DNA of 64,000 nt from Thermococcus henrietii. GTDB taxonomy: Archaea > Methanobacteriota_B > Thermococci > Thermococcales > Thermococcaceae. The position numbers and the translations under genes are program-made. Each line of letters begins with the position of its first letter. Positions within the stretch are counted from its first letter, which is position 1. Under the pieces are notes generated by a model, which was not told the origin of the DNA, ran no database searches, and worked only from the letters and a program-made list of their open reading frames with translations. The stretch is taken from the NCBI RefSeq assembly GCF_900198835.1, contig NZ_LT900021.1, positions 1,488,001 to 1,552,000 on the forward strand, in the 5' to 3' direction. Positions 1 through 64,000 of the stretch are shown one piece after another.

Positions 1-211
1 ACATTCCCGGACCGAGGGCGTCCCAGGAGAGGTCTATAATCGCATCGTTATGGCCAACCTTGATGAAGGGGTAAAATGTGCAGTATTCGGTGGGGGCGAG
101 AACCGAGTGAGGACCGCACAGGGACCCAATAGGAGTTGCATGCACTAAGCGTATCGCGGGGAGCATCAAAACGAACAGGAAAGCAACGGCGAGCTGGGAT
201 TTTGTTTCCAT
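1..211 (-). CDS. Secreted protein of unknown function, N-terminal part only
   Basis: A reading frame starts with ATG at 211 on the minus strand and stays open for 70 codons to the window edge. It begins METKSQ, followed by a hydrophobic stretch (LAVAFLFVLMLP) and a likely signal-peptidase site around the Val-His-Ala at residues 23-25, so the product should be exported. The visible mature part is cysteine-containing and has no domain I recognise. It is divergent from the FMN reductase gene. The function is unknown and the C-terminus lies outside the window. Confidence 0.55.
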   Translation of the reverse strand, partial: METKSQLAVAFLFVLMLPAIRLVHATPIGSLCGPHSVLAPTEYCTFYPFIKVGHNDAIIDLSWDALGPGM

Positions 212-315
212 CTGAACACCGTTTGAAGAATCGCGGGAGAACTTAAAGGGTTTCCCTCCCCATTTTTGCCCCATAAGGTCTTTAAACGCATAACGGTACT
301 CTTCTCGGTGTTGCT

Positions 316-861
316 ATGAAGGTTAAGATAGTCCTCGGAACGGGGAGAGAGGGCAGGGAAAGCGAGAGGGTTGCGAGGTATCTCCTCAGGAAAGCGAAGG
401 AGCGCTTTGAGACAGAGCTTATAGACGTTCGAGACTATAAACTCTGCCACACCCACCGCTGGAAGGTCCCGCCCGAGGTCGAGGACTACCGGCGGAAGAT
501 AATCGAGGCCGACGCCCTAATCATCGTTGCCCCAGAGTACAACGGCGGTTTTCCCGGGGAGCTGAAGATTCTGCTCGATACCCTCTTCGAGGAGTACGAG
601 GGGTTGCCAGTTGGAATCGTCACCGTTTCGAGCGTCACCGGTGGGGCGAGGCTCCTGCAGGAGTTAAAGCTCCTCGCGACGAACTACCGCATGCTACCCG
701 TCTCGTGGGTGCTCTTCTACAACGTGGGCGAGCTTTTCGAGGGAGACGAGCTGAAGGACGAGAAGCACCGCGAGAGGGTTGAGCGCTTCTTCGCGAGGCT
801 TGAAAAGTACGCAAAAGCTCTGAAGCCGATTAGGGACGAGGTCAGGAGGGAGCTGAGATGA
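316..861 (+). CDS. NADPH-dependent FMN reductase family flavoprotein
   Basis: The 181-residue protein has the flavodoxin-like fold of the NADPH-dependent FMN reductase family. Residues 1-12 form the first beta strand and phosphate loop (KIVLGTGREGRESE), and the motif APEYNGGFPGELK near residue 75 is the family's diagnostic flavin/substrate loop. It probably reduces free FMN or a quinone/azo-type acceptor with NAD(P)H in the cytoplasm. A TATA-like CTTTAAAC lies near 280-288 and GGTGTTGCT precedes the ATG. The last codons overlap the following membrane-protein gene by 4 bases (ATGA), so the two are translationally coupled. The exact electron acceptor cannot be told from sequence. Confidence 0.85.
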   Translation: MKVKIVLGTGREGRESERVARYLLRKAKERFETELIDVRDYKLCHTHRWKVPPEVEDYRRKIIEADALIIVAPEYNGGFPGELKILLDTLFEEYEGLPVGIVTVSSVTGGARLLQELKLLATNYRMLPVSWVLFYNVGELFEGDELKDEKHRERVERFFARLEKYAKALKPIRDEVRRELR

Positions 862-1589
862 GAATCTTTAGGGTTCCGAGGGAGCCCGGAGCTGGAGGAA
901 CGATAATCCTCGCCATGATTGGCGGCTTACTCCTCAGCGGTGCCGACCTGAGGGGCTGGCTAATCGGCCTCGCCGTCGCTCTGTTAACGTTCTTCACCTT
1001 CGACTACGCCTTCGACTCCTACCGCGCTTGGAAGCTCAGGGATATGGCCGTCGCGCTGGGGCTCAACGGTCTGGCGTATCTCCTCCCTGCTCTCTACTGG
1101 GGAACGGTCGATGAACTCGTCATTCCCCTCGCCATCGTCGGCGTCATCTTCGCCCTTCACTTCGCATTCTCCCGGGCGAAGGGCTGGAAGAACCCGGTAA
1201 CGTATGCGCTCGGCAATCTACTGCCGGCCGTCCCGGCCCTCTTCGCTCCGGCCGTAGCAGGTAAGCCCTTCACGGACAAGGTCCTCGTCTTCTGGTTCCT
1301 ACTGGCTTACTACGAGGCCATTGGAGCCGCTTATGTGGAAACGAAGCTCGCCTTCAGGAAGTTCCCGCGGAAGTACCCGCTGATAGCCTGGCTTCCCGCT
1401 TTCATCGTGGTTCTCTACAACCCCTACCTTGCAATAGCTCTCATCGAGCCAACAATTAGACTCTTGAGGAACCTGAAGGACACCACTTACGTGGCCAAGA
1501 TAGAGGACATCAAAAAGCTCGGCTGGAGCGTCTTCAGGAGCGTGATGCTTCTCTACCTCCTAACGCTGGCGATACTCTACCTGACGTGA
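858..1589 (+). CDS. Polytopic membrane protein, possibly YwiC-like
   Basis: This 243-residue protein has about six to seven hydrophobic segments spread over its whole length. The N-terminal VPREPGAGGTI weakly recalls the start of the YwiC-like family, but I would not assign a function. It overlaps the FMN reductase gene by 4 bases and its stop overlaps the start region of the following methyltransferase gene, so the three form an operon. The ATG at 858 overlaps the upstream stop as ATGA. Confidence is high that it is a gene and low for its family. Confidence 0.8.
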   Translation: MRIFRVPREPGAGGTIILAMIGGLLLSGADLRGWLIGLAVALLTFFTFDYAFDSYRAWKLRDMAVALGLNGLAYLLPALYWGTVDELVIPLAIVGVIFALHFAFSRAKGWKNPVTYALGNLLPAVPALFAPAVAGKPFTDKVLVFWFLLAYYEAIGAAYVETKLAFRKFPRKYPLIAWLPAFIVVLYNPYLAIALIEPTIRLLRNLKDTTYVAKIEDIKKLGWSVFRSVMLLYLLTLAILYLT

Positions 1590-2135
1590 TGGCCATGCCC
1601 TTCAATCCCGCCTTCGCGGACGCTCTCGACAACCCCGAGCGCAGGAGGACGCTTCCGGTAAAGGAGATACTGCGCTATCTACTGGTCCTGAAGATGGAGC
1701 GAAAGGTTGCCGTTGACGTTGGAGCGGGGACCGGCTACCTCACCGTCCCGCTCTCGTGGGTCTTTGAGAGGGTTTACGCGGTCGAAGCGAACCCGAAGAT
1801 GGCAGAGCTACTGCAGGGGAACATCGAGTGCAGGGGCATCGCGAACGTTGAGGTAATCCTCTCCGAGAAACCGCCCGAGCTTCCGGAGAGGCCAAACCTC
1901 GTTGCTTTTTTCCCTCTCGCTCCACGAGGTCGGTGACTGGCGGGGTTATTTGAGGTGGGCGTCGAGGGCGGACTACGTTCTCGTAATCGAGTGGTGCCCC
2001 GACTCGGAGCGCGGTCCGCCGAGGGAGGAGAAGATTCCGCGAGAGGAGCTGATTGAGCTTGATGGCTTTGAGGTCGTTCTCTCGAGGGTGCGGTTTCCCT
2101 ACTACCTCGTGATTCTGAGGCCGGTGCAAGAATAG
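1586..2135 (+). pseudogene. SAM-dependent methyltransferase interrupted by a frameshift
   Basis: The first half (from GTG 1586, or ATG 1589/1595) carries the class I methyltransferase motif I, VAVDVGAGTGYLTVPLS, followed by the acidic motif II VYAVEANPKM. Translation in this frame ends early at 1936. The rest of the domain (LHEVGDWRGYLRW to the stop at 2135) lies in another frame. The two halves meet at a run of six T at 1906-1911: removing one T rejoins them as PNLVAFSLSLHEVGDW, the usual motif IV region. So this is a real single-base frameshift, a sequencing error in a homopolymer, or a slippery site. The restored protein would be about 182 residues, with unknown methyl acceptor. Confidence 0.8.
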
Positions 2136-2169
2136 TTCCGAAAACCAAAGCTCCCCCTTCTCGCGTGAA

Positions 2170-2207
2170 AACCTTTTTATTCGGAAAACCGAACTAAAAT
2201 CGGTGAT
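2170..2207 (+). promoter_or_regulatory. Promoter, palindrome and ribosome site of the diiron flavoprotein gene
   Basis: A TATA-like CCTTTTTATT at 2172-2180 is followed at once by a perfect dyad, TTCGG-AAAA-CCGAA, at 2180-2193, where a repressor could block transcription start. GGTGAT at 2202-2207 is the ribosome site and sits four bases before the ATG at 2212. No regulator is identified. Confidence 0.5.
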
Positions 2208-2211
2208 AGTC

Positions 2212-3441
2212 ATGGTGAAGGCCAGAGTTGAGAAGCTCTGCACCGACCCGGAGCTCTACATCATCAGGATTGACGATGATGAGATTAAGTACTTCGAGGC
2301 AACCTGGTACATCCCCGAGGGGATAACCTACAACGCCTATCTGATGAAGCTGAAGGACGCGGTTGTGCTCTTCGACACGACCAAGGCGGACTACGCCGAC
2401 CTGTTCCTCGAAAAGCTGAAGGAACTCGTGAATCCGGAGGAGATAACGCACATCATCGTCCACCACACCGAGCCGGACCACAGCGGGGCACTGCCAAAAG
2501 TTCTCAAGGCCAACAACTATAAAGCCCAGGTCATCGGAACGGCCTTCGCGAGGAACCTGCTCGAGGGCTTCTACGGAAAAGACGTCGTCAAGAACTTCAA
2601 GGTCGTTAAGGACGGCGAGGAGATGAGCATCGGCGGAAAGACCTTCCGCTTCATCACCGTCCCCTGGCTCCACTGGCCGGACACGATGATAACCTACGTC
2701 GTCGAGGACAAGCTGATATTCAGCTGTGACGCCGGCGGTGGCTACTCGATTCCCGAAACCATAGACGACAGCGACGAGGAGGTCGTTCAGCGCTATCTGC
2801 CTTACGTCACCAAGTACATCGTCACCGTCATCGGCCACTACCACAAGTACATCGTCCAGAACCTCAAGAAGCTCAAGAACCTCGGAATCGTTGACGATGC
2901 CAGGATGATTCTACCCGGGCACGGAATAGCGTGGTGCCACAATCCGAAGAGAATCTTCGAGTTCTACGAGCGCGTCGGGGCCGGCGTTCCCGAGAAGGAC
3001 AAGGTTCTCGTCGTCTACGACTCGATGTACGGCTTCGTCGAGCGGAGAATGGAGATAGTGCTCGACGAGCTTAAGAAGCTCGGAAAGAAGCCGGTAGTTT
3101 ACCGCTTCACCGACAGGGAGGCTCCCGCCGTCAGCGACATCCTCGGCGAGGTTCCGAGCGCGGAAGCCATCGTAATCGGTGCATCGACCTTTGAGGCTGA
3201 GATACACCCGCGCATACGCTATACGCTCTTCGAGATGCTCGACAAGGCCAACTACGAGAAGCCCGTCCTAATCGTCGGAGCGTACGGCTGGGGCGGAGTT
3301 GCAGGAAGGAAGATAGAGACGCTGATAACGAGGAGCAAGTTCGACCACGTAGCTACCGTCGAGAGCAAGGGAATGCCGACCGAGGAGGACGAGGCCAAAC
3401 TGAGGGAAGCCGTCAGGAAGCTCGTCGAGTGGGCCTCTTGA
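2212..3441 (+). CDS. fprA: A-type flavoprotein (diiron flavoprotein, FprA family)
   Basis: The 409-residue protein has a metallo-beta-lactamase-like diiron domain (about residues 30-250) and a C-terminal flavodoxin domain (about 260-405, starting VLVVYDSMYGFVE). The iron ligands are visible: H85-x-E87-x-D89-H90, then His in PWLHWPD, Asp in SCDAGGG, and His in VIGHYH. A-type flavoproteins reduce O2 to water, or NO to N2O, using electrons from rubredoxin or F420H2. The location beside rubrerythrin, rubredoxin and superoxide reductase supports a role in oxygen defence. I chose ATG 2212 because GGTGAT lies just upstream; a GTG at 2203 is part of that site. Confidence 0.92.
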   Translation: MVKARVEKLCTDPELYIIRIDDDEIKYFEATWYIPEGITYNAYLMKLKDAVVLFDTTKADYADLFLEKLKELVNPEEITHIIVHHTEPDHSGALPKVLKANNYKAQVIGTAFARNLLEGFYGKDVVKNFKVVKDGEEMSIGGKTFRFITVPWLHWPDTMITYVVEDKLIFSCDAGGGYSIPETIDDSDEEVVQRYLPYVTKYIVTVIGHYHKYIVQNLKKLKNLGIVDDARMILPGHGIAWCHNPKRIFEFYERVGAGVPEKDKVLVVYDSMYGFVERRMEIVLDELKKLGKKPVVYRFTDREAPAVSDILGEVPSAEAIVIGASTFEAEIHPRIRYTLFEMLDKANYEKPVLIVGAYGWGGVAGRKIETLITRSKFDHVATVESKGMPTEEDEAKLREAVRKLVEWAS

Positions 3442-3532
3442 GCCCCTTCCACCATTATTTCATCTTTCTTGTTCAAGTCCCTCTTCCCCCTGGAATCCCT
3501 GCAAACTTTGTTCGGCTTTTGGAACTTCCGGT

Positions 3533-3576
3533 TCGAAAAGTGTTATATACTTTCACTTCCATCTCAGTACGGTGTT
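3533..3576 (+). promoter_or_regulatory. Rubrerythrin promoter
   Basis: A BRE-like CGAAAAGTG at about 3535-3543 is followed by the TATA element GTTATATAC at 3541-3549, and GGTG at 3571-3574 is the ribosome site for the ATG at 3581. The gene therefore has its own promoter and is not simply read from fprA. Confidence 0.6.
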
Positions 3577-3580
3577 TTCC

Positions 3581-4096
3581 ATGCCCGTTGAGAGAGCTAT
3601 GACTAAGAAGTTTTTGGAGGACGCCTTCGCAGGCGAGAGCATGGCCCACATGAAGTACCTGATTTTTGCCGAGCAGGCCGAGAAGGAGGGCTTTCCGAAG
3701 GTTGCCAAGCTTTTTAGAGCGATAGCCTACGCGGAGTTCGTCCACGCGAAGAACCACTTCATAGCTTTGGGCAAGCTCGGAAAGACCGAGGAGAACCTGA
3801 AGGAGGCCATAGCGGGCGAGACCTTTGAGGTCGAGGAGATGTACCCCGTTTACAAGAACGCCGCCGAGTTCCAAGGTGAGAATGAGGCCGTCAGGAGCAC
3901 ACACTACGCCCTTGAGGCCGAGAAGCTCCACGCCGAGCTTTACGAGAAGGCCAAGGAGACGGTTGCGAAGGGCGAGGACATCGAGGTTAAGAAGGTCTAT
4001 ATCTGCCCGGTTTGCGGGTACACGGCGGTCGACGAGGCCCCGGAGCGCTGTCCCGTGTGCGGTCTGCCGGGCGAAAAGTTCGTGGTCTTTGAGTGA
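3581..4096 (+). CDS. rbr: Rubrerythrin
   Basis: The 171-residue protein has an N-terminal four-helix ferritin-like domain with two Glu/His-rich motifs (FAGESMAHMKY and EAEKLHAELY) that bind a diiron centre. It ends in a rubredoxin-like domain with CPVCGY and CPVCG supplying the FeS4 site. Rubrerythrin reduces hydrogen peroxide with electrons passed through rubredoxin. It sits between fprA and the rubredoxin/SOR pair. ATG 3581 is preferred to the GTG at 3572 because GGTG belongs to the ribosome site and the MPVERAMTKKFLEDAFAGES start is usual for the family. Confidence 0.95.
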   Translation: MPVERAMTKKFLEDAFAGESMAHMKYLIFAEQAEKEGFPKVAKLFRAIAYAEFVHAKNHFIALGKLGKTEENLKEAIAGETFEVEEMYPVYKNAAEFQGENEAVRSTHYALEAEKLHAELYEKAKETVAKGEDIEVKKVYICPVCGYTAVDEAPERCPVCGLPGEKFVVFE

Positions 4097-4118
4097 TTCC
4101 TCCGCTTTTCCATTTCAC

Positions 4119-4143
4119 AGGTTTGAACCACAAACCTTATAAG
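4119..4143 (+). promoter_or_regulatory. Dyad plus TATA box of the rubredoxin-SOR operon
   Basis: A perfect 7-bp inverted repeat, AGGTTTG-N5-CAAACCT, spans 4119-4137 in the BRE position and abuts the TATA element CCTTATAAGG (4135-4144). A protein bound here would compete with TFB/TBP, so this is a good operator candidate. The regulator is not known from this window. Confidence 0.55.
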
Positions 4144-4175
4144 GCCGAAGTGCCAACAGTAGAATGGTGAAAGAA

Positions 4176-4337
4176 GTGGCAAAGTGGAGATGCATAATCT
4201 GTGGATACATCTACGATGAGGACGAGGGCGACCCGGACAACGGGATAGAGCCCGGAACCAAGTTTGAAGACCTTCCCGAGGATTGGGTCTGCCCGCTCTG
4301 CGGTGCGCCCAAGGACCAGTTTGAAAAGATAGAGTGA
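4176..4337 (+). CDS. rub: Rubredoxin
   Basis: This 53-residue protein is too short for many gene finders. It has the two rubredoxin knuckles CIICGY and CPLCGA that bind one iron through four cysteines, and the conserved aromatic/acidic core ([20 protein letters not shown]). Rubredoxin carries electrons to superoxide reductase, rubrerythrin and A-type flavoprotein, all encoded alongside it. I chose GTG 4176, giving VAKWRC at the N-terminus as in Pyrococcus rubredoxin (MAKW), with GGTGA at 4166-4170 as ribosome site. An in-frame ATG at 4164 would add four residues. Superoxide reductase follows after 10 bases. Confidence 0.93.
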
Positions 4338-4347
4338 GGTGGTTGAG

Positions 4348-4695
4348 ATGCTGAGCGAAACGGTAAAGAGTGGAGACTGGAAGGGGGAGAAGCACGTCCC
4401 CGTTATAGAGTACGAGAAGGAGGGCGACCTCGTCAGGGTCGAGGTCAGCGTTGGCAAGGAGATACCGCACCCGAACACCCCGGAGCACCACATAGCGTGG
4501 ATTGAGCTCTACTTCCACCCCGAGGGGGAGAACTTCCCGATTCTCGTCGGCAGGGTTGCCTTCACCAACCACAGCGACCCGCTGACCGAGCCGAGGGCGG
4601 TCTTCTTCTTCAGGACGAGCAAGAAGGGCAAGCTCTACGCGCTCAGCTACTGCAACCTGCACGGCCTCTGGGAGAACGAGGTCGCGCTCGAGTGA
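4348..4695 (+). CDS. sor: Superoxide reductase (neelaredoxin type)
   Basis: The 115-residue protein reduces superoxide to hydrogen peroxide without making O2. The active-site ligands are visible: E14, H16, H41, H47, then C102 and H105 in YCNLHG. With ATG 4348 these positions match those of the Pyrococcus furiosus enzyme at E14/H16/H41/H47, which supports this start over GTG 4339. GAGGTGG lies upstream. It lacks the N-terminal desulforedoxin domain, so it is the 1-Fe type. It is co-transcribed with rubredoxin, its electron donor, and the peroxide would be removed by the adjacent rubrerythrin. Confidence 0.95.
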   Translation: MLSETVKSGDWKGEKHVPVIEYEKEGDLVRVEVSVGKEIPHPNTPEHHIAWIELYFHPEGENFPILVGRVAFTNHSDPLTEPRAVFFFRTSKKGKLYALSYCNLHGLWENEVALE

Positions 4696-4708
4696 GCTTT
4701 CTTTTTCC
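4696..4708 (+). terminator. T-rich terminator after SOR
   Basis: The stop codon of the SOR gene is followed directly by GCTTTCTTTTTCC, a pyrimidine/T-rich stretch of the kind that ends archaeal transcripts. The next gene is convergent. Confidence 0.45.
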
Positions 4709-4722
4709 GCCCCACCCCCGTT

Positions 4723-5691
4723 TTATTTGGAGAGTCTGAACGTTACGGCGGTCCAGTTTTCAACGGTTCTGGCCTCAATCCCGTTCAAGTCCCGGGAGTA
4801 TTCAACGCCCGTTCTGCAGACCGAGACAGTTACGTTCTCCGGCATTTTCTTGAGCTCAAGGTGGTACCGTATCACCGCGTCGCCGGGCAGGAACAGAAGG
4901 GATTGAAACGGACCCCAGAAGACCATAAAGTCGTAGTTCTGCCCTACCGCCCGGCCGTCAACGTACGCCCTAACCCCGCAGGAGTCTTTGGGAACGGCAA
5001 TTAGAACGTCCACGGCCACGAGGGAACCCGAGTTCTTCCAGTACAGCGCAACCCCATCGGACCGGGCCGAATGACTGTACGACTCAAATGGGACGTGGAA
5101 GAGAACCGGCGAGAGGATAAGAGAAGCCGTGAAAATCGCGATGGCCTTCTTCGGCGAGAAGTTGATGGGAACGTTGGTCTTCGCGGTCAGGGGTAGCTTC
5201 CAGTAGGAATAGGCCTCGACGAAGCGAGCGATGGCCATCAAAACGACGCCAATTAGAACGGGAAAGAGGAGGGCGCCGATGAGGTAGATGTTTCCCGCGA
5301 GGTTGAAGTTCAGCTCCCCGGTGGACTCTGCGAACAGGCCCATTCTCACCCGGTACACAAGAGCGTTCGCCACGAGAACCGGATAAGCCGGCGCGAGGGA
5401 GTTAACGAGTTTGTAAAAGCCCCAGGAAGGAGTGAGAAGGACCCACCTGGAGCTCAAGGTTAAGAGATAAAGTGCGACAGCGAAAAGCCCCATCTCGACC
5501 GCGAAGAGCTTGAGTGGCATTGAGTCAACGTCGACGTTCCACAGGTAGAGGCCGAGCAGGTAAACCACGAGGCCGAGACCCGTGGCGATGAGAGAAAACG
5601 AGCCGAAGAGCGGCGCGAGGATGAAAAGCAGACTTCCCGAGAGAAGGTATTTCCTCCCACTTATGGGAACAAACCTTTCTTCAACCGCCAC
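4723..5691 (-). CDS. Membrane protein of unknown function, DUF996-like N-terminus
   Basis: The protein of about 322 residues has six to seven hydrophobic helices. The N-terminal part (GRKYLLSGSLLFILAPLFG, then a VVYLLGLYLW segment) resembles DUF996 membrane proteins. After a last helix (AIAIFTASLILSPVLF, about residue 190) comes an extracytoplasmic-looking domain of about 120 residues rich in beta-prone sequence, with single cysteines. I prefer GTG 5691, which has GGGGAT upstream; the frame is open to GTG 5724. It is convergent with the SOR operon and divergent from the next membrane protein. No function can be given. Confidence 0.7.
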   Translation of the reverse strand: MAVEERFVPISGRKYLLSGSLLFILAPLFGSFSLIATGLGLVVYLLGLYLWNVDVDSMPLKLFAVEMGLFAVALYLLTLSSRWVLLTPSWGFYKLVNSLAPAYPVLVANALVYRVRMGLFAESTGELNFNLAGNIYLIGALLFPVLIGVVLMAIARFVEAYSYWKLPLTAKTNVPINFSPKKAIAIFTASLILSPVLFHVPFESYSHSARSDGVALYWKNSGSLVAVDVLIAVPKDSCGVRAYVDGRAVGQNYDFMVFWGPFQSLLFLPGDAVIRYHLELKKMPENVTVSVCRTGVEYSRDLNGIEARTVENWTAVTFRLSK

Positions 5692-5767
5692 TCTTATCCC
5701 CAACAAAACTACTTGTCTTAACACTTAAGGTTTTGGGCAAGGTTTAAAGGGCGAGTACCGTAGTTTC

Positions 5768-6373
5768 ATGTGGTTGAGAGTTATGGATTCGTACTCTCTT
5801 GTAATGTCCGTTGACGGTCCGCTCGTCCTGGTCGGGGTCTTTCTCACGTGGCACCTGACGAGGCTCGTCGAGCGAAACCGGCTCGGAAAGGAGAAACTGT
5901 CCAGATTAATCCTCGCGGGAGGATTACTAACCGCCTTCGGCTTCACAGGTTACCTCGCCGGCTTCAACCTTGGAGTGCTGGTCATAATCGGCCCGGCCAT
6001 CATCGCCTATGCCCTCTCAATGAGCGGACTCGTCGGGGCAAAGCTCGAAATGCTGGTTCAAATCGGTTTGATAGTCCTCTCAATACCAATCAGCGAAGAT
6101 CCCAAAACATATACAATTCTGATGTTCTCGGACGTTTCACTGCTCCTGCTCATGGATGCAGTGGCCTTCTACTCGAACTCGCCGAAGAAACCTGCCTCAA
6201 TGGCCCGCCTGTCCGCATGGCTTCTCGTGGCCTTCACGGTGGTGAACGCGATTTACTACCGCTCCCTGCCGGCGCTCCTGCTCTACACGGCTTCCGTGTC
6301 GCTGTGGATAACCTCTCTGCTCCTCTCGTATCCCTCGGCTAGAGTTCTCAACTCTGCCCAGGAAGGCTTATAA
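5768..6373 (+). CDS. Polytopic membrane protein of unknown function
   Basis: The 201-residue protein has about six transmembrane segments, with a basic loop RLVERNRLGKEKLSRL after the first. TATA-like GGTTTAAAGG at 5737-5746 lies about 22 bases before ATG 5768, so a leaderless transcript is likely; an alternative ATG at 5783 has a weak GGTTGAG site. No family was recognised. It is divergent from another membrane-protein gene and followed by two small DUF59-type genes. Confidence 0.7.
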   Translation: MWLRVMDSYSLVMSVDGPLVLVGVFLTWHLTRLVERNRLGKEKLSRLILAGGLLTAFGFTGYLAGFNLGVLVIIGPAIIAYALSMSGLVGAKLEMLVQIGLIVLSIPISEDPKTYTILMFSDVSLLLLMDAVAFYSNSPKKPASMARLSAWLLVAFTVVNAIYYRSLPALLLYTASVSLWITSLLLSYPSARVLNSAQEGL

Positions 6374-6405
6374 CTGACCAGTCGAAGTGGGAATCGGTGA
6401 GGGAA

Positions 6406-6765
6406 ATGAAGGTTTACAGTCCGGATAGGGAGTGGCCCGAGCCATACAGGGCCGTGATTGAGGAGCTGAAGAAAATAACCGACCCGGTTACCGGTGGTGA
6501 CATCCTCGATTCCGGGGTTGTGGCGGGCCTTGAGGTCACGGACGACACGCTCAAAATCTGGCTTCGCTTTGAGAGCCACGCCGAGTACAACATAATAGGC
6601 GAGAGCCCCATAGCCTACTCCAAGATAATCGGCGATATAATGGAGCGCTTTGCCCTCGTTAAGTTCGACAACGTCTACGTCTACGACCTCGGCAACCACG
6701 TTGTTGGAAAGTTCGAGAACAGGAAGGGTTACAGGCCTGAAGACCTCTCCGAGGAGAAGGTTTGA
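6406..6765 (+). CDS. Small DUF59/MIP18-like protein, divergent
   Basis: This 119-residue protein carries a segment I(T)DPVTGGDILDSGVVAGL that resembles the 'D-P-E-x-x-x-I-x-x-x-G-L-V' signature of DUF59/MIP18 proteins, which help load iron-sulfur clusters. It lacks the catalytic-type Cys. It ends one base before the next gene, a clearer DUF59 protein, so both likely act together. ATG 6406 is preceded by GGTGAGG at 6396-6402; GTG 6397 is part of that site. The assignment to the family is by motif shape only. Confidence 0.7.
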   Translation: MKVYSPDREWPEPYRAVIEELKKITDPVTGGDILDSGVVAGLEVTDDTLKIWLRFESHAEYNIIGESPIAYSKIIGDIMERFALVKFDNVYVYDLGNHVVGKFENRKGYRPEDLSEEKV

Positions 6766-7116
6766 ATGCCCCTCCTGAACTTTTTAAGGCCCAAAAAGAG
6801 GCCGGAGCCGGGTCCGAGGAAGGACCTTCCCGGGGAAGTCAAGCGTGTTGTGAAGCTACTTGAAAGGGTTAGGGATCCGGAAACGGACTTAAACATCGTC
6901 GAGGAGGGCCTCGTCTACGGCCTCACCGTTGAAGGTGAGCGCGTCGAGGTCTTTCTCCTCATGGCCCGCTCCACGCCGGAGTGCCACGCCTGCCAGATGC
7001 TGGCGATAAACATCCAGAGGAGGATACTGGACGAGATAGTTTCGATTCTTAAAACGGAAGGATTTAATACCGTGAAGGTGTATAACGAACTCGGACTGCT
7101 TTTAGCGGAGGGATGA
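6766..7116 (+). CDS. DUF59/MIP18-family iron-sulfur assembly protein
   Basis: The 116-residue protein has a basic, proline-rich N-terminus and the DUF59 signature VRDPETDLNIVEEGLVYGL at about residues 35-54, followed by a Cys-x-x-Cys in ARSTPECHACQM. DUF59 (SufT/MIP18-like) proteins take part in Fe-S cluster delivery to target enzymes. The start codon directly follows the stop of the upstream paralogue-like gene, and a ferritin-like gene follows after 3 bases, so this is one operon handling iron. Confidence 0.8.
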   Translation: MPLLNFLRPKKRPEPGPRKDLPGEVKRVVKLLERVRDPETDLNIVEEGLVYGLTVEGERVEVFLLMARSTPECHACQMLAINIQRRILDEIVSILKTEGFNTVKVYNELGLLLAEG

Positions 7117-7119
7117 TGT

Positions 7120-7641
7120 ATGATAACTGAACTCGACGAGGGGCTTCCCCTCGAACGGATTAAGGACTTCTCGCTTGAGGAGCTCCTCGGAATGGCCATA
7201 AAGGCCGAAATCGGCGCGAGGGAGTTCTACGAGAGCTTGGCCGAGAGGGTTGAGATAGGGGAGCTAAAGGAGAAGGTGAGCTGGCTCGCCGGCGAGGAGA
7301 AGAAGCACGAGGAACTGCTGAGGAAGATTTACGCTGACTTCCTCCCCGGAAAAGAAGTGGTCTTTCCGAAGGAGCACATAGGACCGGAGCTCCAGCCCGT
7401 TGCCAGGAAGCTTGATAAAGTGGAAGACGTAATCGACCTAATCAGGTGGGCGATGAAGGCCGAGGAGATAGCGGCTAAGTTCTACGCCGAGCTTGAGAAC
7501 ATGGTTGAGGACGAGAGGAAGAAGAGGCTAATGCGCTACCTCAGCGACATGGAGTGGGGACATTACTACAACCTTAAAGCTGAATACGAGCTCCTCCCCG
7601 ATTGGGCGATGTACGACCAGATGATGCACGTCGGGCCTTAA
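7120..7641 (+). CDS. Ferritin-like (rubrerythrin-domain) diiron protein
   Basis: The 173-residue protein repeats the ferritin-like helix pattern: EIGAREFYESLAE with EEKKHEELLRK in the first half, and KAEEIAAKFYAEL with an Asp/Glu-His helix (MEWGHYYNLKAEYE) in the second. These supply carboxylate and His ligands for a diiron site. No rubredoxin domain is present. It probably stores or oxidises iron or removes peroxide. It is the last gene of the DUF59 operon, is preceded by GGAGGGAT, and is convergent with two more ferritin-like genes. Confidence 0.85.
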   Translation: MITELDEGLPLERIKDFSLEELLGMAIKAEIGAREFYESLAERVEIGELKEKVSWLAGEEKKHEELLRKIYADFLPGKEVVFPKEHIGPELQPVARKLDKVEDVIDLIRWAMKAEEIAAKFYAELENMVEDERKKRLMRYLSDMEWGHYYNLKAEYELLPDWAMYDQMMHVGP

Positions 7642-7671
7642 TGCGAGCTAAAATGGTAGAAAGGAGCGAAG

Positions 7672-7974
7672 TCAAAGCTCCACCTTTATCCCCGTTTCTT
7701 CTTCAACCTCCTCAAAGCCCTCCTTCATGTACTTCGCGAGCTCCTCGTCAACGGCGAAGAGAACCGCCAGGAACTCTCCAAAGTGCTCCTTCTCCTCGTT
7801 GGCGACGTCGAGGAAGACATGCCTAATCTTTTCGTCTTCAATGTGCTCCGCCAACTGCTCGTAGAAACTTATCGCGTCGAGCTCGGCTTCTATGGCCCAG
7901 CGCAGAGCCTGGGCAATTTCTCTCTTCGTTAGAGGCCTGTCCTTCGGCAACTCAAACGGGTATTTAGCCAGCAT
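7672..7974 (-). CDS. Encapsulated-ferritin-like (EncFtn) diiron protein, free-standing
   Basis: The 100-residue protein matches the encapsulated ferritin family: AELDAISFYEQLAEH, then DEKIRHVFLDVANEEKEH, then GEFLAVLF. E31, E61 and H64 fall where EncFtn E32, E62 and H65 bind iron, and the length is that of the half-ferritin fold, which dimerises to build its ferroxidase site. In Pyrococcus this domain is fused to the encapsulin shell protein; here it stands alone and no shell gene is in the window. ATG 7974 follows a strong GGAGGTGAT site at 7978-7986. It is downstream of another ferritin-like gene on the same strand. Confidence 0.82.
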   Translation of the reverse strand: MLAKYPFELPKDRPLTKREIAQALRWAIEAELDAISFYEQLAEHIEDEKIRHVFLDVANEEKEHFGEFLAVLFAVDEELAKYMKEGFEEVEEETGIKVEL

Positions 7975-8019
7975 GGTATCACCTCCCATCAAACTCCCAG
8001 AATCCACAAAAGGAAAGCG

Positions 8020-8496
8020 TCAATCCACCTCAAGGCTGAAGTCCTGGTAGTCCATCCAGATGCCGGTCTTCATGACCGCGTCGTACTGCGCCTTGAGCAA
8101 CTCGTAGTGAGCCTTCTCTATCTTCGCCAGCTCCTCAAAGAGCCGTTTAACCGACTCGTGCATTGCTTCCTTCGCGGCCTTCTCGTAGAACTCCCACGTG
8201 AGCTTTTCCTGCTCCATTCCAATCCTCACGGCATCAACTTCACTTTCAATCTCCCCGGCCTTAACCAGGAGCTTTTCAAGGAGCTCTTCGCTCACAGCGG
8301 GAAGCCTGCACTCATCGGCAACGCGCTCAAGGAACTTCTCCTCGAACTCCGCCCAGTGGTCGGCCTCCTCCTTGGCCAGGAAAAGGAACATCTTTCTGGC
8401 CCTTTCGTCCTTAGTCCTCCTTGCAAGGTCGAGGTAAAAGCGCATCTCAGCTTTCTCAACCTCCAGGGCCAAAGCTAAAGCCTCAAGCTCGTCCAT
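8020..8496 (-). CDS. Ferritin-like diiron protein
   Basis: The 158-residue protein has two helix pairs with carboxylate/His iron ligands: LEVEKAEMRFYLDLARR with KEEADHWAEFEEKF, and MEQEKLTWEFYEKAAKE with KIEKAHYELLKAQYD. It is a rubrerythrin-domain protein without a rubredoxin tail and resembles the ferritin-like protein at 7120-7641. It lies 45 bases upstream of the EncFtn-like gene in the same direction and is divergent from the acetyltransferase gene. A role in iron or peroxide handling is likely. Confidence 0.83.
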   Translation of the reverse strand: MDELEALALALEVEKAEMRFYLDLARRTKDERARKMFLFLAKEEADHWAEFEEKFLERVADECRLPAVSEELLEKLLVKAGEIESEVDAVRIGMEQEKLTWEFYEKAAKEAMHESVKRLFEELAKIEKAHYELLKAQYDAVMKTGIWMDYQDFSLEVD

Positions 8497-8549
8497 AAAA
8501 CCACCACAGTTATTTTAACCCCGACCCTAATAACCTTTGGGGGACGGAG

Positions 8550-9080
8550 ATGGGTATCGAGATGGTCAAAGACCCGCTCGCCCTGAAGGAAGAGATTTTG
8601 AGGTTCGTCTTCGATGTTTACCGCTCGACGAACGGCGCTTATCCCGCCTTGGAGTGGGTTGAGGAGAAGCCCTCGCCGGACGACTTCGAAAGTTTCAGGC
8701 GGGTTTATGAGCCGTTCCTCGAGTTCAGGCTCGGAGAGGAGTTCGACGAGCTCTACCTGCTGAGGGAGGGTGGAAAAATCGCCGGAACCGTGGCGCTCGT
8801 TTACAACCTCCAAGGCAAGGAAATCCACTGGGTTCCCGATGAGTTGAAGAACGAGAGGACGGGCCTCATTGAGTTCTTCATGACCCACCCGGAATACAGG
8901 GGAAGGGGGTACGGAAAGGCCCTGCTCGATTTCGCGGTGAGGAGGCTCCTTGAGCTCGGAAAGACGCCCTACGTTGTAACGTTTCCCTGGCTTGAGGCCT
9001 ACGGCTACTACCTCCGGAATGGCTTTGGGAAGGTCATGGACTACGGGGAGTTCGTGGTGCTCAGGTGGGAACAACCTTAA
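8550..9080 (+). CDS. GNAT-family N-acetyltransferase
   Basis: The 176-residue protein has the acetyl-CoA loop HPEYRGRGYGKALLDFAVRR at about residues 112-131 and a C-terminal YYLRNGFGKV strand-helix element typical of GNAT enzymes. Its acceptor is unknown. GGGGGACGGAG precedes ATG 8550; a second in-frame ATG is at 8562. The Trm-G10 gene follows after about 24 bases, so they may be co-transcribed. Confidence 0.88.
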   Translation: MGIEMVKDPLALKEEILRFVFDVYRSTNGAYPALEWVEEKPSPDDFESFRRVYEPFLEFRLGEEFDELYLLREGGKIAGTVALVYNLQGKEIHWVPDELKNERTGLIEFFMTHPEYRGRGYGKALLDFAVRRLLELGKTPYVVTFPWLEAYGYYLRNGFGKVMDYGEFVVLRWEQP

Positions 9081-9104
9081 AAACCCCTCATGGGAGGCTG
9101 GAAC

Positions 9105-10103
9105 ATGCTCTACGTTGAGATACTCGGAAACCTGCCGGAGATGGCGAGGGACGAGGTAAAGGCGATGCTCGAACTCGGGGGAGGGAAGATAGTCGGCCAG
9201 GACTACCTCTTTCTGAAGGTTGACGCCTCCGAGAGGGCCTTTCCCTTCCTTGACCGCCTCGGCCTTGCCCACGAGTACGGTGAGCTACTGGTGGAGGCCG
9301 AGTCCGTTGACGAGCTCCTCCGGAAGGCCAGAGAGGTGGAGTGGCCGATTGAAGGCACGTTTAAGGTTGACACCGAGACGATGGCCAACTGCAGGCACGA
9401 TGTTCTCGACCTGCCGAGGAAGCTCGGAGCGGTTATTCACTCCCAGGGCCACCGCGTGAACCTCTCAAGGCCTGACACGCTCGTCCGCGTTTACTGCGGT
9501 GAAAAGCTCTACGCGGGGATAAGGTTACGATTCTTCGACCCCAAGGACTTCGAGAGAAGAAAGGCCCACCACAGACCGTTTTTCCGGCCGATTTCGCTCC
9601 ACCCGAGGGTTTCGCGCGCGCTGGTGAACCTGACGAAGGCTCAAAGGGAACTCCTCGACCCCATGATGGGGGCCGGCGGGATACTCATCGAGGCGGGCCT
9701 GCTCGGGCTCAAGGTTTACGGCGTTGACATAAAGCCCGAGATGGTCGAAGGGGCGGGGATGAACCTCCGGCACTACGGCGTGAAGGATTACGAGCTGAAG
9801 CTCGGCGACGCGACGAGGCTCGAAGAGCTCTTTCCAGGGAAGGAGTTCGAAGCTGTCGCCACCGACCCGCCATACGGAACGGCAGCGACACTTGCCGGAA
9901 GGAGGAGGGACGAGCTCTACAGGGCGGTTTTGAGGAGCATCTACAGCGTCCTTAAACCCGGGGGAAGGCTCGCGATAGCTTTTCCGACGAGCTTCGACGG
10001 AAAGGGTGAGGCTGAAAAGCTCGGCTTCAAAACGCTCGGACGCTACTACCAGAGGGTTCACAAGAGCCTTGAGAGGTACTTCTACGTGTTCGAGAAGACC
10101 TGA
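9105..10103 (+). CDS. tRNA (guanine10-N2)-dimethyltransferase Trm-G10
   Basis: The 332-residue enzyme has an N-terminal THUMP RNA-binding region (about 1-150) and a C-terminal methyltransferase domain. The SAM site is visible as [22 protein letters not shown], and the amino-methylation motif is TDPPYGTA (D-P-P-Y). It makes N2-methyl- and N2,N2-dimethylguanosine at position 10 of tRNA. The length and the N-terminal ML(Y)[11 protein letters not shown] fit the Thermococcales enzyme. ATG 9105 has GGGAGG at 9092-9097; ATG 9090 overlaps that site. Confidence 0.9.
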
Positions 10104-10626
10104 GCCATTATTCTTTTCTCCAACTGCGTGTTACTGAAAAAGAGATTCGGCAAGCCTCCACGTAAATCCCGGAATAGGACAATTGTCTTTCCTGTTTTTT
10201 GAATTTCGTAGTCATCTCACCGCCAGTATCCCAAAACAGGCAGAGGAAAGGTTATGGCATCGGGGTTACCCTGCCCGTAGTAATTTTCCACAAAATGCAT
10301 ACGTTTGATAGTCCCAACTTTGGAGGCTCCCATTTTAAAAATTGGTCTCTGCAATTGGAGTTTAGATAGCAAAGAGAAGGTGTTTAATCGAGGATTTGAT
10401 TTCTGGCCGAGGATAGGTTTGAGACTTGCAAAATCCGGGTTTCGATTTTTAGAACGCACGTCTGGAGTGATTTTCTTGGCCAGCGAGGCAAAAAGCCCTA
10501 TCTCAGACCCCACCAGCTTTCGGGCCGGCTTTATAAATGAACTGCAGTGTTACCGGTCTGGCGAAGAAACCCTTAAATAGACCGATGTTATTAATCCTCT
10601 GAACGAATGAACGGAAAAAGTCCAGG
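10104..10626 (+). other. CRISPR array 1 leader
   Basis: About 520 bases without a convincing gene precede array 1. The last 100 bases are clearly homologous to the end of the array 2 leader: both share GGCTTTATAAATG, GCAGTGTTAC, GAAACCCTTAAATAG, a TTAATC element and a final ACGGAAAAAGTC directly before the first repeat. This marks the insertion end for new spacers and the transcription start side. Upstream of about 10520 the two leaders differ. Confidence 0.8.
10527..10582 (+). promoter_or_regulatory. Pre-crRNA promoter of array 1
   Basis: Two TATA-like elements occur: CTTTATAAATG at about 10529-10539 and CCTTAAATAG at 10571-10580, the second directly preceded by a BRE-like GAAAC. The second lies about 47 bases before the first repeat, so transcription should begin roughly 20-25 bases upstream of the array. 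Both elements are conserved in leader 2. Confidence 0.6.
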
Positions 10627-12339
10627 GTTTCCGTAGAACAGTGTTGTGTGGAAAGACGCTCTTGGGTGTATTGTTGCCCAGGCGTCGGGGGTTTCCGTAG
10701 AACAGTGTTGTGTGGAAAGCGTGGCTCTCTACAAGCTCCCGGGCGAGTCTGCTCCTCTTTACGTCACGTTTCCGTAGAACAGTGTTGTGTGGAAAGATAG
10801 CCCGTACTGGTTCCCTGATAAGACCTACACGTATGTTTCCGTAGAACAGTGTTGTGTGGAAAGAGTAAGTCCGCTCGCGTCGTCTATGCTGGCGATTTTC
10901 GTTTCCGTAGAACAGTGTTGTGTGGAAAGTGAGATGGCACGGCAGAGGGGACTTAAGACAGTCAGTTTCCGTAGAACAGTGTTGTGTGGAAAGAGGAGAT
11001 GCTTGAGCGCCTTCTCGTCCTCTATCGTCAGGTTTCCGTAGAACAGTGTTGTGTGGAAAGTTGAGGTAACCCTTTTGGAAACGTGGGTTAGGGGCTCGTT
11101 TCCGTAGAACAGTGTTGTGTGGAAAGTAGTCGTGCCCGGCGTATCCTTCGGCGCAACTTTGGACGCGGTTTCCGTAGAACAGTGTTGTGTGGAAAGACGC
11201 TCAACGCGTTTAAGGTCATCGCGTCCACCATACGTTTCCGTAGAACAGTGTTGTGTGGAAAGAGGAGAAACTACCCGAAGCGAACGTTACGCTAATAAAG
11301 TTTCCGTAGAACAGTGTTGTGTGGAAAGACTTTGCGGTTTTTTCTGGAGTGTCGAGCTCGGGGACTTCTTGTTTCCGTAGAACAGTGTTGTGTGGAAAGG
11401 AGTCGCCCCAGCGCGGAGCGTCGAAAGGCGACCCCGCAGTTTCCGTAGAACAGTGTTGTGTGGAAAGCAGGCTATTCTTCTCAGCACGTCCTGAGGAGTG
11501 GAGAGACGAAGTTTCCGTAGAACAGTGTTGTGTGGAAAGCAGTGTCCATTCCCAGCTTCTGGAGGCCCAACGTCGCGTTGTTTCCGTAGAACAGTGTTGT
11601 GTGGAAAGTGGAGTAGTCAGGCCATTAGTACACAAACATGAGAAGTTTCCGTAGAACAGTGTTGTGTGGAAAGACTTGACGGCTCAGCAGTGGGCGGTCG
11701 CGGTTGCGTTGACGAGGTTTCCGTAGAACAGTGTTGTGTGGAAAGGCAACCGCCCGGCGAGGAGCTTCACTTTTTTTCGAAGTTTCCGTAGAACAGTGTT
11801 GTGTGGAAAGAAAGCGGGCCGGAGCGGGCCGTTTTTCACTCAGCGCCTTCTAGTTTCCGTAGAACAGTGTTGTGTGGAAAGCCGTTTGGCCGACGCGATA
11901 GAGGAAAAATTAAGTAGGTTTCCGTAGAACAGTGTTGTGTGGAAAGCCGTTTGGCCGACGCGATAGAGGAAAAATTAAGTAGGTTTCCGTAGAACAGTGT
12001 TGTGTGGAAAGTCATCACGGCAAAGGACAACGCTACCAGCGCGATTAACCTGTTTCCGTAGAACAGTGTTGTGTGGAAAGTGGAGACAACACCCTGTTCC
12101 ATGGCCTGATGAATATTGTTTCCGTAGAACAGTGTTGTGTGGAAAGCAATGTTCCTCGTCGGCGTGCAGAAGTTCATGGAAAAGTTTCCGTAGAACAGTG
12201 TTGTGTGGAAAGATTGGGTTGTCTTTGTTGAAGCGAACTACTCTGTAGTTTTGTTTCCGTAGAACAGTGTTGTGTGGAAAGTAGAGAGAGCTGGCAGAGC
12301 GACCCCAGCATAACTGACCCTGGTTTCCGTAGAACAGTG
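10627..12339 (+). CRISPR. CRISPR array 1, 26 repeat units
   Basis: Twenty-five full 29-bp repeats (first 10627-10655, last 12253-12281) begin GTTTCCGTAGAACAGTGT and end TGTGGAAAG; a 26th unit at 12323-12339 keeps only the first 17 bases. Spacers are mostly 35-48 bases. The ends TTTCC and GGAAA are complementary, so the repeat RNA can fold weakly. The leader at 10104-10626 and the decayed last unit fix the direction as plus. Repeats ending in GAAAG give the 8-nt 5' tag GTGGAAAG after Cas6 cleavage. Two consecutive spacers, 11882-11917 and 11947-11982, are identical. Confidence 0.98.
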
Positions 12340-12565
12340 CACTACTCCCGACAGTTCGCCGTCACAGGGGTGCATTTTCCGTATGTGGTGCGGATGCTTC
12401 TTTTTGTTACATTAACTGTTCTGGTTTGTGGGGTTTACTGCCCGTTACCTTTGCAGATTACTGCATCGTAATGATTTCCCAATAGATAATAGTAGTGAAA
12501 ATCGAAATACTTATATTAGTCAAAATCTAGTATCGGGCTGGTGTAACCCATAACGCGGTGGGAGC
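12340..12565 (+). promoter_or_regulatory. Array 1 trailer and promoter of the cas6-cas5 operon
   Basis: No gene is seen in these 226 bases. Near the end, CGAAATACTTATATTAG at about 12503-12519 is a good BRE/TATA pair, and GGTGGGAG at 12557-12564 is the ribosome site for cas6. The cas6-cas8-cas7-cas5 genes therefore have their own promoter and do not depend on array 1 transcription. Confidence 0.5.
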
Positions 12566-13276
12566 ATGAGGCTGAAGCTAACCCTTGAAATCGAAAACGG
12601 CTTCTCACGGCCAAACAAGCACGCGGTGCAGGGGTTTATTTACAACATGCTAAAGGACACACCCTATAGCCAGCGCCACGATGAGCCGAGGTTCAAGTTC
12701 TTCACGTTCTCAGACTTCTTCACTGACAGAGAAGGGAGAATTAATCTGCTAGTCTCCTCACCGGACGCGGATTTCATAAAGGCACTGGCCGAAAAGCTGA
12801 ACGAAAGGGGGAAAGCCTACATCGGAAAAAATGAGCTGAAAATCGTTGAGGTCAAAAGGTTCCGTCTCCCCCTCAGGGAGGCCTTCCAGACTGGCTCGCC
12901 AGTCGTCCTGTACAAAAACGCTCTGAGGAATGAATACTTCAAGCTCCATGCCCACAGGGACCTGCGCTTCTTCCTCGAGCGCCTCAAGGAGAACGCCGAG
13001 AAGAAATACCTGGCATTCTACGGCGAGGAGTTTCACATCGAGGGACCGCTCTTCGACCGCGTTATTCCAAAGCTCAGGAGGAACGGAAAGCTCGACGTTT
13101 ACGTCAAGGTCGTCAAGAACGGGAGGCCCTTTCCGGTCATAGGTTCCAACTGGGAGCTCCTTGAGAGGATGAGGATTCCCAGGGGCGAGAGGAAGTTCTA
13201 CCGCTTCATTATGGACGCGGGGCTCGGGGAAAAGAACAGCCTCGGCTTCGGTTTTCTGAACCCCATTAGGAGGTGA
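12566..13276 (+). CDS. cas6: Cas6 CRISPR repeat endoribonuclease
   Basis: The 236-residue protein cuts the long CRISPR transcript within each repeat to make crRNAs. It has the RAMP fold signature near the C-terminus, the glycine-rich loop DAGLGEKNSLGFGFLNP. In the N-terminal half Y26, H38 and K44 are candidates for the Tyr/His/Lys active site known from P. furiosus Cas6, where His and Lys are also six residues apart. It is the first gene of the effector operon and is followed by cas8 after 4 bases. The two arrays that flank this operon are its likely substrates. Confidence 0.93.
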   Translation: MRLKLTLEIENGFSRPNKHAVQGFIYNMLKDTPYSQRHDEPRFKFFTFSDFFTDREGRINLLVSSPDADFIKALAEKLNERGKAYIGKNELKIVEVKRFRLPLREAFQTGSPVVLYKNALRNEYFKLHAHRDLRFFLERLKENAEKKYLAFYGEEFHIEGPLFDRVIPKLRRNGKLDVYVKVVKNGRPFPVIGSNWELLERMRIPRGERKFYRFIMDAGLGEKNSLGFGFLNPIRR

Positions 13277-13280
13277 CCTG

Positions 13281-14630
13281 ATGCTCGACGCCTACCTGCG
13301 CAACGGTGAGCTCTTTCTCAGGGAGGAGGGAATCACCGAGATAACGGAGGAGACCGTCAGAAAGGCCTACCTCTGGCCCGTGGACGAGATGGCCGGGGGA
13401 ATCGGCGTAAGCTCTGAGGATGAGGCCATATCAATTCTTATGGCGTTTGGATTTAATGTGCCGAAAAACAGAAGTAGGGTTAAAATACTCCAAAGCCTAA
13501 CGAAAGTGTCAGGAAGAACCTGCTCCATCTGCGGGAAGTCCGGAAAGGTCGTCCTCAACAAGGCCTTCATCTTTCCCTTCGAGAGGAAAATTGATTCCAT
13601 TGTCAATGAACGGAACAGGCTGACCTTCTGCATGGAGCACGCCTTCAAACTCTACTCCGCGATGGCCTACCTGTATGTAATACCCACCAAGAAAGTATCC
13701 CCCAATCAGTGGGAGTATCTAAAATTTTTCTTCGACGGGCCAGAGCGAGAACTCAGGAGGTTCAAGAACGCCTTCAAGAGAAGCTTCTGGCTCGACAGGT
13801 TCTCAGTGGAAGTGAAGACGAAGAACGGAAAGAAGAGCTACTCCCTGAGGGTGAACCTGACCCTGAGCAAATATCACCCCAACGAGGCCTTCTTTGCGGT
13901 TCTCCACGATTTCGTGAAGTACCTGAGAAACAGGAGGCTCTTGCAGGAGACGATAGAATCTGGAAGGACGGTCAGGGCATACCTCGTCTACGGCTCGGGC
14001 CAGTTCTACAGGGAGCGCGTGATAGAGGGGACGACCCTCGAGAGGCTCATGGAGTTCCTTAAGAAACTCCAGGACAGCGGAAGGGAAACCATGTGGGGCA
14101 GGAGGCACCTTGAGCCGAGGGATGCGGCCGTTTGCCTGTTCTACGAGAACCTTGAGGTGCCGAGGAACAAAAAGGACCGCTCGAAGAACTTCCTTGAGAG
14201 GGAGGAGTTCATCGGAAAGCTCCTCGGTGGCAGGTTTGATTTCGTTCTTCTGAACGGGATTTTCATGGAGAGGATAAAGGCGAAGCTGTCCCTGCCGCCG
14301 TATTACTACACCTGGGCTCACAGCTTCCTTGAGGTTTTTGGAGGTGATGTTGTGGACGTAAAAACGTTTGAGAGGATTAACGGCCTCGGCTATGCGCTCG
14401 GAAAGGCCATGAATGGAACGAACCTCGAGCGCTACCAGTGGGAGCTCTTCCGCGCGAGGGGCTTCGGGGAGTTCCTCAACAAGCTGGTGGAGCTCCAGGC
14501 GAAGCTCGAGCTGAGCCTCGACCTGAGGCCAATCTACGAGAACGAGAGGGAGTGGAAGGTCGTGAAGGCCGTTCTCCTGAACGGAATGCTCAACGCGCTC
14601 TACGGGGGCGGAAAGGAGGGGTCACAATGA
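13281..14630 (+). CDS. cas8: Cas8 large subunit of type I-B effector (Cst1-like)
   Basis: The 449-residue protein lies between cas6 and cas7, the place of the large Cascade subunit that recognises the PAM. A zinc-binding site is visible at C81-x-x-C84 and C117-x-x-H120. Tneap-subtype Cst1 proteins usually have CxxC-CxxC here, so the last ligand seems replaced by His. The rest is mostly helical with no other motif I recognise. GGAGGTGA precedes ATG 13281. It overlaps cas7 by 4 bases. The subtype call rests on this finger, the gene order and the sequences of cas7 and cas5. Confidence 0.85.
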   Translation: MLDAYLRNGELFLREEGITEITEETVRKAYLWPVDEMAGGIGVSSEDEAISILMAFGFNVPKNRSRVKILQSLTKVSGRTCSICGKSGKVVLNKAFIFPFERKIDSIVNERNRLTFCMEHAFKLYSAMAYLYVIPTKKVSPNQWEYLKFFFDGPERELRRFKNAFKRSFWLDRFSVEVKTKNGKKSYSLRVNLTLSKYHPNEAFFAVLHDFVKYLRNRRLLQETIESGRTVRAYLVYGSGQFYRERVIEGTTLERLMEFLKKLQDSGRETMWGRRHLEPRDAAVCLFYENLEVPRNKKDRSKNFLEREEFIGKLLGGRFDFVLLNGIFMERIKAKLSLPPYYYTWAHSFLEVFGGDVVDVKTFERINGLGYALGKAMNGTNLERYQWELFRARGFGEFLNKLVELQAKLELSLDLRPIYENEREWKVVKAVLLNGMLNALYGGGKEGSQ

Positions 14631-15610
14631 AGGCGATTGAAGTGGTTACCCTGACGAAGGTTGAAGGTGCGAACCTGAACTCGAACGGAACGGAAGGAGT
14701 AATAGCGGTCCTGAAGAAGGTCCGCGACCCCGTTGATGGAAGGGAATACGTCCGCGTCTCAGGTCAGAGCGTCAAGTACCACATGAGGCAAATCCTGAAG
14801 GAGCTCGGCTGGGAGCTGAGTCAGGTCGTGCCGAAGAGCGAGGGTGGCCAGAAGGTCATAGTTTCACTCGGAGAGCCCGAGAAGTACATAGACGACGACC
14901 TCTTCGGCTACATGATAGCCAAGAAGGTTGACGGAAAGAACGCGACCCTTCGCAGAACAGCTGTCGTTAGAACCAACGGCATGATATCGCTCTTCCCCTA
15001 CACCGAGGACAGGGACTTCGGCGTCCGCTACGACCCCGCCGGAGACAACCACAACATCTACGAGACCGAGATAACGACCAACGTCATGAGGGGCAACTTT
15101 TTCATCGAGCTCGACAGGCTCGGCGTCTTCAAGGAAGGCCTTGAGGTTCCGAAGCTCGAGGGCCTCGAAGTCAGGAAAGAAAAGGACGCGACGGGAAGAG
15201 AGGTTACCCTCTACGTTCTGCCGGAGGAGGAGCGCGAGAAGAGACTAAGGGCCCTCCTCGAGGCCATAATGACCTACCACGGTGGCGCAAAGCTCAGCAA
15301 CTTCTTCACCAAGGTCTACCCGGAGGTAATGCTTGTCGCCCTGCTGAGGCGCAAAATACCCGTCATTGGGGACGCACTCCGCGTCAGGGAAGGTTACGTT
15401 GACGGAAAGCTCGTCCTCGACGTTGAGAGGCTTAAAGAGACTGTCGAAACCTTTGCCGACAACATCGAGAAGCTCTACATCGGGCTCTTCGAGACCAGGT
15501 TTGCCAACGCTGACGAGCTTAGGGAGGCCTTCAGGGACATGGAAAACGTTGAAATCCTGAGCATGAGGGAGCTGAAGGACAGGATAAACAAACTCCAGCT
15601 CGGTGAGTGA
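14627..15610 (+). CDS. cas7: Cas7 backbone protein (DevR/Cst2-like)
   Basis: The 327-residue protein is the crRNA-covering backbone subunit of Cascade. It opens with the DevR/Cst2-type start VVTLTKVEGANLNSNGTEG and has the typical RVSGQSVKYHMRQ and RRTAVVRTNGMISLFPY segments. ATG 14627 overlaps the cas8 stop (ATGA) and GGAGG at 14615-14619 is the ribosome site; the frame is open further upstream but that part lies inside cas8. It overlaps cas5. Several copies per complex are expected from the family. Confidence 0.92.
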   Translation: MKAIEVVTLTKVEGANLNSNGTEGVIAVLKKVRDPVDGREYVRVSGQSVKYHMRQILKELGWELSQVVPKSEGGQKVIVSLGEPEKYIDDDLFGYMIAKKVDGKNATLRRTAVVRTNGMISLFPYTEDRDFGVRYDPAGDNHNIYETEITTNVMRGNFFIELDRLGVFKEGLEVPKLEGLEVRKEKDATGREVTLYVLPEEEREKRLRALLEAIMTYHGGAKLSNFFTKVYPEVMLVALLRRKIPVIGDALRVREGYVDGKLVLDVERLKETVETFADNIEKLYIGLFETRFANADELREAFRDMENVEILSMRELKDRINKLQLGE

Positions 15611-15611
15611 G

Positions 15612-16295
15612 TTGATAGGCCTCGTCGTTGAGGTCAGGCCCATACAGGCCCACTTCAGGATTCCCTACAACTCCCTGCTCCTCGACAGCTACCCGTTTCC
15701 GCCGAGGACGACAGCGATAGGCATGCTCGCAGGGGCAATGGGACTGCCCGAGGAAGGATTCAGGAAGCTCCTTCAGGGGCTACGCTACGGGGTCATAGTG
15801 GAAGACCCTGGGGCAAGGGTCGAGGAGACTGCGGCGATATTTAAAAACCCCGGTTCGCCGCTCTACCCGATAACGAAGGCCCTCTACCACAGGCCCCACT
15901 ACCGCCTCTTTTTCGCGGGAGACGAGAAAACGATAGAGCGGGCCCACGACGCGCTCCTCGACCCCGTCTTTACCCCGTACCTCGGGGACAGCGAGAGTCT
16001 GTTTTTCCCGGCAAAGAGGGACTACGTCAAAATCGTTGACGTCGAGGAGGCGGAGGAATCAACGCTGAGGAGCGTCATCCCAGGAGAAGAATACGCGAGG
16101 GGGGCAAGGTTTCTGGTGCTCAGAAAGAACAATCTAACGCCGAGGGAATACCGGATGCCCGTGGACTTCGTTTACAGAGGAAAGGGCAGAAGGGCAGTTT
16201 ACAGGCGCGTTGTCGCGTTCGCCGGAGGCTTTGTGGAGTTGGCAAATGCCCTGGACGTGCTACTCTTTGGTGGAGAACCAGTTTTCGTATTTTGA
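15612..16295 (+). CDS. cas5: Cas5 subunit of type I-B effector
   Basis: The protein of about 227 residues is a RAMP-fold Cas5 that caps the 5' handle of the crRNA. It starts with the Cas5 pattern GLVVEVRPIQAHFRIPYN, then PFPPRTTAIGMLAGAMGL, the conserved 'P-P-R-T-T-x-x-G-x-L' motif. I prefer TTG 15612 because GGTGAG at 15602-15607 fits as its ribosome site; a GTG at 15603, inside that site, would add three residues. It overlaps or abuts the cas7 stop at 15610. It is the last gene before array 2. Confidence 0.92.
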   Translation: MIGLVVEVRPIQAHFRIPYNSLLLDSYPFPPRTTAIGMLAGAMGLPEEGFRKLLQGLRYGVIVEDPGARVEETAAIFKNPGSPLYPITKALYHRPHYRLFFAGDEKTIERAHDALLDPVFTPYLGDSESLFFPAKRDYVKIVDVEEAEESTLRSVIPGEEYARGARFLVLRKNNLTPREYRMPVDFVYRGKGRRAVYRRVVAFAGGFVELANALDVLLFGGEPVFVF

Positions 16296-16514
16296 TTAGG
16301 GCTTTTTGTTCTTTGTCTCCCCTGTTTTCTCAGTTTAGGGTTACTATGCCAGTTACGGGGAATTTAGAGTCTGAGAGCAGAATTTTGAATTCCAACGAGA
16401 CGGTGATTTTAGGCTGACCTAATTTATCTCTCGGAACCCCTTCTGGAATGAAACGCCTTTAAATCCAGGACGGGGCTTTTGGTGGGGAGTTTGAACCCCT
16501 GAGCGGTGATGCAA

Positions 16515-16558
16515 ACGGCTTAAACCCAAAAATTTTTGAAAATTGCGGGTTAAGCCGT
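16515..16558. other. Inverted repeat (hairpin) upstream of array 2
   Basis: The arms ACGGCTTAAACCC (16515-16527) and GGGTTAAGCCGT (16547-16558) pair over 12 bp with one bulged A; the loop is A/T-rich and contains AAAAATTTTT. It could be a terminator, a protein-binding site for spacer acquisition or a structured leader RNA. No equivalent was seen in leader 1. Confidence 0.6.
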
Positions 16559-16694
16559 CTTCACGGGGTTTCGATTCTTTTAATGGTATATTGACCCAAG
16601 AACCACCCAGCATACCGTAAAACGGCGGTTGAGATTGCTTTAAAAATTCCGGGTCGGCTTTATAAATGGAGTGCAGTGTTACGGGCCCGATGGA

Positions 16695-16709
16695 GAAACC
16701 CTTAAATAG
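16695..16709 (+). promoter_or_regulatory. Pre-crRNA promoter of array 2
   Basis: BRE-like GAAAC followed by the TATA element CCTTAAATAG lies 47 bases before the first repeat, at the same distance as in leader 1. A second TATA-like CTTTATAAATGG lies at about 16658-16669. Confidence 0.6.
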
Positions 16710-16755
16710 ACGAATGTCGTTAATCTTTTGAAAGAACGGACGGAAAAAGTCAAAA

Positions 16756-18600
16756 GTTTCTGTAGAACAGAGTTGTGTGGAAAGCAAAAGGGCCGGGGTT
16801 GAGTTGTGGTTATATCCCGAAGGTTTCTGTAGAACAGAGTTGTGTGGAAAGCGAAGATACTCCAAAGGAGACAATTGCCCGTAAACTGTGTTTCTGTAGA
16901 ACAGAGTTGTGTGGAAAGGGGTTCATCTCGCTAATTTTGTCGGGTGGGTAGTAGGGTTTCTGTAGAACAGAGTTGTGTGGAAAGACATAGAAGCCGAGCC
17001 AGCGCCTGTCCTTGCGCTTCGTGGTTTCTGTAGAACAGAGTTGTGTGGAAAGTGTTCATGTCAAGTTCGATCACATAATCGCCATTTTCATGTTTCTGTA
17101 GAACAGAGTTGTGTGGAAAGTGCGGAGGACTTGTACGCGTTGATTCCGCTTGATGATGCAATGTTTCTGTAGAACAGAGTTGTGTGGAAAGCTTTTTCCC
17201 CGTCTTCGCTTTGCTCTTTGACGTGAATAGCCAAGTTTCTGTAGAACAGAGTTGTGTGGAAAGGCATTCCTGAGAACACTATCTATGAGCTCACCTTCAC
17301 GTTTCTGTAGAACAGAGTTGTGTGGAAAGATCCTCCTCGAGGGCGACGATGGAAAGCACTACGTCGGTTTCTGTAGAACAGAGTTGTGTGGAAAGCGTTT
17401 CTAACCTTCGGCGCGTGGTTCTGCGCGCTTTGAAGGTTTCTGTAGAACAGAGTTGTGTGGAAAGAGGAAGTGTACATCTATGAAGGTAGGCGCTGGTGGA
17501 CTTAGTTTCTGTAGAACAGAGTTGTGTGGAAAGCGGGATTTGCTTACGGCGCTGGAGAGGTTGAAAGCGTCCGTTTCTGTAGAACAGAGTTGTGTGGAAA
17601 GTGTGGCCAATGATCTTTTGTGCCATTTCTGCTTCTTTTGTTTCTGTAGAACAGAGTTGTGTGGAAAGTTTAACTCCCTCTGGAAGCTTCTTCCACAGTA
17701 TCTCCCTGTTTCTGTAGAACAGAGTTGTGTGGAAAGGGCTCTTCAGCAAAACCGAACCAATCAGGCGCTCCTTTTTCGCGTTTCTGTAGAACAGAGTTGT
17801 GTGGAAAGGCCTTATGCCTTCCCGGTTTCGGGCTTCGGGCATGAACGTGTTTCTGTAGAACAGAGTTGTGTGGAAAGATGGTGATGTAGCCCTTTCCGTT
17901 GAAGCCAATGAAAGTTTCTGTAGAACAGAGTTGTGTGGAAAGCGCTTGGGCGCTGGTTTGTCAGGGTCCTCATGGGTGCCTCTGTTTCTGTAGAACAGAG
18001 TTGTGTGGAAAGTCAGTGGGAGTATTGCGACTGCTTCAGCGGCTTCAGTGCTGTTTCTGTAGAACAGAGTTGTGTGGAAAGTACTTCTGAAGTCCATTCT
18101 TCTCACCCCAAGATTCCCTGTTTCTGTAGAACAGAGTTGTGTGGAAAGGAAACGCTGAGATTGACTATCATGTGCAGACTACCTCGTTTCTGTAGAACAG
18201 AGTTGTGTGGAAAGGCCAGGAGCTGGAATATTTTCATGTATGGGGCCAGCTGTTTCTGTAGAACAGAGTTGTGTGGAAAGAGCGGGCTGGTCTCGTTGTA
18301 AAGCATGGCCCTGTTACCGCCGTTTCTGTAGAACAGAGTTGTGTGGAAAGTCGCGGTATTTTGGTTCAAGATAGCGTGGCCTATCATGTTTCTGTAGAAC
18401 AGAGTTGTGTGGAAAGGAGTCAGGCCAAAAGGTAGCTGTAGGCCCCCATTTAAGTTTCTGTAGAACAGAGTTGTGTGGAAGGTCAGTCCCCGCAACGAAC
18501 TCCTTAGAATAAACCGACTCGGTTTCCGTAGAACAGAGTTGTGTGGAAAGAGGATTTGTATTTCCAATAGAATCTAAAGAGAATACGGTTTCCGTAGAAC
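16756..18600 (+). CRISPR. CRISPR array 2, 28 repeat units
   Basis: The 29-bp repeat begins GTTTCTGTAGAACAGAGT and ends TGTGGAAAG, differing from array 1 at two positions (C to T at base 6, T to A at base 17). There are 27 full or nearly full units (first 16756-16784) and a 13-bp remnant at 18588-18600. Decay is at the right end: the unit at 18454 has lost one A (ends GTGGAAGG), and the units at 18522 and 18588 have the array 1-type GTTTCC start. Spacers are about 36-40 bases. The leader is on the left, so transcription is plus. It sits between cas5 and cas1. Confidence 0.98.
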
Positions 18601-18650
18601 GCGATCGTGTCCAATAAGCCTGCTCAAGCAACGGTTCAGGAGGTCTTTCC

Positions 18651-19604
18651 GTGAAGAAGCCCTACTACATAACCCGAATCGGGACCCTCGAAAGGAAGGG
18701 CAACACGCTATTCTTCGTGAACGAGGAAATCAAGAGGGCGATACCCATAAACTCCACCAGCGAAATCCACTGCTTCAGGCCCGTTTCCCTGACGAGCGGG
18801 GCGATTAAGATACTCTCCGAGAAGAACGTCCCCGTGCACTTTTACAACAAGCACGGCTATTACCGGGGCTCCTACATGCCGAGGGAGGGGCAGATAAGCG
18901 GGACTGTAGTTCTGGCTCAAGCAAAACACCATCTCGACCCCGAAAAAAGGCTCTACGTCGCGAAGCAGTTCGTTGAGGGCATTAAGGCCTCGATGGTTGC
19001 CCTCCTGAAGTCCCATGGGGCCGATTATAAGGCCATAAAGGAAATCCCTGTTGATGGAGAAAGCCCCGCGGAGCTCATGGGCGTTGAGAGCCAGCTGTGG
19101 AGGGAGTTCTACGGCCTCTTCAGCGACCTGTTAAAGCACTTTGAGTTCAAGGAACGGACGAGGCGCCCCCCGAGGGACGAGGTGAACGCGCTGATAAGCT
19201 ACGGCAACTCGGTTCTCTACACGGTGGCGCTCTCAGAGATACGGAAAACCTACCTCCACCCCGCCATAAGCTTCCTCCACGAGCCCCTTGAAAGGAGGTA
19301 TTCTCTCGCCCTCGACATCGCTGATATCTTCAAGCCGATAACCGTTTTCAGGGTCATCCTCAGGCTCGTGAACAGGAGGCAGATACGGGAGGAGCACTTC
19401 AGGAAGGACGTTGGGGTTCTTCTGAACGACGGGGGGCTGAGAATCTTCATCGATGAGCTCAATTCGGAGCTCTCCAAAAAGGTTCTCCACCCGAGGTTCA
19501 GGAGAAAGGTCTCGATTCGCTACCTCATGAGGCTCGAGGGTTATTCCCTCGTCAAACACTTCCTTGGCGATTCCCGCTATAAGTCCCTCAGGGCGTGGTG
19601 GTGA
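18651..19604 (+). CDS. cas1: Cas1 integrase
   Basis: The 317-residue protein integrates new spacers at the leader end of arrays together with Cas2. The Cas1 metal ligands are visible as E146 (GVESQLWREFY), H210 (LHPAISFLHEP) and D222/D225 (LALDIADIFKP). GTG 18651 has AGGAGGT at 18638-18644 upstream. The gene begins only 50 bases after the last repeat remnant of array 2 and no strong TATA box is seen between, so it may be read from the array transcript. It overlaps cas2 by one base. Confidence 0.95.
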   Translation: MKKPYYITRIGTLERKGNTLFFVNEEIKRAIPINSTSEIHCFRPVSLTSGAIKILSEKNVPVHFYNKHGYYRGSYMPREGQISGTVVLAQAKHHLDPEKRLYVAKQFVEGIKASMVALLKSHGADYKAIKEIPVDGESPAELMGVESQLWREFYGLFSDLLKHFEFKERTRRPPRDEVNALISYGNSVLYTVALSEIRKTYLHPAISFLHEPLERRYSLALDIADIFKPITVFRVILRLVNRRQIREEHFRKDVGVLLNDGGLRIFIDELNSELSKKVLHPRFRRKVSIRYLMRLEGYSLVKHFLGDSRYKSLRAWW

Positions 19605-19861
19605 TGTACGTAATAGTTGTTTACGACGTTGACGTTAAGAGGGTCTCGAGGGTCCACAAATTCCTCAGGACACACCTCCACTGGCGCCAGAACAGCGTTT
19701 TTGAGGGAGAAGTCAGCAGGGCCCAGCTCTACGAGATAAAGAGAACCCTTGAGAGGCTGACGGAAGAGGGGGATTCCGTTCTAATCTACGAGCTCCCGCG
19801 CGCCAGCTTCACCCTGCACGTAATCGGAACAGACAAGAACCCTGCGGGGGAGATAATTTGA
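19604..19861 (+). CDS. cas2: Cas2 spacer-acquisition protein
   Basis: The 85-residue ferredoxin-fold protein starts MYVIVVYDVDVKR, with D8 and D10 at the end of the first strand as in Cas2 proteins, and has the later SVLIYELP strand. It dimerises and bridges two Cas1 dimers. ATG 19604 overlaps the cas1 stop by one base, and the end overlaps the start of cas4, giving a tight cas1-cas2-cas4 unit. Confidence 0.95.
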   Translation: MYVIVVYDVDVKRVSRVHKFLRTHLHWRQNSVFEGEVSRAQLYEIKRTLERLTEEGDSVLIYELPRASFTLHVIGTDKNPAGEII

Positions 19862-20346
19862 GAATCACCGGCGTCATGGTTCAGTACTACTTCACATGCA
19901 AAAGGGAGCTGTGGTTCTTTTCGAGGGGGCTGAACTTCGACTTCGAGAACGAGGACATGCTCATAGGCAGGCTAATCCACGGCGAGAGCTACGAAAGAGA
20001 CTGGAAGGAGGTGTTCCTCGGGGATGTAAAGCTCGACGTCGTGAAGAGGCAGGGAAAGCTGGTCGTCATCGAGGTCAAGAAGAGCTCAAAGCTCGAAGGG
20101 CCGGCAAAGTGGCAGTTGAAGTACTACCTCTACCTGCTGAGAAACGCGGGAGTCGAGGCCAAGGGGATAATCTCCTATCCACGGGAGGGCCGAAGGGAGA
20201 GGATAGCCCTGACGGAGGAAGACGTAGAAACTCTTGAGAAAGCGCTGAAGGGCATAGAAAGGGTTATATCCCTTGAGTCCCCACCTCTCGCCAAGAAAAA
20301 GCCCTACTGCAGGCGGTGCGCCTACAGGGACTTCTGCTGGGTGTGA
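19858..20346 (+). CDS. cas4: Cas4 RecB-like nuclease with 4Fe-4S cluster
   Basis: The 162-residue protein trims and selects prespacers so that they have the correct PAM end. The four cluster cysteines are C14, C151, C154 and C160 (YCRRCAYRDFC). The RecB nuclease residues are H41, D60, the IEVKK at 71-75 and Q86. The start is TTG 19858, overlapping the cas2 stop, with GGGGAG just upstream; the alternative ATG at 19876 would still keep C14 but would cut the conserved N-terminus. It is followed by cas3 after 3 bases. Confidence 0.94.
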   Translation: MRITGVMVQYYFTCKRELWFFSRGLNFDFENEDMLIGRLIHGESYERDWKEVFLGDVKLDVVKRQGKLVVIEVKKSSKLEGPAKWQLKYYLYLLRNAGVEAKGIISYPREGRRERIALTEEDVETLEKALKGIERVISLESPPLAKKKPYCRRCAYRDFCWV

Positions 20347-20349
20347 GGT

Positions 20350-22422
20350 ATGGAGCTGGATGAACTGGTTGAGCTCATGAAGGTTAAGAAGGCCAAGCCC
20401 GGGAGAAGCCTCTACGACCACTCCCTCGGCGTTCAGAGGATAGCGGAAAGGCTTTTGAGAAGGATTCCCCACGATAGCGCCCTCGATGAGTGCATCCTGA
20501 TGCACGCTTTTCTTCACGACGTCGGCAAGCTGGACGACAGGTTTCAGGCAAAGCTCGAGGGGAAGCTCAAACGCGCCCCGCCCCATGCCTACCTCGGCCT
20601 CGAGCTGGCCTCGCGCTTCCTCGACTGCGACGAGCCATGGAGGACGATAGCACTCCTTTCAATACTCACCCACCACAGCGACTTCCACGAGGGCCTTTAC
20701 CAGAGGGAGATAAACAGGAACGAGGCCCTCGTAGTTGACGGCGAGGTTATATCGCACTCGGCGCGAACCGTTGAGAAAGTGAGGGAGACGATACTCGCAG
20801 GGGATTTGGTCTACGACTACGACCTCAGTCCGGTCGAGCTCAGAAACCTTTACACCCTCTTCAACGGCGTTCTGAGGGTGGCGGACTGGCTTGAGAGCGC
20901 CGGTCTGGAGCCCGGGTCGTATCACCTGGACTCCGGGAGAAGCGTTCACAGCGGGGTTATCGAATACCTGAAGGGAAAAGGGCACGAGCTGAGGCCCTAT
21001 CAGAGGCTCGTCATCGGCAGGGGAGGGGGCTATTTCCGGCTCCCCACGGGCGACGGGAAGACGGAGACGAGCCTACTCGCCACTCCCGCGGACGTTTCAA
21101 AGGTTGTTTACTCCCTCCCCACGATAACCACAACAGAAGCGATGAGACGTCGCTTTGAGACGATGTTTGGAGATGGGATGGTGTCGTTCTCCCACAGCAT
21201 GCTCTTTCTGAGCCTCTACTACAGGGGTGAGCTGGAGAAGAAGCTCATACACAAATACGCGATGAAGCCAATCTTCGTTTCCACCGTTGACCAGGTCCTT
21301 CTGGCGTTCTTCAACTACCCGCGCTTCCCGGTGAGGGAGCTGGCCCTCAGAAACGCCCACTGGATAATAGACGAAATACACGCATACACACCGTACACTC
21401 TCTCCCTGATAGTCAACGCCATAGAGCACGCGATGAAATACCTCAAAACGCGCGTAACGGTTATGTCGGCAACCCTGCCCCACCTCCTCGCGGAGGAGCT
21501 CGAAAGGAGAGGGTTAAAGCCCCTGATTCCTCCGGAGAGCGTTGAAGATAGATACCGCTCGCGCAGAAGGGTCGAGGTTCAGGTGAGGGGCGAACCCCTT
21601 CAGAACGCCGTTGACGAGATAGCGCGCGAGAGGGGAAGGACACTCGTCGTTGTCAACACGGTGAAGAGGGCACGCGACCTCTATGGGGAGCTGAGGAAAA
21701 CGCGGGACGACGTTTACCTCTTCCACTCCCGCTTCATCAACGAGGACAAGAGGAGGAAGATGGAGCAGGTTGAGAAAATCGAAAGGGGTATTCTCGTGGC
21801 GACACAGGTCGTTGAGGTGTCGCTCGACATAGACTACGACGTCATGTACACCGAGGCCGCCCCGATAGATGCCCTCGTCCAGCGCTTTGGACGGGTGAAC
21901 AGGCGGGGGCTTAGGCACGGAAAAGCCTACATCTTCGAGCCCGAGGGTAAAAACGCCCATCTACCCTACGATAAGGATGCATTTAACGCGAGTCTGAACC
22001 TCTTAGGGGAGCTTGAGGAAATCGAAAGCGAGCTCGATTTGCTGAAAATCAACGACAGGTTTTACGAGCAGGTCTGGGGTAAGTACGAAAAAAAGCTAAA
22101 CGGCAGGCCGCCGCTCTTCAAGCTGAGGGACGTTTCGAGGTTCAGGTTCGCCGACAGGCAATTAACCAGGGACACCTTCATAACATTGCCGGCCGTTCCA
22201 AGACCTTTTCTCGATAAAGCGATTGAGCTCGCGGTTAAGTGGCCAGAGATGAGTGGGGAGGAACGCCTGAAGGCGGCCGTATACGTCATAGAGCACACCG
22301 TTAACGTGCCGATATGGGTTTTGAAGGAGCACCTCCACTACAACGAGGACCTTTACAGCGTCTTCGGAGTCTACGGAATCGAGCTGAACTACGACCCGGA
22401 AACGGGGCTGGGGGAAGAATGA
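20350..22422 (+). CDS. cas3: Cas3 HD nuclease-helicase
   Basis: The 690-residue protein unwinds and degrades target DNA recruited by Cascade. The N-terminal HD nuclease domain shows H24 (YDHS), H56-D57 (LHDVGK) and H108-H109 (LTHHSDFH). The superfamily 2 helicase domain has Walker A LPTGDGKTE (231-239), the DEIH box at 341-344, motif III MSATLP and motif VI QRFGRVNRRG. Both domains are intact in one chain, so the interference machinery looks functional. ATG 20350 follows GAGGT. In this locus cas3 closes the adaptation genes rather than following cas5, because array 2 separates the two gene groups. Confidence 0.95.
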   Translation: MELDELVELMKVKKAKPGRSLYDHSLGVQRIAERLLRRIPHDSALDECILMHAFLHDVGKLDDRFQAKLEGKLKRAPPHAYLGLELASRFLDCDEPWRTIALLSILTHHSDFHEGLYQREINRNEALVVDGEVISHSARTVEKVRETILAGDLVYDYDLSPVELRNLYTLFNGVLRVADWLESAGLEPGSYHLDSGRSVHSGVIEYLKGKGHELRPYQRLVIGRGGGYFRLPTGDGKTETSLLATPADVSKVVYSLPTITTTEAMRRRFETMFGDGMVSFSHSMLFLSLYYRGELEKKLIHKYAMKPIFVSTVDQVLLAFFNYPRFPVRELALRNAHWIIDEIHAYTPYTLSLIVNAIEHAMKYLKTRVTVMSATLPHLLAEELERRGLKPLIPPESVEDRYRSRRRVEVQVRGEPLQNAVDEIARERGRTLVVVNTVKRARDLYGELRKTRDDVYLFHSRFINEDKRRKMEQVEKIERGILVATQVVEVSLDIDYDVMYTEAAPIDALVQRFGRVNRRGLRHGKAYIFEPEGKNAHLPYDKDAFNASLNLLGELEEIESELDLLKINDRFYEQVWGKYEKKLNGRPPLFKLRDVSRFRFADRQLTRDTFITLPAVPRPFLDKAIELAVKWPEMSGEERLKAAVYVIEHTVNVPIWVLKEHLHYNEDLYSVFGVYGIELNYDPETGLGEE

Positions 22423-22428
22423 AAGGCC

Positions 22429-23070
22429 TCAACCTTCGAGCCATATCTCCAGCCTCTGCTTTCCCTTTCCGAGGCTGGAGCGCTTGAACTTCTCCAGGTG
22501 GCCGATTTCCTTTATGTCCCTCACGTGGGTTCCCCCGCAGGGAATGACCTCGAAGTCCCTAATCTGGGTGTAGCGGGTGTCACCTTCCCACCATATCCTC
22601 ATCTCCCCACCCTCGTCAACGAGCCTGTTGAAAGTCTCGATTATCTGCTCCTTCCACTTGTTCACATTCTCCGGGTAAACGATGTCAAGCCGGCCCTTCT
22701 CGGCGCTCATTCCGCTTCCGTAGGGCTCCCACTTCTCCGGCAGGACGACGTTGAGGACATGTTCGAGGAGGTGCATGGCGCTGTGAATTCTCATGAGCTT
22801 GTAGCGGTAGTCCCAGTCTATCTTAAGCTCAACCTCGTCGCCGGGCTTGAACTTCTCCGGCTCCGCAACGACGTGCCAGACGTTGCCTTGGTCGTCCTTG
22901 TAGACGTCGAGGACCTCGACGCCGTTTATCGTTCCCCTGTCGTGGGGCTGGCCGCCGCCGGTCGGGTAGAAAATCGTCTGGTCGAGAAGCAGGGCGTCCT
23001 CCTTCACTTCGAGAACCTTCGCCTTGGCCTCCTTGAGGTAGGCGTCCTCGTAGTAGAGCTTGCGGGTCAT
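22429..23070 (-). CDS. alaX: Alanyl-tRNA editing protein AlaX
   Basis: The 213-residue protein is a free-standing editing domain that hydrolyses mischarged Ser-tRNA(Ala) or Gly-tRNA(Ala). The zinc ligands are H96 and H100 in RIHSAMH, and C178 and H182 in PCGGTH. The glycine motif YPTGGGQPHD marks the AlaX-M type with the short N-terminal beta domain. It is convergent with cas3, with 6 bases between stops. It is a housekeeping gene and not part of the CRISPR locus. Confidence 0.93.
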   Translation of the reverse strand: MTRKLYYEDAYLKEAKAKVLEVKEDALLLDQTIFYPTGGGQPHDRGTINGVEVLDVYKDDQGNVWHVVAEPEKFKPGDEVELKIDWDYRYKLMRIHSAMHLLEHVLNVVLPEKWEPYGSGMSAEKGRLDIVYPENVNKWKEQIIETFNRLVDEGGEMRIWWEGDTRYTQIRDFEVIPCGGTHVRDIKEIGHLEKFKRSSLGKGKQRLEIWLEG

Positions 23071-23135
23071 TTAAACCACCGTAGAAAAGAGGGCACCGAG
23101 GTTTAAATGGGTATCGAAGAGGAAAAAGGAAAGGG

Positions 23136-25163
23136 TCACTTCCTCCTCCTGAGGAGGAGAGGTATTATTGCTAGCCCGACTATTGCGGCCGGACCGCAGA
23201 TGCCTTTCTTCGCTGATGAGCTCGTGGAGGTCGTAGTGGGGCTTGAAACGGGCGTGCTTCCCGCTATGTTGAGCTCCTTTGTGAGGACGGCTTTGTTCCC
23301 GTAGAAGTCCTCGGCCACTATCTCAAGCTTGTACTTCCCTGCCTTGAGTCCTGGAAGCTCAACGATGTAGAAGGTGTCGCCGGGCTTTCCGCTGGCGGGT
23401 TCGGCCGGGAACTTCTCAACCTTGCCGTACTTGACGAGGTTGCCGTTGGAGTCGTAGATTACCGCGTAGAGGTTCCTTATGCCGAGGTTGTCCTGGGCAG
23501 TGAAGTAGACGGTGAAATCGGAGTTCGGCTGGGGGTGGCTCGGCTGCAGGTAGGCAATCTGGAGGACGGGCTTCTCAGTGTCCTTGCCAGTGTCGATGAC
23601 GAGCTGGGAAACTCCCTTCGGGACCGTTACGTTGAGGAGCATGTAGTACTGACCCGCGATTTCCCTCTCCTTTATAACCTTGTAGGTGACGTTGGTGGCG
23701 CTCGGGTCCACCTTGGCGTTGGCCGGAACCGGAACGACGATGGGTCCTGAAACGCTGTTGTTGAGCTCGTTGATGAACTTAAGGGCGGTTCCAAGGCTCG
23801 TCTCGTACCTGAATATCATGAACTCCTGCGGGACCGGGACGCTTATGAAGTCGCTCCTGACCTTGTCGTTCTCAATCTTAACCGGGGTGTAAGGCATCTC
23901 AACGCTACCGTTCTCGCTTATGACTACGAGGTTGCTTCCGTACCACGTTGGGCTGTGCTTCGGGTTGGCCGGCGGGTTGGGCTCCTTGTCGGGGGCGCCG
24001 GTCGAGGTAAGGGTGAGGAAGTAGTGCTTGTGGCCTTCTTTATCGATGTAGAGCCAGTACATGTCGTGGTGGATGTGGCCGCTCATCGTGAGCGGGATGT
24101 TGTACTTGACGACGTCCTCGAGGAAGCGCTTCGCAACGGCCGGGTCAGCTCCCCAGTAGTGACCGACGTACTCCTTGAGCTGGTCCCAGTCAGTGCTCGG
24201 GTCGAGGTTCTTTATAACGCCGCCAAGGTAGTTCCAGCGTGGGGCGAAGAAGTACGGGTGGTGGTATAGAACTATCGGAATGTATCCCTTGTGCTCGTTG
24301 AGGACCTTCTCCATCCACTCAATCTCGTCCATGGTCGGGTAGCCGCGGTCGCCGCCGGTGTCGAGACCGATTATGAGGAACTTGCCGATGGTGACGTAGA
24401 AGTACGTCGGGCCGAGAATCTGGGTGTAAACGGTCGGCGGGTCATCGTGGTTGCCCTTAATTCCAACGACCGGGAGTCCTGAGGCGGACGCAAGCTTGGT
24501 GATGTTGAAGATTATCCTGTAAGCCGTGAGGTCACTACTCGTATCGGACTGGTCACCGGTGTTTATGAGAATGGTCGCGCCCTTCATAGCCCAGTACTGG
24601 TAGGCGCTGTAAGTCGCGACGATACTGTGAAGCGGAATCGGGTTGGAGCACATGTTCTCGAGCTTGTATATGTTGTTCTGGAAGTAGGGACCGCAGACGT
24701 AGCCTATCTTTGCGCCGGTGGTGACGTGTGTGTCGCTGACCCAGGCAATCTTGAGGGTCTTCGGCCACTCCTTGAAGACCTTGAGACCGTTCGGAAGAAC
24801 GAGGGTTCCCTGGTTGGTCTTTATGAGCAGGAAGTAGTCATCGGGGGCCATGTCCTTGGGAACGCCAACGACAACCGTGCTCATGTCTTTCCCCGCTGGA
24901 GCGGTGGCGCTGAGTATGTGGAGGTCGTAGGGGCCGTGCAGAATCGAGACGGCTTCTATTCCCTTCACGTCCAGGTTGTTCCCCTTCAGGTAGAGGGTGA
25001 AGTTGCCGCCCGGAATAGCGAACGCTGGAACAACTGGTGCCGGCTGGTAGAGGAACTTGCTGTACGTGTACGAATAGCTGCCGGTAGCCGATACTGGCGT
25101 TACGTTCAAAATCGCCAGTGCACCCATAAAAGCCAGCAATAGTGCCAACAGCCGCCTGGCCAT
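23136..25163 (-). CDS. Secreted calcineurin-like metallophosphoesterase with CGP-CTERM tail
   Basis: The 675-residue protein has a signal peptide (RRLLALLLAFMGALAILN, cut near VSATG), a beta-rich N-terminal domain, and a metallophosphoesterase domain with WVSDTHVT, NTGDQSD, IKGNHDD and MSGHIHHD, the usual Asp/His/Asn metal ligands. A further Ig-like region precedes a Ser/Thr linker. The end, GICGPAAIVGLAIIPLLLRRRK, is a CGP-CTERM sorting tail seen in Thermococcaceae, so it should be surface-anchored. ATG 25163 follows a GGTGAT site. A TATA-like AGGTTTTAAGTG upstream suggests its own promoter. The substrate is unknown; the nearby importer suggests it may release something for uptake. Confidence 0.88.
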   Translation of the reverse strand: MARRLLALLLAFMGALAILNVTPVSATGSYSYTYSKFLYQPAPVVPAFAIPGGNFTLYLKGNNLDVKGIEAVSILHGPYDLHILSATAPAGKDMSTVVVGVPKDMAPDDYFLLIKTNQGTLVLPNGLKVFKEWPKTLKIAWVSDTHVTTGAKIGYVCGPYFQNNIYKLENMCSNPIPLHSIVATYSAYQYWAMKGATILINTGDQSDTSSDLTAYRIIFNITKLASASGLPVVGIKGNHDDPPTVYTQILGPTYFYVTIGKFLIIGLDTGGDRGYPTMDEIEWMEKVLNEHKGYIPIVLYHHPYFFAPRWNYLGGVIKNLDPSTDWDQLKEYVGHYWGADPAVAKRFLEDVVKYNIPLTMSGHIHHDMYWLYIDKEGHKHYFLTLTSTGAPDKEPNPPANPKHSPTWYGSNLVVISENGSVEMPYTPVKIENDKVRSDFISVPVPQEFMIFRYETSLGTALKFINELNNSVSGPIVVPVPANAKVDPSATNVTYKVIKEREIAGQYYMLLNVTVPKGVSQLVIDTGKDTEKPVLQIAYLQPSHPQPNSDFTVYFTAQDNLGIRNLYAVIYDSNGNLVKYGKVEKFPAEPASGKPGDTFYIVELPGLKAGKYKLEIVAEDFYGNKAVLTKELNIAGSTPVSSPTTTSTSSSAKKGICGPAAIVGLAIIPLLLRRRK

Positions 25164-25237
25164 GGTATCACCGGTGGGAAGGGGAGAAGAGGCACTTAAA
25201 ACCTTTCCCGTTCGAAACCTGTCCAAAGGAACACCAT

Positions 25238-25816
25238 TTAATGTCCCTTTTGAGTCTTCCCTGTCAAAAAAGATACCATGTAGTCCGCAGTCGGAGAGCG
25301 ACCGCCGAGGTGTTTGTAGAGGGAGTGCATCTCCAGAATCTGGACTCTCAGCTTTTCCTCCGGCCTCACGAGGTAGCGCGTGAAGAGTACCGCCATCTCA
25401 ACGAGCAGGCAGTCGGCCCTGCTGAACGGTCGGAGTGGCAGAGTTCCCTCGATTTCGCCCTCAGGAATCAGCTCGCAGAGCAGAACCTCGGTCTCGCCGA
25501 GTTCATCCTTCCAGCGCTCGACCTTCCACTTCACCTGCCCATAGAAACCTGGTAAGCCTTTAATCCAGCGATAGTCGTTCATCTCAACGAACTCCAACTC
25601 GACGGGAAGGTTCAATGCGGTTCTGACGAGCAGTTCGGGGTCGTTGGTGAGCTGAATTGAGGCCTTAGCGGTTTCAAGAACCTCACGGAAGCTCTTTCCG
25701 GGGAAGAGCTTGAACCTTAGCCTCTCGCCCTCCCGGACGACGCCAACGGGCGTAACGTTCGAACGCGTGACGAGAAGGACCTCGTAAACCCTCCCCTCTT
25801 CGAAAACGTCGAGCAT
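25238..25816 (-). CDS. DUF447 family protein (flavin-reductase-like split barrel)
   Basis: The 192-residue protein starts with the DUF447 pattern RVYEVLLVTRSNVTPVGVVR, a predicted FMN-binding split-barrel element, and continues with mixed alpha/beta sequence. Members are found mainly in archaea and have no defined reaction. GGTGG precedes ATG 25816. It lies 28 bases downstream of the ABC ATPase gene on the same strand and so may be co-transcribed with the importer. Confidence 0.72.
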   Translation of the reverse strand: MLDVFEEGRVYEVLLVTRSNVTPVGVVREGERLRFKLFPGKSFREVLETAKASIQLTNDPELLVRTALNLPVELEFVEMNDYRWIKGLPGFYGQVKWKVERWKDELGETEVLLCELIPEGEIEGTLPLRPFSRADCLLVEMAVLFTRYLVRPEEKLRVQILEMHSLYKHLGGRSPTADYMVSFLTGKTQKGH

Positions 25817-25844
25817 TCCAACCACCGGAAAAGGAGAAGGGAAA

Positions 25845-26909
25845 TCAGAGGTTCTGCTTGGGGAGGACTATTATGTCGTCCCTGTCGATGTAGAAGGTAA
25901 CCGGCTGGGTTGGCCGGAGGTTGGCTATCTCCCTGTCGCTTATGGCCCTGGCTATGATCCTCGTCTCGCCGAAGAGGCCAACGACCTCGGTGAAGAAGCC
26001 GTAGTACTCGATGAGGTCAACGGTTCCCTCGAGCGAGACTGTGTTTTCTCCGGGTCTGAACTTTATGCGCTCCGGCCTTATGACGAGGACGACATTGTCG
26101 CTCTTCTCGGTGTAGTGGAGCCCGTCGAGGCGGAAGCTCTCAAACTCAACGGTAACCTTGTCGCCATTCCTCTCGACGACCTTAGCGGGGATGACGTTGG
26201 TCTTGCCCATGAAGCTCGCCACGAACTCGGTCCTCGGCCTCTCGTAGATGTCCCTTGGTGTTCCGACCTGCTCGACGGTTCCGACGTTCATAACCGCTAT
26301 CCTGTCGCTTATGGCCATTGCCTCCTCCTGGTCGTGGGTAACGTAGATGACGGTTATTCCGAGCTCGCGCTGGATTCTCCTGATTTCCGAACGCATCTCA
26401 AGCCTTAACTTGGCGTCAAGGTTGCTCAACGGCTCGTCAAGGAGGAGGACCTTCGGCTCGACAACGAGTGCCCTGGCTATGGCAACACGCTGCTGCTGTC
26501 CGCCGGAAAGCTGTGTGGGATAGCGGTTCTCGAAGCCCTTGAGCTTCACCAGCTCGAGCGCCCACTCGACCTTCCTCTTGATTTCCTCCTTGGGGACCTT
26601 CCTAATCTTGAGGCCGTAGGCGACGTTGTCGAAGACCGTCATGTGGGGCCAGAGGGCGTAGTTCTGGAAGACGAGCACGGCACCGCGCTGGTAGGAGGGG
26701 AGGTAGGTGACCTCCTCATCGCCGAAGTAGATGTGTCCGCTGTCGGGGTAGTCGAGGCCCGCTATAATCCTCAGCGTCGTGGACTTTCCACACCCGCTCG
26801 GGCCGAGCAGGGTGAAGAGCTCCTTGTGCTTTATGTGAAGGTTTATTCCCTTTAACGCGGTCGTTCCATCGAAGGTTTTCACGATGTTCTCAAGCTTAAC
26901 GTCAACCAT
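25845..26909 (-). CDS. ABC transporter ATPase (Fe3+/thiamine/polyamine class, with TOBE domain)
   Basis: The 354-residue ATPase has Walker A GPSGCGKSTT, the ABC signature LSGGQQQRVAIARAL, Walker B VLLLDEP and the His-loop VTHDQEEA. The C-terminal 110 residues form a TOBE-type domain as in FbpC/PotA/CysA. It powers the importer formed with the double permease at 26923-28767. ATG 26909 has GGTGAT at 26914-26919; the gene starts 14 bases after the permease stop. The substrate cannot be told from the ATPase. Confidence 0.92.
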   Translation of the reverse strand: MVDVKLENIVKTFDGTTALKGINLHIKHKELFTLLGPSGCGKSTTLRIIAGLDYPDSGHIYFGDEEVTYLPSYQRGAVLVFQNYALWPHMTVFDNVAYGLKIRKVPKEEIKRKVEWALELVKLKGFENRYPTQLSGGQQQRVAIARALVVEPKVLLLDEPLSNLDAKLRLEMRSEIRRIQRELGITVIYVTHDQEEAMAISDRIAVMNVGTVEQVGTPRDIYERPRTEFVASFMGKTNVIPAKVVERNGDKVTVEFESFRLDGLHYTEKSDNVVLVIRPERIKFRPGENTVSLEGTVDLIEYYGFFTEVVGLFGETRIIARAISDREIANLRPTQPVTFYIDRDDIIVLPKQNL

Positions 26910-26922
26910 CTCAATCACCACC

Positions 26923-28767
26923 TCAGGTAAGACCGATGAACGAGTACCTCTGCTTGGTTATTATGTTCGCCAGCACTATGGCCACTATCTGGACGAGCAT
27001 AAGGAAGACACCCAGCGCGGCCGCGAGGTTGGCGCTTCCAACGGCACTCATGATGAGCTCCCTCATCTTCGCCGTTATCGGGTACCACGTGGAGTTGATG
27101 GAACCGAGGGTGATGCCGACGCTCGTCTCGCTCATACAGTAGACGAAGCTCAGCATCGCTCCGCCGAGCAGGTTTAGGGAAATCATCGGCAGGAGTATGC
27201 TCGTCAGTGCCTTCCACCGGCCGGCTCCGAGGTTCATTGCCGCCTCTTCAAGTGAAACGTGGACCTGCTGGAGTCCAGCCGAAATGGAACGGGCCGCGAA
27301 GGGCAGACGCCTGATGGAGTACGCTAGGATAAGTGCCGCTCCAGGGAAGAACGCCAGCAGGTTCGTGGGGTCGAGAATGCTTCCCTTGAAGGGCGGAACC
27401 GTCGAGAAGAAGAAGAAATAACTCATGGCAATGACGATTCCAGGAACCGCTATCGGTATTGTGGCGAGGCTGTCGAGTATCGGGGCGAGCTTGGCCTTCT
27501 TGAACCTGCCGGAGGCGTATGATGCAGTAAGCGAAAGCAGGATGATGATGAATATTGCAACGGTCGAATACAGAAGGCTGTTGAGGATTACCCTCGTGAC
27601 GTCGGGCTGTGTAATCATGGCCTTCATGTTGGCGAGTGTGAAGCCGCTCGGCCAGGTTCCGTACCACTGCTTTGAAAACGCGAGCAGGATGACTCCAATC
27701 TGCGGGAAGATGGTTATCAGCAGGAGCGGAACGGCGACGAACGCGATGATGAGGGCCTGCCACCACTTGGGCTTGGCCACCCTCGGCTTCCACCTGCCTC
27801 CCTTGCTGAGCATCGCGTACTGCTTGAGGCCGACGTACCAGCGGACGGCGAGGAACATTATGAGGGCGATTGTGAGCATTATCAAGGCCAAAGCCGCCAT
27901 CTGTGGGTTGCCTATGGCAAAGCCCGAGACGAAGGAGCTGTAAATCTGGTAGGACATGAGCTTCTTGGCTATTGCACTTCCCTGGAAGACTATCGGCGCG
28001 GCGAGGTCCTCAAGGCTGAAGATGCCGACGAGTATGGCACCGGCCATTATTCCGGGCAGGGCGAGCGGGAATGTAACCGTCCTGAAGAGGTGGAAGCCCC
28101 TGCTGCCGAGGTTCTCGGCCTGCTCCTCGAGGCTGGGGTCGATGTTGATGAAGCTTGCGTAGGCGTTGAGGTAGACTATCGGGTAGTAGGTTATAGTCTG
28201 TGCTATGACGACACCCACGAGACCATCAATCCATATCGGCTTGGGGAAGAGGTGCAGGTGCTGGTAGAAAATCCAGTTGATGATTCCGTCCGGGAGGAAC
28301 ATCTTCTTGACAACGACGACGTTGACGAAGGGCGTAACGAGGAGCGGGATGAAGAGGAGGATTCTCATTATGTTCTTGCCCGGGAACTCATAGCGGGCCA
28401 TTATGAAGGCGAAGAACGTTCCGAGGAGCGTCGTTAGAATCATGACGCTTATCGAGACGATTATTGAGTTGAGAACGACACCGAAGTCCCAGCCGTAGAA
28501 GTGGTAGACCTCATGGTTTCCGTAGGGCACTGACTTGACTAGGTATCCGTCCGGATGGAGGTTGAAGTAGTAACTCGAGCTGAAGATGCTCTTGAACCAG
28601 TAGAGCGATATGTGACCGTTGTACTTGAACGCCGTTCCTAGCATTACCAGGACAGGAATCACAAGAAACGCCACCAGATACAGCAACGGAAACAGGAAGG
28701 AGACTATGACGACCGGGTCCGGCAGCGGGGTTCCGAAGAGCTTTTCACTCCACTTGCTGACCTTCAT
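26923..28767 (-). CDS. ABC transporter fused double permease (FbpB/ThiP-like)
   Basis: The 614-residue protein joins two binding-protein-dependent permease domains in one chain, each with about six helices and the cytoplasmic EAA loop (ENLGSRGFHLFRTVTFPLALPG near 190-215 reads E-x-x-x-L-G-x(9)-T-F-P-x-x-x-P; the second is AAMNLGAGRWKALTSILLPM). This fusion is typical of the Fe3+, thiamine and related importers. It follows the binding-protein gene after about 150 bases that contain a separate promoter, and is followed closely by the ATPase gene. GGAGGT precedes the ATG. Confidence 0.92.
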   Translation of the reverse strand: MKVSKWSEKLFGTPLPDPVVIVSFLFPLLYLVAFLVIPVLVMLGTAFKYNGHISLYWFKSIFSSSYYFNLHPDGYLVKSVPYGNHEVYHFYGWDFGVVLNSIIVSISVMILTTLLGTFFAFIMARYEFPGKNIMRILLFIPLLVTPFVNVVVVKKMFLPDGIINWIFYQHLHLFPKPIWIDGLVGVVIAQTITYYPIVYLNAYASFINIDPSLEEQAENLGSRGFHLFRTVTFPLALPGIMAGAILVGIFSLEDLAAPIVFQGSAIAKKLMSYQIYSSFVSGFAIGNPQMAALALIMLTIALIMFLAVRWYVGLKQYAMLSKGGRWKPRVAKPKWWQALIIAFVAVPLLLITIFPQIGVILLAFSKQWYGTWPSGFTLANMKAMITQPDVTRVILNSLLYSTVAIFIIILLSLTASYASGRFKKAKLAPILDSLATIPIAVPGIVIAMSYFFFFSTVPPFKGSILDPTNLLAFFPGAALILAYSIRRLPFAARSISAGLQQVHVSLEEAAMNLGAGRWKALTSILLPMISLNLLGGAMLSFVYCMSETSVGITLGSINSTWYPITAKMRELIMSAVGSANLAAALGVFLMLVQIVAIVLANIITKQRYSFIGLT

Positions 28768-28795
28768 GGTGTTACCTCCTCGCGGTTTTTAAACC

Positions 28796-28842
28796 ACTCG
28801 CAACTACCTTAGGATTTGCGAGTTCATTTTAAAGGTTTCTGA
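28796..28842 (-). promoter_or_regulatory. Internal promoter with 8-bp dyad upstream of the permease gene
   Basis: Read on the minus strand, GAAACCTTTAAAATG (28828-28842) is a strong BRE/TATA pair. Just downstream lies a perfect inverted repeat whose arms are ACTCGCAA (28796-28803) and TTGCGAGT (28816-28823), 12 bases apart, around the expected transcription start. A repressor site or a 5' hairpin is possible. The permease and ATPase genes can thus be controlled apart from the binding protein. Confidence 0.55.
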
Positions 28843-28896
28843 AAAGAGTCTGGAAAGTTTGGGGAGATTGAGTGGCTTTTCTTGACTTTAGCCTGT

Positions 28897-28916
28897 CAAA
28901 ATGAAGAAAAGAAAGG
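28897..28916 (-). terminator. T-rich terminator after the binding-protein gene
   Basis: On the minus strand the stop codon of the binding-protein gene is followed by CCTTTCTTTTCTTCATTTTG, a T-rich run typical of archaeal termination. It fits the separate promoter found just downstream. Confidence 0.4.
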
Positions 28917-30383
28917 TCAGCTACCCTCCATCTTCTTAAGGTCCTCCATGACCTTGTTGTACTTGGCCTGGGCGGCGTTCCTCCACTCCTGCATGAGCTG
29001 GCTCTGGAAGCCGGCGTCCGTTGCTATCTTGTTGTTTATCTTGGCCGCATACTCCTCCGTGAAGGTTACCATTTTACCCGTGAGCGGGTCCTTGAACTGT
29101 ATCGGTGCGGTCAGTTCTTCCTTGAGTTTCTCAAACTGCTGCTGTGTTATCTTGCCGCTCTTGTAGGCGTTGACTATGGCCATCCAGGTCTGGTGGAGCG
29201 GGCCATTGACGTCGATGAGGGTGGCCTTGAAGTAGTACTGAAGGGCGTTCACGGTCTTGAGGGCCTCATTGTCGTTGAACGGGATTCCCCTGCTCGTTAT
29301 AGCGAGCTTGTAAGCCTTTAGAAGGGCCGGCCTGGCCTTACCGAAGGTCTCACCGGCGTACTTGCCGTTGAAGAGAACCTTGGCCTCCTCCTGGGTTATT
29401 GTCTGGTTGAAGATGCCCGCGTTAATCGGGAGCCTGTTGACGTCGGGGCTCATCCAGACGGCCTGTCCCTCGGTGAGAACCCAGTAGATGAAGGCCTGTG
29501 CCGCCTCGGGGTGCTTGCTGTACTTGAGGAGCGCAATCGGGTCACCGTTGATGATACTCTCGCCCTGCGGGATGACGTAGACACAGTTCGGGTTCTGCTT
29601 CATGGCGGTGTAGCCGTAGAAGTCGATGGTGTTTCCAGCGGCAATCTCACCGTTGATGACGGCGTCCCTGACGGCGTCACTCGCCTCGTAAACCTTGGAG
29701 TTCGCCGCTATGATGGTCATTATGCGCCATCCCTTGTCCCAACCGAAGGCCTGGAGGATAATCTGGTAAATCCTCGTGTTGGAGGTGCTCCTGGTCGGGT
29801 CAGCTATACCGTACATCGGCGGGTCGCGGGCCCACTTGTAGGTGGCTATGTCCTCCCACTTGTGCGGGAACGGGAGCTTCTGCTTCTCAAGAACCTGCTT
29901 GTTGACGGTGAAACCGAAGGACGAGAGGGCCGCGGCAATCCAGTAAACCTTACCGTTCTCCTCCCTAATCATCGGCATTCCGGCGAGGGTCTTGGGAATC
30001 TGCTTGCCGATGAGGCCGAGGACCTTCTGGTCGGTTATCGGGGCGAGGTAGCCCATCTTGTACATGTCATCGAAAAGGGTCGGACCTCCGCCCCAGCCGA
30101 CGTCGGCACCCTTCTTGATGTACTCGGGCCAGAGGGACTCGGGAACACCTATGAACTTGAGGTTGGTTATGTGGTACTCCTTGGCTATCTTGCTCTTGAG
30201 GAAGAGCTCCTTCGTGAGGTACTGAATCGTTGCATCGTGTCTCGTGACTATAACAAGGGTTATTCCCTTGGAGTTCTGGGTCGCGGTGCCACTTCCGCTG
30301 CTACTGCTACCGCTAATACAGCCGCTGGCCACAACGCTAAGGCCCAAAACGAGTATAAGGAGGACTCCAAGCATACGCCTCAT
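28917..30383 (-). CDS. ABC transporter substrate-binding lipoprotein (Fe3+/thiamine class)
   Basis: The 488-residue protein has a signal peptide and a lipobox-like VVASGC followed by a Ser/Gly linker, so it should be a lipid-anchored binding protein. The mature part (LVIVTRHDATIQYLTKE, VGWGGGPTLFDDM, WVLTEGQAVWMSPDVNRLP) has the type 2 periplasmic-binding fold of the Fe3+/thiamine/phosphonate group. The solute is unknown. I chose ATG 30383 so that the hydrophobic signal is at the N-terminus. It is upstream of its permease and ATPase and downstream of a CGP-CTERM protein gene in the same direction. Confidence 0.88.
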   Translation of the reverse strand: MRRMLGVLLILVLGLSVVASGCISGSSSSGSGTATQNSKGITLVIVTRHDATIQYLTKELFLKSKIAKEYHITNLKFIGVPESLWPEYIKKGADVGWGGGPTLFDDMYKMGYLAPITDQKVLGLIGKQIPKTLAGMPMIREENGKVYWIAAALSSFGFTVNKQVLEKQKLPFPHKWEDIATYKWARDPPMYGIADPTRSTSNTRIYQIILQAFGWDKGWRIMTIIAANSKVYEASDAVRDAVINGEIAAGNTIDFYGYTAMKQNPNCVYVIPQGESIINGDPIALLKYSKHPEAAQAFIYWVLTEGQAVWMSPDVNRLPINAGIFNQTITQEEAKVLFNGKYAGETFGKARPALLKAYKLAITSRGIPFNDNEALKTVNALQYYFKATLIDVNGPLHQTWMAIVNAYKSGKITQQQFEKLKEELTAPIQFKDPLTGKMVTFTEEYAAKINNKIATDAGFQSQLMQEWRNAAQAKYNKVMEDLKKMEGS

Positions 30384-30454
30384 GGCAATCCCCACCCCTT
30401 CTTTGGGCATCTTTTAAAAAGCGTGTTGGTTCAACGATATAAAAAAGAAGGAAA

Positions 30455-31552
30455 TCACTTCCTCCTCCTGAGGAGGAGCGGAACGACTGCAAGACCCACG
30501 ATAAGGGCCGGGCCACATATCTTGCTACCGCTTGAAGAGCTCTGGCTCTCCTTGGTCATCTCAACACTCCACTCGAGGATGTTGGTTATGACGGTCGGCC
30601 CATCGAGCTTGACACCGTAGTACTGGCTGACCCACATGGGCTCGTAGCCGCCAATCGGAGTCTCACCGCTGACTATGATGACGTCCGGCTTCTTGTCCTT
30701 GCCGACATTGACAATCTGGGCGGCGACGATTGGGAACTGGCCGGTGCTTCCGGCGGAGTATGCCTTTCCGGCCGGGGCACTGTTCTCAGTTATGTCCGAG
30801 TGGTTGCTCGAGTGTATGATGACGTAAGCGTTGTCCGGTTTGACCTTTGGCTCAAGTGGGTGCCAGGCCCCGCTTCCGTCCGGCTTGTCAACCCACGCAA
30901 CGACACCCGGACCGTGGGCAAGAATCTTACCGCCGTACTTAAGGTTCTGGACGAGGATTGACCTCTTCGGGGTGTCCTTCCACGGGTCGTCGTAGGCGAC
31001 GACACGGTAGGACTTTCCACCGGCGTTGCTGACGGCATCCTCAACGGAACAGAGGTCAACACGGAGGTTGGTTATGTTGAGCTGGTCGAGGAGGCTGTCG
31101 ACGAACTGCTGGGTCTTGGCGCCGTTTCCGTAGTCGGAGTCACCGGCGACCCAGAGAACCTTACCACCAAGCTCAAGCCACTTCCTGATGGCCTTAATCT
31201 CGTCGGGGTAAAGCGGGCTGATTGGCTGGCCGAGGATGAGGATTGTAACGTTGTTCTTCACGAGGGCGTCGTAGGTTATCTTGCCGCCGATGTCCTTGAT
31301 TCCAAGCTCGGACTCGTACTTAGTGTCACCGAAGTAAACGAAGGTGTACTGCGTCAGCGTCTTGAGCATGCCCTTCGTCAGGAGCTTGCCCTTGTAGGTG
31401 GCGTCCGTCAGTCCCTTCGGGTTCTCCCCGTGGGCGAGGTCCACCGCTATAACAACCTTGCCGGTGTCAGCGGCGCTGACCGCTGGGCTGGCAACCACCC
31501 CAAAAACCGACAGCAGAACGACTGCCGCCAACAGTACTGCAACCTTCCTCAT
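30455..31552 (-). CDS. Secreted CGP-CTERM protein with glutamine-amidotransferase-like fold
   Basis: The 365-residue protein has a signal peptide (cut near AVSAAD), a Rossmann-like region (VVIAVDLAHGENPKG ... TILILGQPISPLYPDEIKAIRKWLELGGKVLWVAGD) that looks like the GIFT/class I amidotransferase-like fold used by some surface sugar-binding proteins, a Ser-rich linker and the CGP-CTERM tail KICGPALIVGLAVVPLLLRRRK. It should be anchored on the cell surface. GGTGATACC precedes ATG 31552. It is the first gene after the dyad-flanked promoter at 31571-31600 and precedes the binding protein of the importer, so it may capture or process the same substrate. Confidence 0.8.
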   Translation of the reverse strand: MRKVAVLLAAVVLLSVFGVVASPAVSAADTGKVVIAVDLAHGENPKGLTDATYKGKLLTKGMLKTLTQYTFVYFGDTKYESELGIKDIGGKITYDALVKNNVTILILGQPISPLYPDEIKAIRKWLELGGKVLWVAGDSDYGNGAKTQQFVDSLLDQLNITNLRVDLCSVEDAVSNAGGKSYRVVAYDDPWKDTPKRSILVQNLKYGGKILAHGPGVVAWVDKPDGSGAWHPLEPKVKPDNAYVIIHSSNHSDITENSAPAGKAYSAGSTGQFPIVAAQIVNVGKDKKPDVIIVSGETPIGGYEPMWVSQYYGVKLDGPTVITNILEWSVEMTKESQSSSSGSKICGPALIVGLAVVPLLLRRRK

Positions 31553-31570
31553 GGTATCACCGTCCTCTTT

Positions 31571-31600
31571 AGCGATAATGCGGTTATAAATCTTATCGCT
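31571..31600 (-). promoter_or_regulatory. Dyad-flanked promoter of the CGP-CTERM/ABC gene set
   Basis: The perfect 8-bp arms AGCGATAA (31571-31578) and TTATCGCT (31593-31600) lie 14 bases apart and enclose the minus-strand TATA element GATTTATAACC (about 31582-31592). The TATA box is about 30 bases upstream of the start codon at 31552. This layout fits a dimeric repressor that blocks TBP. Confidence 0.6.
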
Positions 31601-31675
31601 CGGAACTTTAACGAGCCAGAAAAACTTCCGCAAAGCCCTTAAAGCCTTCCGCCGTTTCAGGCTCAGGTGGTAGTG

Positions 31676-32803
31676 ATGGACGTTGAGAAAAAGATTGAGT
31701 TCATAAAGCGCAAGCCGACGGAGGAGCTCCTCACCGAGGAGAACCTTAGGCACCTCCTCGAGGTTGGAATCCCGATGCAGCACTACATCGGCTTCGAAAT
31801 CAGCGGTTACATTCACCTCGGAACCGGACTCATGGCTGGAGCCAAGATAGCCGACCTCCAGAAGGCGGGGATAAAGACGAGGATTTTCTTAGCCGACTGG
31901 CACAGCTGGATAAACGACAAGCTCGGCGGTGATTTGGAGACCATTCAGAAGGTCGCCCTCGGCTACTTCAAGGAGGGAATGAAACAGAGCATCAAGGTGA
32001 TGGGCGGAGACCCCGACAAGGTCGAGTTCGTCCTCGCGAGTGAGATACTCGAGAAAGGTGATTACTGGCAGACGGTAATAGACATCTCAAAGAACGTCAC
32101 CCTCGCGAGGATGATGCGCTCGATAACGATAATGGGGCGCCAGATGGGCGAGTCAATAGACTTCGCCAAGCTCATCTACCCGGCGATGCAGGTTGCTGAC
32201 ATCTTCTACCAAGGCGTTACCATAGCTCACGCCGGAATGGACCAGAGGAAAGCCCACGTCATAGCGATTGAAGTGGCCCAGAAGCTCCGCTACCACGCCC
32301 TCGAATGGAACGGCGAGAAGCTCAAGCCCGTTGCTTTACACCACCACCTCCTCCTTGGCCTGCAGGAACCGCCGGTGTGGCCGATTGAGAGCGAGGAGCA
32401 GTTCAAAGAGCTCAAGACCCAGATGAAGATGAGCAAGAGCAAGCCCTACTCGGCTGTGTTTATCCACGACAGCCCCGAGGAGATTAAGCAAAAGCTCAGG
32501 AAGGCCTTCTGCCCGGCGAGGGAAGTTAACTACAACCCCGTCCTCGACTGGGCCGAGTACATAATCTTCCGCGAGGAGCCGACCGAGTTCACCATACACC
32601 GCCCGGCCAAGTTCGGTGGCGACGTCACCTACACCACCTTCGAGGAGCTCAAGAGGGACTTCGCGGAAGGGAAGCTCCACCCGCTCGACCTCAAGAACGC
32701 CGTCGCCGAATACCTCATCGAGCTCCTCAAGCCGGTTCGCGAGTACTTCGAGAAGCACCCGGAGCCCCTTGAGCTGATGAGGCAGGTCAAGATTACCCGC
32801 TGA
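31676..32803 (+). CDS. tyrS: Tyrosyl-tRNA synthetase (archaeal type)
   Basis: The 375-residue class I synthetase charges tRNA(Tyr). The HIGH-like motif is HLGTG (in ISGYIHLGTGLMAG) and the KMSKS loop is present in full as KMSKSKPYSA. Tyr-recognition residues lie in GYIHLG and YPAMQVADIF. The length is typical of archaeal TyrRS, which lacks the bacterial S4 domain. ATG 31676 has GGTGG upstream; GTG 31667 is part of that site. It is divergent from the CGP-CTERM/ABC genes and followed by an Lrp-type regulator after 27 bases. Confidence 0.95.
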   Translation: MDVEKKIEFIKRKPTEELLTEENLRHLLEVGIPMQHYIGFEISGYIHLGTGLMAGAKIADLQKAGIKTRIFLADWHSWINDKLGGDLETIQKVALGYFKEGMKQSIKVMGGDPDKVEFVLASEILEKGDYWQTVIDISKNVTLARMMRSITIMGRQMGESIDFAKLIYPAMQVADIFYQGVTIAHAGMDQRKAHVIAIEVAQKLRYHALEWNGEKLKPVALHHHLLLGLQEPPVWPIESEEQFKELKTQMKMSKSKPYSAVFIHDSPEEIKQKLRKAFCPAREVNYNPVLDWAEYIIFREEPTEFTIHRPAKFGGDVTYTTFEELKRDFAEGKLHPLDLKNAVAEYLIELLKPVREYFEKHPEPLELMRQVKITR

Positions 32804-32830
32804 TTTTCCTTTCCATTTGCCGGTGATACG

Positions 32831-33307
32831 ATGCCCGGAATTGACGAGAAGAACAGGGAAATTCTGAGAATCCTCCGCTCAAACGGTAGGATTACGCTGA
32901 CCGAGCTCGGAAAAAGGGTCAACCTCTCCCCCGCGAGCGTGAAGAGCAGGCTTGAGAAACTCGAAAGGCTCGGCGCGGTTAAGGGCTACTCGGCGGTGAT
33001 TGACCCGGCATTCCTCGGGAATCTCGTTACAGCCCTAATCTTCATCAGGCTCAAGGACGTTGACCCCTACACTAGGAGCATGCTCCGCGAGCTTGCCTCA
33101 CTCGACAACATCGAGTTCCTCTACCTAAAAACCGGAGACCACAACGTACTGCTGAAGGGAGAATTCAGGGACATGGATGAGCTCAGGGAGTTCCTGAAGA
33201 GTCTGAAAAAGACCTTCGGCGTAAACGCGCTCTCAATCGAGGCGAACCTCGTCGTCGAGGAGCTCAAAAACTGCTGGCTCGCCGATGAGGACGCCTCCCG
33301 ACGCTGA
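32831..33307 (+). CDS. Lrp/AsnC family transcriptional regulator
   Basis: The 158-residue protein has the Lrp helix-turn-helix at about residues 5-45 (IDEKNREILRILRSNGRITLTELGKRVNLS) and an alpha/beta effector-binding RAM domain behind it. Such proteins bind DNA as dimers or octamers and sense amino acids or related small molecules. Its targets are unknown; nearby dyads at 28796-28823 and 31571-31600 are candidates. It is co-directional with tyrS and the helicase gene, 3 to 7 bases before the latter's start. Confidence 0.92.
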   Translation: MPGIDEKNREILRILRSNGRITLTELGKRVNLSPASVKSRLEKLERLGAVKGYSAVIDPAFLGNLVTALIFIRLKDVDPYTRSMLRELASLDNIEFLYLKTGDHNVLLKGEFRDMDELREFLKSLKKTFGVNALSIEANLVVEELKNCWLADEDASRR

Positions 33308-33313
33308 GCCGTG

Positions 33314-35842
33314 ATGAGTGGACGGCTGACCGAGGCGGTGAAGATGCTCTTCGTAATCAGGCCCGGAAGGAAGAAGAACGAGCTTGAGGCCTTTTTCATC
33401 GAGAACGAGCCGGAGAAGCTTAGCGAGATGAGGAACCTGAAGGCCGAGCGGATATTCCGCCTCATAATGCGAGAGGGAAGGCTCTTCAAGGTCTTGGAGG
33501 GGAGCAACTACCGCAATCCAAAGGAGATTGAAAAACTCCTTCGCCAGGCGAGAATAGTCCTCGTAAACGCGGACGAGTGGGAGGACTACTTTAAGAGGAG
33601 GCTCCAGAACAAAAGAGTGGAAAAGGCCGAGCTGTGCCGTCTCTGCCTCCTTGAGGGCAGGATAACCGTCCTAACGCCCGGCAACAGGATAAAGTACCGG
33701 AACGAGTACATCTGCGAGCGCTGTGCGGAGGACGAACTTAAGAGGGAGCTCCGCTTTAGGTTCAACAGCATAGCGATGTTCGAGCAGGCTAAGAAACTCC
33801 TCGACAGGTTTAGGGACCTCGATAAGGTTTTGTATGCCTTCGACCCGCGCTTCGACCCGACGAAGCACCCGGAAGTTACCAAGTGGGACGAGCTGAAGGC
33901 GAAGCACGTCAAGGTCGAAAAGGTCAAGGTTGACGAGCTCCCGCTTCCGGAGAGGTTTAAGGAAGTTCTGAAGGCCGAGGGCGTGAAGGAGCTCCTCCCC
34001 GTTCAGAGTCTGGCCGTCAAGAACGGCCTCCTTGAGGGGGAGAACCTCCTCGTCGTTTCCGCGACTGCGAGCGGTAAAACGCTAATCGGTGAGCTGGCAG
34101 GGGTTCCCAAGGCGATGAAAGGCAAAAAGCTCCTCTTCTTGGTTCCGCTCGTGGCCCTGGCAAACCAGAAGTACGAGGACTTCAGGAGGAGGTATTCGAA
34201 GCTCGGCCTCCGCGTTGCCATTCGCGTTGGAATGAGCCGTATAAAGACCCGGGACGAGCTCGTCGTTGTCGATACTGGAATCGACGCCGACATCATCGTG
34301 GGAACCTACGAGGGAATAGACTACCTCCTCCGCGCCGGAAGGAAGATAGGAAACGTTGGGACGATTGTTATAGACGAGATACACACGCTCGACGACGAGG
34401 AGCGCGGGCCGAGGCTCGACGGACTAATCGCGAGGCTGAGGAGGCTCTATCCAAAGGCCCAGTTCATAGGCCTTTCCGCAACCGTCGGGAATCCTGAGGA
34501 GCTGGCCAAGGAACTCGGCCTTAAACTGGTGCTCTACGACGAGAGGCCGGTTGATTTGGAAAGGCACATCATAATAGCGAGAAACGAGTCCGAGAAGTGG
34601 CGTCACATAGCCAACCTCTGCAGGGCTGAGGCGATGAGGAAGTCGAGGCAGGGCTACAAGGGGCAGACGATAGTCTTCACGTTCTCAAGGAAGCGCACGC
34701 ACGAGCTTTCGGCCTATTTAACGAGCAAGGGGCTCCGCGCGAAGCCCTACCACTCCGGTTTGCCCTACAAGCAGAGAAAGCTCACCGAGATGGAGTTCTT
34801 AGCTCAAAGGCTCGACGTCGTTGTCACAACCGCGGCATTGGGGGCGGGCGTGGACTTTCCAGCGAGCCAAGTCATCTTCGAGAGCCTCGCGATGGGTAAC
34901 AAGTGGTTAACCGTCAGGGAGTTCCACCAGATGCTTGGAAGGGCAGGAAGGCCCCTCTACCACGAGAAGGGAAAAGTTTACCTAATAGTCGAGCCCGGGC
35001 GAAAGTATTCTGCCCAGATGGAGGGGACCGAGGAAGAAATAGCTTTCAAGCTCCTTACCGCGCCGATAGAGCCCGTAACTGTGGAGTGGAGCGACGAGCT
35101 TGAGCAGGACAACGTCCTCGCTCACTCCTGCGTCTTCAATCGGCTTGACGTTATCGAGGATGTTCAGGAGCGTTGCTTGGGGGCCAACCAGAGTGCCGAG
35201 AAGGTCTTGGAAAAGCTGGAGGAGTTCGAACTCGTGAGGCTCAAAAGGCCCCTCGTCGAGGTTACTCCTTACGGACGGGCAGTTAGCATGAGCTTTTTAC
35301 TGCCAAAGGAGGCGGAGTTCATAAGGAGGAACCTTCGGGAGAAGCCCGCGAGGTGGATTGCGCTCAAGCTTCACCCCTTCGAGAACCTCTACCTGAGTGG
35401 AACGCTCCAGCGGGAGCTTGAGGGGGCCGTGAGAGGCAGGATAAGCGCCAACGTCTTCTCGCCAAGCTTTGCCTCCATCTTGGAAGAGCTTGACAAGGTG
35501 ATTCCCGAGCTGAGTCCCAACTCCGCGGAGAGGCTGTTCACGATTTACCAGGAGTTCTTCATGTGCGGTGAGGAAGACTGCACCGAGTACGCGATGGAAA
35601 GGGTTGGAGACCTGATAATCGAGCTTCGTAGGAGCGGGAAGCATCCGACGCAGATAGCGGAGCACTTCAGGAAGGTTTACGGCCTCATCGTTTACCCGGG
35701 AGACGTCTTCACGTGGCTCGACGGCATCGTCAGGAAGCTTGAAGCGATAGAGAGAATCGCAAGGGTCTTCCGCGTGAGAAAGGCCGAGGAAGAGGCGAAG
35801 GTTCTTAGAAGGGAAATAGAAGAGGGGAGAACCCTCAGCTGA
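33314..35842 (+). CDS. DEAD/DEAH-box helicase, Ski2-like, with N-terminal zinc finger
   Basis: The protein of about 842 residues has an N-terminal domain of some 220 residues with a CRLC...CERC zinc finger, then a superfamily 2 helicase core: Q-motif-like [13 protein letters not shown], Walker [14 protein letters not shown] box VIDEIHTLD, motif [12 protein letters not shown] and motif [11 protein letters not shown]. The C-terminal part resembles the winged-helix/ratchet region of Hel308/Ski2 helicases. It probably remodels RNA or branched DNA; the archaeal subfamily carries an uncharacterised N-terminal domain (DUF5814-like, low certainty). ATG 33314 or GTG 33311 both fit. Confidence 0.88.
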
Positions 35843-37586
35843 GCCCGAGCTTTCCCTTTATCTTCTCCTTGAGGCCAACCTTGAAGGCGCTTATGATTGG
35901 AACCATCCGCTCCACTGCATCGTGTATCTCCGATGCAACCTTCTCGAGGTTCCGTATCAGGTTTTCCTGCTCCTCCATCGTTGAAGTAACTTCCTCCGTT
36001 GAGGCCGTCGTCTCTTCGGAGCTGGCCGCGAGGTTCTCCATCGCGCGGAGGGCCTTCTCTACCTCTTCCCTCGTCCGGAGTATGCTCTCCTTGACCTCCT
36101 CCATCTTTGGGGTGACCTCCTCTATGAGCGTTGCTATGTTGCCGAGGTACTCAACGGTTTCCTCAAGCCCCTTCGAGCTCTCTCCCACCACGGAGACGCT
36201 CTGGTCCGTGAGCCGTGAGGCCTCATCGATGCGCTCGGTTATCTGAACGATTATGTTCCTTATGTTGTCGGCCGCCTGCTTGCTCTCCTCCGCGAGGTCC
36301 CTTATCTCCTGGGCAACCACCGCGAATCCCCTTCCGGCTTCTCCAGCCCTCGCAGCCTCGATAGCCGCGTTCAACGCGAGCAAATTGGTCTGCTCCGCGA
36401 TGCTCGTTATGACGTCGGTTATGCTGACGATGTTCTTGCTCATCTCCTTGATGTTGTCAACAGCTTCCTTGACAAGCTCTATGGTGCGCTGGATTCCCGC
36501 TATCTGGCTGGCCGAGGCCCTGCTCCTCTCGCGTCCCTCGTTCGCTATCTCCACGACTTCCCTCATCGAGACCTCGAACTCCTCCATGGCCTTGACGCTC
36601 TCCCCGCTGATTTCCTCAACGTAGCGCATTCCCTCGGTTATCTCGTTGATGTTCTCCTGCTGTCTCTGCGCCTCGACCGCTATCTGCCGTATCGCCTCGG
36701 TTCCCTGGGCGACGAGGTTAACGCCCTCGCGGGACATCTCAAGTAACCTCTGGGAGCTGTCCTCAAGCCTCTCAGTCGTCTCCTTCAGCGTGCCGAGCAT
36801 CTCAATGAGCCTCTTCCTGAAGGTCTCGAGGGCCTGGTGGAGCTTCGCGAACTCGCCCTTGCCCTCAGGCAGGCTAACGGACAGGTTCCCCTCGGATAGC
36901 TCCGTGATGTAGCTTATCAGGATGTCAAGCTCGCGCTGGAGCTCATCGCGCTTTCTCTCGCTCTCCTCGTGGACGCCGATAAACTCAGACGTAATGTTTC
37001 CGAGGTAGCGGAGGAGGAGAACCGCGATAACGACGCTGAGAACGAGCATAACTATGAGATAGTACTCAAGGTAGGTCATCTTCCTGCCGAAGGTCTCGCT
37101 GTAAAGGCCCACAGCGGTGTTCATCTCCGCCAGGAGCTGGTCGTTGTGAGTTATGATGTAGTTAAGCGCCTTCTTGAACTCGGGACTGTTGGGGTCGTCC
37201 TTGGCGACGATTTTGACGCTGGCGTAGAACGGCTCCCAGAGCTTCTCAACCTTTTCAAGCTGGTCGCGGACTTCTGGAGGTGCCGGGGGCACGTTCCACT
37301 CCTTGTCGTGAATGGGGGCTTTTCCACCGTAGAGGAGGGCCTTGAGGCATGTGTCAAAGAGCTCCGCGGTCGAGAGAAGGTCATCGCGGTAGGAGTCGTT
37401 CCCGAGGGCAACTATGAGGGCTTCCTTGGACATCTTCTGCGTGAGCATCCTTTGCCTGCCTGCGATGTCAATGACGATTCCGTCCGCCTTTGCCTTGCTC
37501 GCGTAGAGGAACACCCCTGCAACGGACACGACGTTGAGGATGAGCATCACTATAATCCCCAGCCGGACAACCCGCTCCATTCTCAT
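35835..37586 (-). CDS. Methyl-accepting chemotaxis protein with NarX/PilJ-like sensor
   Basis: The 583-residue transducer has two membrane helices (about 8-30 and 172-192) that enclose an extracellular helical domain. Right after the first helix is [18 protein letters not shown], the P-box-like motif of NarX/PilJ-type sensors. A HAMP-like linker leads to a long cytoplasmic coiled coil with the MCP hairpin tip [26 protein letters not shown] (given as its core, [19 protein letters not shown]). It signals to CheA/CheW; no other chemotaxis gene is in the window. It overlaps the convergent helicase gene by 8 bases. Confidence 0.92.
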
Positions 37587-37663
37587 GAGCGTTCCCCAAA
37601 ATTGTTACCTTTGGGAACTTAATTGGGTTTTGTGTAGGTGCGGATGTAGAAACAAAAGGAAAA

Positions 37664-38458
37664 TCAAACCTGCAGGACCATCTGGGCCGGGTCGCGGATT
37701 GCGGGACCGAGACCGATGATGTAGACCGCGAGGTACCAGAAGCGCCGCTCCTCCTCGTCCGGAACTAAGTACTTGAGAGCGTAGTAGACGACGACCAGAA
37801 TCAGGGTTATCCAAGGGTAGTAAACGAAGGCCCCGAACCAGTGAACGAGGTGGCTCTCAATCCAGTGGACCTCGTGGTAGTGGTAGTCGTGGATTCCAAC
37901 GACCGTTGAGCCCATATCATAGTAGTGAGCTAAAACCGCGTAGAGGTAGAGCTTATCGAAGGGCCTCCAGTGGTAGTAGGCTAAAACCACGGCCCAGCTT
38001 ATGAAGGTGTAAAGGAGCGTCAGCTCGTATGGGCGCCAGTTCTTGGCGTGGGTTACGAGCATGTAGTTCGCCCAGAGGGCCAGAACCGTTCCCCACCCGA
38101 TTGTAATCTTTGGGTAGGTTTTGAGCTTCGCATCGGCCACTATCGCAGGAACTATAAGGACAAAGGCCGTGAAGAATATTCCGGGGGTTAAAATAAGCGG
38201 ATTCTCGGGCAGGACGCCCCCATCAACGAGGGCCCTCACCGTTGCCCCAAAGACGACCATCGGCGTTACCGCCCAGAAGAGCCGCTCATCGACTCTAATT
38301 TTCAGGGGCTTTATTATGTAACGGTAGGAGTAAATGACCCCAAGACCGAAGAGGAAGGCGTAAACGAACGTGTTGACGGCGTTGTAGCCACTCCTAGTGA
38401 ACATTGGATGCCAGAATTCATTGTAGAAGAAATCCCACAGAGCCTTCTCGATGCCCAT
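37664..38458 (-). CDS. DUF63 family membrane protein
   Basis: The 264-residue protein has about seven membrane helices and the DUF63 features: the N-terminal FFYNEFWHPMFTRSGYNAVNTF, RALVDGG after the second helix, and a His-rich loop (HDYHYHEVHWIESHLVHWFG) that could bind metal. DUF63 proteins are archaeal and uncharacterised. ATG 38458 has GGTGG upstream; the frame continues open to 38551 without a better ribosome site. Confidence 0.85.
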   Translation of the reverse strand: MGIEKALWDFFYNEFWHPMFTRSGYNAVNTFVYAFLFGLGVIYSYRYIIKPLKIRVDERLFWAVTPMVVFGATVRALVDGGVLPENPLILTPGIFFTAFVLIVPAIVADAKLKTYPKITIGWGTVLALWANYMLVTHAKNWRPYELTLLYTFISWAVVLAYYHWRPFDKLYLYAVLAHYYDMGSTVVGIHDYHYHEVHWIESHLVHWFGAFVYYPWITLILVVVYYALKYLVPDEEERRFWYLAVYIIGLGPAIRDPAQMVLQV

Positions 38459-38549
38459 TTTAACCACCGGGGGTCGTTGGCGTCGAACCTTAAAGGCCTT
38501 TTGGAACAACTTATTAAGGTGAATGCCGTAGGTTGTATGAGGTGGTATC

Positions 38550-38963
38550 ACGTACGGTCATCCCGCTGGACCTGCACTTACGGGTCTCGGAACGCTTGCC
38601 CTCTTCGGCTTCCTCCTTGCCCTCTTCATAGCGGGGTTAATCCTGGCATTCAGCGCGAAGCTCGTTGGCATAAGGGACGCGTCCATAGTCGGCGCAATGG
38701 TCGCTATAGTGGGGGGAGGAATCCTCGGCGCGATAGTGGGCGGAATAGTGGCGCTGGTGTTCTCAATCGCGGGCCCGATGGGAGTAGCGCTTGGCTGGCT
38801 CGCCTTCATGATTACGTACATCTGGGTCATCAAGGTGGTGTTCCACACCGACTGGCTCAGGGCGTTCCTGGCGTGGTTGATGGCGATAGTGGTTGAGCTA
38901 ATCATAGCCGGGTTCCTTGGCCTCATCGGGGTCGCTACCCTCGGTGTAATGTTACACCCCTGA
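38550..38963 (+). CDS. Small glycine/alanine-rich membrane protein with apparent ACG start
   Basis: The open frame encodes about 137 residues with three to four membrane helices, several Gly-rich (IVGGGILGAIVGGIVAL). The frame is coding-like from about 38550, but the only in-frame ATG is 38697, inside the second helix. A strong GAGGTGG at 38539-38545 is followed, at normal spacing, by ACG TAC GGT at 38550. The expected ATG thus reads ACG. Either ACG is used as start or the start is mutated or misread. A stop at 38538-38540 excludes a longer start. No function is recognised. Confidence 0.65.
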   Translation, partial: TYGHPAGPALTGLGTLALFGFLLALFIAGLILAFSAKLVGIRDASIVGAMVAIVGGGILGAIVGGIVALVFSIAGPMGVALGWLAFMITYIWVIKVVFHTDWLRAFLAWLMAIVVELIIAGFLGLIGVATLGVMLHP

Positions 38964-39001
38964 GCGGAAAAGATAAATAGAACCTCCGTGAAGGATGAAC
39001 G

Positions 39002-39640
39002 ATGCCGGGCTTTTTCCAGCCAGTGGAGGAAATCAGCGGGATAAAACCCTTCGAGGGCTTCCCGGTCGAATTCAGCCGGGGCTCGCTGTCGGCCCTCGTA
39101 TCAACCGATGAGTTAGCCGGCTCGCTGTTCGTCCACACCCTCCTCGGCGAGGCGCTCAAGGCCGGAAAGGCCTACCACGTCGGGCCTAAGAGGGCATTTT
39201 CTCCCTCAATCCTGAGGGCCCTTGAAGTCGAGCCGTCCGCCCTATTATCGGCCAGCGTTTACAGCGCCGACGAACTCCTCCAGGCCCTCGATTACGTTGA
39301 AGACGGCTCAACGGTTCTCGTTTCCCAGTTTTCTGCACTAAGAGGCGTCTCCAGGGAAACCCTCCTGGAACTGAGAAGGAGGGCTGACGAGGGTTCGCTC
39401 ACGCTCGTCCTCCACCACGAAACCCTTACCTTCAACGAGCTCGACCTTCCGGGAGAATTTGCCCGGCTCTTCCTCCTACCGGAGCTCTTCGATTCTCTCC
39501 TCGTTCTAAGAACCAGCTCCTACCGCGGGCACTACAAGCTGAACGCCACCGTCCTCAAGGCCCCGCCCGAGCAGATAGCGAGCCTTGGAGACCACTCGAT
39601 TCCCGTTGACTCGCTCGTCAAGGTTATCACCGGTAGATGA
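39002..39640 (+). CDS. Protein of unknown function, possibly a degenerate RecA/KaiC-like fold
   Basis: The 212-residue protein alternates strands and helices (RGSLSALVSTDELAGSLFVH, GKAYHVGPKRAF, STVLVSQFSALRG, TLVLHHETL, SLLVLRTSSYRGHY) in an order that recalls RadA/KaiC-type ATPases, but no Walker A lysine loop is seen. This is a shape-based guess. A TATA-like AAGATAAATAG about 25 bases upstream suggests a leaderless transcript. It overlaps the convergent bioN-type gene by 14 bases. Confidence 0.65.
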   Translation: MPGFFQPVEEISGIKPFEGFPVEFSRGSLSALVSTDELAGSLFVHTLLGEALKAGKAYHVGPKRAFSPSILRALEVEPSALLSASVYSADELLQALDYVEDGSTVLVSQFSALRGVSRETLLELRRRADEGSLTLVLHHETLTFNELDLPGEFARLFLLPELFDSLLVLRTSSYRGHYKLNATVLKAPPEQIASLGDHSIPVDSLVKVITGR

Positions 39641-40388
39641 CGACGTGCCCGAAGCCGAGAGCAAAGCGGAGGTACAGGAGGGACGCGAAGCAGGCCATCA
39701 AGATTCCAAGGGCCAGGTAGTCCCTTCCCCTCATCGATACGTCCCGGTAGAAGGTTCTCCTCTTGCTCGCCCCGAAAGCCCTGCTCTCAAGGGCTATGCT
39801 GAGCTCGTGGGCCGTTTTGAGTGAGGCAACGATGAGGGGAATCAGGATTGGGACTGTCTTCAGGATTCTCTCCAAGAGGTTTCCCCTGTCGAGCTCGAGA
39901 CCGCGACTCCTCTGGGCGTCCATTATCGTGCCCGCAATGCCATAGAGAGTCGGGATGTAGCGGAGCGCTATCGTGAGGGTTAGGCCCAGTTCATAGGGAA
40001 GGCCGAGCCTGACGAAGCCAAGTATCAGCTCCCTCTGCCTCGTCGTCATCAGGAGCTGGAAGGTTATCAGTCCAAAACCGAGCAGGCGGAGCGAGAACGA
40101 GACGCCGAGCAGAAGGCCAGTGAGCCTCGGCTTGTAAACGAGTGGCCAGATTAGGACAGTTATGAAGACGATGAAGAGGAGAGGTTTGAGGAGTCTCAAC
40201 TGCTCGCCTATTCCGAGCTTTCCGAGCAGTCTGCCCGAGAGCAAGATGAGCAGGAACAGGGGGATGAGAACCTTCGGGTCGTTGAAAAGCATCAGAGAAG
40301 TTATCCCGATGAGCATCCCGATTATCTTGACGCGGGGGTCGAGCGAGTGCAGGAGCGAGTCCCTTTCGACGTAGAACTGGTAAATCAC
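39627..40388 (-). CDS. bioN: Energy-coupling factor transmembrane protein (EcfT/BioN-like)
   Basis: The 253-residue protein has about six membrane helices and the EcfT coupling motifs: ALESRAFGASKRRTF near residue 205 and AQRSRGLELDRGN near 160, both A-x-x-x-R-G/A-type helices that touch the ATPase. It joins the ATPase at 40385-41164 and the substrate protein BioY. It overlaps the ATPase gene by 4 bases (ATGA). The gene symbol follows from the biotin context. Confidence 0.9.
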   Translation of the reverse strand: MIYQFYVERDSLLHSLDPRVKIIGMLIGITSLMLFNDPKVLIPLFLLILLSGRLLGKLGIGEQLRLLKPLLFIVFITVLIWPLVYKPRLTGLLLGVSFSLRLLGFGLITFQLLMTTRQRELILGFVRLGLPYELGLTLTIALRYIPTLYGIAGTIMDAQRSRGLELDRGNLLERILKTVPILIPLIVASLKTAHELSIALESRAFGASKRRTFYRDVSMRGRDYLALGILMACFASLLYLRFALGFGHVVIYR

Positions 40389-41164
40389 TTCCTAACCCTC
40401 CCCGCAAGCTCCTCAACGCTTCTCACGAAGCCGGCGCCAAGTTTTTCCGCAAGGACGAGCAGTTCGGGCCTCTCAAGCCCGTGGCGCTCAAGGTCAAGGT
40501 TGAAGAACTCCTCAACCGGGCCATCGAAGGCCTTCTTCCCGTTCTCAAGGAGAACCACGCGCTCGGCGAGCTCGAGCACCAAATCCATGTCGTGGGTTAT
40601 GAGCAGAATCCCGTGGCCATCCTCGCGGAGCGATTTAATCGTCTCAACAACGCTCCTCTCAGCCTTCCAGTCGAGCCCCGTCGTCGGCTCGTCGAGGATT
40701 AGGTACTTCGGCCTCATCGCCAGAACGCAGGCTATAGCCAACCTCTGCTTCTCCCCACCGCTCAGGGAGTAGGGCGTTCTCTCCTCGAATCCCTCAAGGC
40801 CAACCGCTTCAAGGGCCCAGCGAACCCGCTCCTCGACTTCCGAATCATCCAGTCCAAGGTTCTTCGGCCCAAAGGCGACCTCCTTGAAGACCGTCTCCTC
40901 AAAAAACATGTGCTCGGGGTTCTGGAAGACGTAGCCGACCTTTCTGCTCAGTTCCGCTACCGTGTGCTCCCTCGTGTCCATCCCGTCAACGAGAACCCTT
41001 CCCTGGGTTGGCTTTAGAAGGCCGTTGAGGTGCTTGGCCAGCGTCGTCTTCCCGCTGCCGTTCGGGCCAACTAACGCAAGGATTTCCTCCCCAAAGGCTA
41101 GGTCTATCCCCTTGAGGACTTCCCGCCCGTTGTAGGCGAAGTGAAGGTTCTCCACCAGTATCAT
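40385..41164 (-). CDS. bioM: Energy-coupling factor ATPase (EcfA/BioM-like)
   Basis: The 259-residue ABC ATPase has Walker A GPNGSGKTTLAKH, Q-loop FQNPEHMFFEETV, signature LSGGEKQRLAIA and Walker B YLILDEPTTGLD. The Q-loop sequence with Pro-Glu-His is typical of ECF/CbiO ATPases. Only one ATPase gene is present, so it probably works as a homodimer. It overlaps birA by 4 bases upstream and bioN by 4 bases downstream. Confidence 0.92.
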   Translation of the reverse strand: MILVENLHFAYNGREVLKGIDLAFGEEILALVGPNGSGKTTLAKHLNGLLKPTQGRVLVDGMDTREHTVAELSRKVGYVFQNPEHMFFEETVFKEVAFGPKNLGLDDSEVEERVRWALEAVGLEGFEERTPYSLSGGEKQRLAIACVLAMRPKYLILDEPTTGLDWKAERSVVETIKSLREDGHGILLITHDMDLVLELAERVVLLENGKKAFDGPVEEFFNLDLERHGLERPELLVLAEKLGAGFVRSVEELAGRVRK

Positions 41165-41886
41165 CGCTCAGAGCTCCCCCGGACCCTTAAAAACCTTCTC
41201 AGACCATCCTCGACAGCAGGTAGCACCTTCCTCGCCACCTCAAGGAGCGAGACCTCTCCGAGCAGCATCCTGAGGGAGACGGCACCCTCCGGAACGGGGT
41301 TGTTCACGTTGAGGCCGACCCCCACGACGGCGCGTCTCACCTCCTCCATCTCGCCGGAGACCTCGACGAGGACTCCCCCGAGCTTCAGGTCTCCGACGTA
41401 GATTGCCTTTCCCACGGGTTCGGCGCCTACGCCGAGGTCGCTGAGGGCATCCAAGAGCGCCGAGAGCACAGACTTCAAAATCGAGCCGGTCTCGGAGAGG
41501 CGGAGCTCCGGCGAGACGGGCACGGAGAAGTACAGGCCGCCGGGAGGGGAGGGCCAGCGGCTACCCTTTCTCCCCCTTCCGGAACGCTGGGTCCCCGCAA
41601 CTGCGAAGGTCCAGTCACCCAGTTTCCACGCGACGTCCATCGTTGAAGCCGTCTCCGGGAGGTAGACGGAACTGACGGGTAGCTCCCACGGGTAAGGGAC
41701 GTCCGGTTTTCCCTCGAGGACGTAGCCCTTCCCGGTCGAGCGTATGGAGTAGCCGAGCTCCCTGAGCTCCCGCACGTGCTTCCAAACGGCAACGCGCGAG
41801 ATTCCGAATCTCTCAGCCAGTTCCTCCCCGGAAAGAGGGAATGGGCCGGCCAGAATCGCCCTCTTGACAGGGCTATCGCGAAGCAT
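41161..41886 (-). CDS. birA: Biotin-protein ligase with N-terminal DNA-binding domain (BirA)
   Basis: The protein of about 241 residues has a winged helix at the N-terminus (SGEELAERFGISRVAVWKHVRELRELGY) followed by the ligase domain with the biotinyl-AMP loop SGRGRKGSRWPS and KLGGVLVE. It attaches biotin to acceptor proteins and, as a bifunctional BirA, can repress biotin genes. It heads an operon with bioM and bioN and is divergent from bioY. ATG 41886 has a GGGAG-type site; GTG 41901 is an alternative start. Confidence 0.9.
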   Translation of the reverse strand: MLRDSPVKRAILAGPFPLSGEELAERFGISRVAVWKHVRELRELGYSIRSTGKGYVLEGKPDVPYPWELPVSSVYLPETASTMDVAWKLGDWTFAVAGTQRSGRGRKGSRWPSPPGGLYFSVPVSPELRLSETGSILKSVLSALLDALSDLGVGAEPVGKAIYVGDLKLGGVLVEVSGEMEEVRRAVVGVGLNVNNPVPEGAVSLRMLLGEVSLLEVARKVLPAVEDGLRRFLRVRGSSER

Positions 41887-41906
41887 TCTCTCCCTCGGCA
41901 CGGTGA

Positions 41907-41938
41907 TTCGTTAACCCAAATCTTTTAAAGATTAACGG
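41907..41938. promoter_or_regulatory. Shared birA/bioY promoter with candidate BirA operator
   Basis: The inverted arms CGTTAA (41909-41914) and TTAACG (41932-41937) lie 17 bases apart. Between them, TCTTTTAAAGA (41921-41931) is an almost symmetric TATA element that can serve both directions. Known BirA sites have GTTAACC-like half-sites about 15 bases apart, so this is a natural autorepression site. Confidence 0.6.
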
Positions 41939-41958
41939 AAGTGTCCGTCGGTGGTGGC

Positions 41959-42477
41959 ATGAAGGCGAGGGAAGTGTCTTTGACCGGGCTGTTCGTGGCG
42001 TTAACTGCTGTAAGCGCCCAGATTCAGGTTCCCCTTGGGCCCGTTCCCTTCACGCTTCAGGTCTTCACGGTCATCCTCTCCGGCATTTTGCTCGGTTCGA
42101 GGCTCGGCTTCACGAGTCAGGTCCTCTACGTCTTAGCGGGTGCCATCGGTTTTCCTGTCTTCGCCGGATTCGCCGGCGGTTTCGCCCACATCTACGGCCC
42201 GACTGGCGGTTACCTGCTTGCGTTCCCCATCGCCTCCCTCCTGGCCGGACTCTTCGCCGAGCGCTCGGAGAGGGTGGAAGTGTGGCTCCTCGGGTCAATC
42301 CTCGGAATCGGCGTGATTTACCTCCTCGGCTGGCTCAGGCTGGGCCTCTACCTCGGTGGCGACTTTGGAAAGGCCCTCGCCGTCGGAGTACTCCCGTTCG
42401 TTCCCTTCGACATAGCGAAGGCGGTCTTGGCCGTTGGGGTTGCAAAGGCCGTTAAAAGGGCTCTCCCCTGGCTTTGA
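41959..42477 (+). CDS. bioY: Biotin transporter substrate-binding subunit BioY
   Basis: The 172-residue membrane protein has about six helices and the BioY signature: LTAVSAQIQVPLGPVPFTLQ near the start and YVLAGAIGFPVFAGFAGG (with GPTGGYLLAFP) in the middle. It binds biotin and is energised by BioM/BioN encoded across the divergent promoter. GGTGGTGG lies before ATG 41959. Its end overlaps the convergent MobA-like gene by 26 bases. Confidence 0.93.
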   Translation: MKAREVSLTGLFVALTAVSAQIQVPLGPVPFTLQVFTVILSGILLGSRLGFTSQVLYVLAGAIGFPVFAGFAGGFAHIYGPTGGYLLAFPIASLLAGLFAERSERVEVWLLGSILGIGVIYLLGWLRLGLYLGGDFGKALAVGVLPFVPFDIAKAVLAVGVAKAVKRALPWL

Positions 42478-43060
42478 GCTCTTCAATCGTTTTCTCCGCG
42501 AAAGCGACGTCAAGGGAGTTCCTGACGCGGAAGAAGCTGAGGGTCACTTTGGGGTTCCTCTTCGCCAGCTCCTCTATTGAAACCGGCTCGTAGTCGAGGA
42601 ACTCGATAACCCTTGAAAAGTTCCTGTAACCCTCTGCGAGGGCCGATTCTATCGCCTCCCTCAGCGCGTCCGGCTCGTAGACCGCGTGAAATACCTCGGC
42701 GCTCCCGTCGTTCCAGACCGGGATTAGCGCCTCAGGTTCGTTCTCGTAGAAGAGACCGATGAGGTAGTTCACGAGGAAGGGCATTATCAGGGGCATGTTC
42801 CCCTCGACCAGGAAGAAGGGCCCGTCGGGGAGGGCTCTAAGGAGGGCCTCCATCTTGCTCCTTGCCGTTACTGGAATGGGCTTGGAAATGTGGAGCGAGT
42901 AAGTCTTCAGCTTGTCCCGTCTAACAATTGTAATGACCTCGTGGATTCTTTTGGCGGTTAAGAGCCTCCTCTCCGTGAGCCTGACGACGGGTTCCCCGTT
43001 CACGGGCAGGGTGTAGTTTTCCCACCTTTTCTCCGGAAACGCCAGTATAACGCCGAGCAT
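42452..43060 (-). CDS. MobA-like nucleotidyltransferase with altered nucleotide loop
   Basis: The 202-residue protein looks like a MobA/NTP-transferase-like protein: it starts MLGVILAF, has LPVNGEPVVRLTERRL, and later VEGNMPLIMPFLVNYLI in the place of the 'D-M-P' metal motif. The N-terminal loop usually reads LAGGxSxRxGxxK; here it is LAFPEKRWENY, without the double glycine. It may have lost nucleotidyl transfer or changed substrate. Minus-strand TATA-like GATTTTTAAAGC lies about 20-25 bases before ATG 43060, so the mRNA is probably leaderless. Confidence 0.65.
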   Translation of the reverse strand: MLGVILAFPEKRWENYTLPVNGEPVVRLTERRLLTAKRIHEVITIVRRDKLKTYSLHISKPIPVTARSKMEALLRALPDGPFFLVEGNMPLIMPFLVNYLIGLFYENEPEALIPVWNDGSAEVFHAVYEPDALREAIESALAEGYRNFSRVIEFLDYEPVSIEELAKRNPKVTLSFFRVRNSLDVAFAEKTIEELKARGEPF

Positions 43061-43161
43061 GGTGCGAACTAAAGGCCCTGCTTTAAAAATCTCCCGGCCC
43101 GAAAGTTTTATATACCCTGGGTTACTAAAAAACCACGGCAAGAACGCGGAGGTGATGAGGA

Positions 43162-43623
43162 ATGGCCGAGATGATAATACCCTACCCACAGCTCCAGAAG
43201 ATTCTGGAGAGGACCTGTGAGCTCGCGGTCATCAAGCCGAGGGCGGAGGAGATGATGGACATCGTTGAGAAGAAGCTCAGCGACCTCTTCGAGGTTGCCT
43301 ACGAGAACGCGAAGGTCGAGCGCTCGAGCACGATAAAGATGCGCCACATACCGATTACCAAGGGCTTCAAGAACAGCCTCAACCTCTTCAGGGCCGTCAT
43401 CGAGGACGAGAAGGTCCAGATTGAGCCAATCAGGAAGTACGTCCTCAAGAAGATACCCGGCGACATTCCGCTCGAGGAGGACGTCGTCAACGAGCTTCCG
43501 GTCATAGCCGGAACGCTCTTCGTGCTCATTGGAAGGGTTATCAAGGCGCTCCACCCCGAAATCAAAAACGTCTACCCGGAGCACATCGAGGAGGCCAAGA
43601 AGGTTCTGGATTACACACTTTGA
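43162..43623 (+). CDS. DUF1931 family histone-fold protein
   Basis: The 153-residue protein resembles DUF1931 proteins, which contain two histone folds in one chain (helix-strand-helix pattern [28 protein letters not shown] ... [14 protein letters not shown]). It may bind DNA but no function is proven for the family. A strong promoter (AAGTTTTATATACC, about 43103-43116) and GGAGGTGAT before ATG 43162 suggest high expression. A T-rich terminator follows at once. Confidence 0.8.
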
Positions 43624-43634
43624 TTTTTCTTTTT
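43624..43634 (+). terminator. T-rich terminator after the DUF1931 gene
   Basis: TTTTTCTTTTT follows directly after the stop codon at 43621-43623, a classic archaeal U-rich termination signal. Confidence 0.55.
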
Positions 43635-43711
43635 GTGATATTCTCTTTTAAACGCCGTCCATAACGAAAAGTTTATATATTATTGGATAAGCAATTATTA
43701 ATGGTGATACC

Positions 43712-44515
43712 ATGACTCGACTGGCATTGTTTTATTATGCTGGAAAGAAAATTACACCCAAAGAACAAATTGCAGAGTTTATAAAATATTTCGATGGAGT
43801 TGTGCTATTGTCCACCGACGAAGGAAAATATTCGGATTTTTCTACGCTCTTGAGTGACATGAAAAAGTTCGTAGCAGAATCCGGTTTGGGATTTGAAATA
43901 TGGGTGGAAATCCCATATTATGATGCTACTAAAACACCCAGGACTCTAGAGGATATGAAGGAGTGGATAATTAAAGTTGAATCCTCTACTGTGGCTAGGA
44001 GGGTAACAGGGTACTACTTCAGTCTGGAGGGAGCAGGGGCCGTGTCTAGTGATTCTACTAAAATAAAAAACATTGTGAGTTACATTAGAGACACTTACAA
44101 AAAACCTGTACTGTGGATACCCATAGAAAGATGGGAGGACCGTGATCCATTGTATTTAACAAGAAAATGTGTACAAAAAGTAGGATTTACTCATGTAGCT
44201 CCGCAACCCCATTATTACATGGTCACCGACACTAAAGGTGATTACTACAGACCAAATGGTATGAATTATCAAGATTTAAACGAGTTTATGTGGTTCTGCC
44301 ATGAAAATGGGTTCGGTGTCGAGATGGAATGGGACTCAGCAGTTAGGGGGTATTGCGAGCACTGTGGGTACGGATGTGATGCCGTTAAGTGCACAGAGAG
44401 AGCAAAAGACTACTTAATATCTCTCAGGGACATTGAAGAAGAATATGGAAAGTTTCCATATGTTGTTTACTATTTTAGCACAGACATTAACAACTATTTA
44501 CAAGTGGTGAGATAA
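43712..44515 (+). CDS. DUF4855-like TIM-barrel protein
   Basis: The 267-residue protein shows the order of conserved pieces of DUF4855, a bacterial family of likely TIM-barrel hydrolase fold: KYFDGVVLL, WVEIPYYDA, GYYFSLEGAG, KPVLWIPIERW, GFTHVAPQPHYY, FGVEMEWDS and FPYVVYYF. The acids in SLEG and EMEWD could be catalytic. There is no signal peptide. The DNA is clearly more AT-rich than the neighbouring genes, with many A-ending codons, which suggests acquisition. A TATA element (AAGTTTATATATTA, about 43668-43681) and GGTGATACC precede ATG 43712. It overlaps the next gene by one base. Confidence 0.65.
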   Translation: MTRLALFYYAGKKITPKEQIAEFIKYFDGVVLLSTDEGKYSDFSTLLSDMKKFVAESGLGFEIWVEIPYYDATKTPRTLEDMKEWIIKVESSTVARRVTGYYFSLEGAGAVSSDSTKIKNIVSYIRDTYKKPVLWIPIERWEDRDPLYLTRKCVQKVGFTHVAPQPHYYMVTDTKGDYYRPNGMNYQDLNEFMWFCHENGFGVEMEWDSAVRGYCEHCGYGCDAVKCTERAKDYLISLRDIEEEYGKFPYVVYYFSTDINNYLQVVR

Positions 44516-45375
44516 TGAAAGGAATTTTCGATGATACATTTAAAAACATCATTCTTCTTTTGTTTGTTTTAGGATTATTCACTCTAGGTTCAGGAAGTGC
44601 GATGGATATATCATGGAACGGAACCGTCTGGGCTGTTTTAGATAATGAGAACGGAAGCTACTTGACGCTTGTGACGTCCGACGGACACGTCTCGGAGATT
44701 CCGCTCAGGGTCAATGGGACTCCCTGCGGTTTGGCGTGGAACGGAAGCCAGTGGATAGTTGAGACATTCATCCCGGACCGTGTGGAGATTCAAACACTCA
44801 ACGGCTCGGTTCTCTTTAGAATACACAGCTACGACTGCAAGGGGTTTGCTTATCTCAACGGAACTTACTACGTTCCAATCTCAGAGTCGGCAATGATGGG
44901 AGATTGCTCACTTGTCCAAGTTTCTGGAGAGGGGAAAATAAAAGGAACAGCCCCTTGCGGTTTCATCAACGGCGTAAAGGTAAAGGTCGTGGAAGGAAGG
45001 ATTTACCTCATGAACTGCACCGGGATCTACGTTTACTCCGATGGGCGCTTTGAACAGGTTCAACGACTTGAAAACTGCACCAGTGACTTCGATTTCCTCA
45101 AGGACAAAACCCTTCTGTGCTCCATCGGCCTTATCGAGCACTCTAAGAACACCACGAGAAAAATATTGAGCTCCTGCGATGCCATCGGTTGCAGCGGTAG
45201 GGAATGCCTGGTTGCGGCAAACGGAACGCTCTACACATACGATGGCAGTTTGAAAACGCTTGAAATTGAGAACCACGCGAACCACTCGGGGAGCACTCTC
45301 AAGAAAGCCCTCTCACTGGGTGCGCTCCTCGCTCTCCTGGTAGGTCTGTTCCTCTGTAGAAGAAGGCCATTCTGA
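44515..45375 (+). CDS. Surface protein with signal peptide and C-terminal anchor
   Basis: The 286-residue protein has an N-terminal signal (IILLLFVLGLFTLGSG), a region of repeated short strands (WNGTVWAVL, WNGSQWIVE, YLNGTYYVP) that looks like a beta-propeller, about ten Asn-x-Ser/Thr sites, paired cysteines and a C-terminal helix LSLGALLALLVGLFLC followed by RRR. The tail looks like a sorting/anchor signal but lacks Cys-Gly-Pro. ATG 44515 overlaps the stop of the DUF4855-like gene (TAATG), so they are coupled. No function is known. Confidence 0.72.
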   Translation: MKGIFDDTFKNIILLLFVLGLFTLGSGSAMDISWNGTVWAVLDNENGSYLTLVTSDGHVSEIPLRVNGTPCGLAWNGSQWIVETFIPDRVEIQTLNGSVLFRIHSYDCKGFAYLNGTYYVPISESAMMGDCSLVQVSGEGKIKGTAPCGFINGVKVKVVEGRIYLMNCTGIYVYSDGRFEQVQRLENCTSDFDFLKDKTLLCSIGLIEHSKNTTRKILSSCDAIGCSGRECLVAANGTLYTYDGSLKTLEIENHANHSGSTLKKALSLGALLALLVGLFLCRRRPF

Positions 45376-45507
45376 GAGTTTGAGGTTTTCAAACTCTTCC
45401 TTTATCCACTTAAAGTGCTTGTCCCTCGTAACGAGCGTCAGCTCCCGGTTCATTGCAACAGCAGCAACTATCAAAAATTGCGGAGAATATTGTACATCGC
45501 CTTCGGC
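45313..45507 (-). pseudogene. C-terminal fragment of a PIN-domain (VapC-like) gene
   Basis: An open minus-strand frame without a usable start reads QFLIVAAVAMNRELTLVTRD followed by KHFKWIKEEFENLKL. This is the typical end of a VapC toxin: the helix 'LIxAAxAxxxxLTLVTRD' with the last metal-binding Asp, then 'HF'. The N-terminal two-thirds are missing. It overlaps the 3' end of the intact PIN gene and of the surface protein gene at 44515-45375. It is a remnant of a second toxin gene. Confidence 0.6.
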
Positions 45508-46091
45508 TTAACAATGTTCAGCCGTTTAGTCTCAAGGAACTCCCTCACGTCTTTCTTCCTCATAAGGTTCAAAATCCCCGAATCCATAGTGACGAAAAAA
45601 TCAATTCCGGACTTCAACGCTACAGCCAAAAGGTGGGCATCCTGAGTTTTAACACCACCCCTCCCGAGGAAATAAGTGACGTTGTAATAATCGGCGGGTC
45701 CCTCAATCTCGCAACCGAGTTTCTCAAAAACACTCTCAATGATTGAAGTAGCTTCCAGAACCTCGCTGAGAATATCATCCAAATCCCTCTCGGACGGGAG
45801 GTATCGGGTATAATAACGCTGAAAATAAACCGGTGAAATGCCATCCATCCACATTGAATTGTACACAAAATCCTCAACAAGAACGTTCATAAGCTCCGAG
45901 AGAATAACAGAGTTAACATAAAATTTTGCCTTGCTCGGACGCTCCCTAATAACATATTCAACAAACTCATAAGACTGAGCTCGACGGCCATAAGCCTCCT
46001 TAATACTCTTTTCAAAAACCTCAACACCCTCGACGGTAGATTTAATAATATACCACTGAGCAAGGACGTTGGTATCAATGAGAACCTTCAT
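45471..46091 (-). CDS. PIN-domain protein (VapC-like RNase)
   Basis: The 206-residue protein begins MKVLIDTNVLAQW, with the first PIN Asp at residue 6, has the second acid in VILSELMNVL, and ends with KTQDAHLLAVALKSGIDFFVTMDSGIL, the third and fourth acids. It is longer than a usual VapC (about 130) because of an inserted helical region after residue 25. It is likely a metal-dependent RNase. It starts inside the stop codon of a 52-residue upstream gene (ATGA), a usual toxin-antitoxin layout. Confidence 0.82.
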   Translation of the reverse strand: MKVLIDTNVLAQWYIIKSTVEGVEVFEKSIKEAYGRRAQSYEFVEYVIRERPSKAKFYVNSVILSELMNVLVEDFVYNSMWMDGISPVYFQRYYTRYLPSERDLDDILSEVLEATSIIESVFEKLGCEIEGPADYYNVTYFLGRGGVKTQDAHLLAVALKSGIDFFVTMDSGILNLMRKKDVREFLETKRLNIVKPKAMYNILRNF

Positions 46092-46246
46092 CCAACCACC
46101 CTAACAGCTTTCCTCCAAGCTCCAGTCCTCTTAAGCTCAGGAATAACCTTCACCACCTTCCAGCTCCCATCATCATAGTACTCCACAACGAGAGTCCTTC
46201 CATCCACCGTCTTCAACCTCTTAACCTCAACTACCTTCCGTCCCAT
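46088..46246 (-). CDS. 52-residue partner of the PIN protein, putative antitoxin
   Basis: This short gene starts with ATG 46246 after a strong GGTGAGGAG site and ends TGA at 46088-46090, overlapping the PIN gene's ATG. The protein (start MGRKVVEVKRLKTVDGRTL, end KAVRVVG) is basic, with a two- to three-stranded sheet pattern (VVEVKRL, TLVVEYYDDGSWKVVKVIP). It does not show an AbrB, RHH or Phd motif clearly, though the strands could be part of a small beta-type DNA-binding fold. Role as antitoxin is inferred from position, size and overlap. Confidence 0.65.
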   Translation of the reverse strand: MGRKVVEVKRLKTVDGRTLVVEYYDDGSWKVVKVIPELKRTGAWRKAVRVVG

Positions 46247-46377
46247 TCTCCTCACCGATGAAGAATTAAAGCGGAAAGAAAATAAAACTTTCCCTCACCA
46301 GAACCTCCACCAAGGCCTGAGGCTCTCGCCGGGTTCTTTTCAACATGTCTTCAATTTAAGTCGCAAGTCGCTTATTG

Positions 46378-48276
46378 TCATAGCCCCCCCAACCACCTCT
46401 CCATCCACCCTACGATAAGCTCAAGCCTCTTAACCCTGTGCTTCGGCTTTCCGCTCCTGCTAAGGTCGTGGTTCTCACCCGGAAAGAGGGCGAGCTCAAC
46501 GGTCTTGCCGAGGTATTTGAGAGCCGTGTAGAACTGCAACGCCTCCGGAAGCCAGCAGCGGTAGTCCTCCATCGAATGGATTATCAGGAGTGGCGTTTCC
46601 ACGTTCGGCGCGTATTTAAGCGGGCTCTTCTCCCAGTAGCCGTCGGTGTTGCTCCAGGGGTCACCCCCTATCTGGTCTGGAGCAAAGAAGTAGCCGATGT
46701 CAGTCGTGCCGAAGAAGCTCACCCAGTTGGAGATTGAGCGCTGGGTCACGGCAGACTTGAAGCGCTTGGTGTGGCCGACTATCCAGTTGGTCATGAAGCC
46801 CCCGTAGGAACCGCCCGTGACGCCGAGCCTCTCCCCGTCGATGAAGTCGAATCTCCTTAAGGCCTCGTCAACGACCTCCATGAGGTCCTTATAATCGCGC
46901 TCCCCATAGTGGCCCCTTATATCGGCGAACTCCTCACCGTAGCCGTCGCTACCGCGCGGGTTCGAGAATATCACCACGAAGCCTTTAGCCGTCAAAACGT
47001 GGAACTCGTGCATGAAGGCGTATCCGTAGGCCGTCTTCGGCCCGCCGTGGATTTCGAGAACGGCCGGGTATTTCTTTCCCGGCTCGAAGTCAACGGGCTT
47101 CATAATCCAGGCGTCTATCTCTACTCCATCGCTGGCCTTAACCGTGAAATGCTCCGGTCTGGAGAGCTTGTAGTCCTTAATCCAGCCGTTGAAGTCGGTG
47201 ACCTTCTTCTCCCTGCCGTCGCGGAGAACGTAGAGTTCCAGAGGGATGACCGCGTCCTGGGCGGTGAAGGCTATGTAGTCGCCGATTGCAAAGCTCTCGA
47301 CGCTCCTATCACCGCTGATAACGCGCTCTATCTTCCCCTCAAGGTTCACCCTGAAGAGGTTCGCCCTTGGACCGTCGGTTGCGACGTAGTAGACCCAGCC
47401 GTCCCTGAAGACCAGCTCGGCCCTCTGTGCTCCACGAACGTCGCTGTTGAGGGAGTTGTAGGCCGAGCGGTCCAGGTCAGCGGTGAGCTTTCTCATCCCA
47501 CCCGTCTCGGGGTTGTAGTGGTAGATGTGGGTGTTCGTCGGAATCCCACGCTCGCGCGTGTTGGCCTTGAGGATGAAAGTGCCGTCGTCGAGCGGAATGA
47601 AGTCGCTCACGCTCCATTTTCCTGGAGTCAGGCGCTTCGCCTTCCTGCCTTCGAGCAGGTAAAGGTCGCTCACCATTGGCTTCCTCTCGCGGTCTTCTTG
47701 AGCTATAAAGTAGAGCCTCCCGTTGTGGAAGCGGACCTGCGAGACGTCGAGGTTCTTGGGCGTTACGCGCTTTTTCCTGCCGGTTTCGACGTCTACTAGA
47801 TAGACAACGCTCCTCTTCCCGTAGACCCAGCCGACGCCGTTGAACCAGAAGGGAATCTCCTTGATAAGGTGAACGTCATCTTTGGGCTTCTTCTCAATGT
47901 CTATCGGCGTTATAACGGCTATGCTCTTACCGTCCTCGGTGAAGCGGAGGTTCTTAATCCCGTACTTGAACTTCGCCAAGAGTCTCGCCTCACCGCCGTC
48001 GGTTGGGATAACGTAGAGCTCGGCTTCCTTGCTCTCCTTATCGCGCTTGGAGGTGAAGGCTATCAGCTTCCCGTCCGGGGAGAAGCGCGGGTTTGAGTCC
48101 TTCTTTCCTGATGTGAAGGGCTTAACCCTTCTGCCGTCGTAGAGGTAAAGCTTTGAGAAGTAGTCGTCCTTCTCGACGCTTATGTCCGTGACCTGAAAGA
48201 CGACCTTCCGCCTGAAGGCGTCGAGGTTGCCGACGAGCCTGAACTTTCCGAGGTCCTTCTCGGTCAGACCTTTCAT
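46378..48276 (-). CDS. S9-family serine peptidase (acylaminoacyl-peptidase/prolyl oligopeptidase type)
   Basis: The 632-residue enzyme has an N-terminal beta-propeller built of WD-like repeats (NPRFSPDGKLIAFTS, NLRFTEDGKSIAV) to about residue 370 and a C-terminal alpha/beta-hydrolase domain. The nucleophile is in GVTGGSYGGFMTNW; the acid is Asp in IIHSMEDYRC and the base is His in FPGENHDLSR. Such peptidases cut short or N-acylated peptides; it looks cytoplasmic. ATG 48276 follows GGTGG; the frame is open to 48285. Confidence 0.93.
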   Translation of the reverse strand: MKGLTEKDLGKFRLVGNLDAFRRKVVFQVTDISVEKDDYFSKLYLYDGRRVKPFTSGKKDSNPRFSPDGKLIAFTSKRDKESKEAELYVIPTDGGEARLLAKFKYGIKNLRFTEDGKSIAVITPIDIEKKPKDDVHLIKEIPFWFNGVGWVYGKRSVVYLVDVETGRKKRVTPKNLDVSQVRFHNGRLYFIAQEDRERKPMVSDLYLLEGRKAKRLTPGKWSVSDFIPLDDGTFILKANTRERGIPTNTHIYHYNPETGGMRKLTADLDRSAYNSLNSDVRGAQRAELVFRDGWVYYVATDGPRANLFRVNLEGKIERVISGDRSVESFAIGDYIAFTAQDAVIPLELYVLRDGREKKVTDFNGWIKDYKLSRPEHFTVKASDGVEIDAWIMKPVDFEPGKKYPAVLEIHGGPKTAYGYAFMHEFHVLTAKGFVVIFSNPRGSDGYGEEFADIRGHYGERDYKDLMEVVDEALRRFDFIDGERLGVTGGSYGGFMTNWIVGHTKRFKSAVTQRSISNWVSFFGTTDIGYFFAPDQIGGDPWSNTDGYWEKSPLKYAPNVETPLLIIHSMEDYRCWLPEALQFYTALKYLGKTVELALFPGENHDLSRSGKPKHRVKRLELIVGWMERWLGGL

Positions 48277-48400
48277 AGAAACCACCGGAGTAAGTGGACG
48301 TTTTTCGTATAAAAGCTTAGCGTTTCAATTTGTATCGAAAAAAAAACTTAAATATTTAACTGTAAGTAGTTATTAATGAAAACCTCATGGAGGGGTCTAT

Positions 48401-49714
48401 ATGCAAAAAAGGCTTATAGTAGCAATTGTGTCTCTTTTTGTAGTTAGTTCTTTGTTAGTAGCACCAGCAATCCAGGGAGTTCCCCCCAGCTATTCTAACC
48501 AGCTTTACAGCCTCTACGGAGATTGGCTTCAGGGAAAGCCCGTCGGCTTAGCAGTTTTCCACGTAATCCCAACCTACAACGGAAAATCTTTCAAGGGCAA
48601 TCTAATACTCACCGTTATAAACTACTCCTCTGACCCTCCTAGGGTAATACTCGTAAAGCGCATCACAGGATATTCCGACGTTGCATTCAAGATAGAAAGA
48701 ATTCCCGTTGGTGTCAGAGAGTTCACAGTCGTCGAGAACGGCAGACTCGTTCAGAAGACCAGAACTGTCTTTAGAGAGAGGGAGTACTACGTGGGAGTTT
48801 TCGGCTACGTGAACGGAAAGCTGTACAGCGGTGGGAAGTTCGTGATCTTTGAGCCACAGAAGCCAATAACCCAGCTGAACGTAGAGCTAGGGCTCTTTGC
48901 GAAGAGTGTTCCCAAGCCGAACAAATCCAAGGAGAGAGATTATATGGAGAGCCTTAAACGAAGGGGTGTGAGTCTCAAATCCTCTGACGGCATCGTCTAT
49001 TCTTCGACCCCCGTTGAGACTAAAACAGAAATTGTACACCTTCCTGCTGGTGTTATACACGCCGCCCCATGGACAAAGGTTTCCTGGTGGGTCTCCGGCG
49101 GATTTCTTGTCAAGGGCTACGGAACAGACCAGAAGACCGCCCTATGGTACGATTCCTTTGAGCAGTACACCTTTGGAGAGCTAATTCCCCCTGACCCCCA
49201 CGGATGGCATAAGAGCGGAAAAGACCCGGCAGTTTCCTCTGTGACGACGTGGGTTACTCTCGACAACACGAACTCCCCGTACTACAAGAAGGAAACCGTC
49301 ATGGCACACGTCAGGTACGAACTTGACGCCTACGTTTACAGCTCTTGGATAACAGGACTCACGATAACCCAGTACGTCCTGAAGCCAACGAGAATAACTG
49401 GACTTTCAAACGGTCCTGTATCAATAGAAAACCCACCAGAGGTTCCCAGCTACGCCGACACAATCAACCAGAACGGAGAGTCCTTTGGATTCGAACCGAG
49501 AACAAGCGGTCCTGGATGGATGGTCAGGGAGGTAACGTTTACCTTCGGCCTCAACTACGAGGGAGTCGATGCAGAAGTCTCTGTAACCCTTTACAGGCAG
49601 GCCGGCGGTTCCTCGTACGGTGCGCCGTTTGTGGTCGTTTACGACGCCGTTGGCGCGAAATATTGGTACAAAAACGATGACCCTAAAACGTATGAGTTCT
49701 TCGTTCACTGGTAG
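48401..49714 (+). CDS. Large secreted protein of unknown function
   Basis: The 437-residue protein has a clear signal peptide (KRLIVAIVSLFVVSSLLV, cut near PAIQG). The mature part is rich in aromatic residues and beta-prone sequence, with a central helix-breaking basic stretch (SVPKPNKSKERDYMESLKRR) that may separate two domains. No catalytic motif is recognised and there is no C-terminal anchor. A TATA-like region (AACTTAAATATTTAAC, about 48345-48360) and GGAGGGG precede ATG 48401. It stands alone between an S9 peptidase and two membrane proteins. Confidence 0.75.
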   Translation: MQKRLIVAIVSLFVVSSLLVAPAIQGVPPSYSNQLYSLYGDWLQGKPVGLAVFHVIPTYNGKSFKGNLILTVINYSSDPPRVILVKRITGYSDVAFKIERIPVGVREFTVVENGRLVQKTRTVFREREYYVGVFGYVNGKLYSGGKFVIFEPQKPITQLNVELGLFAKSVPKPNKSKERDYMESLKRRGVSLKSSDGIVYSSTPVETKTEIVHLPAGVIHAAPWTKVSWWVSGGFLVKGYGTDQKTALWYDSFEQYTFGELIPPDPHGWHKSGKDPAVSSVTTWVTLDNTNSPYYKKETVMAHVRYELDAYVYSSWITGLTITQYVLKPTRITGLSNGPVSIENPPEVPSYADTINQNGESFGFEPRTSGPGWMVREVTFTFGLNYEGVDAEVSVTLYRQAGGSSYGAPFVVVYDAVGAKYWYKNDDPKTYEFFVHW

Positions 49715-49853
49715 TTCCTTTCTCCTCTTCAGCTATCCTTTCCCTTTTTGGACCTTAACCTCAATTGAGTCATCCGAGTGCCTTACACTTTCGGATATCC
49801 TCAAAGCTTATAACATAGAAAGGTATTTAAAGGCATCCTGCGTAGTTGTAGCA

Positions 49854-50987
49854 ATGGAACTTCCGCCAAGAAAACACCTCGTAGCGCTCGCACTGGTCTG
49901 CGTGGTTCTCCTGACCATCGTTCAGTGGTGGGACTACAGCCGAACCGGTGAAATCCTTGAAAACTATCCTGGGGCATCATTTCCCGCCCAGTACACAGCC
50001 AACGTCAGTCCGATTCTGCCGTCCAGGTACGTTCACTCACTAGGAAACTCCATAGTTGGCTACTCCTACCGGCCTTCAACCGATGAGTACATCTTGTACA
50101 TCAGGGAAAGGCACGGGAAACCAGATGACGGCTACACGGAAGAACTTCAGTGGCTGAACGATTCCTACGTCCACTACCTTAACCTAACGAGCGAGTCCAT
50201 TCGCCTATGGTCTGAAACCGGAAACGAGTCATACTTTGCCCGTGCAGTGTTCTGGATGGGGGAGACCCTCAGAGCAGGAGAGGGGCTGGAAAACGTTCAG
50301 CGCGGGGAAAACGTGACCATGATTGTTATAAGACCATCCTATCCCTACAGGCTCCTCCGGGGGGAAACGCTGGTTTTACTGGGAGAAATGGTCATCATCC
50401 CGCTCCTCATCGCGGGCACCCTCCTGCTGATGTTCAGGTTCGATGCGCTGAGAAGGTTCGTTTCCAGACCCAAATACTTGGCGCTTTTGCTGATTGTTAT
50501 CATCACGACGTCTCTCCTCGCGTACGGACACTTCCACAAAAGACCCGACACCCTCATCGGCGTCAAGTCTCACTGGAACGACACGCTCAACCTCTGTGGT
50601 GGTGATGTCTACTACGCCCACCGGGACACCGCTGCAGACTCAATACTGCTCAACGCATCCCGCTCCGCGGAGTACGTGGATGTTCGGAGGGAGAATGGGC
50701 ACCTCAGGCTGATGGCCCTTGCGCTCCCCCGCGGGAGAGAAACGGAGTTGCTGCGTAGTCTCTCAAAGGCAACTACGGTGCTCTACATGTACACAGTTCC
50801 CCCGGCGGTTCCATCGCAGACCGCGGTGGAGAAGGTTCGCGGCGACCTGCTTAAGAGAGGTGCCATCAACGAAACGGCCGTTGATGAGGTGATAAACGCC
50901 ACGCTCAAGAGCATCCGGGAGTCGGAGGGTCTGAAGGTCTGCGACAACCTAACGGTTGTAACGCTTACGTTTGATAAGAATGGATAA
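49854..50987 (+). CDS. Membrane protein of unknown function, paralogue of the next gene
   Basis: The 377-residue protein has an N-terminal helix ending in QWWDY, an extracellular domain of about 180 residues, two central helices (LVLLGEMVIIPLLIAGTLLLMF and YLALLLIVIITTSLLA) and a second soluble part. ATG 49854 lies about 22 bases after the TATA element GGTATTTAAAGGC (49820-49832), so a leaderless transcript is likely; the frame stays open upstream without a better start. The following gene has the same layout. Confidence 0.72.
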   Translation: MELPPRKHLVALALVCVVLLTIVQWWDYSRTGEILENYPGASFPAQYTANVSPILPSRYVHSLGNSIVGYSYRPSTDEYILYIRERHGKPDDGYTEELQWLNDSYVHYLNLTSESIRLWSETGNESYFARAVFWMGETLRAGEGLENVQRGENVTMIVIRPSYPYRLLRGETLVLLGEMVIIPLLIAGTLLLMFRFDALRRFVSRPKYLALLLIVIITTSLLAYGHFHKRPDTLIGVKSHWNDTLNLCGGDVYYAHRDTAADSILLNASRSAEYVDVRRENGHLRLMALALPRGRETELLRSLSKATTVLYMYTVPPAVPSQTAVEKVRGDLLKRGAINETAVDEVINATLKSIRESEGLKVCDNLTVVTLTFDKNG

Positions 50988-51006
50988 GAGTAAGTGGGGA
51001 GCGGTC

Positions 51007-51954
51007 ATGGGGAAGTTTCCAAAGATTGCTTCTGCCGTACTCCTGACGTTCCTCGCTTTGTTCACGGTGGTCTCCGCCCTTCAGTGGTGGGCCTACGAAA
51101 GTGCCAAGGAGAGAATTCTCTCGCTTCCCTGTGACCCCGAACTTACCCCGTACCGACTCGAAGCTGAGTCGTTCCTCCCGCCTGGATGGTTGTTGAAGGA
51201 GGGAATTGGCTACCGCTACGGTTTCTCCGGCGAGCTTGAGCTTGTGGTACCTGAAAAACTCGGAAAGCCGAGTCCCGAATACGAAGACCTGCTCTGGGTT
51301 CTGGGACTGTACCTGAACGATTCCGTGTCCGACCTCAGAGGATTTCTGGCGAACGGAAGTGATGAGGAAATTAGGATGGCGTTTCAGCCGGTTGAGAGGA
51401 ACTACATTGCCCTCAAGCTCGCCCGCGAGTATGGGGAGCGTAACCTCACGGAGGTCGTCCTAAGACCTTCCCCTCCCCTCGCTTGGGTTTTGGAGGTGTG
51501 GAAGGGTATCAGAAAGTTCGCATCGCTACCGGAAACCAAGATTGCGCTCGTGCCGGCCCTCTTCACTCTTCTTTCCTTCACGACCCTCTACCTGTGGCTA
51601 GCCGTGTTAGCGAAGACGAGAAATCGGGTCGGAAAGGTTAAAGCAGTCATCTCGTTCCTTCTTCTCTCCTTAATCTTCGCGGCTGCCCTCTGGGGAGTGC
51701 TCCAAGTCTTTGAGCCGTTTTCAGTTGGAATGGGCAATCCTACGGACCGAGAAAGAGGAGCGGCCTGCATGGAGTTTCCCTCATGGAAGTACACAAACAC
51801 AATCCACAGTAAGGCCTCCGAGTATATCGATAGCCATCCGAAAGCTACCTGCGAGGTTCTTAAGTACCTCGACCGCAGGTTGGGACGGGAAGATATGGAG
51901 AAGCTCGTGGGTGCGCTCTCCTTGAACTGGAACTGCCCTGGGCTATCTTTTTAA
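51007..51954 (+). CDS. Membrane protein of unknown function, paralogue of the preceding gene
   Basis: The 315-residue protein repeats the layout of its neighbour: N-terminal helix ending QWWAY, a soluble domain with the shared FLPPGWLLKEGIGYRYGFSG / 'P-S-R-Y-V-H-S-L-G-N-S-I-V-G-Y-S-Y' region, two central helices, and a Cys-containing end. ATG 51007 is preceded by GGGGAG and aligns best with the paralogue; ATG 50980 or TTG 50971, which overlap the upstream gene, are alternatives. The pair arose by tandem duplication. Function unknown. Confidence 0.7.
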   Translation: MGKFPKIASAVLLTFLALFTVVSALQWWAYESAKERILSLPCDPELTPYRLEAESFLPPGWLLKEGIGYRYGFSGELELVVPEKLGKPSPEYEDLLWVLGLYLNDSVSDLRGFLANGSDEEIRMAFQPVERNYIALKLAREYGERNLTEVVLRPSPPLAWVLEVWKGIRKFASLPETKIALVPALFTLLSFTTLYLWLAVLAKTRNRVGKVKAVISFLLLSLIFAAALWGVLQVFEPFSVGMGNPTDRERGAACMEFPSWKYTNTIHSKASEYIDSHPKATCEVLKYLDRRLGREDMEKLVGALSLNWNCPGLSF

Positions 51955-51987
51955 ATTCCCCTTCTCCCCTTTAGCGGGGGAGGAGAG

Positions 51988-54417
51988 ATGACCGTGAAGG
52001 TCAGATTTGACAAGGAAGTGAGAGACTACGCGAAGGGCGAGAAGGTTAAGGACTCGGTTCTCAAGCTCACCGAGACCGCTTTAGCCCAGGCCCTTGAGAA
52101 CTTCCACAGGAGAATGATTGTAATCGAGGGCGACATGCTGAGGAAGGCCGAGCTGGCCGGAATACTCGCGGGGGCCTCTGCGAGGGTTTTGAGCGGAATT
52201 TTGGAAGAGCTCATGAAGAAGCGCCTCCGCGATGAGAGCGAGGATAAAATAGAGGTCCTCTACGCCACCGACGCGCTCGGCGAGGAGACCTTCGGCAGGA
52301 AGCGCTACGAGGCCTTCAGGAAGCACTTCGACGTCTTAGCGGGCTCGAACGTCGAGGTAAAGGCCGTTACCTTCAAGCACACCCGCGACATCCTTGGAAG
52401 AACCTACGATTTGCTCGTCCTCGACATGAGCTACGACTACTCGCCGAACGACCTCGGAAGGATTATAGAGACCGTCCGCGGTGGGGGGCTGATTTTCATC
52501 CTCGCTCACCCCTTCGAGAAGTGGAAGAACATGTGGACGGGCTTCCACAAGAGCCTCGTAACGCCGCCCTACACCATAGACGACGTTAAGAAAAGGTTCA
52601 ACAGAAGGCTCATCAGGAAGTTCACGGAGCACGGGGGCATCTACATCATCACCGAGGGCGGAAAGGCCAGGAAGAAGCCGAGAAGGGGCAAGAGCCAGGC
52701 GAGGATTAGGGCCAGAAAGGGCGTCCCCATTCCGGAGGAGACTCTCTTCCCGAAGGAGCTCTACGAGATGGCCCTGACCGAGGGGCAGGTTGAGGTCTTG
52801 GAGGCCTTTGAGGAGCTGGTCGAGGGCGGAATGCTCGTTTTAACGGCAGATAGGGGAAGGGGCAAGAGCGTTTCCGTTGGAATCGGCGCGATAGGTCTAG
52901 CCTTAGCTCTAAAGAAGAGGACGAGAATCGTCGTTACCGCCCCCGAGCTTGAGAACGTTCAGGCCCTCTTCCGCTTCGCCAAGCGCGCCCTTGAGAGGCT
53001 CGGCTTCAAGCCCTACGTCGTTGAAGAGCGGGGACTGATAAAGGAGCTCTACGCGAGGAAAATCGGCCTCCGCTATTACCCGCCGGCCGAGGGCTACAGG
53101 AAGAGCGCCGACCTCTACATCCTCGATGAGGCGGCTGGAATTCACGTCCCGATACTCCACAAGTATCTCAACAAAGAGCGCGTCGTTTACTCCTCAACGA
53201 TTCACGGCTACGAGGGAGCGGGGAGGGGCTTCTCAGTGAAGTTCCTCAAGAGGGCGAGGGAGAAGAGGGAGTTTAAGGAGCTCCACATGGACGAGCCAAT
53301 TCGCTACGCGGAAAACGACCCGATTGAGCGGTGGCTCTTCGACGTTCTGCTCCTTGACGCCGAGCCCGTTGAGCTCACCGAAGAGGACTTTGAGCTGATT
53401 GAGAAGAAGGAAGTCTATCTGGAAGAGCCGGACCTCGACGACTGGTTCGAGAACGACAGACCCGAGCTGAGAAACTTCGTTGGAATCTATATCTTGGCGC
53501 ACTACCGCAACAGGCCGAGCGACGTGGCGCTTTTAGCTGACGCACCCCACCACGAGGCCCGCGTGCTCAGGCTCAAAAACGGCAAGATAGTGACGGCGAT
53601 ACAGATTGCCAAGGAAGGTGGAATTCCGAAGAAGGTAATAGACAAGATGGCCAAGGGCTACAAGCCTCGCGGAAACATAATCCCGGACATGATGGTCAAG
53701 CACCATTATTTGAAGGAATTCGCGAAGCTGAAGGGTTACAGAATAGTGAGGATAGCAACCCATCCGGATGCGATGGACAGGGGACTTGGAAGCAAGGCCC
53801 TGGAGCTCCTTGAGAAGGAGGCCCGCGAAAAGGGCCTCGACTGGATAGGCTCTGGCTTTGGAGCCAGTGAGGAACTCGTCCGCTTCTGGGTCAGGAACGG
53901 CTTCGCTGTGGTTCATCTCAGCCCCGCGAGGAACCCGGTCAGCGGTGAGTTTACGGCGATAGTCCTCAAGCCGATAAGCGAAAAGGCCAAGAAGCTCATC
54001 AAGAAGGCCAACGATGAGTTCAGGATAAGGCTCACAGAGTGGCTCGGAGATACGCACAGGGAGCTTGAGCCCGAGATAGCGCGCTGGCTCTTCGAGACAC
54101 CCTTCGGCGAGGCCGTTGATTATCCGGTTCACCTCACGGAGATTCAGAAGAAAAGGCTTGATGCTTTCACGGGTAAGGTCCTGACCTACGACACGGTAGT
54201 TGACGCGGTGAAGCCGATAGTGAAGCTCTACTTCCTCGACGGCTGGATGAAGCCCTACCTCGACGAGAGGCAGATAAAGCTCCTCATCTACCGCGTTCTT
54301 CAGGCCCACAGCTGGGAGGAGACGGCAAAGCTGATAGACAGAACAGAGACCTTTACCATGATTGAGGTGCGCGACATCATAAGGGGCCTCTGGTACTACT
54401 ACAAGAGGCTCCTCTGA
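51988..54417 (+). CDS. tmcA: tRNA(Met)/RNA cytidine acetyltransferase TmcA (Nat10 family)
   Basis: The 809-residue enzyme acetylates cytidine N4 in RNA using acetyl-CoA and ATP. It has an N-terminal DUF1726-type domain, a RecD-like helicase with Walker A TADRGRGKSVSVG and Walker B YILDEAAGIH, a GNAT domain with IATHPDAMDRGLGSKAL, and a C-terminal tRNA-binding region. In Thermococcus kodakarensis the Nat10/TmcA enzyme places ac4C in many RNAs and this rises with temperature. GGAGGAGAG precedes ATG 51988. It is a single gene followed by a promoter for the NYN pair. Confidence 0.95.
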   Translation: MTVKVRFDKEVRDYAKGEKVKDSVLKLTETALAQALENFHRRMIVIEGDMLRKAELAGILAGASARVLSGILEELMKKRLRDESEDKIEVLYATDALGEETFGRKRYEAFRKHFDVLAGSNVEVKAVTFKHTRDILGRTYDLLVLDMSYDYSPNDLGRIIETVRGGGLIFILAHPFEKWKNMWTGFHKSLVTPPYTIDDVKKRFNRRLIRKFTEHGGIYIITEGGKARKKPRRGKSQARIRARKGVPIPEETLFPKELYEMALTEGQVEVLEAFEELVEGGMLVLTADRGRGKSVSVGIGAIGLALALKKRTRIVVTAPELENVQALFRFAKRALERLGFKPYVVEERGLIKELYARKIGLRYYPPAEGYRKSADLYILDEAAGIHVPILHKYLNKERVVYSSTIHGYEGAGRGFSVKFLKRAREKREFKELHMDEPIRYAENDPIERWLFDVLLLDAEPVELTEEDFELIEKKEVYLEEPDLDDWFENDRPELRNFVGIYILAHYRNRPSDVALLADAPHHEARVLRLKNGKIVTAIQIAKEGGIPKKVIDKMAKGYKPRGNIIPDMMVKHHYLKEFAKLKGYRIVRIATHPDAMDRGLGSKALELLEKEAREKGLDWIGSGFGASEELVRFWVRNGFAVVHLSPARNPVSGEFTAIVLKPISEKAKKLIKKANDEFRIRLTEWLGDTHRELEPEIARWLFETPFGEAVDYPVHLTEIQKKRLDAFTGKVLTYDTVVDAVKPIVKLYFLDGWMKPYLDERQIKLLIYRVLQAHSWEETAKLIDRTETFTMIEVRDIIRGLWYYYKRLL

Positions 54418-54485
54418 CGAACATTTTTTATATCATTGGCCCGTAAAAGGCCGTGTTAGTTTCAGTGATTTCAACGGTGACACCT

Positions 54486-55007
54486 ATGCCAGGCGGAAGC
54501 TGGGAAAAGATAATCTCGATGACGAAGGACGGAATAAAGAGCATAGGGATGATTAAACAGAAGTCCAAGCGTGGGAAGAAGATAGCCCTTCTCATTGATG
54601 GACCGAACATCCTGAGGAAGGAGTTCGGGATAAAGCTCGAAGACATCGTTGACGTTTTAGAGAGCATCGGAGACATCCGCGTTGCGAAGGTCATACTCAA
54701 TCAGTACGCCCCCCAGGGCCTCATAGAGGCGGTCTCGAATCAGGGGTTTGAGGCCGTTGTCGTTTCCGGCGAAACGGGGGTAAAGCTTGCCGTTGAGGCC
54801 ATGCGCGAGATTTACAACCCCAACATAGATGTAATCGCCCTCGCGACGCGGAACGCGGAGTTTCTGCCGGTCATCCTCAAGGCCAAGGAGAAGGGGAAGG
54901 AAACAGTGGTCATCGGCGTCGAGCCGGGATTCTCCGTTGCGTTAAAGCACGCGGCGGACTACACCATAGTCCTCGAGCCCAAGCGGGACGGGAGGGATGA
55001 GCTGTGA
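54486..55007 (+). CDS. NYN-domain putative RNase (TIGR00288-like), copy 1
   Basis: The 173-residue protein has a short basic leader and a NYN domain: [20 protein letters not shown] supplies the first Asp and [16 protein letters not shown] the later Asp/Glu cluster of the PIN-like active site. In the second acidic motif this copy reads TRNAEFLP where the other copy reads [11 protein letters not shown] proteins are related to PIN nucleases. GGTGAC precedes ATG 54486. It overlaps the next, paralogous gene by 4 bases. Confidence 0.85.
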
Positions 55008-55489
55008 AGGAGACGCTCATCAAGGTCCTCAAGCGCGAGAAAGAGCCACCAAGTGAGGAGATAAGCGGCAAGAGCATCGGGCTCATAATAGACGGACCGA
55101 ACATCCTGAGGAAGGAGTTCGGGATAAAGCTCGAAGACATCGTTGAGGCCCTTGAGAGAATTGGTAAGATAAGGGTCGCAAAGGTTGTCCTCAACCAGTA
55201 CGCACCCCAGGGACTCATAGAGGCGGTCGTCAACCAGGGGCTTGAGCCCGTTATAGTCGCCGGCGACACCGACGTGAGGATAGCGATAGAGGCCATGGAG
55301 CTCATATATAACTCCGACGTGGAGGTTATAGCCCTGGCCACGAGGGACGCGGATTTTCTACCTATAATCCAGGAAGCGAAGAGAAAGGGAAAGGAGACGA
55401 TAGTCATAGGCACCGAGCCCGGCTTTTCTGTGGCCCTTCAGAACGCCGCCGACTACGTCATCAAGATGGTTAGCAAGGTAGAGGACTGA
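55004..55489 (+). CDS. NYN-domain putative RNase (TIGR00288-like), copy 2
   Basis: The 161-residue protein is a close tandem duplicate of the preceding one: [20 protein letters not shown] is nearly identical and the acidic motif is [15 protein letters not shown], the full form. The two likely form a heterodimer or have divided roles. GTG 55004 overlaps the upstream stop; GGAGGGATGAG is the ribosome site. Confidence 0.87.
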
Positions 55490-55575
55490 AGTGGCCAAAG
55501 TTGGGAGGCAAACCTTTTTTAAACCTTCAATTATCGGGTTATTGAACGTGACAACTTGTTAATGGAGGTGGTTCG

Positions 55576-56742
55576 ATGAAGAGGCTACTGGTGATTCTGG
55601 TTGCCGCCCTCATGGTGGCCTCCCTCTTTGGCGCAAGGCCAGTCAAGGCCGAGGAAACGCTGACCGTTTACTCCTACGATAGCATTGAGCCCTGGATGAA
55701 GGAAATCATTCCAATATTCGAGAAGGAGTACGGCGTCAAAGTCCGCCTCGTGACGTTCGGCGACGCCGGGGAAGTGCTCAGCAAGCTGATAATCGAGAAG
55801 AACAACCCGCAGGCGGACGTTGTCGTTGGAATAGACAACAGCTACCTTCAGAAGGCACTTCAGGCGGACATCTTAATCCCCTACAAGCCGGAGAACGCGA
55901 AGTACATCCCCGATTGGATTATAAAGGACTTTGACCCGACCTTCCACCTCACGCCCTATGACTACGGTGCTATAGCAATAGTCTACAAGAAGGACGTCGT
56001 GAAGAACCCGCCGAAAACCTTTGAGGACCTGACGAAGCCCGAGTGGAAGGGCAAGCTCATCGTCGAGAACCCGCTGACGAGTTCAACTGGAATGGCCTTT
56101 TTCCTCTGGACGATTGGCGTTTACGGCGACAAGTGGCCCTACTACTGGGAGAAGCTCAAGCAGAACGACGTGATAATCGTCAAAGGCTGGGGAGCCGGCT
56201 GGGAGATGTGGGACAAGAACCAGGCCCCTCTGTTCGTCAGCTACGCCACTGACCCGGCCTACGCAGCCTGCGAAGAGAACAGCACCAACATCGGTGCAAT
56301 CTTCCTTAACAACACCGCCTACGTTCAGATTGAGGGAGCGGGAATCGTCAAGGGAACTAAGCACCTCAAACTCGCCGAGGAGTTCATAAACTTCCTGATA
56401 AGCAAAACCGCCCAGGAGAAGCTCCCAACGACGCAGTGGATGTATCCCGTTAACAAAGAAGTCAAACTCCCGGCCTGCTTCAGCTACGCCCTCAACGTCA
56501 GCTCCGCTAAGGTAATCTCAATCCCCTCCGAGGAGCTCGCCAAAAACACCGACAAGTGGCTTAAGGAGTGGAGGGAGCTGATGGTCGAGGGCAAATCCCC
56601 CGAGGAAATCTCCCCAACGCCGACTTCCACCGCCAATACGAACAAAACCGAGAGCTCACGCGGTAAGGGTTCGAGTATCTGTGGCCCTGGTTTGATAGTC
56701 GGACTTGCCATAGTGCCTCTTCTTCTCAGGAGAAGACTCTAA
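55576..56742 (+). CDS. Thiamine/Fe3+-class substrate-binding protein with CGP-CTERM anchor
   Basis: The 388-residue protein has a signal peptide (LVILVAALMVASLFG, cut near VKAEE), a type 2 binding-protein domain with the ThiB/TbpA-like start LTVYSYDSIEPWMKEIIPIFEKEYG and ...QADVVVGIDNSYL, a Thr/Ser linker and the tail SICGPGLIVGLAIVPLLLRRRL. It should be anchored to the cell surface rather than lipidated at the N-terminus. No permease or ATPase is adjacent, so it would have to feed a distant importer. GGAGGTGG precedes ATG 55576, and a promoter (CCTTTTTTAAACC) lies near 55512-55524. Confidence 0.87.
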   Translation: MKRLLVILVAALMVASLFGARPVKAEETLTVYSYDSIEPWMKEIIPIFEKEYGVKVRLVTFGDAGEVLSKLIIEKNNPQADVVVGIDNSYLQKALQADILIPYKPENAKYIPDWIIKDFDPTFHLTPYDYGAIAIVYKKDVVKNPPKTFEDLTKPEWKGKLIVENPLTSSTGMAFFLWTIGVYGDKWPYYWEKLKQNDVIIVKGWGAGWEMWDKNQAPLFVSYATDPAYAACEENSTNIGAIFLNNTAYVQIEGAGIVKGTKHLKLAEEFINFLISKTAQEKLPTTQWMYPVNKEVKLPACFSYALNVSSAKVISIPSEELAKNTDKWLKEWRELMVEGKSPEEISPTPTSTANTNKTESSRGKGSSICGPGLIVGLAIVPLLLRRRL

Positions 56743-56984
56743 CTTTCCCCACTTTTCAATTATGCCTAACAAATCTCTATTCAATGAGTAAGAACGAGAA
56801 CAACATTTTTCCTTTGAGGTTAACACCTCTAAAACGTCCAAATTCTCGTCGAACAAGTGAAGTTTAGGCTCAAGGAGAGCATTGGAGCACTCTCCCGAAC
56901 TTGTAGAAAGGTAAAGGGAATAATCCACAGGATAAGATTGGCTGATATAATTCCTTATTCTTCCATGGAAGGCAATCTCCAGAT

Positions 56985-57037
56985 TGGAGAAACATTTATA
57001 TACTCCAAGAGCAGTGATATTAAGTGCAGTGGTGTCT
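56985..57037 (+). promoter_or_regulatory. Promoter of the coiled-coil gene cluster
   Basis: BRE-like GAGAAAC precedes the TATA element ATTTATATAC at about 56992-57001. GGTG at about 57029-57033 is the likely ribosome site for ATG 57038. The rest of the 295-base gap from 56743 holds no gene I can support. Confidence 0.55.
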
Positions 57038-57553
57038 ATGCGATATTTGGTGATAGTGAGATACGAAAATGATGCCGAGAGAAAGAGAGTGGACTACCTC
57101 CTTGAGAAATGGTCAGAAAAAACTTCAATAAAAAAACCAAAGGGTCTTATTTTTTTCATAGATACCGACCGTCCACATGAGTTCTTGGAGGACTTGTTTT
57201 CAAAGTTAGAGGGAGAACCCGAGAGGAAAGTGGAGGTGTATAAGGTTGAAGGTACCGTTAGGGGGGTGGAGAAAAGGAGCGTTGAGTTGAGATACAAAAT
57301 TCCCGAGGAAAAGCGAGTGGTTGAGAGGTTTATTGAGTATATCCTTACGAAGTTTAATGCAAACGTACTCCAGAAGATAGGGGGGAGCAAAGTCTACGAG
57401 GTCCCCACGCGAAAAGGTAGGGGTACGGTACAAGTGGAACTCAAAGAGAACAACGGGACCGAGGTCATAATCACGATTCAGGGTTATGGGGATGTTGTTG
57501 ATTTTCTTTCAGAACGAATCAAAGAAGAACTCACATTGTTTGCAGGTGATTAA
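57038..57553 (+). CDS. Small alpha/beta protein of unknown function, first gene of coiled-coil cluster
   Basis: The 171-residue protein starts MRYLVIVRYENDAERKRVDY and alternates strands and charged helices; a central part (KRSVELRYKIPEEKRVVERFIEYILTK) and a basic beta hairpin (VYEVPTRKGRGTVQVEL) stand out. The composition suggests one or two ferredoxin-like units, but no family is recognised. The stop is one base before the start of the next gene (TAAG-ATG), so the two are tightly coupled. A longer start at 56984 would place the TATA box inside the gene and is rejected. Confidence 0.75.
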   Translation: MRYLVIVRYENDAERKRVDYLLEKWSEKTSIKKPKGLIFFIDTDRPHEFLEDLFSKLEGEPERKVEVYKVEGTVRGVEKRSVELRYKIPEEKRVVERFIEYILTKFNANVLQKIGGSKVYEVPTRKGRGTVQVELKENNGTEVIITIQGYGDVVDFLSERIKEELTLFAGD

Positions 57554-57554
57554 G

Positions 57555-59399
57555 ATGGGGCTATTTGAGGAGGGCAGGACGGATTGTGTTAAGGCTTTGC
57601 TAAAACCCGCGGAGCGGGTTTTGAAAGAAGGGCTGGATATCGCGGTAGAGAGTTTTCAGAGGCGAGAAAAGCTCTGGCAACAGGTAGAAGAAAATTATGA
57701 ACGCTATTTAGACGGAGAATGTGGGGAATTTCTTAGGGACCTTGATATGCACTTTAGGAGCAAGTTTGAGGGCGCGTTGGCTTTGCTCGCTTGGAGTTTC
57801 AGGCAGAACGGCGAAACGTACCTTCCAGCCAGTAGGAGGTATAGGGACAGGGAGCTTGAGGCTCTCGAACGTGTTCTCCGTTACAACGTCTTTGAAATTT
57901 ATACTATGGAGGACATACTGAGGCAGATAATGCATAGGGACACCAACATTCTCGGTCTCCTCAGGGAGTACCGTAGCGTGAACACATGGATTGAGGGAAT
58001 ACTACAGGACCACAGCATCAAGTTGCAGCTGAGATTGTTCTTGAAATCAACATGGGAATCCTACAAGGGCAAAATAACCGCCGCTATGGCAGAGGCAACA
58101 CAGCGCTTTGATTGGTTCCAGGACGTCATCCACGAAGCCGAAGAAGAAACAATGGCCGTCGAGAGGACATACCGGAGACAACTGGAGAGGAAAGACCAAG
58201 AGATGAACGAACTGAGGAAGCAGATGAACAGTATGCGCATGAGATTCGAGCAGGAAAAGGCGGAGCTTCAGAAAAGACTTGAAGCCGCAAAGGATGAGGA
58301 ACTCGCCCGCATCATTCAGGAAAAGGAGGAGATGCGGAGAAGGTTCGAAGAGGAAAAGGCCCGGCTTGTTGAAGAGATAAGCAGAATGAAAGATGAGGAA
58401 GCTAGAAAGATGCTGGAAGAAGAACTGGCCAAGATGCAGGAGAAAATGACGGCAGAAGTTAGGGCGATGGAGGAAGAAATAAAACGGAGGGAACTCCAGC
58501 TCAGAGAAAAAGAAATGGAACTTAGGAAGAGAGAACTTGAAATCAAAGAGAAAGAGGACGAGATTTCAAGGAAAATCCGAGAGGTAATGAACCTTACAGG
58601 AAAGGTCGAGAAGGGTTCACGCTTTGTGAAACTTGACGAAGCAAGGATAATGGAGATTAACTTCATCGGTCGGATTAAGAGCAAGTTCAAGGACAACGTT
58701 AAACTCCTTGGAATGACGTTTAAGGTGGAGTCAGTAAAGGAAGTAAAAACGTTTGACAAAACATCGTACGTTGGAAAGCTCAATGAGAGGGACCTCAAAA
58801 ACGTTCCGGACAATACGCTTGTTGAGGTCAAGCTAAAGGAAAAGAAGCTTCTTGGCAGGGGAAAAGAGATAATGGTCAAGGCACTCTTCTACGGAAGGCC
58901 AGAGCGTTATGCGGAGGTCGGCTTCGATACAGACCCAATTGAATTGGCCGACATAAACGCCCTCCTAATAGACGCCCGGGATAACGCCAAGAACGGCCGC
59001 GTTGTTCTTCTCGTGGCATCTCCCACGGGATTCGAGAGGAGAGTAAGGAGTTACATCGACTCGAAGGACTTTCATAGGAACTTTATCTCCGAGAACGTCT
59101 CCATTGCCCTCCTTGACCTTGAGAGCGGTGAACTGCTGTACAATCCCCACGATGAATACGCTAAGGCCTTTAAGCCTTTCCTCAGGCTTGAACGGGATGA
59201 AGAACTCTTGGCCAAGGTCAAGGCAATGCTTGAGGAGAGAGTCTCACAGAAGGGATACGTTAGGCTTGAAGATGCCGTTGGAGACTTTTCCGAGGACATC
59301 GTGAAAAGGGCATTCCAGGAACTCAAGAATGAGAAAGGTTACGTAACAAAATTCATCGACGGCGTTGGTTACGTCCTCGTAAAGGAGGGGTTCCTCTGA
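57555..59399 (+). CDS. Large coiled-coil protein with C-terminal winged-helix-like domain
   Basis: The 614-residue protein has a helical N-terminal domain (1 to about 215), a long Glu/Lys/Arg-rich coiled coil (about 215-365), a beta-rich region (about 370-460), an alpha/beta region (ALLIDARDNAKNGRVVLLVASP, IALLDLESGELLYNP) and a final 75 residues that read like a winged helix (LLAKVKAMLEERVSQKGYVR, FSEDIVKRAFQELKNEKGYV). No ATPase motif is present. GGTGAT precedes ATG 57555. It is followed by two small coiled-coil genes with which it probably forms an assembly. I know no named family for it. Confidence 0.8.
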   Translation: MGLFEEGRTDCVKALLKPAERVLKEGLDIAVESFQRREKLWQQVEENYERYLDGECGEFLRDLDMHFRSKFEGALALLAWSFRQNGETYLPASRRYRDRELEALERVLRYNVFEIYTMEDILRQIMHRDTNILGLLREYRSVNTWIEGILQDHSIKLQLRLFLKSTWESYKGKITAAMAEATQRFDWFQDVIHEAEEETMAVERTYRRQLERKDQEMNELRKQMNSMRMRFEQEKAELQKRLEAAKDEELARIIQEKEEMRRRFEEEKARLVEEISRMKDEEARKMLEEELAKMQEKMTAEVRAMEEEIKRRELQLREKEMELRKRELEIKEKEDEISRKIREVMNLTGKVEKGSRFVKLDEARIMEINFIGRIKSKFKDNVKLLGMTFKVESVKEVKTFDKTSYVGKLNERDLKNVPDNTLVEVKLKEKKLLGRGKEIMVKALFYGRPERYAEVGFDTDPIELADINALLIDARDNAKNGRVVLLVASPTGFERRVRSYIDSKDFHRNFISENVSIALLDLESGELLYNPHDEYAKAFKPFLRLERDEELLAKVKAMLEERVSQKGYVRLEDAVGDFSEDIVKRAFQELKNEKGYVTKFIDGVGYVLVKEGFL

Positions 59400-59441
59400 A
59401 GCTTTCGTTTTTAGTATGCAGATTGTGGTGGGGGTGTTGAT

Positions 59442-60038
59442 ATGGGACTAAGAGACATGTTTGGGAAAAAGAACACGATAGAGAAGCTCTCCCTTAGGGA
59501 GCTCCAGGGGGAAGAGATACGGCTGAGAAACAGACTGGAACGTCTCAAGAAGGACCTCAACCAGATAGAGAAAAAGAAAAAGCAGCTCTTTCAGGAGGGA
59601 ATCGGAGCGGATAAACTCAAGAAGAAGATGCTTGCCCAAGAAATCAAAAGCCTCGACATGGAGCAGAAACTCAAGCTCAAGGACTTCACGATGGCCCAAA
59701 AGCAGTACACTCTGATAAAGAATATGATAATCGTCAAGAAGTACGAGAAGGAGCTTCGGAAAGTTGGGATATGGGAAAAGCTGAGCAGTGTTGAGCCAGA
59801 ACAGCTCGAGCAGGCCCTGATAAAGATAAACCTTGACGGAAAGGAGTTCGATGAGATGGTAAGCAGCCTCAACAGGGTATTCGAAATGGAGGTTGCTGAA
59901 TTTGAAGAGAGCGAAGACGAGACGGAGAGGGAGCTTCTCAAAGCCTGGAGCCAGGTAGAAACAGGGGAAGCTGATGTAGAAGAGGTCGCAGAGAAGGTCA
60001 TTTCTATGGACAAAAAACTTGAGGATGAGGAGCTATGA
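59442..60038 (+). CDS. Small coiled-coil protein, ESCRT-III/Snf7-like layout, copy 1
   Basis: The 198-residue protein starts MGLRDMFGKKNTIEKLSLRE, then has two long basic helices (to about residue 95), a shorter helix region with MxxxN-type spacing (FDEMVSSLNRVFEM, about 133-148) and an acidic C-terminus (EFEESEDETERELLKAWSQV). A short N-terminal amphipathic segment, a basic hairpin, and an acidic tail are the plan of ESCRT-III proteins. The evidence is shape only. GGTGGGGGTG precedes the ATG; it overlaps its paralogue by 4 bases. Confidence 0.75.
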   Translation: MGLRDMFGKKNTIEKLSLRELQGEEIRLRNRLERLKKDLNQIEKKKKQLFQEGIGADKLKKKMLAQEIKSLDMEQKLKLKDFTMAQKQYTLIKNMIIVKKYEKELRKVGIWEKLSSVEPEQLEQALIKINLDGKEFDEMVSSLNRVFEMEVAEFEESEDETERELLKAWSQVETGEADVEEVAEKVISMDKKLEDEEL

Positions 60039-60652
60039 GCATCCTCTCAAAATTTTTTGGAAAAAGAAATCCGCTGGACGTCCCCTTGAAGAGCCTTAAC
60101 GAGAGCAGAATAAAACTGGAGTACCAGATAGAGAAAGTTGAGAATGAGATAGCAGGCATTGACCGGGAGATAGCGATACTATTCGAGAGAGCCAAAAGAG
60201 CGAGGAGCAAGAGCGAAGAGCTGACCATTGCAACCAAGATTAAAACGCTCAACCAGCGCAAAAAGAACCTCCAGAAGACTCACATGCAACTTAACAAACA
60301 GCTCATGCTCATCAGTAACCTTGCAATAATCAAGGAAAACGAGGCTCTTCTCAAGGGCACACCGACGTGGAATCTACTTCGTAGGATGTCTCCAGAGGAG
60401 CTTGAGCGCCACCTCACAGAGATGCAACTCGATGCCCAGAACTTCAACGAGAACCTCAACCAGATGCTGGGCATGACCGACCAAACGATAGGAGCAGGTG
60501 TGGATTTTGAAGAAGATGAGGAGCTTGCCGAGATTATGAGGACCATCCACGCGGTCAAGGAAGGGGAACTCGAGCCCGAGGTAGCGGCAGAGAAAGTAAC
60601 CGGCGAAGAGAGGCCGAAGAAAAGGAAGGAGGATTGGTTCGAGGAGTTTTGA
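60035..60652 (+). CDS. Small coiled-coil protein, ESCRT-III/Snf7-like layout, copy 2
   Basis: The 205-residue protein is a diverged paralogue of the previous one: MSILSKFFGKRNPLDVPLK at the start, a basic coiled-coil hairpin (to about 110), LRRMSPEELERHLTEMQLD aligned with LSSVEPEQLEQALIKINLD of copy 1, a helix FNENLNQMLGM and an acidic VDFEEDEELAEIM. It ends with a basic patch and WFEEF, which could be a short linear binding motif. ATG 60035 overlaps the stop of copy 1 (ATGA). The T-rich terminator just after suggests that the operon ends here. Confidence 0.75.
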   Translation: MSILSKFFGKRNPLDVPLKSLNESRIKLEYQIEKVENEIAGIDREIAILFERAKRARSKSEELTIATKIKTLNQRKKNLQKTHMQLNKQLMLISNLAIIKENEALLKGTPTWNLLRRMSPEELERHLTEMQLDAQNFNENLNQMLGMTDQTIGAGVDFEEDEELAEIMRTIHAVKEGELEPEVAAEKVTGEERPKKRKEDWFEEF

Positions 60653-60661
60653 TTTTTTCTT
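60653..60661 (+). terminator. T-rich terminator after the coiled-coil cluster
   Basis: TTTTTTCTT follows immediately after the stop codon at 60650-60652. It separates the cluster from the large secreted protein gene. Confidence 0.45.
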
Positions 60662-60688
60662 GCTTCCAAAACCCTTGGAGATGGGATA

Positions 60689-63600
60689 ATGAAAAAGAGA
60701 ATCATTGCTGTTGTGTGGGTCGTTCTAGTAATTGAAGCGTTTCTCCTAACTCCCTACCCTACTGTAGCTACAGGTTACTCAGATACAATTTATGAGTACA
60801 AGTATGTCCTCCCATTAGTATACCTAGAATCCCTATGGGGTGCAGATGGTTACCACAGCGGTATTGTCGTATTCTCGGCGACACCAGATACAAAGGTTCT
60901 TATAGACACTAACTTTAACGGTCCTGATGCCTCAGATAAAGTGTTCACTCTTTCTGCAGGGGATAGACTGTATATAGGCAACTTTCCTGATGTTTCCAAA
61001 TATCAAACGTTTCAATGGAACAAGAATCCGTTGGTGATATACTCAAATAAACCCCTGTATATACAGGGGCAATACTCCAACAATGATTTTGGGGACTATG
61101 ATGATTCATACATGTTCTTTGGAACACCTATTCCGGGTACCAAACTAATAGGCCCAGACGTTAAAATGTTGTACATAACAGCTTATTCAAGTGAAACTGA
61201 TGTTTATATAAATGGGAACTACATCGGACATGTTTCCCCCGGAGAAGTCCTAACGGAAAATTTCACTACTCCTCAAACTGTGGTTGTAACTTCCACAAAG
61301 CCTGTTGTGGCTATGGGAGTATCAATAGATCCCTCCACAAGAAGCAGGAGCTACGCATTCCCATTGATGCCCCCAATGTCAGGCAAATTTTTGATTCCCG
61401 ATTCAAATGCACAGTATGCTTATGAGATGAATACACAGGAAGTTAATGAGCGTTATCTCATCTTGGATTCAAACGGAAACATTATCAAAAACGAATCCCT
61501 ACCTTCAACACCACAAGTTTTTACACTCCAAAACTCAGAAGTCTTTGTCTTTAGAACTTATTACTACCAAGACCCTTGGGGAGATGGAGCCTCAAGATAC
61601 GCCATGAGTGCTACAGCCATAAAGCCGGCTATGAACTCAACGTTGATTGGATGGATTGGAAAAGTCGATAATAATGATGTAAACAGAGAGCTCGTATTCT
61701 ACGCTGCCAGTAACGTAAAAATCTATGAGGACTATAATGGGGACGGAACAATTGACAACGTTGAAATGCTCTCAGGGGGTAGAATTTACAAGTTCTCTGA
61801 TAGGAAAGATAATGAATCTGTGTTGATATATGTGGTTGGTAATATCTCCGGTGAATATTTGGATTTTGTTGGGTGGGCTGGACAACTCGAAGGAGTGCAG
61901 GAAGAAGGGACAGTCCCCCTGTCCAAAATCAACAGTCTTGAAAATAGTGGAAGTTCTGAGAGTAACGAGAACTCCCAGAGTATGGGGCATACTATCTTCT
62001 TTGACGGCTTTGAAAATTACACTGTTGGGTCATTTCCTTCAGCAGGCGGATGGATTCTTGATTATGAAGGAGCAGGTAGCAGTTATCAAAAAGTAGTCTC
62101 TTACCCTGTTAAAACAGGAGAAAAAGCACTGCAGTTATTGTCTGCTCAAGGATGCTGGGCTGCAGTTGCAGAACATAAATTCAACTCGAATGCTCAGATA
62201 ATAGGGTTTGAAGCAGATGTTATGGCCCAGAGTTTTGGAACCGAGGGATGTGGAGGGAATAGAACTACTGTTATACGATTGGCCTTCTGGAATGGGAATC
62301 TAGATTCCTGGGGTAGATACTATGCCGATGTACAATTTGCTCACAATGGCATTATTTACGCCCTATCCTCAGGTATAGAGCACAGATTAATCTCTTGGAA
62401 GCCTCAGAAGTGGTATCATGTCACAGTAATTCTTAACAGAAACACAAACACGTACTCTGTGTATATAAACAACAAACTTGTCGCCAGCAATATCCCTGTG
62501 GAGCATACAGACACAAACAATATCAACGCTATAGTATTAACCGCTGGACACGCTAATACCAAAGTGTTCTTTGACAACGTAAGAGTTTTTGAAATAAATT
62601 CAAGTGCATCAATATCAAAACAAACTCCAATCCTAAAAGTGGTTCAATATCTAACTCCTGAGGACCTATCTAAGTGGAAGTATTATCGCAATGTTATCAT
62701 ACAGGACAAGTCCGGACAAACATTGAAGAACTTTCAGGTTCTGATTAAACTCAACTCAACTAACTTTGACTTCTTCCACGCCAACCCCGATGGTAGTGAT
62801 ATAAGGATAGTGGATGAAAACGGCAACTTTTTGCCCTACTGGATTGAGGAGTGGAACTTAACTTCAAAAGAGGCGGAAATCTGGACGATAGTTCCAGAAA
62901 TCCCAGCATATGGGACGGTCACATTAAAATTATACTACGGCAATCCCAACGCCCAGAGTAGAAGCAATGGGGATAAAGTGTTCGAGTTTTTTGATGATTT
63001 TTCAAGAGATGTGATAATAAACAAACAAAAATGGAACCTTAACTACAGTTATAACTCAACATGGACCCTTGTGAATGGATTACTAAAATACACAGCTAAT
63101 GGTAACAGGGGGTACCTTTTGACAAACCAATACTGGGGACGTGAAAACTTAATGTGGTGTACTGTAGCAAAATCTTCCAATGACTATCAGAATTGGGTTG
63201 TATGGTACAGTCCTCCCTTTGGTGGATACGTATCTAATCCTGGAACAGGTTATTTTGTAGATGTTAGGGCCTATGGATACGGATGGAGCATAGGAGAATC
63301 CTCTGGAAACCCATGGCAGTGGAAAAATATTGCTCTAGGCAATATATCTAATGATGGGTCTTCATGGTATTTGGCGTGTATTGCATTAACACCATCTCAA
63401 GTCATTGGCTACATTAAAAATCTCAACACCGGAAAGTCAGAAATTCTTACTGCCACTGATCAAAATTATACAGCCCCGAGAATGTTTGGGTTATCCTCAC
63501 GAGAGCAACCAGACGGAGCTACTGCATATTTTAAATATGCATATCTACGCCTCTATGCCCCCAAAGACCCTCTTGTTACTGTGGGTAGTGAACACATTAC

Positions 63601-64000
63601 AGAGGAGTATAGCCAGTCGACAACTCCAACGACCACCTACACCTCAACAGCTACTCAAACTTCTACAACAACTCAAACTCCAACCCAAACCTCGTCTTCC
63701 ACAACAACCCAAGCTACATCGAATACGCAAACATCTACCTCAACCCTCGCCCCAGTCGCCAGCTCCGCAATAGGCGCAGCTAAGACAATAATATCCCAGG
63801 TACCATCCTACGTGAACACCAGCCAAGCGAAGACTCTGCTGGAAGAGGCACAGAATGCCTACAACAACGGGGATTACAAACTCGCCAAAGAATTCGCTGA
63901 AACTGCTCAAGCTCTTGCGGTCAAGTCCTACTACGACGCATTATATACCAAACTCCAAGAGGAAAAAGCCAAAGGCGTTGACACGTCCAAAGCAGGAACA
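60689..64000 (+). CDS. Very large secreted multidomain protein (DUF2341, lectin-like), 5' part
   Basis: The frame is open for 1104 codons from ATG 60689 (GGAGATG upstream) to the window edge. It has a signal peptide (IIAVVWVVLVIEAFLL), a beta-rich domain of about 420 residues with short repeats, a concanavalin-type/LamG-like region (about 437-640, FFDGFENYTVGSFP to KVFFDNVRVFEI), a DUF2341 domain (about 662-760, KWKYYRNVIIQDKSGQTL ... PYWIEEWN ... LKLYYGNP), a second lectin-like part, a Thr/Ser-rich linker (about 974-1023) and a helical region with a TPR-like pattern. The DNA is AT-rich compared with most of the window. It should be a surface or adhesion protein; the end is missing. Confidence 0.85.
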   Translation, partial: MKKRIIAVVWVVLVIEAFLLTPYPTVATGYSDTIYEYKYVLPLVYLESLWGADGYHSGIVVFSATPDTKVLIDTNFNGPDASDKVFTLSAGDRLYIGNFPDVSKYQTFQWNKNPLVIYSNKPLYIQGQYSNNDFGDYDDSYMFFGTPIPGTKLIGPDVKMLYITAYSSETDVYINGNYIGHVSPGEVLTENFTTPQTVVVTSTKPVVAMGVSIDPSTRSRSYAFPLMPPMSGKFLIPDSNAQYAYEMNTQEVNERYLILDSNGNIIKNESLPSTPQVFTLQNSEVFVFRTYYYQDPWGDGASRYAMSATAIKPAMNSTLIGWIGKVDNNDVNRELVFYAASNVKIYEDYNGDGTIDNVEMLSGGRIYKFSDRKDNESVLIYVVGNISGEYLDFVGWAGQLEGVQEEGTVPLSKINSLENSGSSESNENSQSMGHTIFFDGFENYTVGSFPSAGGWILDYEGAGSSYQKVVSYPVKTGEKALQLLSAQGCWAAVAEHKFNSNAQIIGFEADVMAQSFGTEGCGGNRTTVIRLAFWNGNLDSWGRYYADVQFAHNGIIYALSSGIEHRLISWKPQKWYHVTVILNRNTNTYSVYINNKLVASNIPVEHTDTNNINAIVLTAGHANTKVFFDNVRVFEINSSASISKQTPILKVVQYLTPEDLSKWKYYRNVIIQDKSGQTLKNFQVLIKLNSTNFDFFHANPDGSDIRIVDENGNFLPYWIEEWNLTSKEAEIWTIVPEIPAYGTVTLKLYYGNPNAQSRSNGDKVFEFFDDFSRDVIINKQKWNLNYSYNSTWTLVNGLLKYTANGNRGYLLTNQYWGRENLMWCTVAKSSNDYQNWVVWYSPPFGGYVSNPGTGYFVDVRAYGYGWSIGESSGNPWQWKNIALGNISNDGSSWYLACIALTPSQVIGYIKNLNTGKSEILTATDQNYTAPRMFGLSSREQPDGATAYFKYAYLRLYAPKDPLVTVGSEHITEEYSQSTTPTTTYTSTATQTSTTTQTPTQTSSSTTTQATSNTQTSTSTLAPVASSAIGAAKTIISQVPSYVNTSQAKTLLEEAQNAYNNGDYKLAKEFAETAQALAVKSYYDALYTKLQEEKAKGVDTSKAGT

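What the first reader, a model, noticed from the sequence alone, without database searches (positions are those of the whole stretch)
7672..7974. Free-standing encapsulated ferritin without a shell gene nearby
The 100-residue protein keeps the EncFtn iron ligands (E31, E61, H64). In Pyrococcus the same domain is fused to encapsulin. Here it is encoded alone with two further ferritin-like genes next to it and a third type across the operon, and no encapsulin gene is in the window. It either loads into a shell encoded elsewhere or acts without a shell. Its C-terminus (GIKVEL) does not look like a known targeting peptide.
Basis: partly seen in the sequence, partly recalled or inferred. Interest (0 to 1): 0.55.

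Follow-up and report, generated by a model that had tools for sequence, protein, structure and literature searches.

The report
Shell-less encapsulated-ferritin protein
This small iron-binding protein is a close relative of one normally locked inside virus-like encapsulin shells, but its genome, like most in its archaeal order, has no such shell gene, so it probably works free in the cell beside superoxide and peroxide defence enzymes.

Summary
Confirmed: window 7672-7974 (minus strand) encodes a 100-aa EncFtn-family protein. Its di-iron residues E31, Y38, E61 and H64 are intact, and its AlphaFold2 monomer best matches P. furiosus EncFtn domain 5n5e. The complete genome has no match to the Family 1 or Family 2 shell models, so loading into a shell encoded elsewhere is very unlikely. 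This is not exceptional. Of 94 genomes of the order, all 74 good-quality ones carry EncFtn, but only 9 of those 74 (10 of 94) carry the shell, always fused to EncFtn, never beside a separate full copy. The tree rejects one clade of fused proteins and one clade of Thermococcales solo proteins. In one close pair the shell is replaced by about 170 bp holding a 19-bp shell remnant, indicating shell loss. Tail-less solo relatives occur in other archaea and bacteria; 44 of 44 such genomes tested had no shell match, and in six of 68 loci the gene lies directly upstream of superoxide reductase. Most likely it is a shell-free ferroxidase or peroxide-consuming di-iron protein of oxidative-stress defence. 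Oligomer, chemistry and iron acceptor are untested.

The parts
7672..7974 (-). Solo (shell-less) EncFtn-family protein, 100 aa
   Evidence: PF22277 28.8 bits (cut-off 27); NF058679 EncB_fam 4e-20 but below its cut-off; PDB 5n5e E 5.8e-26; AF2 mean pLDDT 93.6, Foldseek best hit 5n5e TM 0.87/0.88
7978..7986 (-). Shine-Dalgarno GGAGGTGAT, supporting the ATG start at 7974
   Evidence: sequence
8020..8496 (-). Flp3 (my label), ferritin-like/rubrerythrin-domain protein ending 45 nt upstream on the same strand; probable operon partner
   Evidence: PF02915 4.2e-14; upstream on the same strand within 4.5 kb in 61 of 74 solo and 10 of 10 fused Thermococcales loci, directly adjacent in 28 of 74 and 0 of 10
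7120..7641 (+). Second ferritin-like protein, homologue of P. furiosus 2fzf, convergent with EncFtn
   Evidence: PF02915 8.9e-30; convergent within 4 kb in 42 of 74 solo and 2 of 10 fused loci
6397..7116 (+). Two FeS_assembly_P proteins (6397-6765 and 6766-7116)
   Evidence: PF01883 4.1e-06 and 1.4e-09
4339..4695 (+). Superoxide reductase (desulfoferrodoxin family)
   Evidence: PF01880 9.1e-35, TIGR00332 2e-33
3572..4096 (+). Rubrerythrin with C-terminal rubredoxin-like domain
   Evidence: PF02915 1.1e-27, PF21349 1e-10
2203..3441 (+). Flavodiiron protein (FprA-type)
   Evidence: PF19583 6.4e-21, PF00258 1.4e-06

Best explanation
A shell-less EncFtn: homologous to the N-terminal ferroxidase domain of archaeal fusion encapsulins, encoded alone and working in the cytosol. 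SHOWN by computation: family, monomer fold, di-iron residues, purifying selection, no match to Family 1 or 2 shell models in this genome, solo form as the majority state of the order, one shell deletion that left a scar. INFERRED: it assembles the EncFtn two-subunit ferroxidase site (probably the D5 decamer), oxidises Fe(II) with O2 or, more likely in this presumed anaerobe, with H2O2 made by superoxide reductase, and so limits Fenton chemistry. A free EncFtn ring is not expected to store the product, so Fe(III) would pass to another acceptor; a classical ferritin gene 1.6 kb left of the window is a candidate. Evolution (inferred): one EncFtn-shell fusion, then repeated loss of the shell, and separately of the Dps-like and Fur genes often found beside it, while EncFtn was kept.
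For: PF04454: 0 matches in the own genome, 10 of 94 in the order, 9 of 74 good genomes. Window protein: strong match in 85 of 94 genomes and 74 of 74 good ones, none with a full solo and a fused copy. Ligands invariant 158 of 158; median pairwise dN/dS 0.08 over 841 usable pairs of 100-aa solos beginning MLA. Fused proteins as one clade rejected (p-AU 3.7e-10); all Thermococcales solos as one clade rejected (p 2.4e-7). G075 fused versus G079 solo: 96.5% and 87.9% identical DNA on either side, shell replaced by about 170 bp with a 19-bp exact shell remnant, longest match 14 in 5,388 control windows. Outside the order: of 50 genomes searched for PF04454 the 6 fused ones match and 44 of 44 solo ones do not; in 6 of 68 solo loci SOR starts 21-129 nt downstream on the same strand, and SOR counts are 7 within 1 kb versus 0 at 3-6 kb. 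Ferritin PF00210 3.3e-45 beside the window. PMC5012862 (passages): R. rubrum EncFtn is a ferroxidase that cannot mineralise iron without its shell.
Against: No test of oligomer, activity or expression. Free R. rubrum EncFtn precipitated and aggregated with iron, so a useful shell-free ferroxidase needs an acceptor that is not identified; some solo genomes such as G019 and G033 have no PF00210 match at 1e-20 and no Dps-like match at 1e-15. In 52 of 68 outside solo loci none of the nine redox/ferritin queries matched within 3 kb, though many flanks are short; flavodiiron genes show no fall with distance (1 within 1 kb, 1 at 3-4 kb). SOR, rubrerythrin or FeS1 lie within 6.5 kb in 54 of 74 solo but only 3 of 10 fused Thermococcales loci, so the fused and solo loci share mainly Flp3. 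Joining the main solo clade with L117 (p 0.125) or L121/L122 (p 0.0585) is not rejected, so the number of losses inside Thermococcales is uncertain. Shell gain by recombination or transfer in some lineages is not excluded.
Confidence: 0.68

Rival explanations
1. It is functionally a rubrerythrin-like peroxidase: the di-iron site reduces H2O2 with electrons from rubredoxin or ferredoxin, and iron is a fixed cofactor, not a substrate.
For: In the window it sits with SOR, rubrerythrin and flavodiiron genes; PF02915 matches at 9.3e-08; some outside relatives lie near SOR, rubrerythrin and peroxiredoxin.
Against: The best family and structure matches are EncFtn/EncC/EncB proteins; no rubredoxin domain; the characterised R. 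rubrum member is a ferroxidase.
Confidence: 0.22
2. It is cargo of an encapsulin encoded elsewhere in this genome.
For: Kinship to fusion-encapsulin cargo domains.
Against: One-contig genome, 99.96% complete: PF04454 0, PF19307 0, fused profile matches only the EncFtn part; no targeting peptide. Caveats: Family 3 and phage-capsid models were not searched, and PF19307 found only one weak hit in the tool's control genomes.
Confidence: 0.02
3. The two Family 4 A-domain proteins (ENCP4) of this genome provide a compartment for it.
For: Two ENCP4 genes present.
Against: They lie at genome positions 0.22 and 0.53 Mb, the EncFtn gene at 1.50 Mb; PMC8346489 (passages) describes them as about one third of an HK97 protein and ties them to hydrogenase, OsmC, GAPDH and DeoC operons.
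Confidence: 0.03
4. The solo form is ancestral and shells were captured several times by recombination or transfer, rather than lost.
For: The sister group of 64 outside rows is entirely solo; fused genes of two genomes of the window's genus (G047, G068) group with one of genus g2 (support 99 and 100/99), which suggests transfer. Scars were not found at L122, L123 or L117.
Against: Shell remnant in the solo G079 locus; domain and shell identities co-vary over 16 fused proteins (Mantel r 0.82, 0 of 2000 permutations), as for one fused unit.
Confidence: 0.2
5. A decaying relic of a lost encapsulin system.
For: Shell, Dps-like and Fur genes are missing here although present at many related loci.
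Against: Present in 74 of 74 good genomes, dN/dS 0.08, ligands invariant.
Confidence: 0.02

Closest known systems
P. furiosus fusion encapsulin, EncFtn domain PFC_05175 (PDB 5n5e, 2e0z; locus tag PF1192 recalled)
   Same: Same domain (53% identity in the Foldseek alignment, TM 0.87/0.88), same ligands; fused relatives in the order share the upstream Flp3 gene
   Different: No shell domain; the protein stops at the linker start; residue 63 (Rru E64) is E here and in 70 of 74 Thermococcales solos but A in 10 of 10 Thermococcales fused proteins
Bacterial EncFtn cargo with targeting peptide (R. rubrum Rru_A0973, H. ochraceum, M. xanthus EncB/EncC)
   Same: EncFtn fold and E/E/H site; EncC, EncB and Rru_A0973 are hits
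   Different: No targeting peptide and no shell; below the NCBIfam cut-offs for EncB_fam and TIGR04535
s-FLP class (Nitrosomonas europaea NE0167, PDB 3k6c; Eren et al. 2024, PMC11202242)
   Same: Short EncFtn without targeting peptide, initially classed as non-encapsulated (section 5 read)
   Different: Only 20% identical in the Foldseek alignment; the review calls s-FLPs predominantly bacterial, whereas the nearest relatives here are archaeal and intermixed with fusion encapsulins
P. furiosus 2fzf-like ferritin-like proteins
   Same: Ferritin-like helices; a homologue is encoded at 7120-7641
   Different: About 175 residues with two separate matching stretches; 28% identity in the Foldseek alignment

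Membership tests
EncFtn-like (Pfam PF22277) | Profile score over the gathering cut-off | tested here: met
   28.8 bits versus 27; 54 of 54 aligned relatives match at E<=0.001
EncFtn-like (Pfam PF22277) | Ferroxidase residues E, Y and ExxH | tested here: met
   E31, Y38, E61, H64 invariant in 158 of 158
EncFtn-like (Pfam PF22277) | Two long helices plus a shorter C-terminal helix | tested here: met
   AF2 mean pLDDT 93.6, helices 17-43, 48-75, 77-94; best PDB match 5n5e
EncFtn-like (Pfam PF22277) | D5 decamer with the di-iron site across two subunits | not testable with these tools
   only monomers were predicted
EncFtn-like (Pfam PF22277) | Ferroxidase activity | not testable with these tools
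   needs protein
Encapsulin cargo (Family 1 EncFtn) | Encapsulin shell gene in the genome | tested here: not met
   PF04454 and PF19307 no match; fused profile matches only the EncFtn part
Encapsulin cargo (Family 1 EncFtn) | C-terminal targeting peptide or fusion to the shell | tested here: not met
   protein ends GIKVEL; compared by eye with the peptides in PMC11202242 Table 2
NCBIfam EncB_fam (NF058679) and TIGR04535 | Score over the curated cut-off | tested here: not met
   72 versus 90 bits; 54.2 versus 125 bits
Rubrerythrin (PF02915) | Full-length domain | tested here: not met
   33 bits, over the cut-off of 22.8, but only profile positions 3-73 of 137

The most novel reading that the evidence does not exclude
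'Encapsulated ferritin' is, in archaea and many uncultured bacteria, mainly a free cytosolic protein: in Thermococcales a core, shell-independent gene, elsewhere repeatedly paired with superoxide reductase, that handles Fe(II) and peroxide. The virus-derived shell is an optional add-on that lineages drop again and again. (Changed on checking: I no longer include a re-tuned outer rim in this reading, because the E63 signature is confined to the main Thermococcales solo clade; 66 of 68 outside shell-less relatives lack it.
Probability: 0.4. Interest if true: 0.68.

Novelty: new variant of a known kind. Interest (0 to 1): 0.5.

Why it matters
EncFtn is known as a protein that needs its shell: PMC5012862 states that it must be housed within encapsulin for iron storage (passages). 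A widespread, selectively maintained shell-less state, with close fused and unfused relatives, offers a natural comparison for what the shell contributes and what EncFtn does without it. It also suggests that surveys keyed on the shell undercount the family. I found no report of shell-less archaeal EncFtn among the listings of ten searches of the held library (open-licence PMC papers only), of which I opened three papers; subscription papers such as He et al. 2019 (seen only as a reference) were not read.

Tried and rejected
Shell encoded elsewhere: rejected (Family 3 and phage-capsid models not searched). Family 4 ENCP4 as shell: judged unlikely. Shell remnants beside the other solo genes: tblastn with ten shells found nothing below E 0.2 in the loci without a fused gene; a DNA remnant was found at L121 only, not at L122, L123 or L117, and the remaining solo loci were not compared at DNA level for remnants beyond the pairs. 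Ferritin as compensation for shell loss: not supported; PF00210 (E<=1e-20, which also counts Dps-like genes) is found in 71 of 94 genomes, with and without shells. Dps-like gene upstream: 9 of 10 fused (one of them, G077, in two partial pieces) versus 30 of 74 solo loci, Fisher p 0.005; genomes are related, so only a hint. A residue signature of being shell-less: rejected; E63 is found in 70 of 74 Thermococcales solos, but the other four (L117, L121, L122, L123) have A, and 66 of 68 outside solos lack it. Single origin of the solo state in Thermococcales: rejected overall, but two smaller merges, chosen after seeing the tree, are not.

Trees used representatives: 104 rows (30 of 84 readable Thermococcales rows), 49 rows (40 in-group and 9 of the 64 outer solos). 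The interrupted copy of G062 (L074) was dropped from trees and residue counts; three outside proteins (L149, L183, L203) were trimmed at the N-terminus. Control windows were read on the stored strand only.

Full report
THE OBSERVATION. The ORF at 7672-7974 lies on the minus strand and encodes 100 residues. Its ATG at 7974 is preceded by GGAGGTGAT (7986-7978); a longer GTG start at 8007 (111 aa) is less likely. Pfam gives PF22277 EncFtn-like (28.8 bits, cut-off 27) and part of PF02915. NCBIfam gives EncB_fam 4e-20 and TIGR04535 1.3e-14, both below their curated cut-offs. The closest solved structures by sequence are the P. furiosus EncFtn domain 5n5e (5.8e-26) and the fused virus-like particle 2e0z (2.8e-25). 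The AlphaFold2 monomer (mean pLDDT 93.6) finds 5n5e first (TM 0.87/0.88, 53% identity), then EncC, NE0167 and Rru_A0973.

SURROUNDINGS. A ferritin-like protein, labelled Flp3 here (8020-8496), ends 45 nt upstream on the same strand and is probably co-transcribed. A 2fzf-like ferritin-like gene (7120-7641) is convergent. Farther along lie two FeS-assembly genes, superoxide reductase, rubrerythrin and a flavodiiron gene. A classical ferritin (PF00210, 3.3e-45) lies at genome position 1486021-1486425, 1.6 kb left of the window.

NO SHELL MATCH IN THIS GENOME. G000 is one contig of 2,155,760 bases, 99.96% complete. PF04454 (Family 1 shell) has 0 matches, while the same search rings in three control genomes. 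PF19307 (SrpI-like, Family 2) has 0 at E<=10, though its control rang only once and weakly. A profile of five fused encapsulins matches this gene over positions 1-101 of 346 and other ferritin-like genes within the same part; nothing matches the shell part. Family 3 and phage-capsid models were not searched. Two Family 4 A-domain genes (PF08967) exist elsewhere; Andreas and Giessen 2021 (PMC8346489, passages) describe such proteins as truncated to about 100 aa and present in all sequenced Pyrococcus and Thermococcus genomes.

THE SOLO FORM IS THE RULE. In the order (94 genomes held), PF04454 is found in 10, and in 9 of 74 good genomes. The window protein matches in 87 of 94 at the tool's threshold and in 74 of 74 good genomes; two of the 87 (G051, G053) are only weak rubrerythrin-like hits, leaving 85. 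In the 10 shell genomes the match lies inside the fused gene (345-346 aa by my start choice); in 74 it is a solo protein of 99-114 aa; in 1 (G062, draft) the copy is interrupted. No genome had a full solo and a fused copy; G091 has an extra 35-residue fragment. The seven genomes without a match are all under 90% complete.

RELATED LOCI. Flp3 lies upstream on the same strand within 4.5 kb in 61 of 74 solo and 10 of 10 fused loci. The rest of the neighbourhood is less shared: the 2fzf-like gene is convergent within 4 kb in 42 of 74 and 2 of 10, and SOR, rubrerythrin or FeS1 lie within 6.5 kb in 54 of 74 and 3 of 10. A Dps-like gene lies just upstream of EncFtn in 9 of 10 fused and 30 of 74 solo loci, a Fur-family gene upstream in 10 of 10 and 30 of 74. 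The window locus lacks both, and its genome has no Dps-like hit at 1e-15.

SHELL LOSS. On a tree of 49 rows all 16 fused proteins, the 20 Thermococcales solos included and four outside solos form one clade (100/99); fused and solo states need seven changes; fused as one clade is rejected (p-AU 3.7e-10), as are all Thermococcales solos as one clade (p 2.4e-7). The main solo clade joined with L117 (p 0.125) or with L121/L122 (p 0.0585) is not rejected, so the number of events is open. The clearest case is G075 (fused, L120) against G079 (solo, L121): DNA identity 96.5% upstream, 89.8% over EncFtn, 87.9% downstream, with the shell missing from the solo locus. The roughly 170 bp in its place hold a 19-bp exact match to the shell gene in the expected order; 5,388 control windows of the same size reached at most 14. 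No such remnant was found at L122, L123 or L117. The same pair also differs by the Dps-like/Fur stretch upstream of EncFtn, missing in G079 and G084. Domain and shell identities co-vary over 16 fused proteins (Mantel r 0.82, 0 of 2000 permutations as high). I infer one fusion and repeated shell loss, with some transfer: the fused genes of G047 and G068, of the window's genus group, group with that of G001 of another genus group.

BEYOND THE ORDER. A profile scan of genome contigs kept the best 80 of 371 loci. Seventy-four lie outside Thermococcales by their titles: 6 fused (Archaeoglobi, Pyrodictiaceae, Fervidicoccus, Desulfurococcales) and 68 solo, 88-100 aa apart from three longer readings, without targeting tails by eye; titles include Bathyarchaeota, Woesearchaeota, Aenigmatarchaeota, Thermoplasmata, Lokiarchaeota, Nitrospirae, Deltaproteobacteria and Patescibacteria. 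Of the 73 genomes, 50 were searched for PF04454: the 6 fused ones matched, 44 of 44 solo ones did not (completeness unstated). With nine redox/ferritin queries, 16 of 68 solo loci have a match within 3 kb (SOR 10, peroxiredoxin 8, rubrerythrin 7, flavodiiron 4, Fur 1), and none of the 6 fused loci does. SOR counts fall from 7 within 1 kb (131 kb of sequence) to 0 at 3-6 kb (278 kb); peroxiredoxin falls from 7 within 1 kb to 2 beyond 3 kb and rubrerythrin from 4 to 1; flavodiiron does not fall. In six loci SOR lies 21-129 nt downstream on the same strand (L157, L160, L167, L174, L186, L199; two of them Thermoplasmatota). This is the best functional lead, but it concerns a minority of loci.

SELECTION AND RESIDUES. 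E31, Y38, E61 and H64 are invariant in 158 of 158 aligned proteins; median pairwise dN/dS is 0.08 over 841 usable pairs of the 100-aa solos beginning MLA, and 0.035 over 8 fused pairs. N59 (69 of 74), E63 (70), L79 (70) and Y82 (64) mark most Thermococcales solos and are found in 0 of 10 fused proteins. Residue 63 corresponds to Rru Glu64; Eren et al. 2024 (PMC11202242; section 5 and part 1 of section 7 read) place it in an outer 'C-prime' pocket and state that archaeal fusion forms have A or T there. But 66 of 68 outside shell-less solos also lack E63, and so do L117, L121, L122 and L123 (sequences). It is therefore a signature of the main solo clade, not of being shell-less.

MECHANISM. Known: free R. 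rubrum EncFtn oxidises Fe(II) but does not mineralise it and aggregates with iron (PMC5012862, passages including parts of the abstract). Here, then, it should act as a ferroxidase or peroxide sink rather than a store. With SOR in the cell making H2O2, peroxide-driven Fe(II) oxidation is the most economical reading, with Fe(III) handed to an acceptor such as the nearby ferritin. Not shown: oligomer, oxidant, acceptor. Some solo genomes (G019, G033) have neither PF00210 at 1e-20 nor a Dps-like gene at 1e-15, so ferritin cannot be the general acceptor. A rubrerythrin-like peroxidase role is the main rival.

NOVELTY. Short tail-less EncFtns are known as s-FLP, described as predominantly bacterial and initially classed as non-encapsulated (PMC11202242). 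In the listings of ten searches of open-licence papers I saw no report of shell-less archaeal EncFtn, shell loss, or EncFtn-SOR operons; the SOR-encapsulin search returned 0 papers. I rate it a new variant of a known kind.

Noticed in passing
window 10624-12281 and 16419-18567: A CRISPR array with repeat GTTTCCGTAGAACAGTGTTGTGTGGAAAG; two adjacent repeat-spacer units (11853-11917 and 11918-11982) are identical, a duplicated spacer. A second array seems to lie at 16419-18567, seen only as repeat-encoded ORFs; the genes between look cas-like (recalled, not searched).
   Followed up: partly
G000:C1:217882-218118 and 530964-531236: Two Family 4 A-domain (ENCP4) encapsulin-like genes in the same genome.
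   Followed up: partly
L157, L160, L167, L174, L186, L199: Solo EncFtn genes directly upstream (21-129 nt, same strand) of superoxide reductase in several archaeal groups and a Patescibacteria bacterium.
   Followed up: partly
G077:C1:1123268-1123812 and G080:C1:1701417-1701581: The Dps-like gene upstream of the fused encapsulin looks broken or truncated (two partial matches in G077, one short match in G080).
   Followed up: no
L074 (G062): The EncFtn copy is interrupted near its start in a draft assembly; assembly error or pseudogene not decided.
   Followed up: no
upstream of EncFtn in L090, L112, L113, L120 versus the window, L121, L122: A Fur-family regulator plus a Dps-like gene sit between Flp3 and EncFtn in many loci and are both absent in others, including the window.
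   Followed up: partly

Follow-up and report, generated by a model that had tools for sequence, protein, structure and literature searches.

The locus described here very probably forms the 5′ end of an ESCRT system belonging to the archaeal 'Main' clade, with a putative role in signal-regulated membrane remodelling. ESCRT is the machinery by which eukaryotes cut and bud membranes. The original prediction had taken four genes in the 64-kb window (the whole stretch of DNA analysed) for an undescribed ESCRT-III-like assembly. The resemblance to ESCRT-III holds up, but the class is not new: Makarova et al. described it from sequence in 2024, reporting these components, including in Thermococcales, as the 'Main' archaeal ESCRT clade (PMC10936438).

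Operon layout and a co-encoded Vps4-type ATPase

Four plus-strand genes were confirmed in the window, at 57038-57553 (gene 1), 57555-59399 (gene 2), 59442-60038 (gene 3) and 60035-60652 (gene 4), with a 1-base gap between the first two, a 42-base gap between genes 2 and 3 and an ATGA overlap between genes 3 and 4. The tight spacing of the proposed four-gene set was borne out but its completeness was not: the four genes open a same-strand cluster of 14 genes and ~26 kb that runs past the end of the window. This cluster also encodes six membrane Ser/Thr kinases, several of which are predicted to carry large extracytoplasmic domains, together with a Vps4-type AAA ATPase, a PP2C phosphatase and a further ESCRT-III protein (C, the third), whose gene forms the far end of the operon outside the window. 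The first of the kinases, encoded by gene 5 (60689-64000, plus strand, cut by the window end), is a 1542-aa secreted or membrane protein identified from its open reading frame and from profile matches to Pkinase (E 2.7e-49) and DUF2341 (E 1.2e-27).

A TATA box, TTTATATA (56995-57002, plus strand, exact match), lies 35 bases 5′ of the gene 1 start codon and is the probable operon promoter; the same sequence occurs six times in the 64-kb window, compared with 0.39 expected from shuffles. Of the promoter and terminator first assigned to the four genes, the promoter is probable, whereas a scan of the plus strand of the window revealed no intrinsic-terminator-like site, and the co-directional kinase gene begins only 36 bases past gene 4. 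A sigma-70 promoter scan, which is unsuited to archaea, returned counts at chance level and was set aside.

The operon Vps4 consists of a conserved N-terminal domain of ~75 residues, a single AAA domain (E 9.8e-41) and the Vps4 C-terminal oligomerisation domain (Vps4_C, E 7e-8), with both profile matches above their cut-offs; Pfam and PDB profile searches gave no match to an MIT domain. The ATPase that had been proposed as something to look for elsewhere in the genome is found within the cluster itself. A second, standalone AAA ATPase in the same genome is 55% identical to it. Such standalone Vps4 proteins of Thermococcales, which are noted in PMC10936438, are unlinked to ESCRT-III and occur also in genomes without it.

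Predicted ESCRT-III proteins and their partners

Genes 3 and 4 encode the two paralogous proteins of ~200 residues that had been predicted, A (198 aa) and B (205 aa), which share 30% identity over 191 aa (E 1e-18). Their assignment as ESCRT-III is supported by family-level Snf7 matches, the predicted arrangement of helices, the ranking of fold matches and the genomic setting. Of all Pfam families, Snf7 had the most matches among family members (14/29, best E 4.5e-6), and in a genome-wide Snf7 ranking the top two positions went to gene 4 and to the last gene of the same operon. Individually, gene 4 matched Snf7 over its full length with an E-value of 0.0017, which is under the Pfam curated cut-off, and gene 3 alone had no Snf7 match in the Pfam search. 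CdvB2 was the top match in the PDB profile search, nearly full length (E 0.05); the same search with C alone gave no match. The assignment of A rests on its paralogy to B, its identity of 75-91% across all orthologous loci and its charge pattern. Both A and B show little protein change (dN 0.06-0.08, with synonymous sites saturated).

An AF2 model of B (pLDDT 73.9) contains helices at residues 3-8, 18-54, 59-101, 103-106, 110-117, 120-128, 137-146 and 162-175, of which 18-54 and 59-101 form the long alpha1-alpha2 hairpin. Foldseek placed CdvB2 filaments at ranks 1-6 and 8 (probability up to 0.97), with CHMP2A-CHMP3, CHMP3, CdvB and Asgard ESCRT-IIIB ranked lower within the top 50, although every E-value exceeded 0.1. 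Long helical hairpins draw chance fold matches. The sequence features first noted in A and B proved real, namely a short N-terminal FGK[KR] segment, the long hairpin, a basic first half and an acidic C terminus, and the net charge of the first half and the remainder is +14/-20 in A, +9/-14 in B and +9/-11 in C. The N-terminal helix of B (3-8) has a hydrophobic moment not above that of other stretches, and a sequence scan of the C-terminal tails of A, B and C identified no strict MIM1 motif and a single loose match, at residue 161 of B.

The weak single-sequence Snf7 scores and the Foldseek E-values above 0.1 could suggest unrelated coiled-coil proteins that merely resemble ESCRT-III. We consider this very unlikely, as the sequence profile, the fold ranking and the genome-wide Snf7 ranking all favour ESCRT-III and an ATPase with a Vps4_C domain is encoded alongside. 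PspA and ESCRT-III belong to one superfamily (PMC10936438), which raises the question of a PspA/Vipp1-type envelope-stress pair instead of Snf7/CdvB-type ESCRT-III. That reading appears extremely improbable, given that the PspA_IM30 profile misses the operon genes where Snf7 matches, that its matches elsewhere in the genome are all below the cut-off and that Vps4 is co-encoded.

Gene 2 encodes a 614-aa protein whose AF2 model (pLDDT 82) comprises an N-terminal helical domain, a coiled coil (residues 186-349; 58110-58601, plus strand, from the modelled secondary structure), a central alpha/beta domain and a C-terminal winged helix (residues 547-609; 59193-59381, plus strand, with element order H-E-H-H-E-E), in agreement with the coiled-coil protein with a winged-helix-like end that had been anticipated. 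Foldseek returned winged-helix matches whose position within gene 2 is not given, the best being 4kmf (probability 1.00, TM 0.74 by target, rmsd 2.2). Axonemal and F-BAR proteins also came up as matches of the coiled coil, with low TM-scores and probabilities, and were judged spurious. CdvA consists of an N-terminal PRC barrel plus a three-helix coiled coil. The suggestion of a CdvA-like partner was not upheld, since gene 2 has no PRC domain match and begins with helices in the AF2 model. It is instead probably arCOG09748, which is described as ending in an ESCRT-II/CdvB-like winged helix (PMC10936438) and which the modelled domain order and winged helix would fit.

Gene 1 encodes a 171-aa alpha/beta protein with orthologues (38-58% identity) in the same position of their loci. 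It is probably arCOG08177, judging from this position and from the published description of that family as a Cas2-like domain plus a TBP-like domain (PMC10936438). Gene 1 is a small two-part protein at the place expected for arCOG08177; profile searches yielded no significant Pfam or PDB match, and specifically neither Cas2 nor DUF3568.

Distribution, predicted role and a compact copper-linked form

We searched 115 Thermococci genomes, the same 115 being returned by a phylum-wide search. About a third of these genomes carry all three of ESCRT-III, the 614-aa protein and the operon Vps4, and neighbourhood comparison confirmed that the genes remain clustered across Thermococcales. The distribution is patchy (39/115 genomes). 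Both ESCRT-III and the operon Vps4 were found in 36 genomes, just one of the two in 5 and neither in 74 (Fisher p 7e-24, uncorrected for phylogeny). Viral contigs contained no detectable relative.

The best reading of the predicted role, from the sequences, is signal-regulated membrane budding or repair. ESCRT-III proteins A, B and C would form a polymer along the inner side of the membrane, which gene 2 may nucleate or cap via its winged helix and which Vps4 would disassemble. Signals from the cell surface or envelope would act through the kinases and phosphatase to switch the system on or off. The outcome would likely be budding of vesicles, membrane-protein sorting or membrane repair, and not cell division, which is an unlikely role because the genome has three FtsZ/tubulin-family genes, as expected from the earlier statement that this archaeon otherwise divides with FtsZ. 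No finding points to the defence module that had also been proposed, and PADLOC and NCBIfam matches of genes 1-4 were dismissed as coiled-coil or chance.

We know of no machinery for vesicle formation in Thermococcales, and the cluster could conceivably serve that purpose, a narrower reading that we regard as possible but rather unlikely. Thermococcales make vesicles, ESCRT-III and Vps4 are needed for vesicle production in Sulfolobus islandicus, and ESCRT-III is found here, contrary to the statement in a review that Thermococcales lack it (PMC10117752). Against this stand the patchy distribution and unpublished disruptions of three Vps4 homologues in T. kodakarensis, cited in the same 2021 review as having no effect on vesicle production (PMC10117752), although that strain is not established as a carrier of the operon. 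These disruptions also weigh against the broader reading of membrane budding.

We also identified a compact form of the locus, in which all 13 of 13 loci share one order on one strand: DUF302 gene, gene 1, gene 2, A, B, kinase, Vps4, PP2C, C and a copper P-type ATPase. The ATPase matches TIGR01511 (E 6e-195), and the DUF302 protein (E 4e-19) is rich in Met and His. One compact cassette resides on a circular 49-kb plasmid of Thermococcus peptonophilus, among arsenite and heavy-metal genes. The copper-ATPase-linked form and its carriage on a plasmid appear to be new, being absent from the passages of PMC10936438 examined.

These loci raise the tentative, and on balance doubtful, alternative that the system acts under metal or envelope stress, with the kinases triggering ESCRT-III to repair damaged membrane or to remove patches of membrane with metal-loaded transporters, and with the compact form specialised for copper-type stress. 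The invariant order of DUF302, cassette and copper ATPase, the TIGR01511 and DUF302 matches and the plasmid setting all favour it. However, the operon in the window is of the long type, and no close homologue of the compact-locus ATPase occurs in its genome. Most ATPase-carrying genomes have the ATPase away from the ESCRT genes, and genes may come to lie together on a resistance island through hitch-hiking. More speculative, and in our judgement improbable, is the fuller proposal that a mobile kinase-controlled ESCRT cassette, the copper-type efflux ATPase and DUF302 together provide tolerance of heavy metals, through the repair or shedding of membrane that metal has damaged. The long form would then be related to this cassette but attuned to different surface signals via its six kinases.

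The operon provides exact gene targets, in ~1/3 of the genomes searched, for asking whether ESCRT cuts membranes in FtsZ-bearing archaea, and its kinases and phosphatase make it a candidate archaeal ESCRT system regulated by phosphorylation. The compact form points to a role in stress that is open to experiment, and the plasmid locus shows that an ESCRT cassette can reside on a plasmid.

Relation to known ESCRT systems

Like eukaryotic ESCRT-III/Vps4 (CHMP2A/CHMP3), the operon has the same core fold, by Foldseek ranking, and a Vps4_C domain; unlike it, its proteins have no MIT domain or strict MIM1 motif detectable by sequence, and no ubiquitin-linked ESCRT-0/I components were seen in the locus. 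ESCRT-III paralogues and Vps4 are also common to the Cdv system of Sulfolobus (CdvA, CdvB/B1/B2, CdvC/Vps4), in which CdvB2 is the closest solved structure, whereas the operon contains kinases and PP2C, with no CdvA found, and its host has FtsZ-family genes. With the Main clade, as described in the accessible part of PMC10936438, the operon has in common Vps4, ESCRT-III, membrane Ser/Thr kinases, a phosphatase, a winged-helix coiled-coil protein of the arCOG09748 plan and, probably, a small two-domain protein of the arCOG08177 plan. Beyond that description are the three ESCRT-III genes per operon, the six kinases in this genome, the compact copper-ATPase form and plasmid carriage.

The cluster and its boundaries

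All four genes of the original prediction lie where they were placed on the + strand: gene 1 (57038-57553; a 171-aa alpha/beta protein), gene 2 (57555-59399; a 614-aa coiled-coil protein), ESCRT-III A (gene 3, 59442-60038) and ESCRT-III B (gene 4, 60035-60652), with a TATA box motif upstream at 56995-57002 (+). The proposed terminator did not hold up, as our search found no + strand site and a co-directional gene begins 36 bases downstream; the same-strand cluster extends beyond the window end. Within the 2,155,760-base genome, of which the window is positions 1488001-1552000, the cluster spans 1545038 to 1570897, where genes 1 and 2 and ESCRT-III A and B are followed, in this order, by three kinases (1542, 550 and 1292 aa), a pentapeptide/ion-channel protein, an AAA ATPase of about 400 aa, two more kinases (1254 and 774 aa), a PP2C phosphatase, a 630-aa kinase and a third ESCRT-III, C (182 aa). 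Intergenic gaps are mostly small or overlapping, with two exceptions (about 135 and 310 bases) that could leave room for further promoters; the whole cluster is probably one operon. The Vps4-type ATPase that was to be looked for elsewhere in the genome is encoded inside this cluster; its AAA and Vps4_C domains both score above cut-off (E = 9.8e-41 and 7e-8, respectively). Large extracytoplasmic regions are predicted for several of the kinases, with beta-propeller-like (called by eye), PEGA or DUF2341 parts. Upstream of the operon, two tandem overlapping paralogous genes (54453-55007 and 55004-55489) encode small proteins sharing a 21-residue motif, and a similar gene also lies upstream in locus L042.

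Identity of the ESCRT-III proteins and gene 2

A and B are paralogues, as predicted (30% identity, E = 1e-18). Evidence for ESCRT-III from single proteins is weak, with B matching Snf7 below cut-off (E = 0.0017) and A alone giving no Snf7 match. Sequence evidence at the family level is stronger: Snf7 matched 14 of 29 homologues (best E = 4.5e-6), B and the gene at the operon's far end took the top two Snf7 places genome-wide in a search where no control genome, including Sulfolobus acidocaldarius, passed the model's cut-off either, and CdvB2 was the family profile's top PDB match (nearly full length, E = 0.05). In the AF2 model of B (pLDDT 73.9), a short first helix precedes the anticipated long hairpin, and short helices make up the C-terminal part; Foldseek ranked CdvB2 filaments first and also listed CHMP2A-CHMP3, CHMP3, CdvB and Asgard ESCRT-IIIB, each with E > 0.1. 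In each of the three paralogues a basic first part gives way to an acidic end. A PspA-type identity is very unlikely, the PspA profile giving no match to them. No single line is decisive; taken together with the linked Vps4, they are convincing.

The gene 2 model starts with a helical domain, continues through a long coiled coil and a central alpha/beta domain and closes with an H-E-H-H-E-E unit at the C terminus, and its Foldseek matches include winged-helix structures (best prob 1.00, TM 0.74 by target), bearing out the winged-helix-like end.

Conservation and compact loci in Thermococci

Among 115 Thermococci genomes, ESCRT-III A/B occurs in 39, gene 2 in 40 and the operon Vps4 in 38. ESCRT-III and the operon Vps4 co-occur: both are present in 36 genomes, only one in 5 and neither in 74 (counts ignore phylogeny), the five being fragmented assemblies plus one degenerate locus (genome G041). 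Identity between loci is 71-91% for A/B, 45-78% for gene 2 and 38-58% for gene 1; nonsynonymous change is low and synonymous sites are saturated.

G041, which lacks the operon Vps4, encodes a 610-aa ORF (L041:9990-11819; same gene in L068) in which an ESCRT-III B domain is fused with sequence resembling the gene 2 N terminus (33% identity). In several genomes (loci L034, L036, L038, L039 and L040), gene 2 is separated from ESCRT-III A by a gene for a HepT-like toxin (E = 6.7e-32 by Pfam in L036), often accompanied by a second small gene. A second Vps4-like ATPase (59-64% identical) adjoins the third ESCRT-III gene in genomes G038, G040, G043, G050, G053, G054, G062, G065, G070, G076 and G088, and a standalone one (L067:2162-3244; genome 1640661-1641743), whose C-terminal 290 residues share 55% identity with the operon Vps4, is of a kind already recorded for Thermococcales in PMC10936438.

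All 13 compact loci (L044, L045, L047, L048, L049, L053, L054 and L115-L120) share one order on one strand: a DUF302 Met/His-rich protein, gene 1, gene 2, A, B, one kinase, Vps4, PP2C, C and a copper-type P-type ATPase, the first and last directly flanking the ESCRT cassette in every case. Many genomes also have that ATPase without ESCRT genes, and the link is therefore one-way. Genera are intermixed among compact loci in a tree of A, B and gene 2 (topology alone), which may reflect horizontal transfer. One of the compact cassettes lies at 15642-26443 of NZ_CP014751.1 (L114), a circular 49,106-base plasmid of Thermococcus peptonophilus (extrachromosomal element reported in PMC5823998), among genes that code for the arsenite pump ACR3, a number of heavy-metal P-type ATPases, and DUF302 and ArsR proteins. 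Neither the compact order nor this cassette appears in the text of PMC10936438, whose supplementary tables may record the ATPase link.

Proposed mechanism and relation to known systems

The components and their linkage are observed; we infer polymerisation, regulation and output. Most likely, ESCRT-III would polymerise on the inner membrane face when gated by the kinases, gene 2 would nucleate or cap the polymer and Vps4 would recycle ESCRT-III. The host also has three FtsZ/tubulin-family genes.

A 2021 review (PMC10117752) describes Thermococcales as without ESCRT-III, with which our data from Thermococci disagree. Gene 2 lacks a PRC domain and does not encode a CdvA. The assembly is not undescribed, as originally proposed, since Makarova et al. 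2024 (PMC10936438) describe this combination of components as the archaeal ESCRT Main clade, Thermococcales included, noting its kinases and phosphatases and proposing roles in protein sorting or vesicles.
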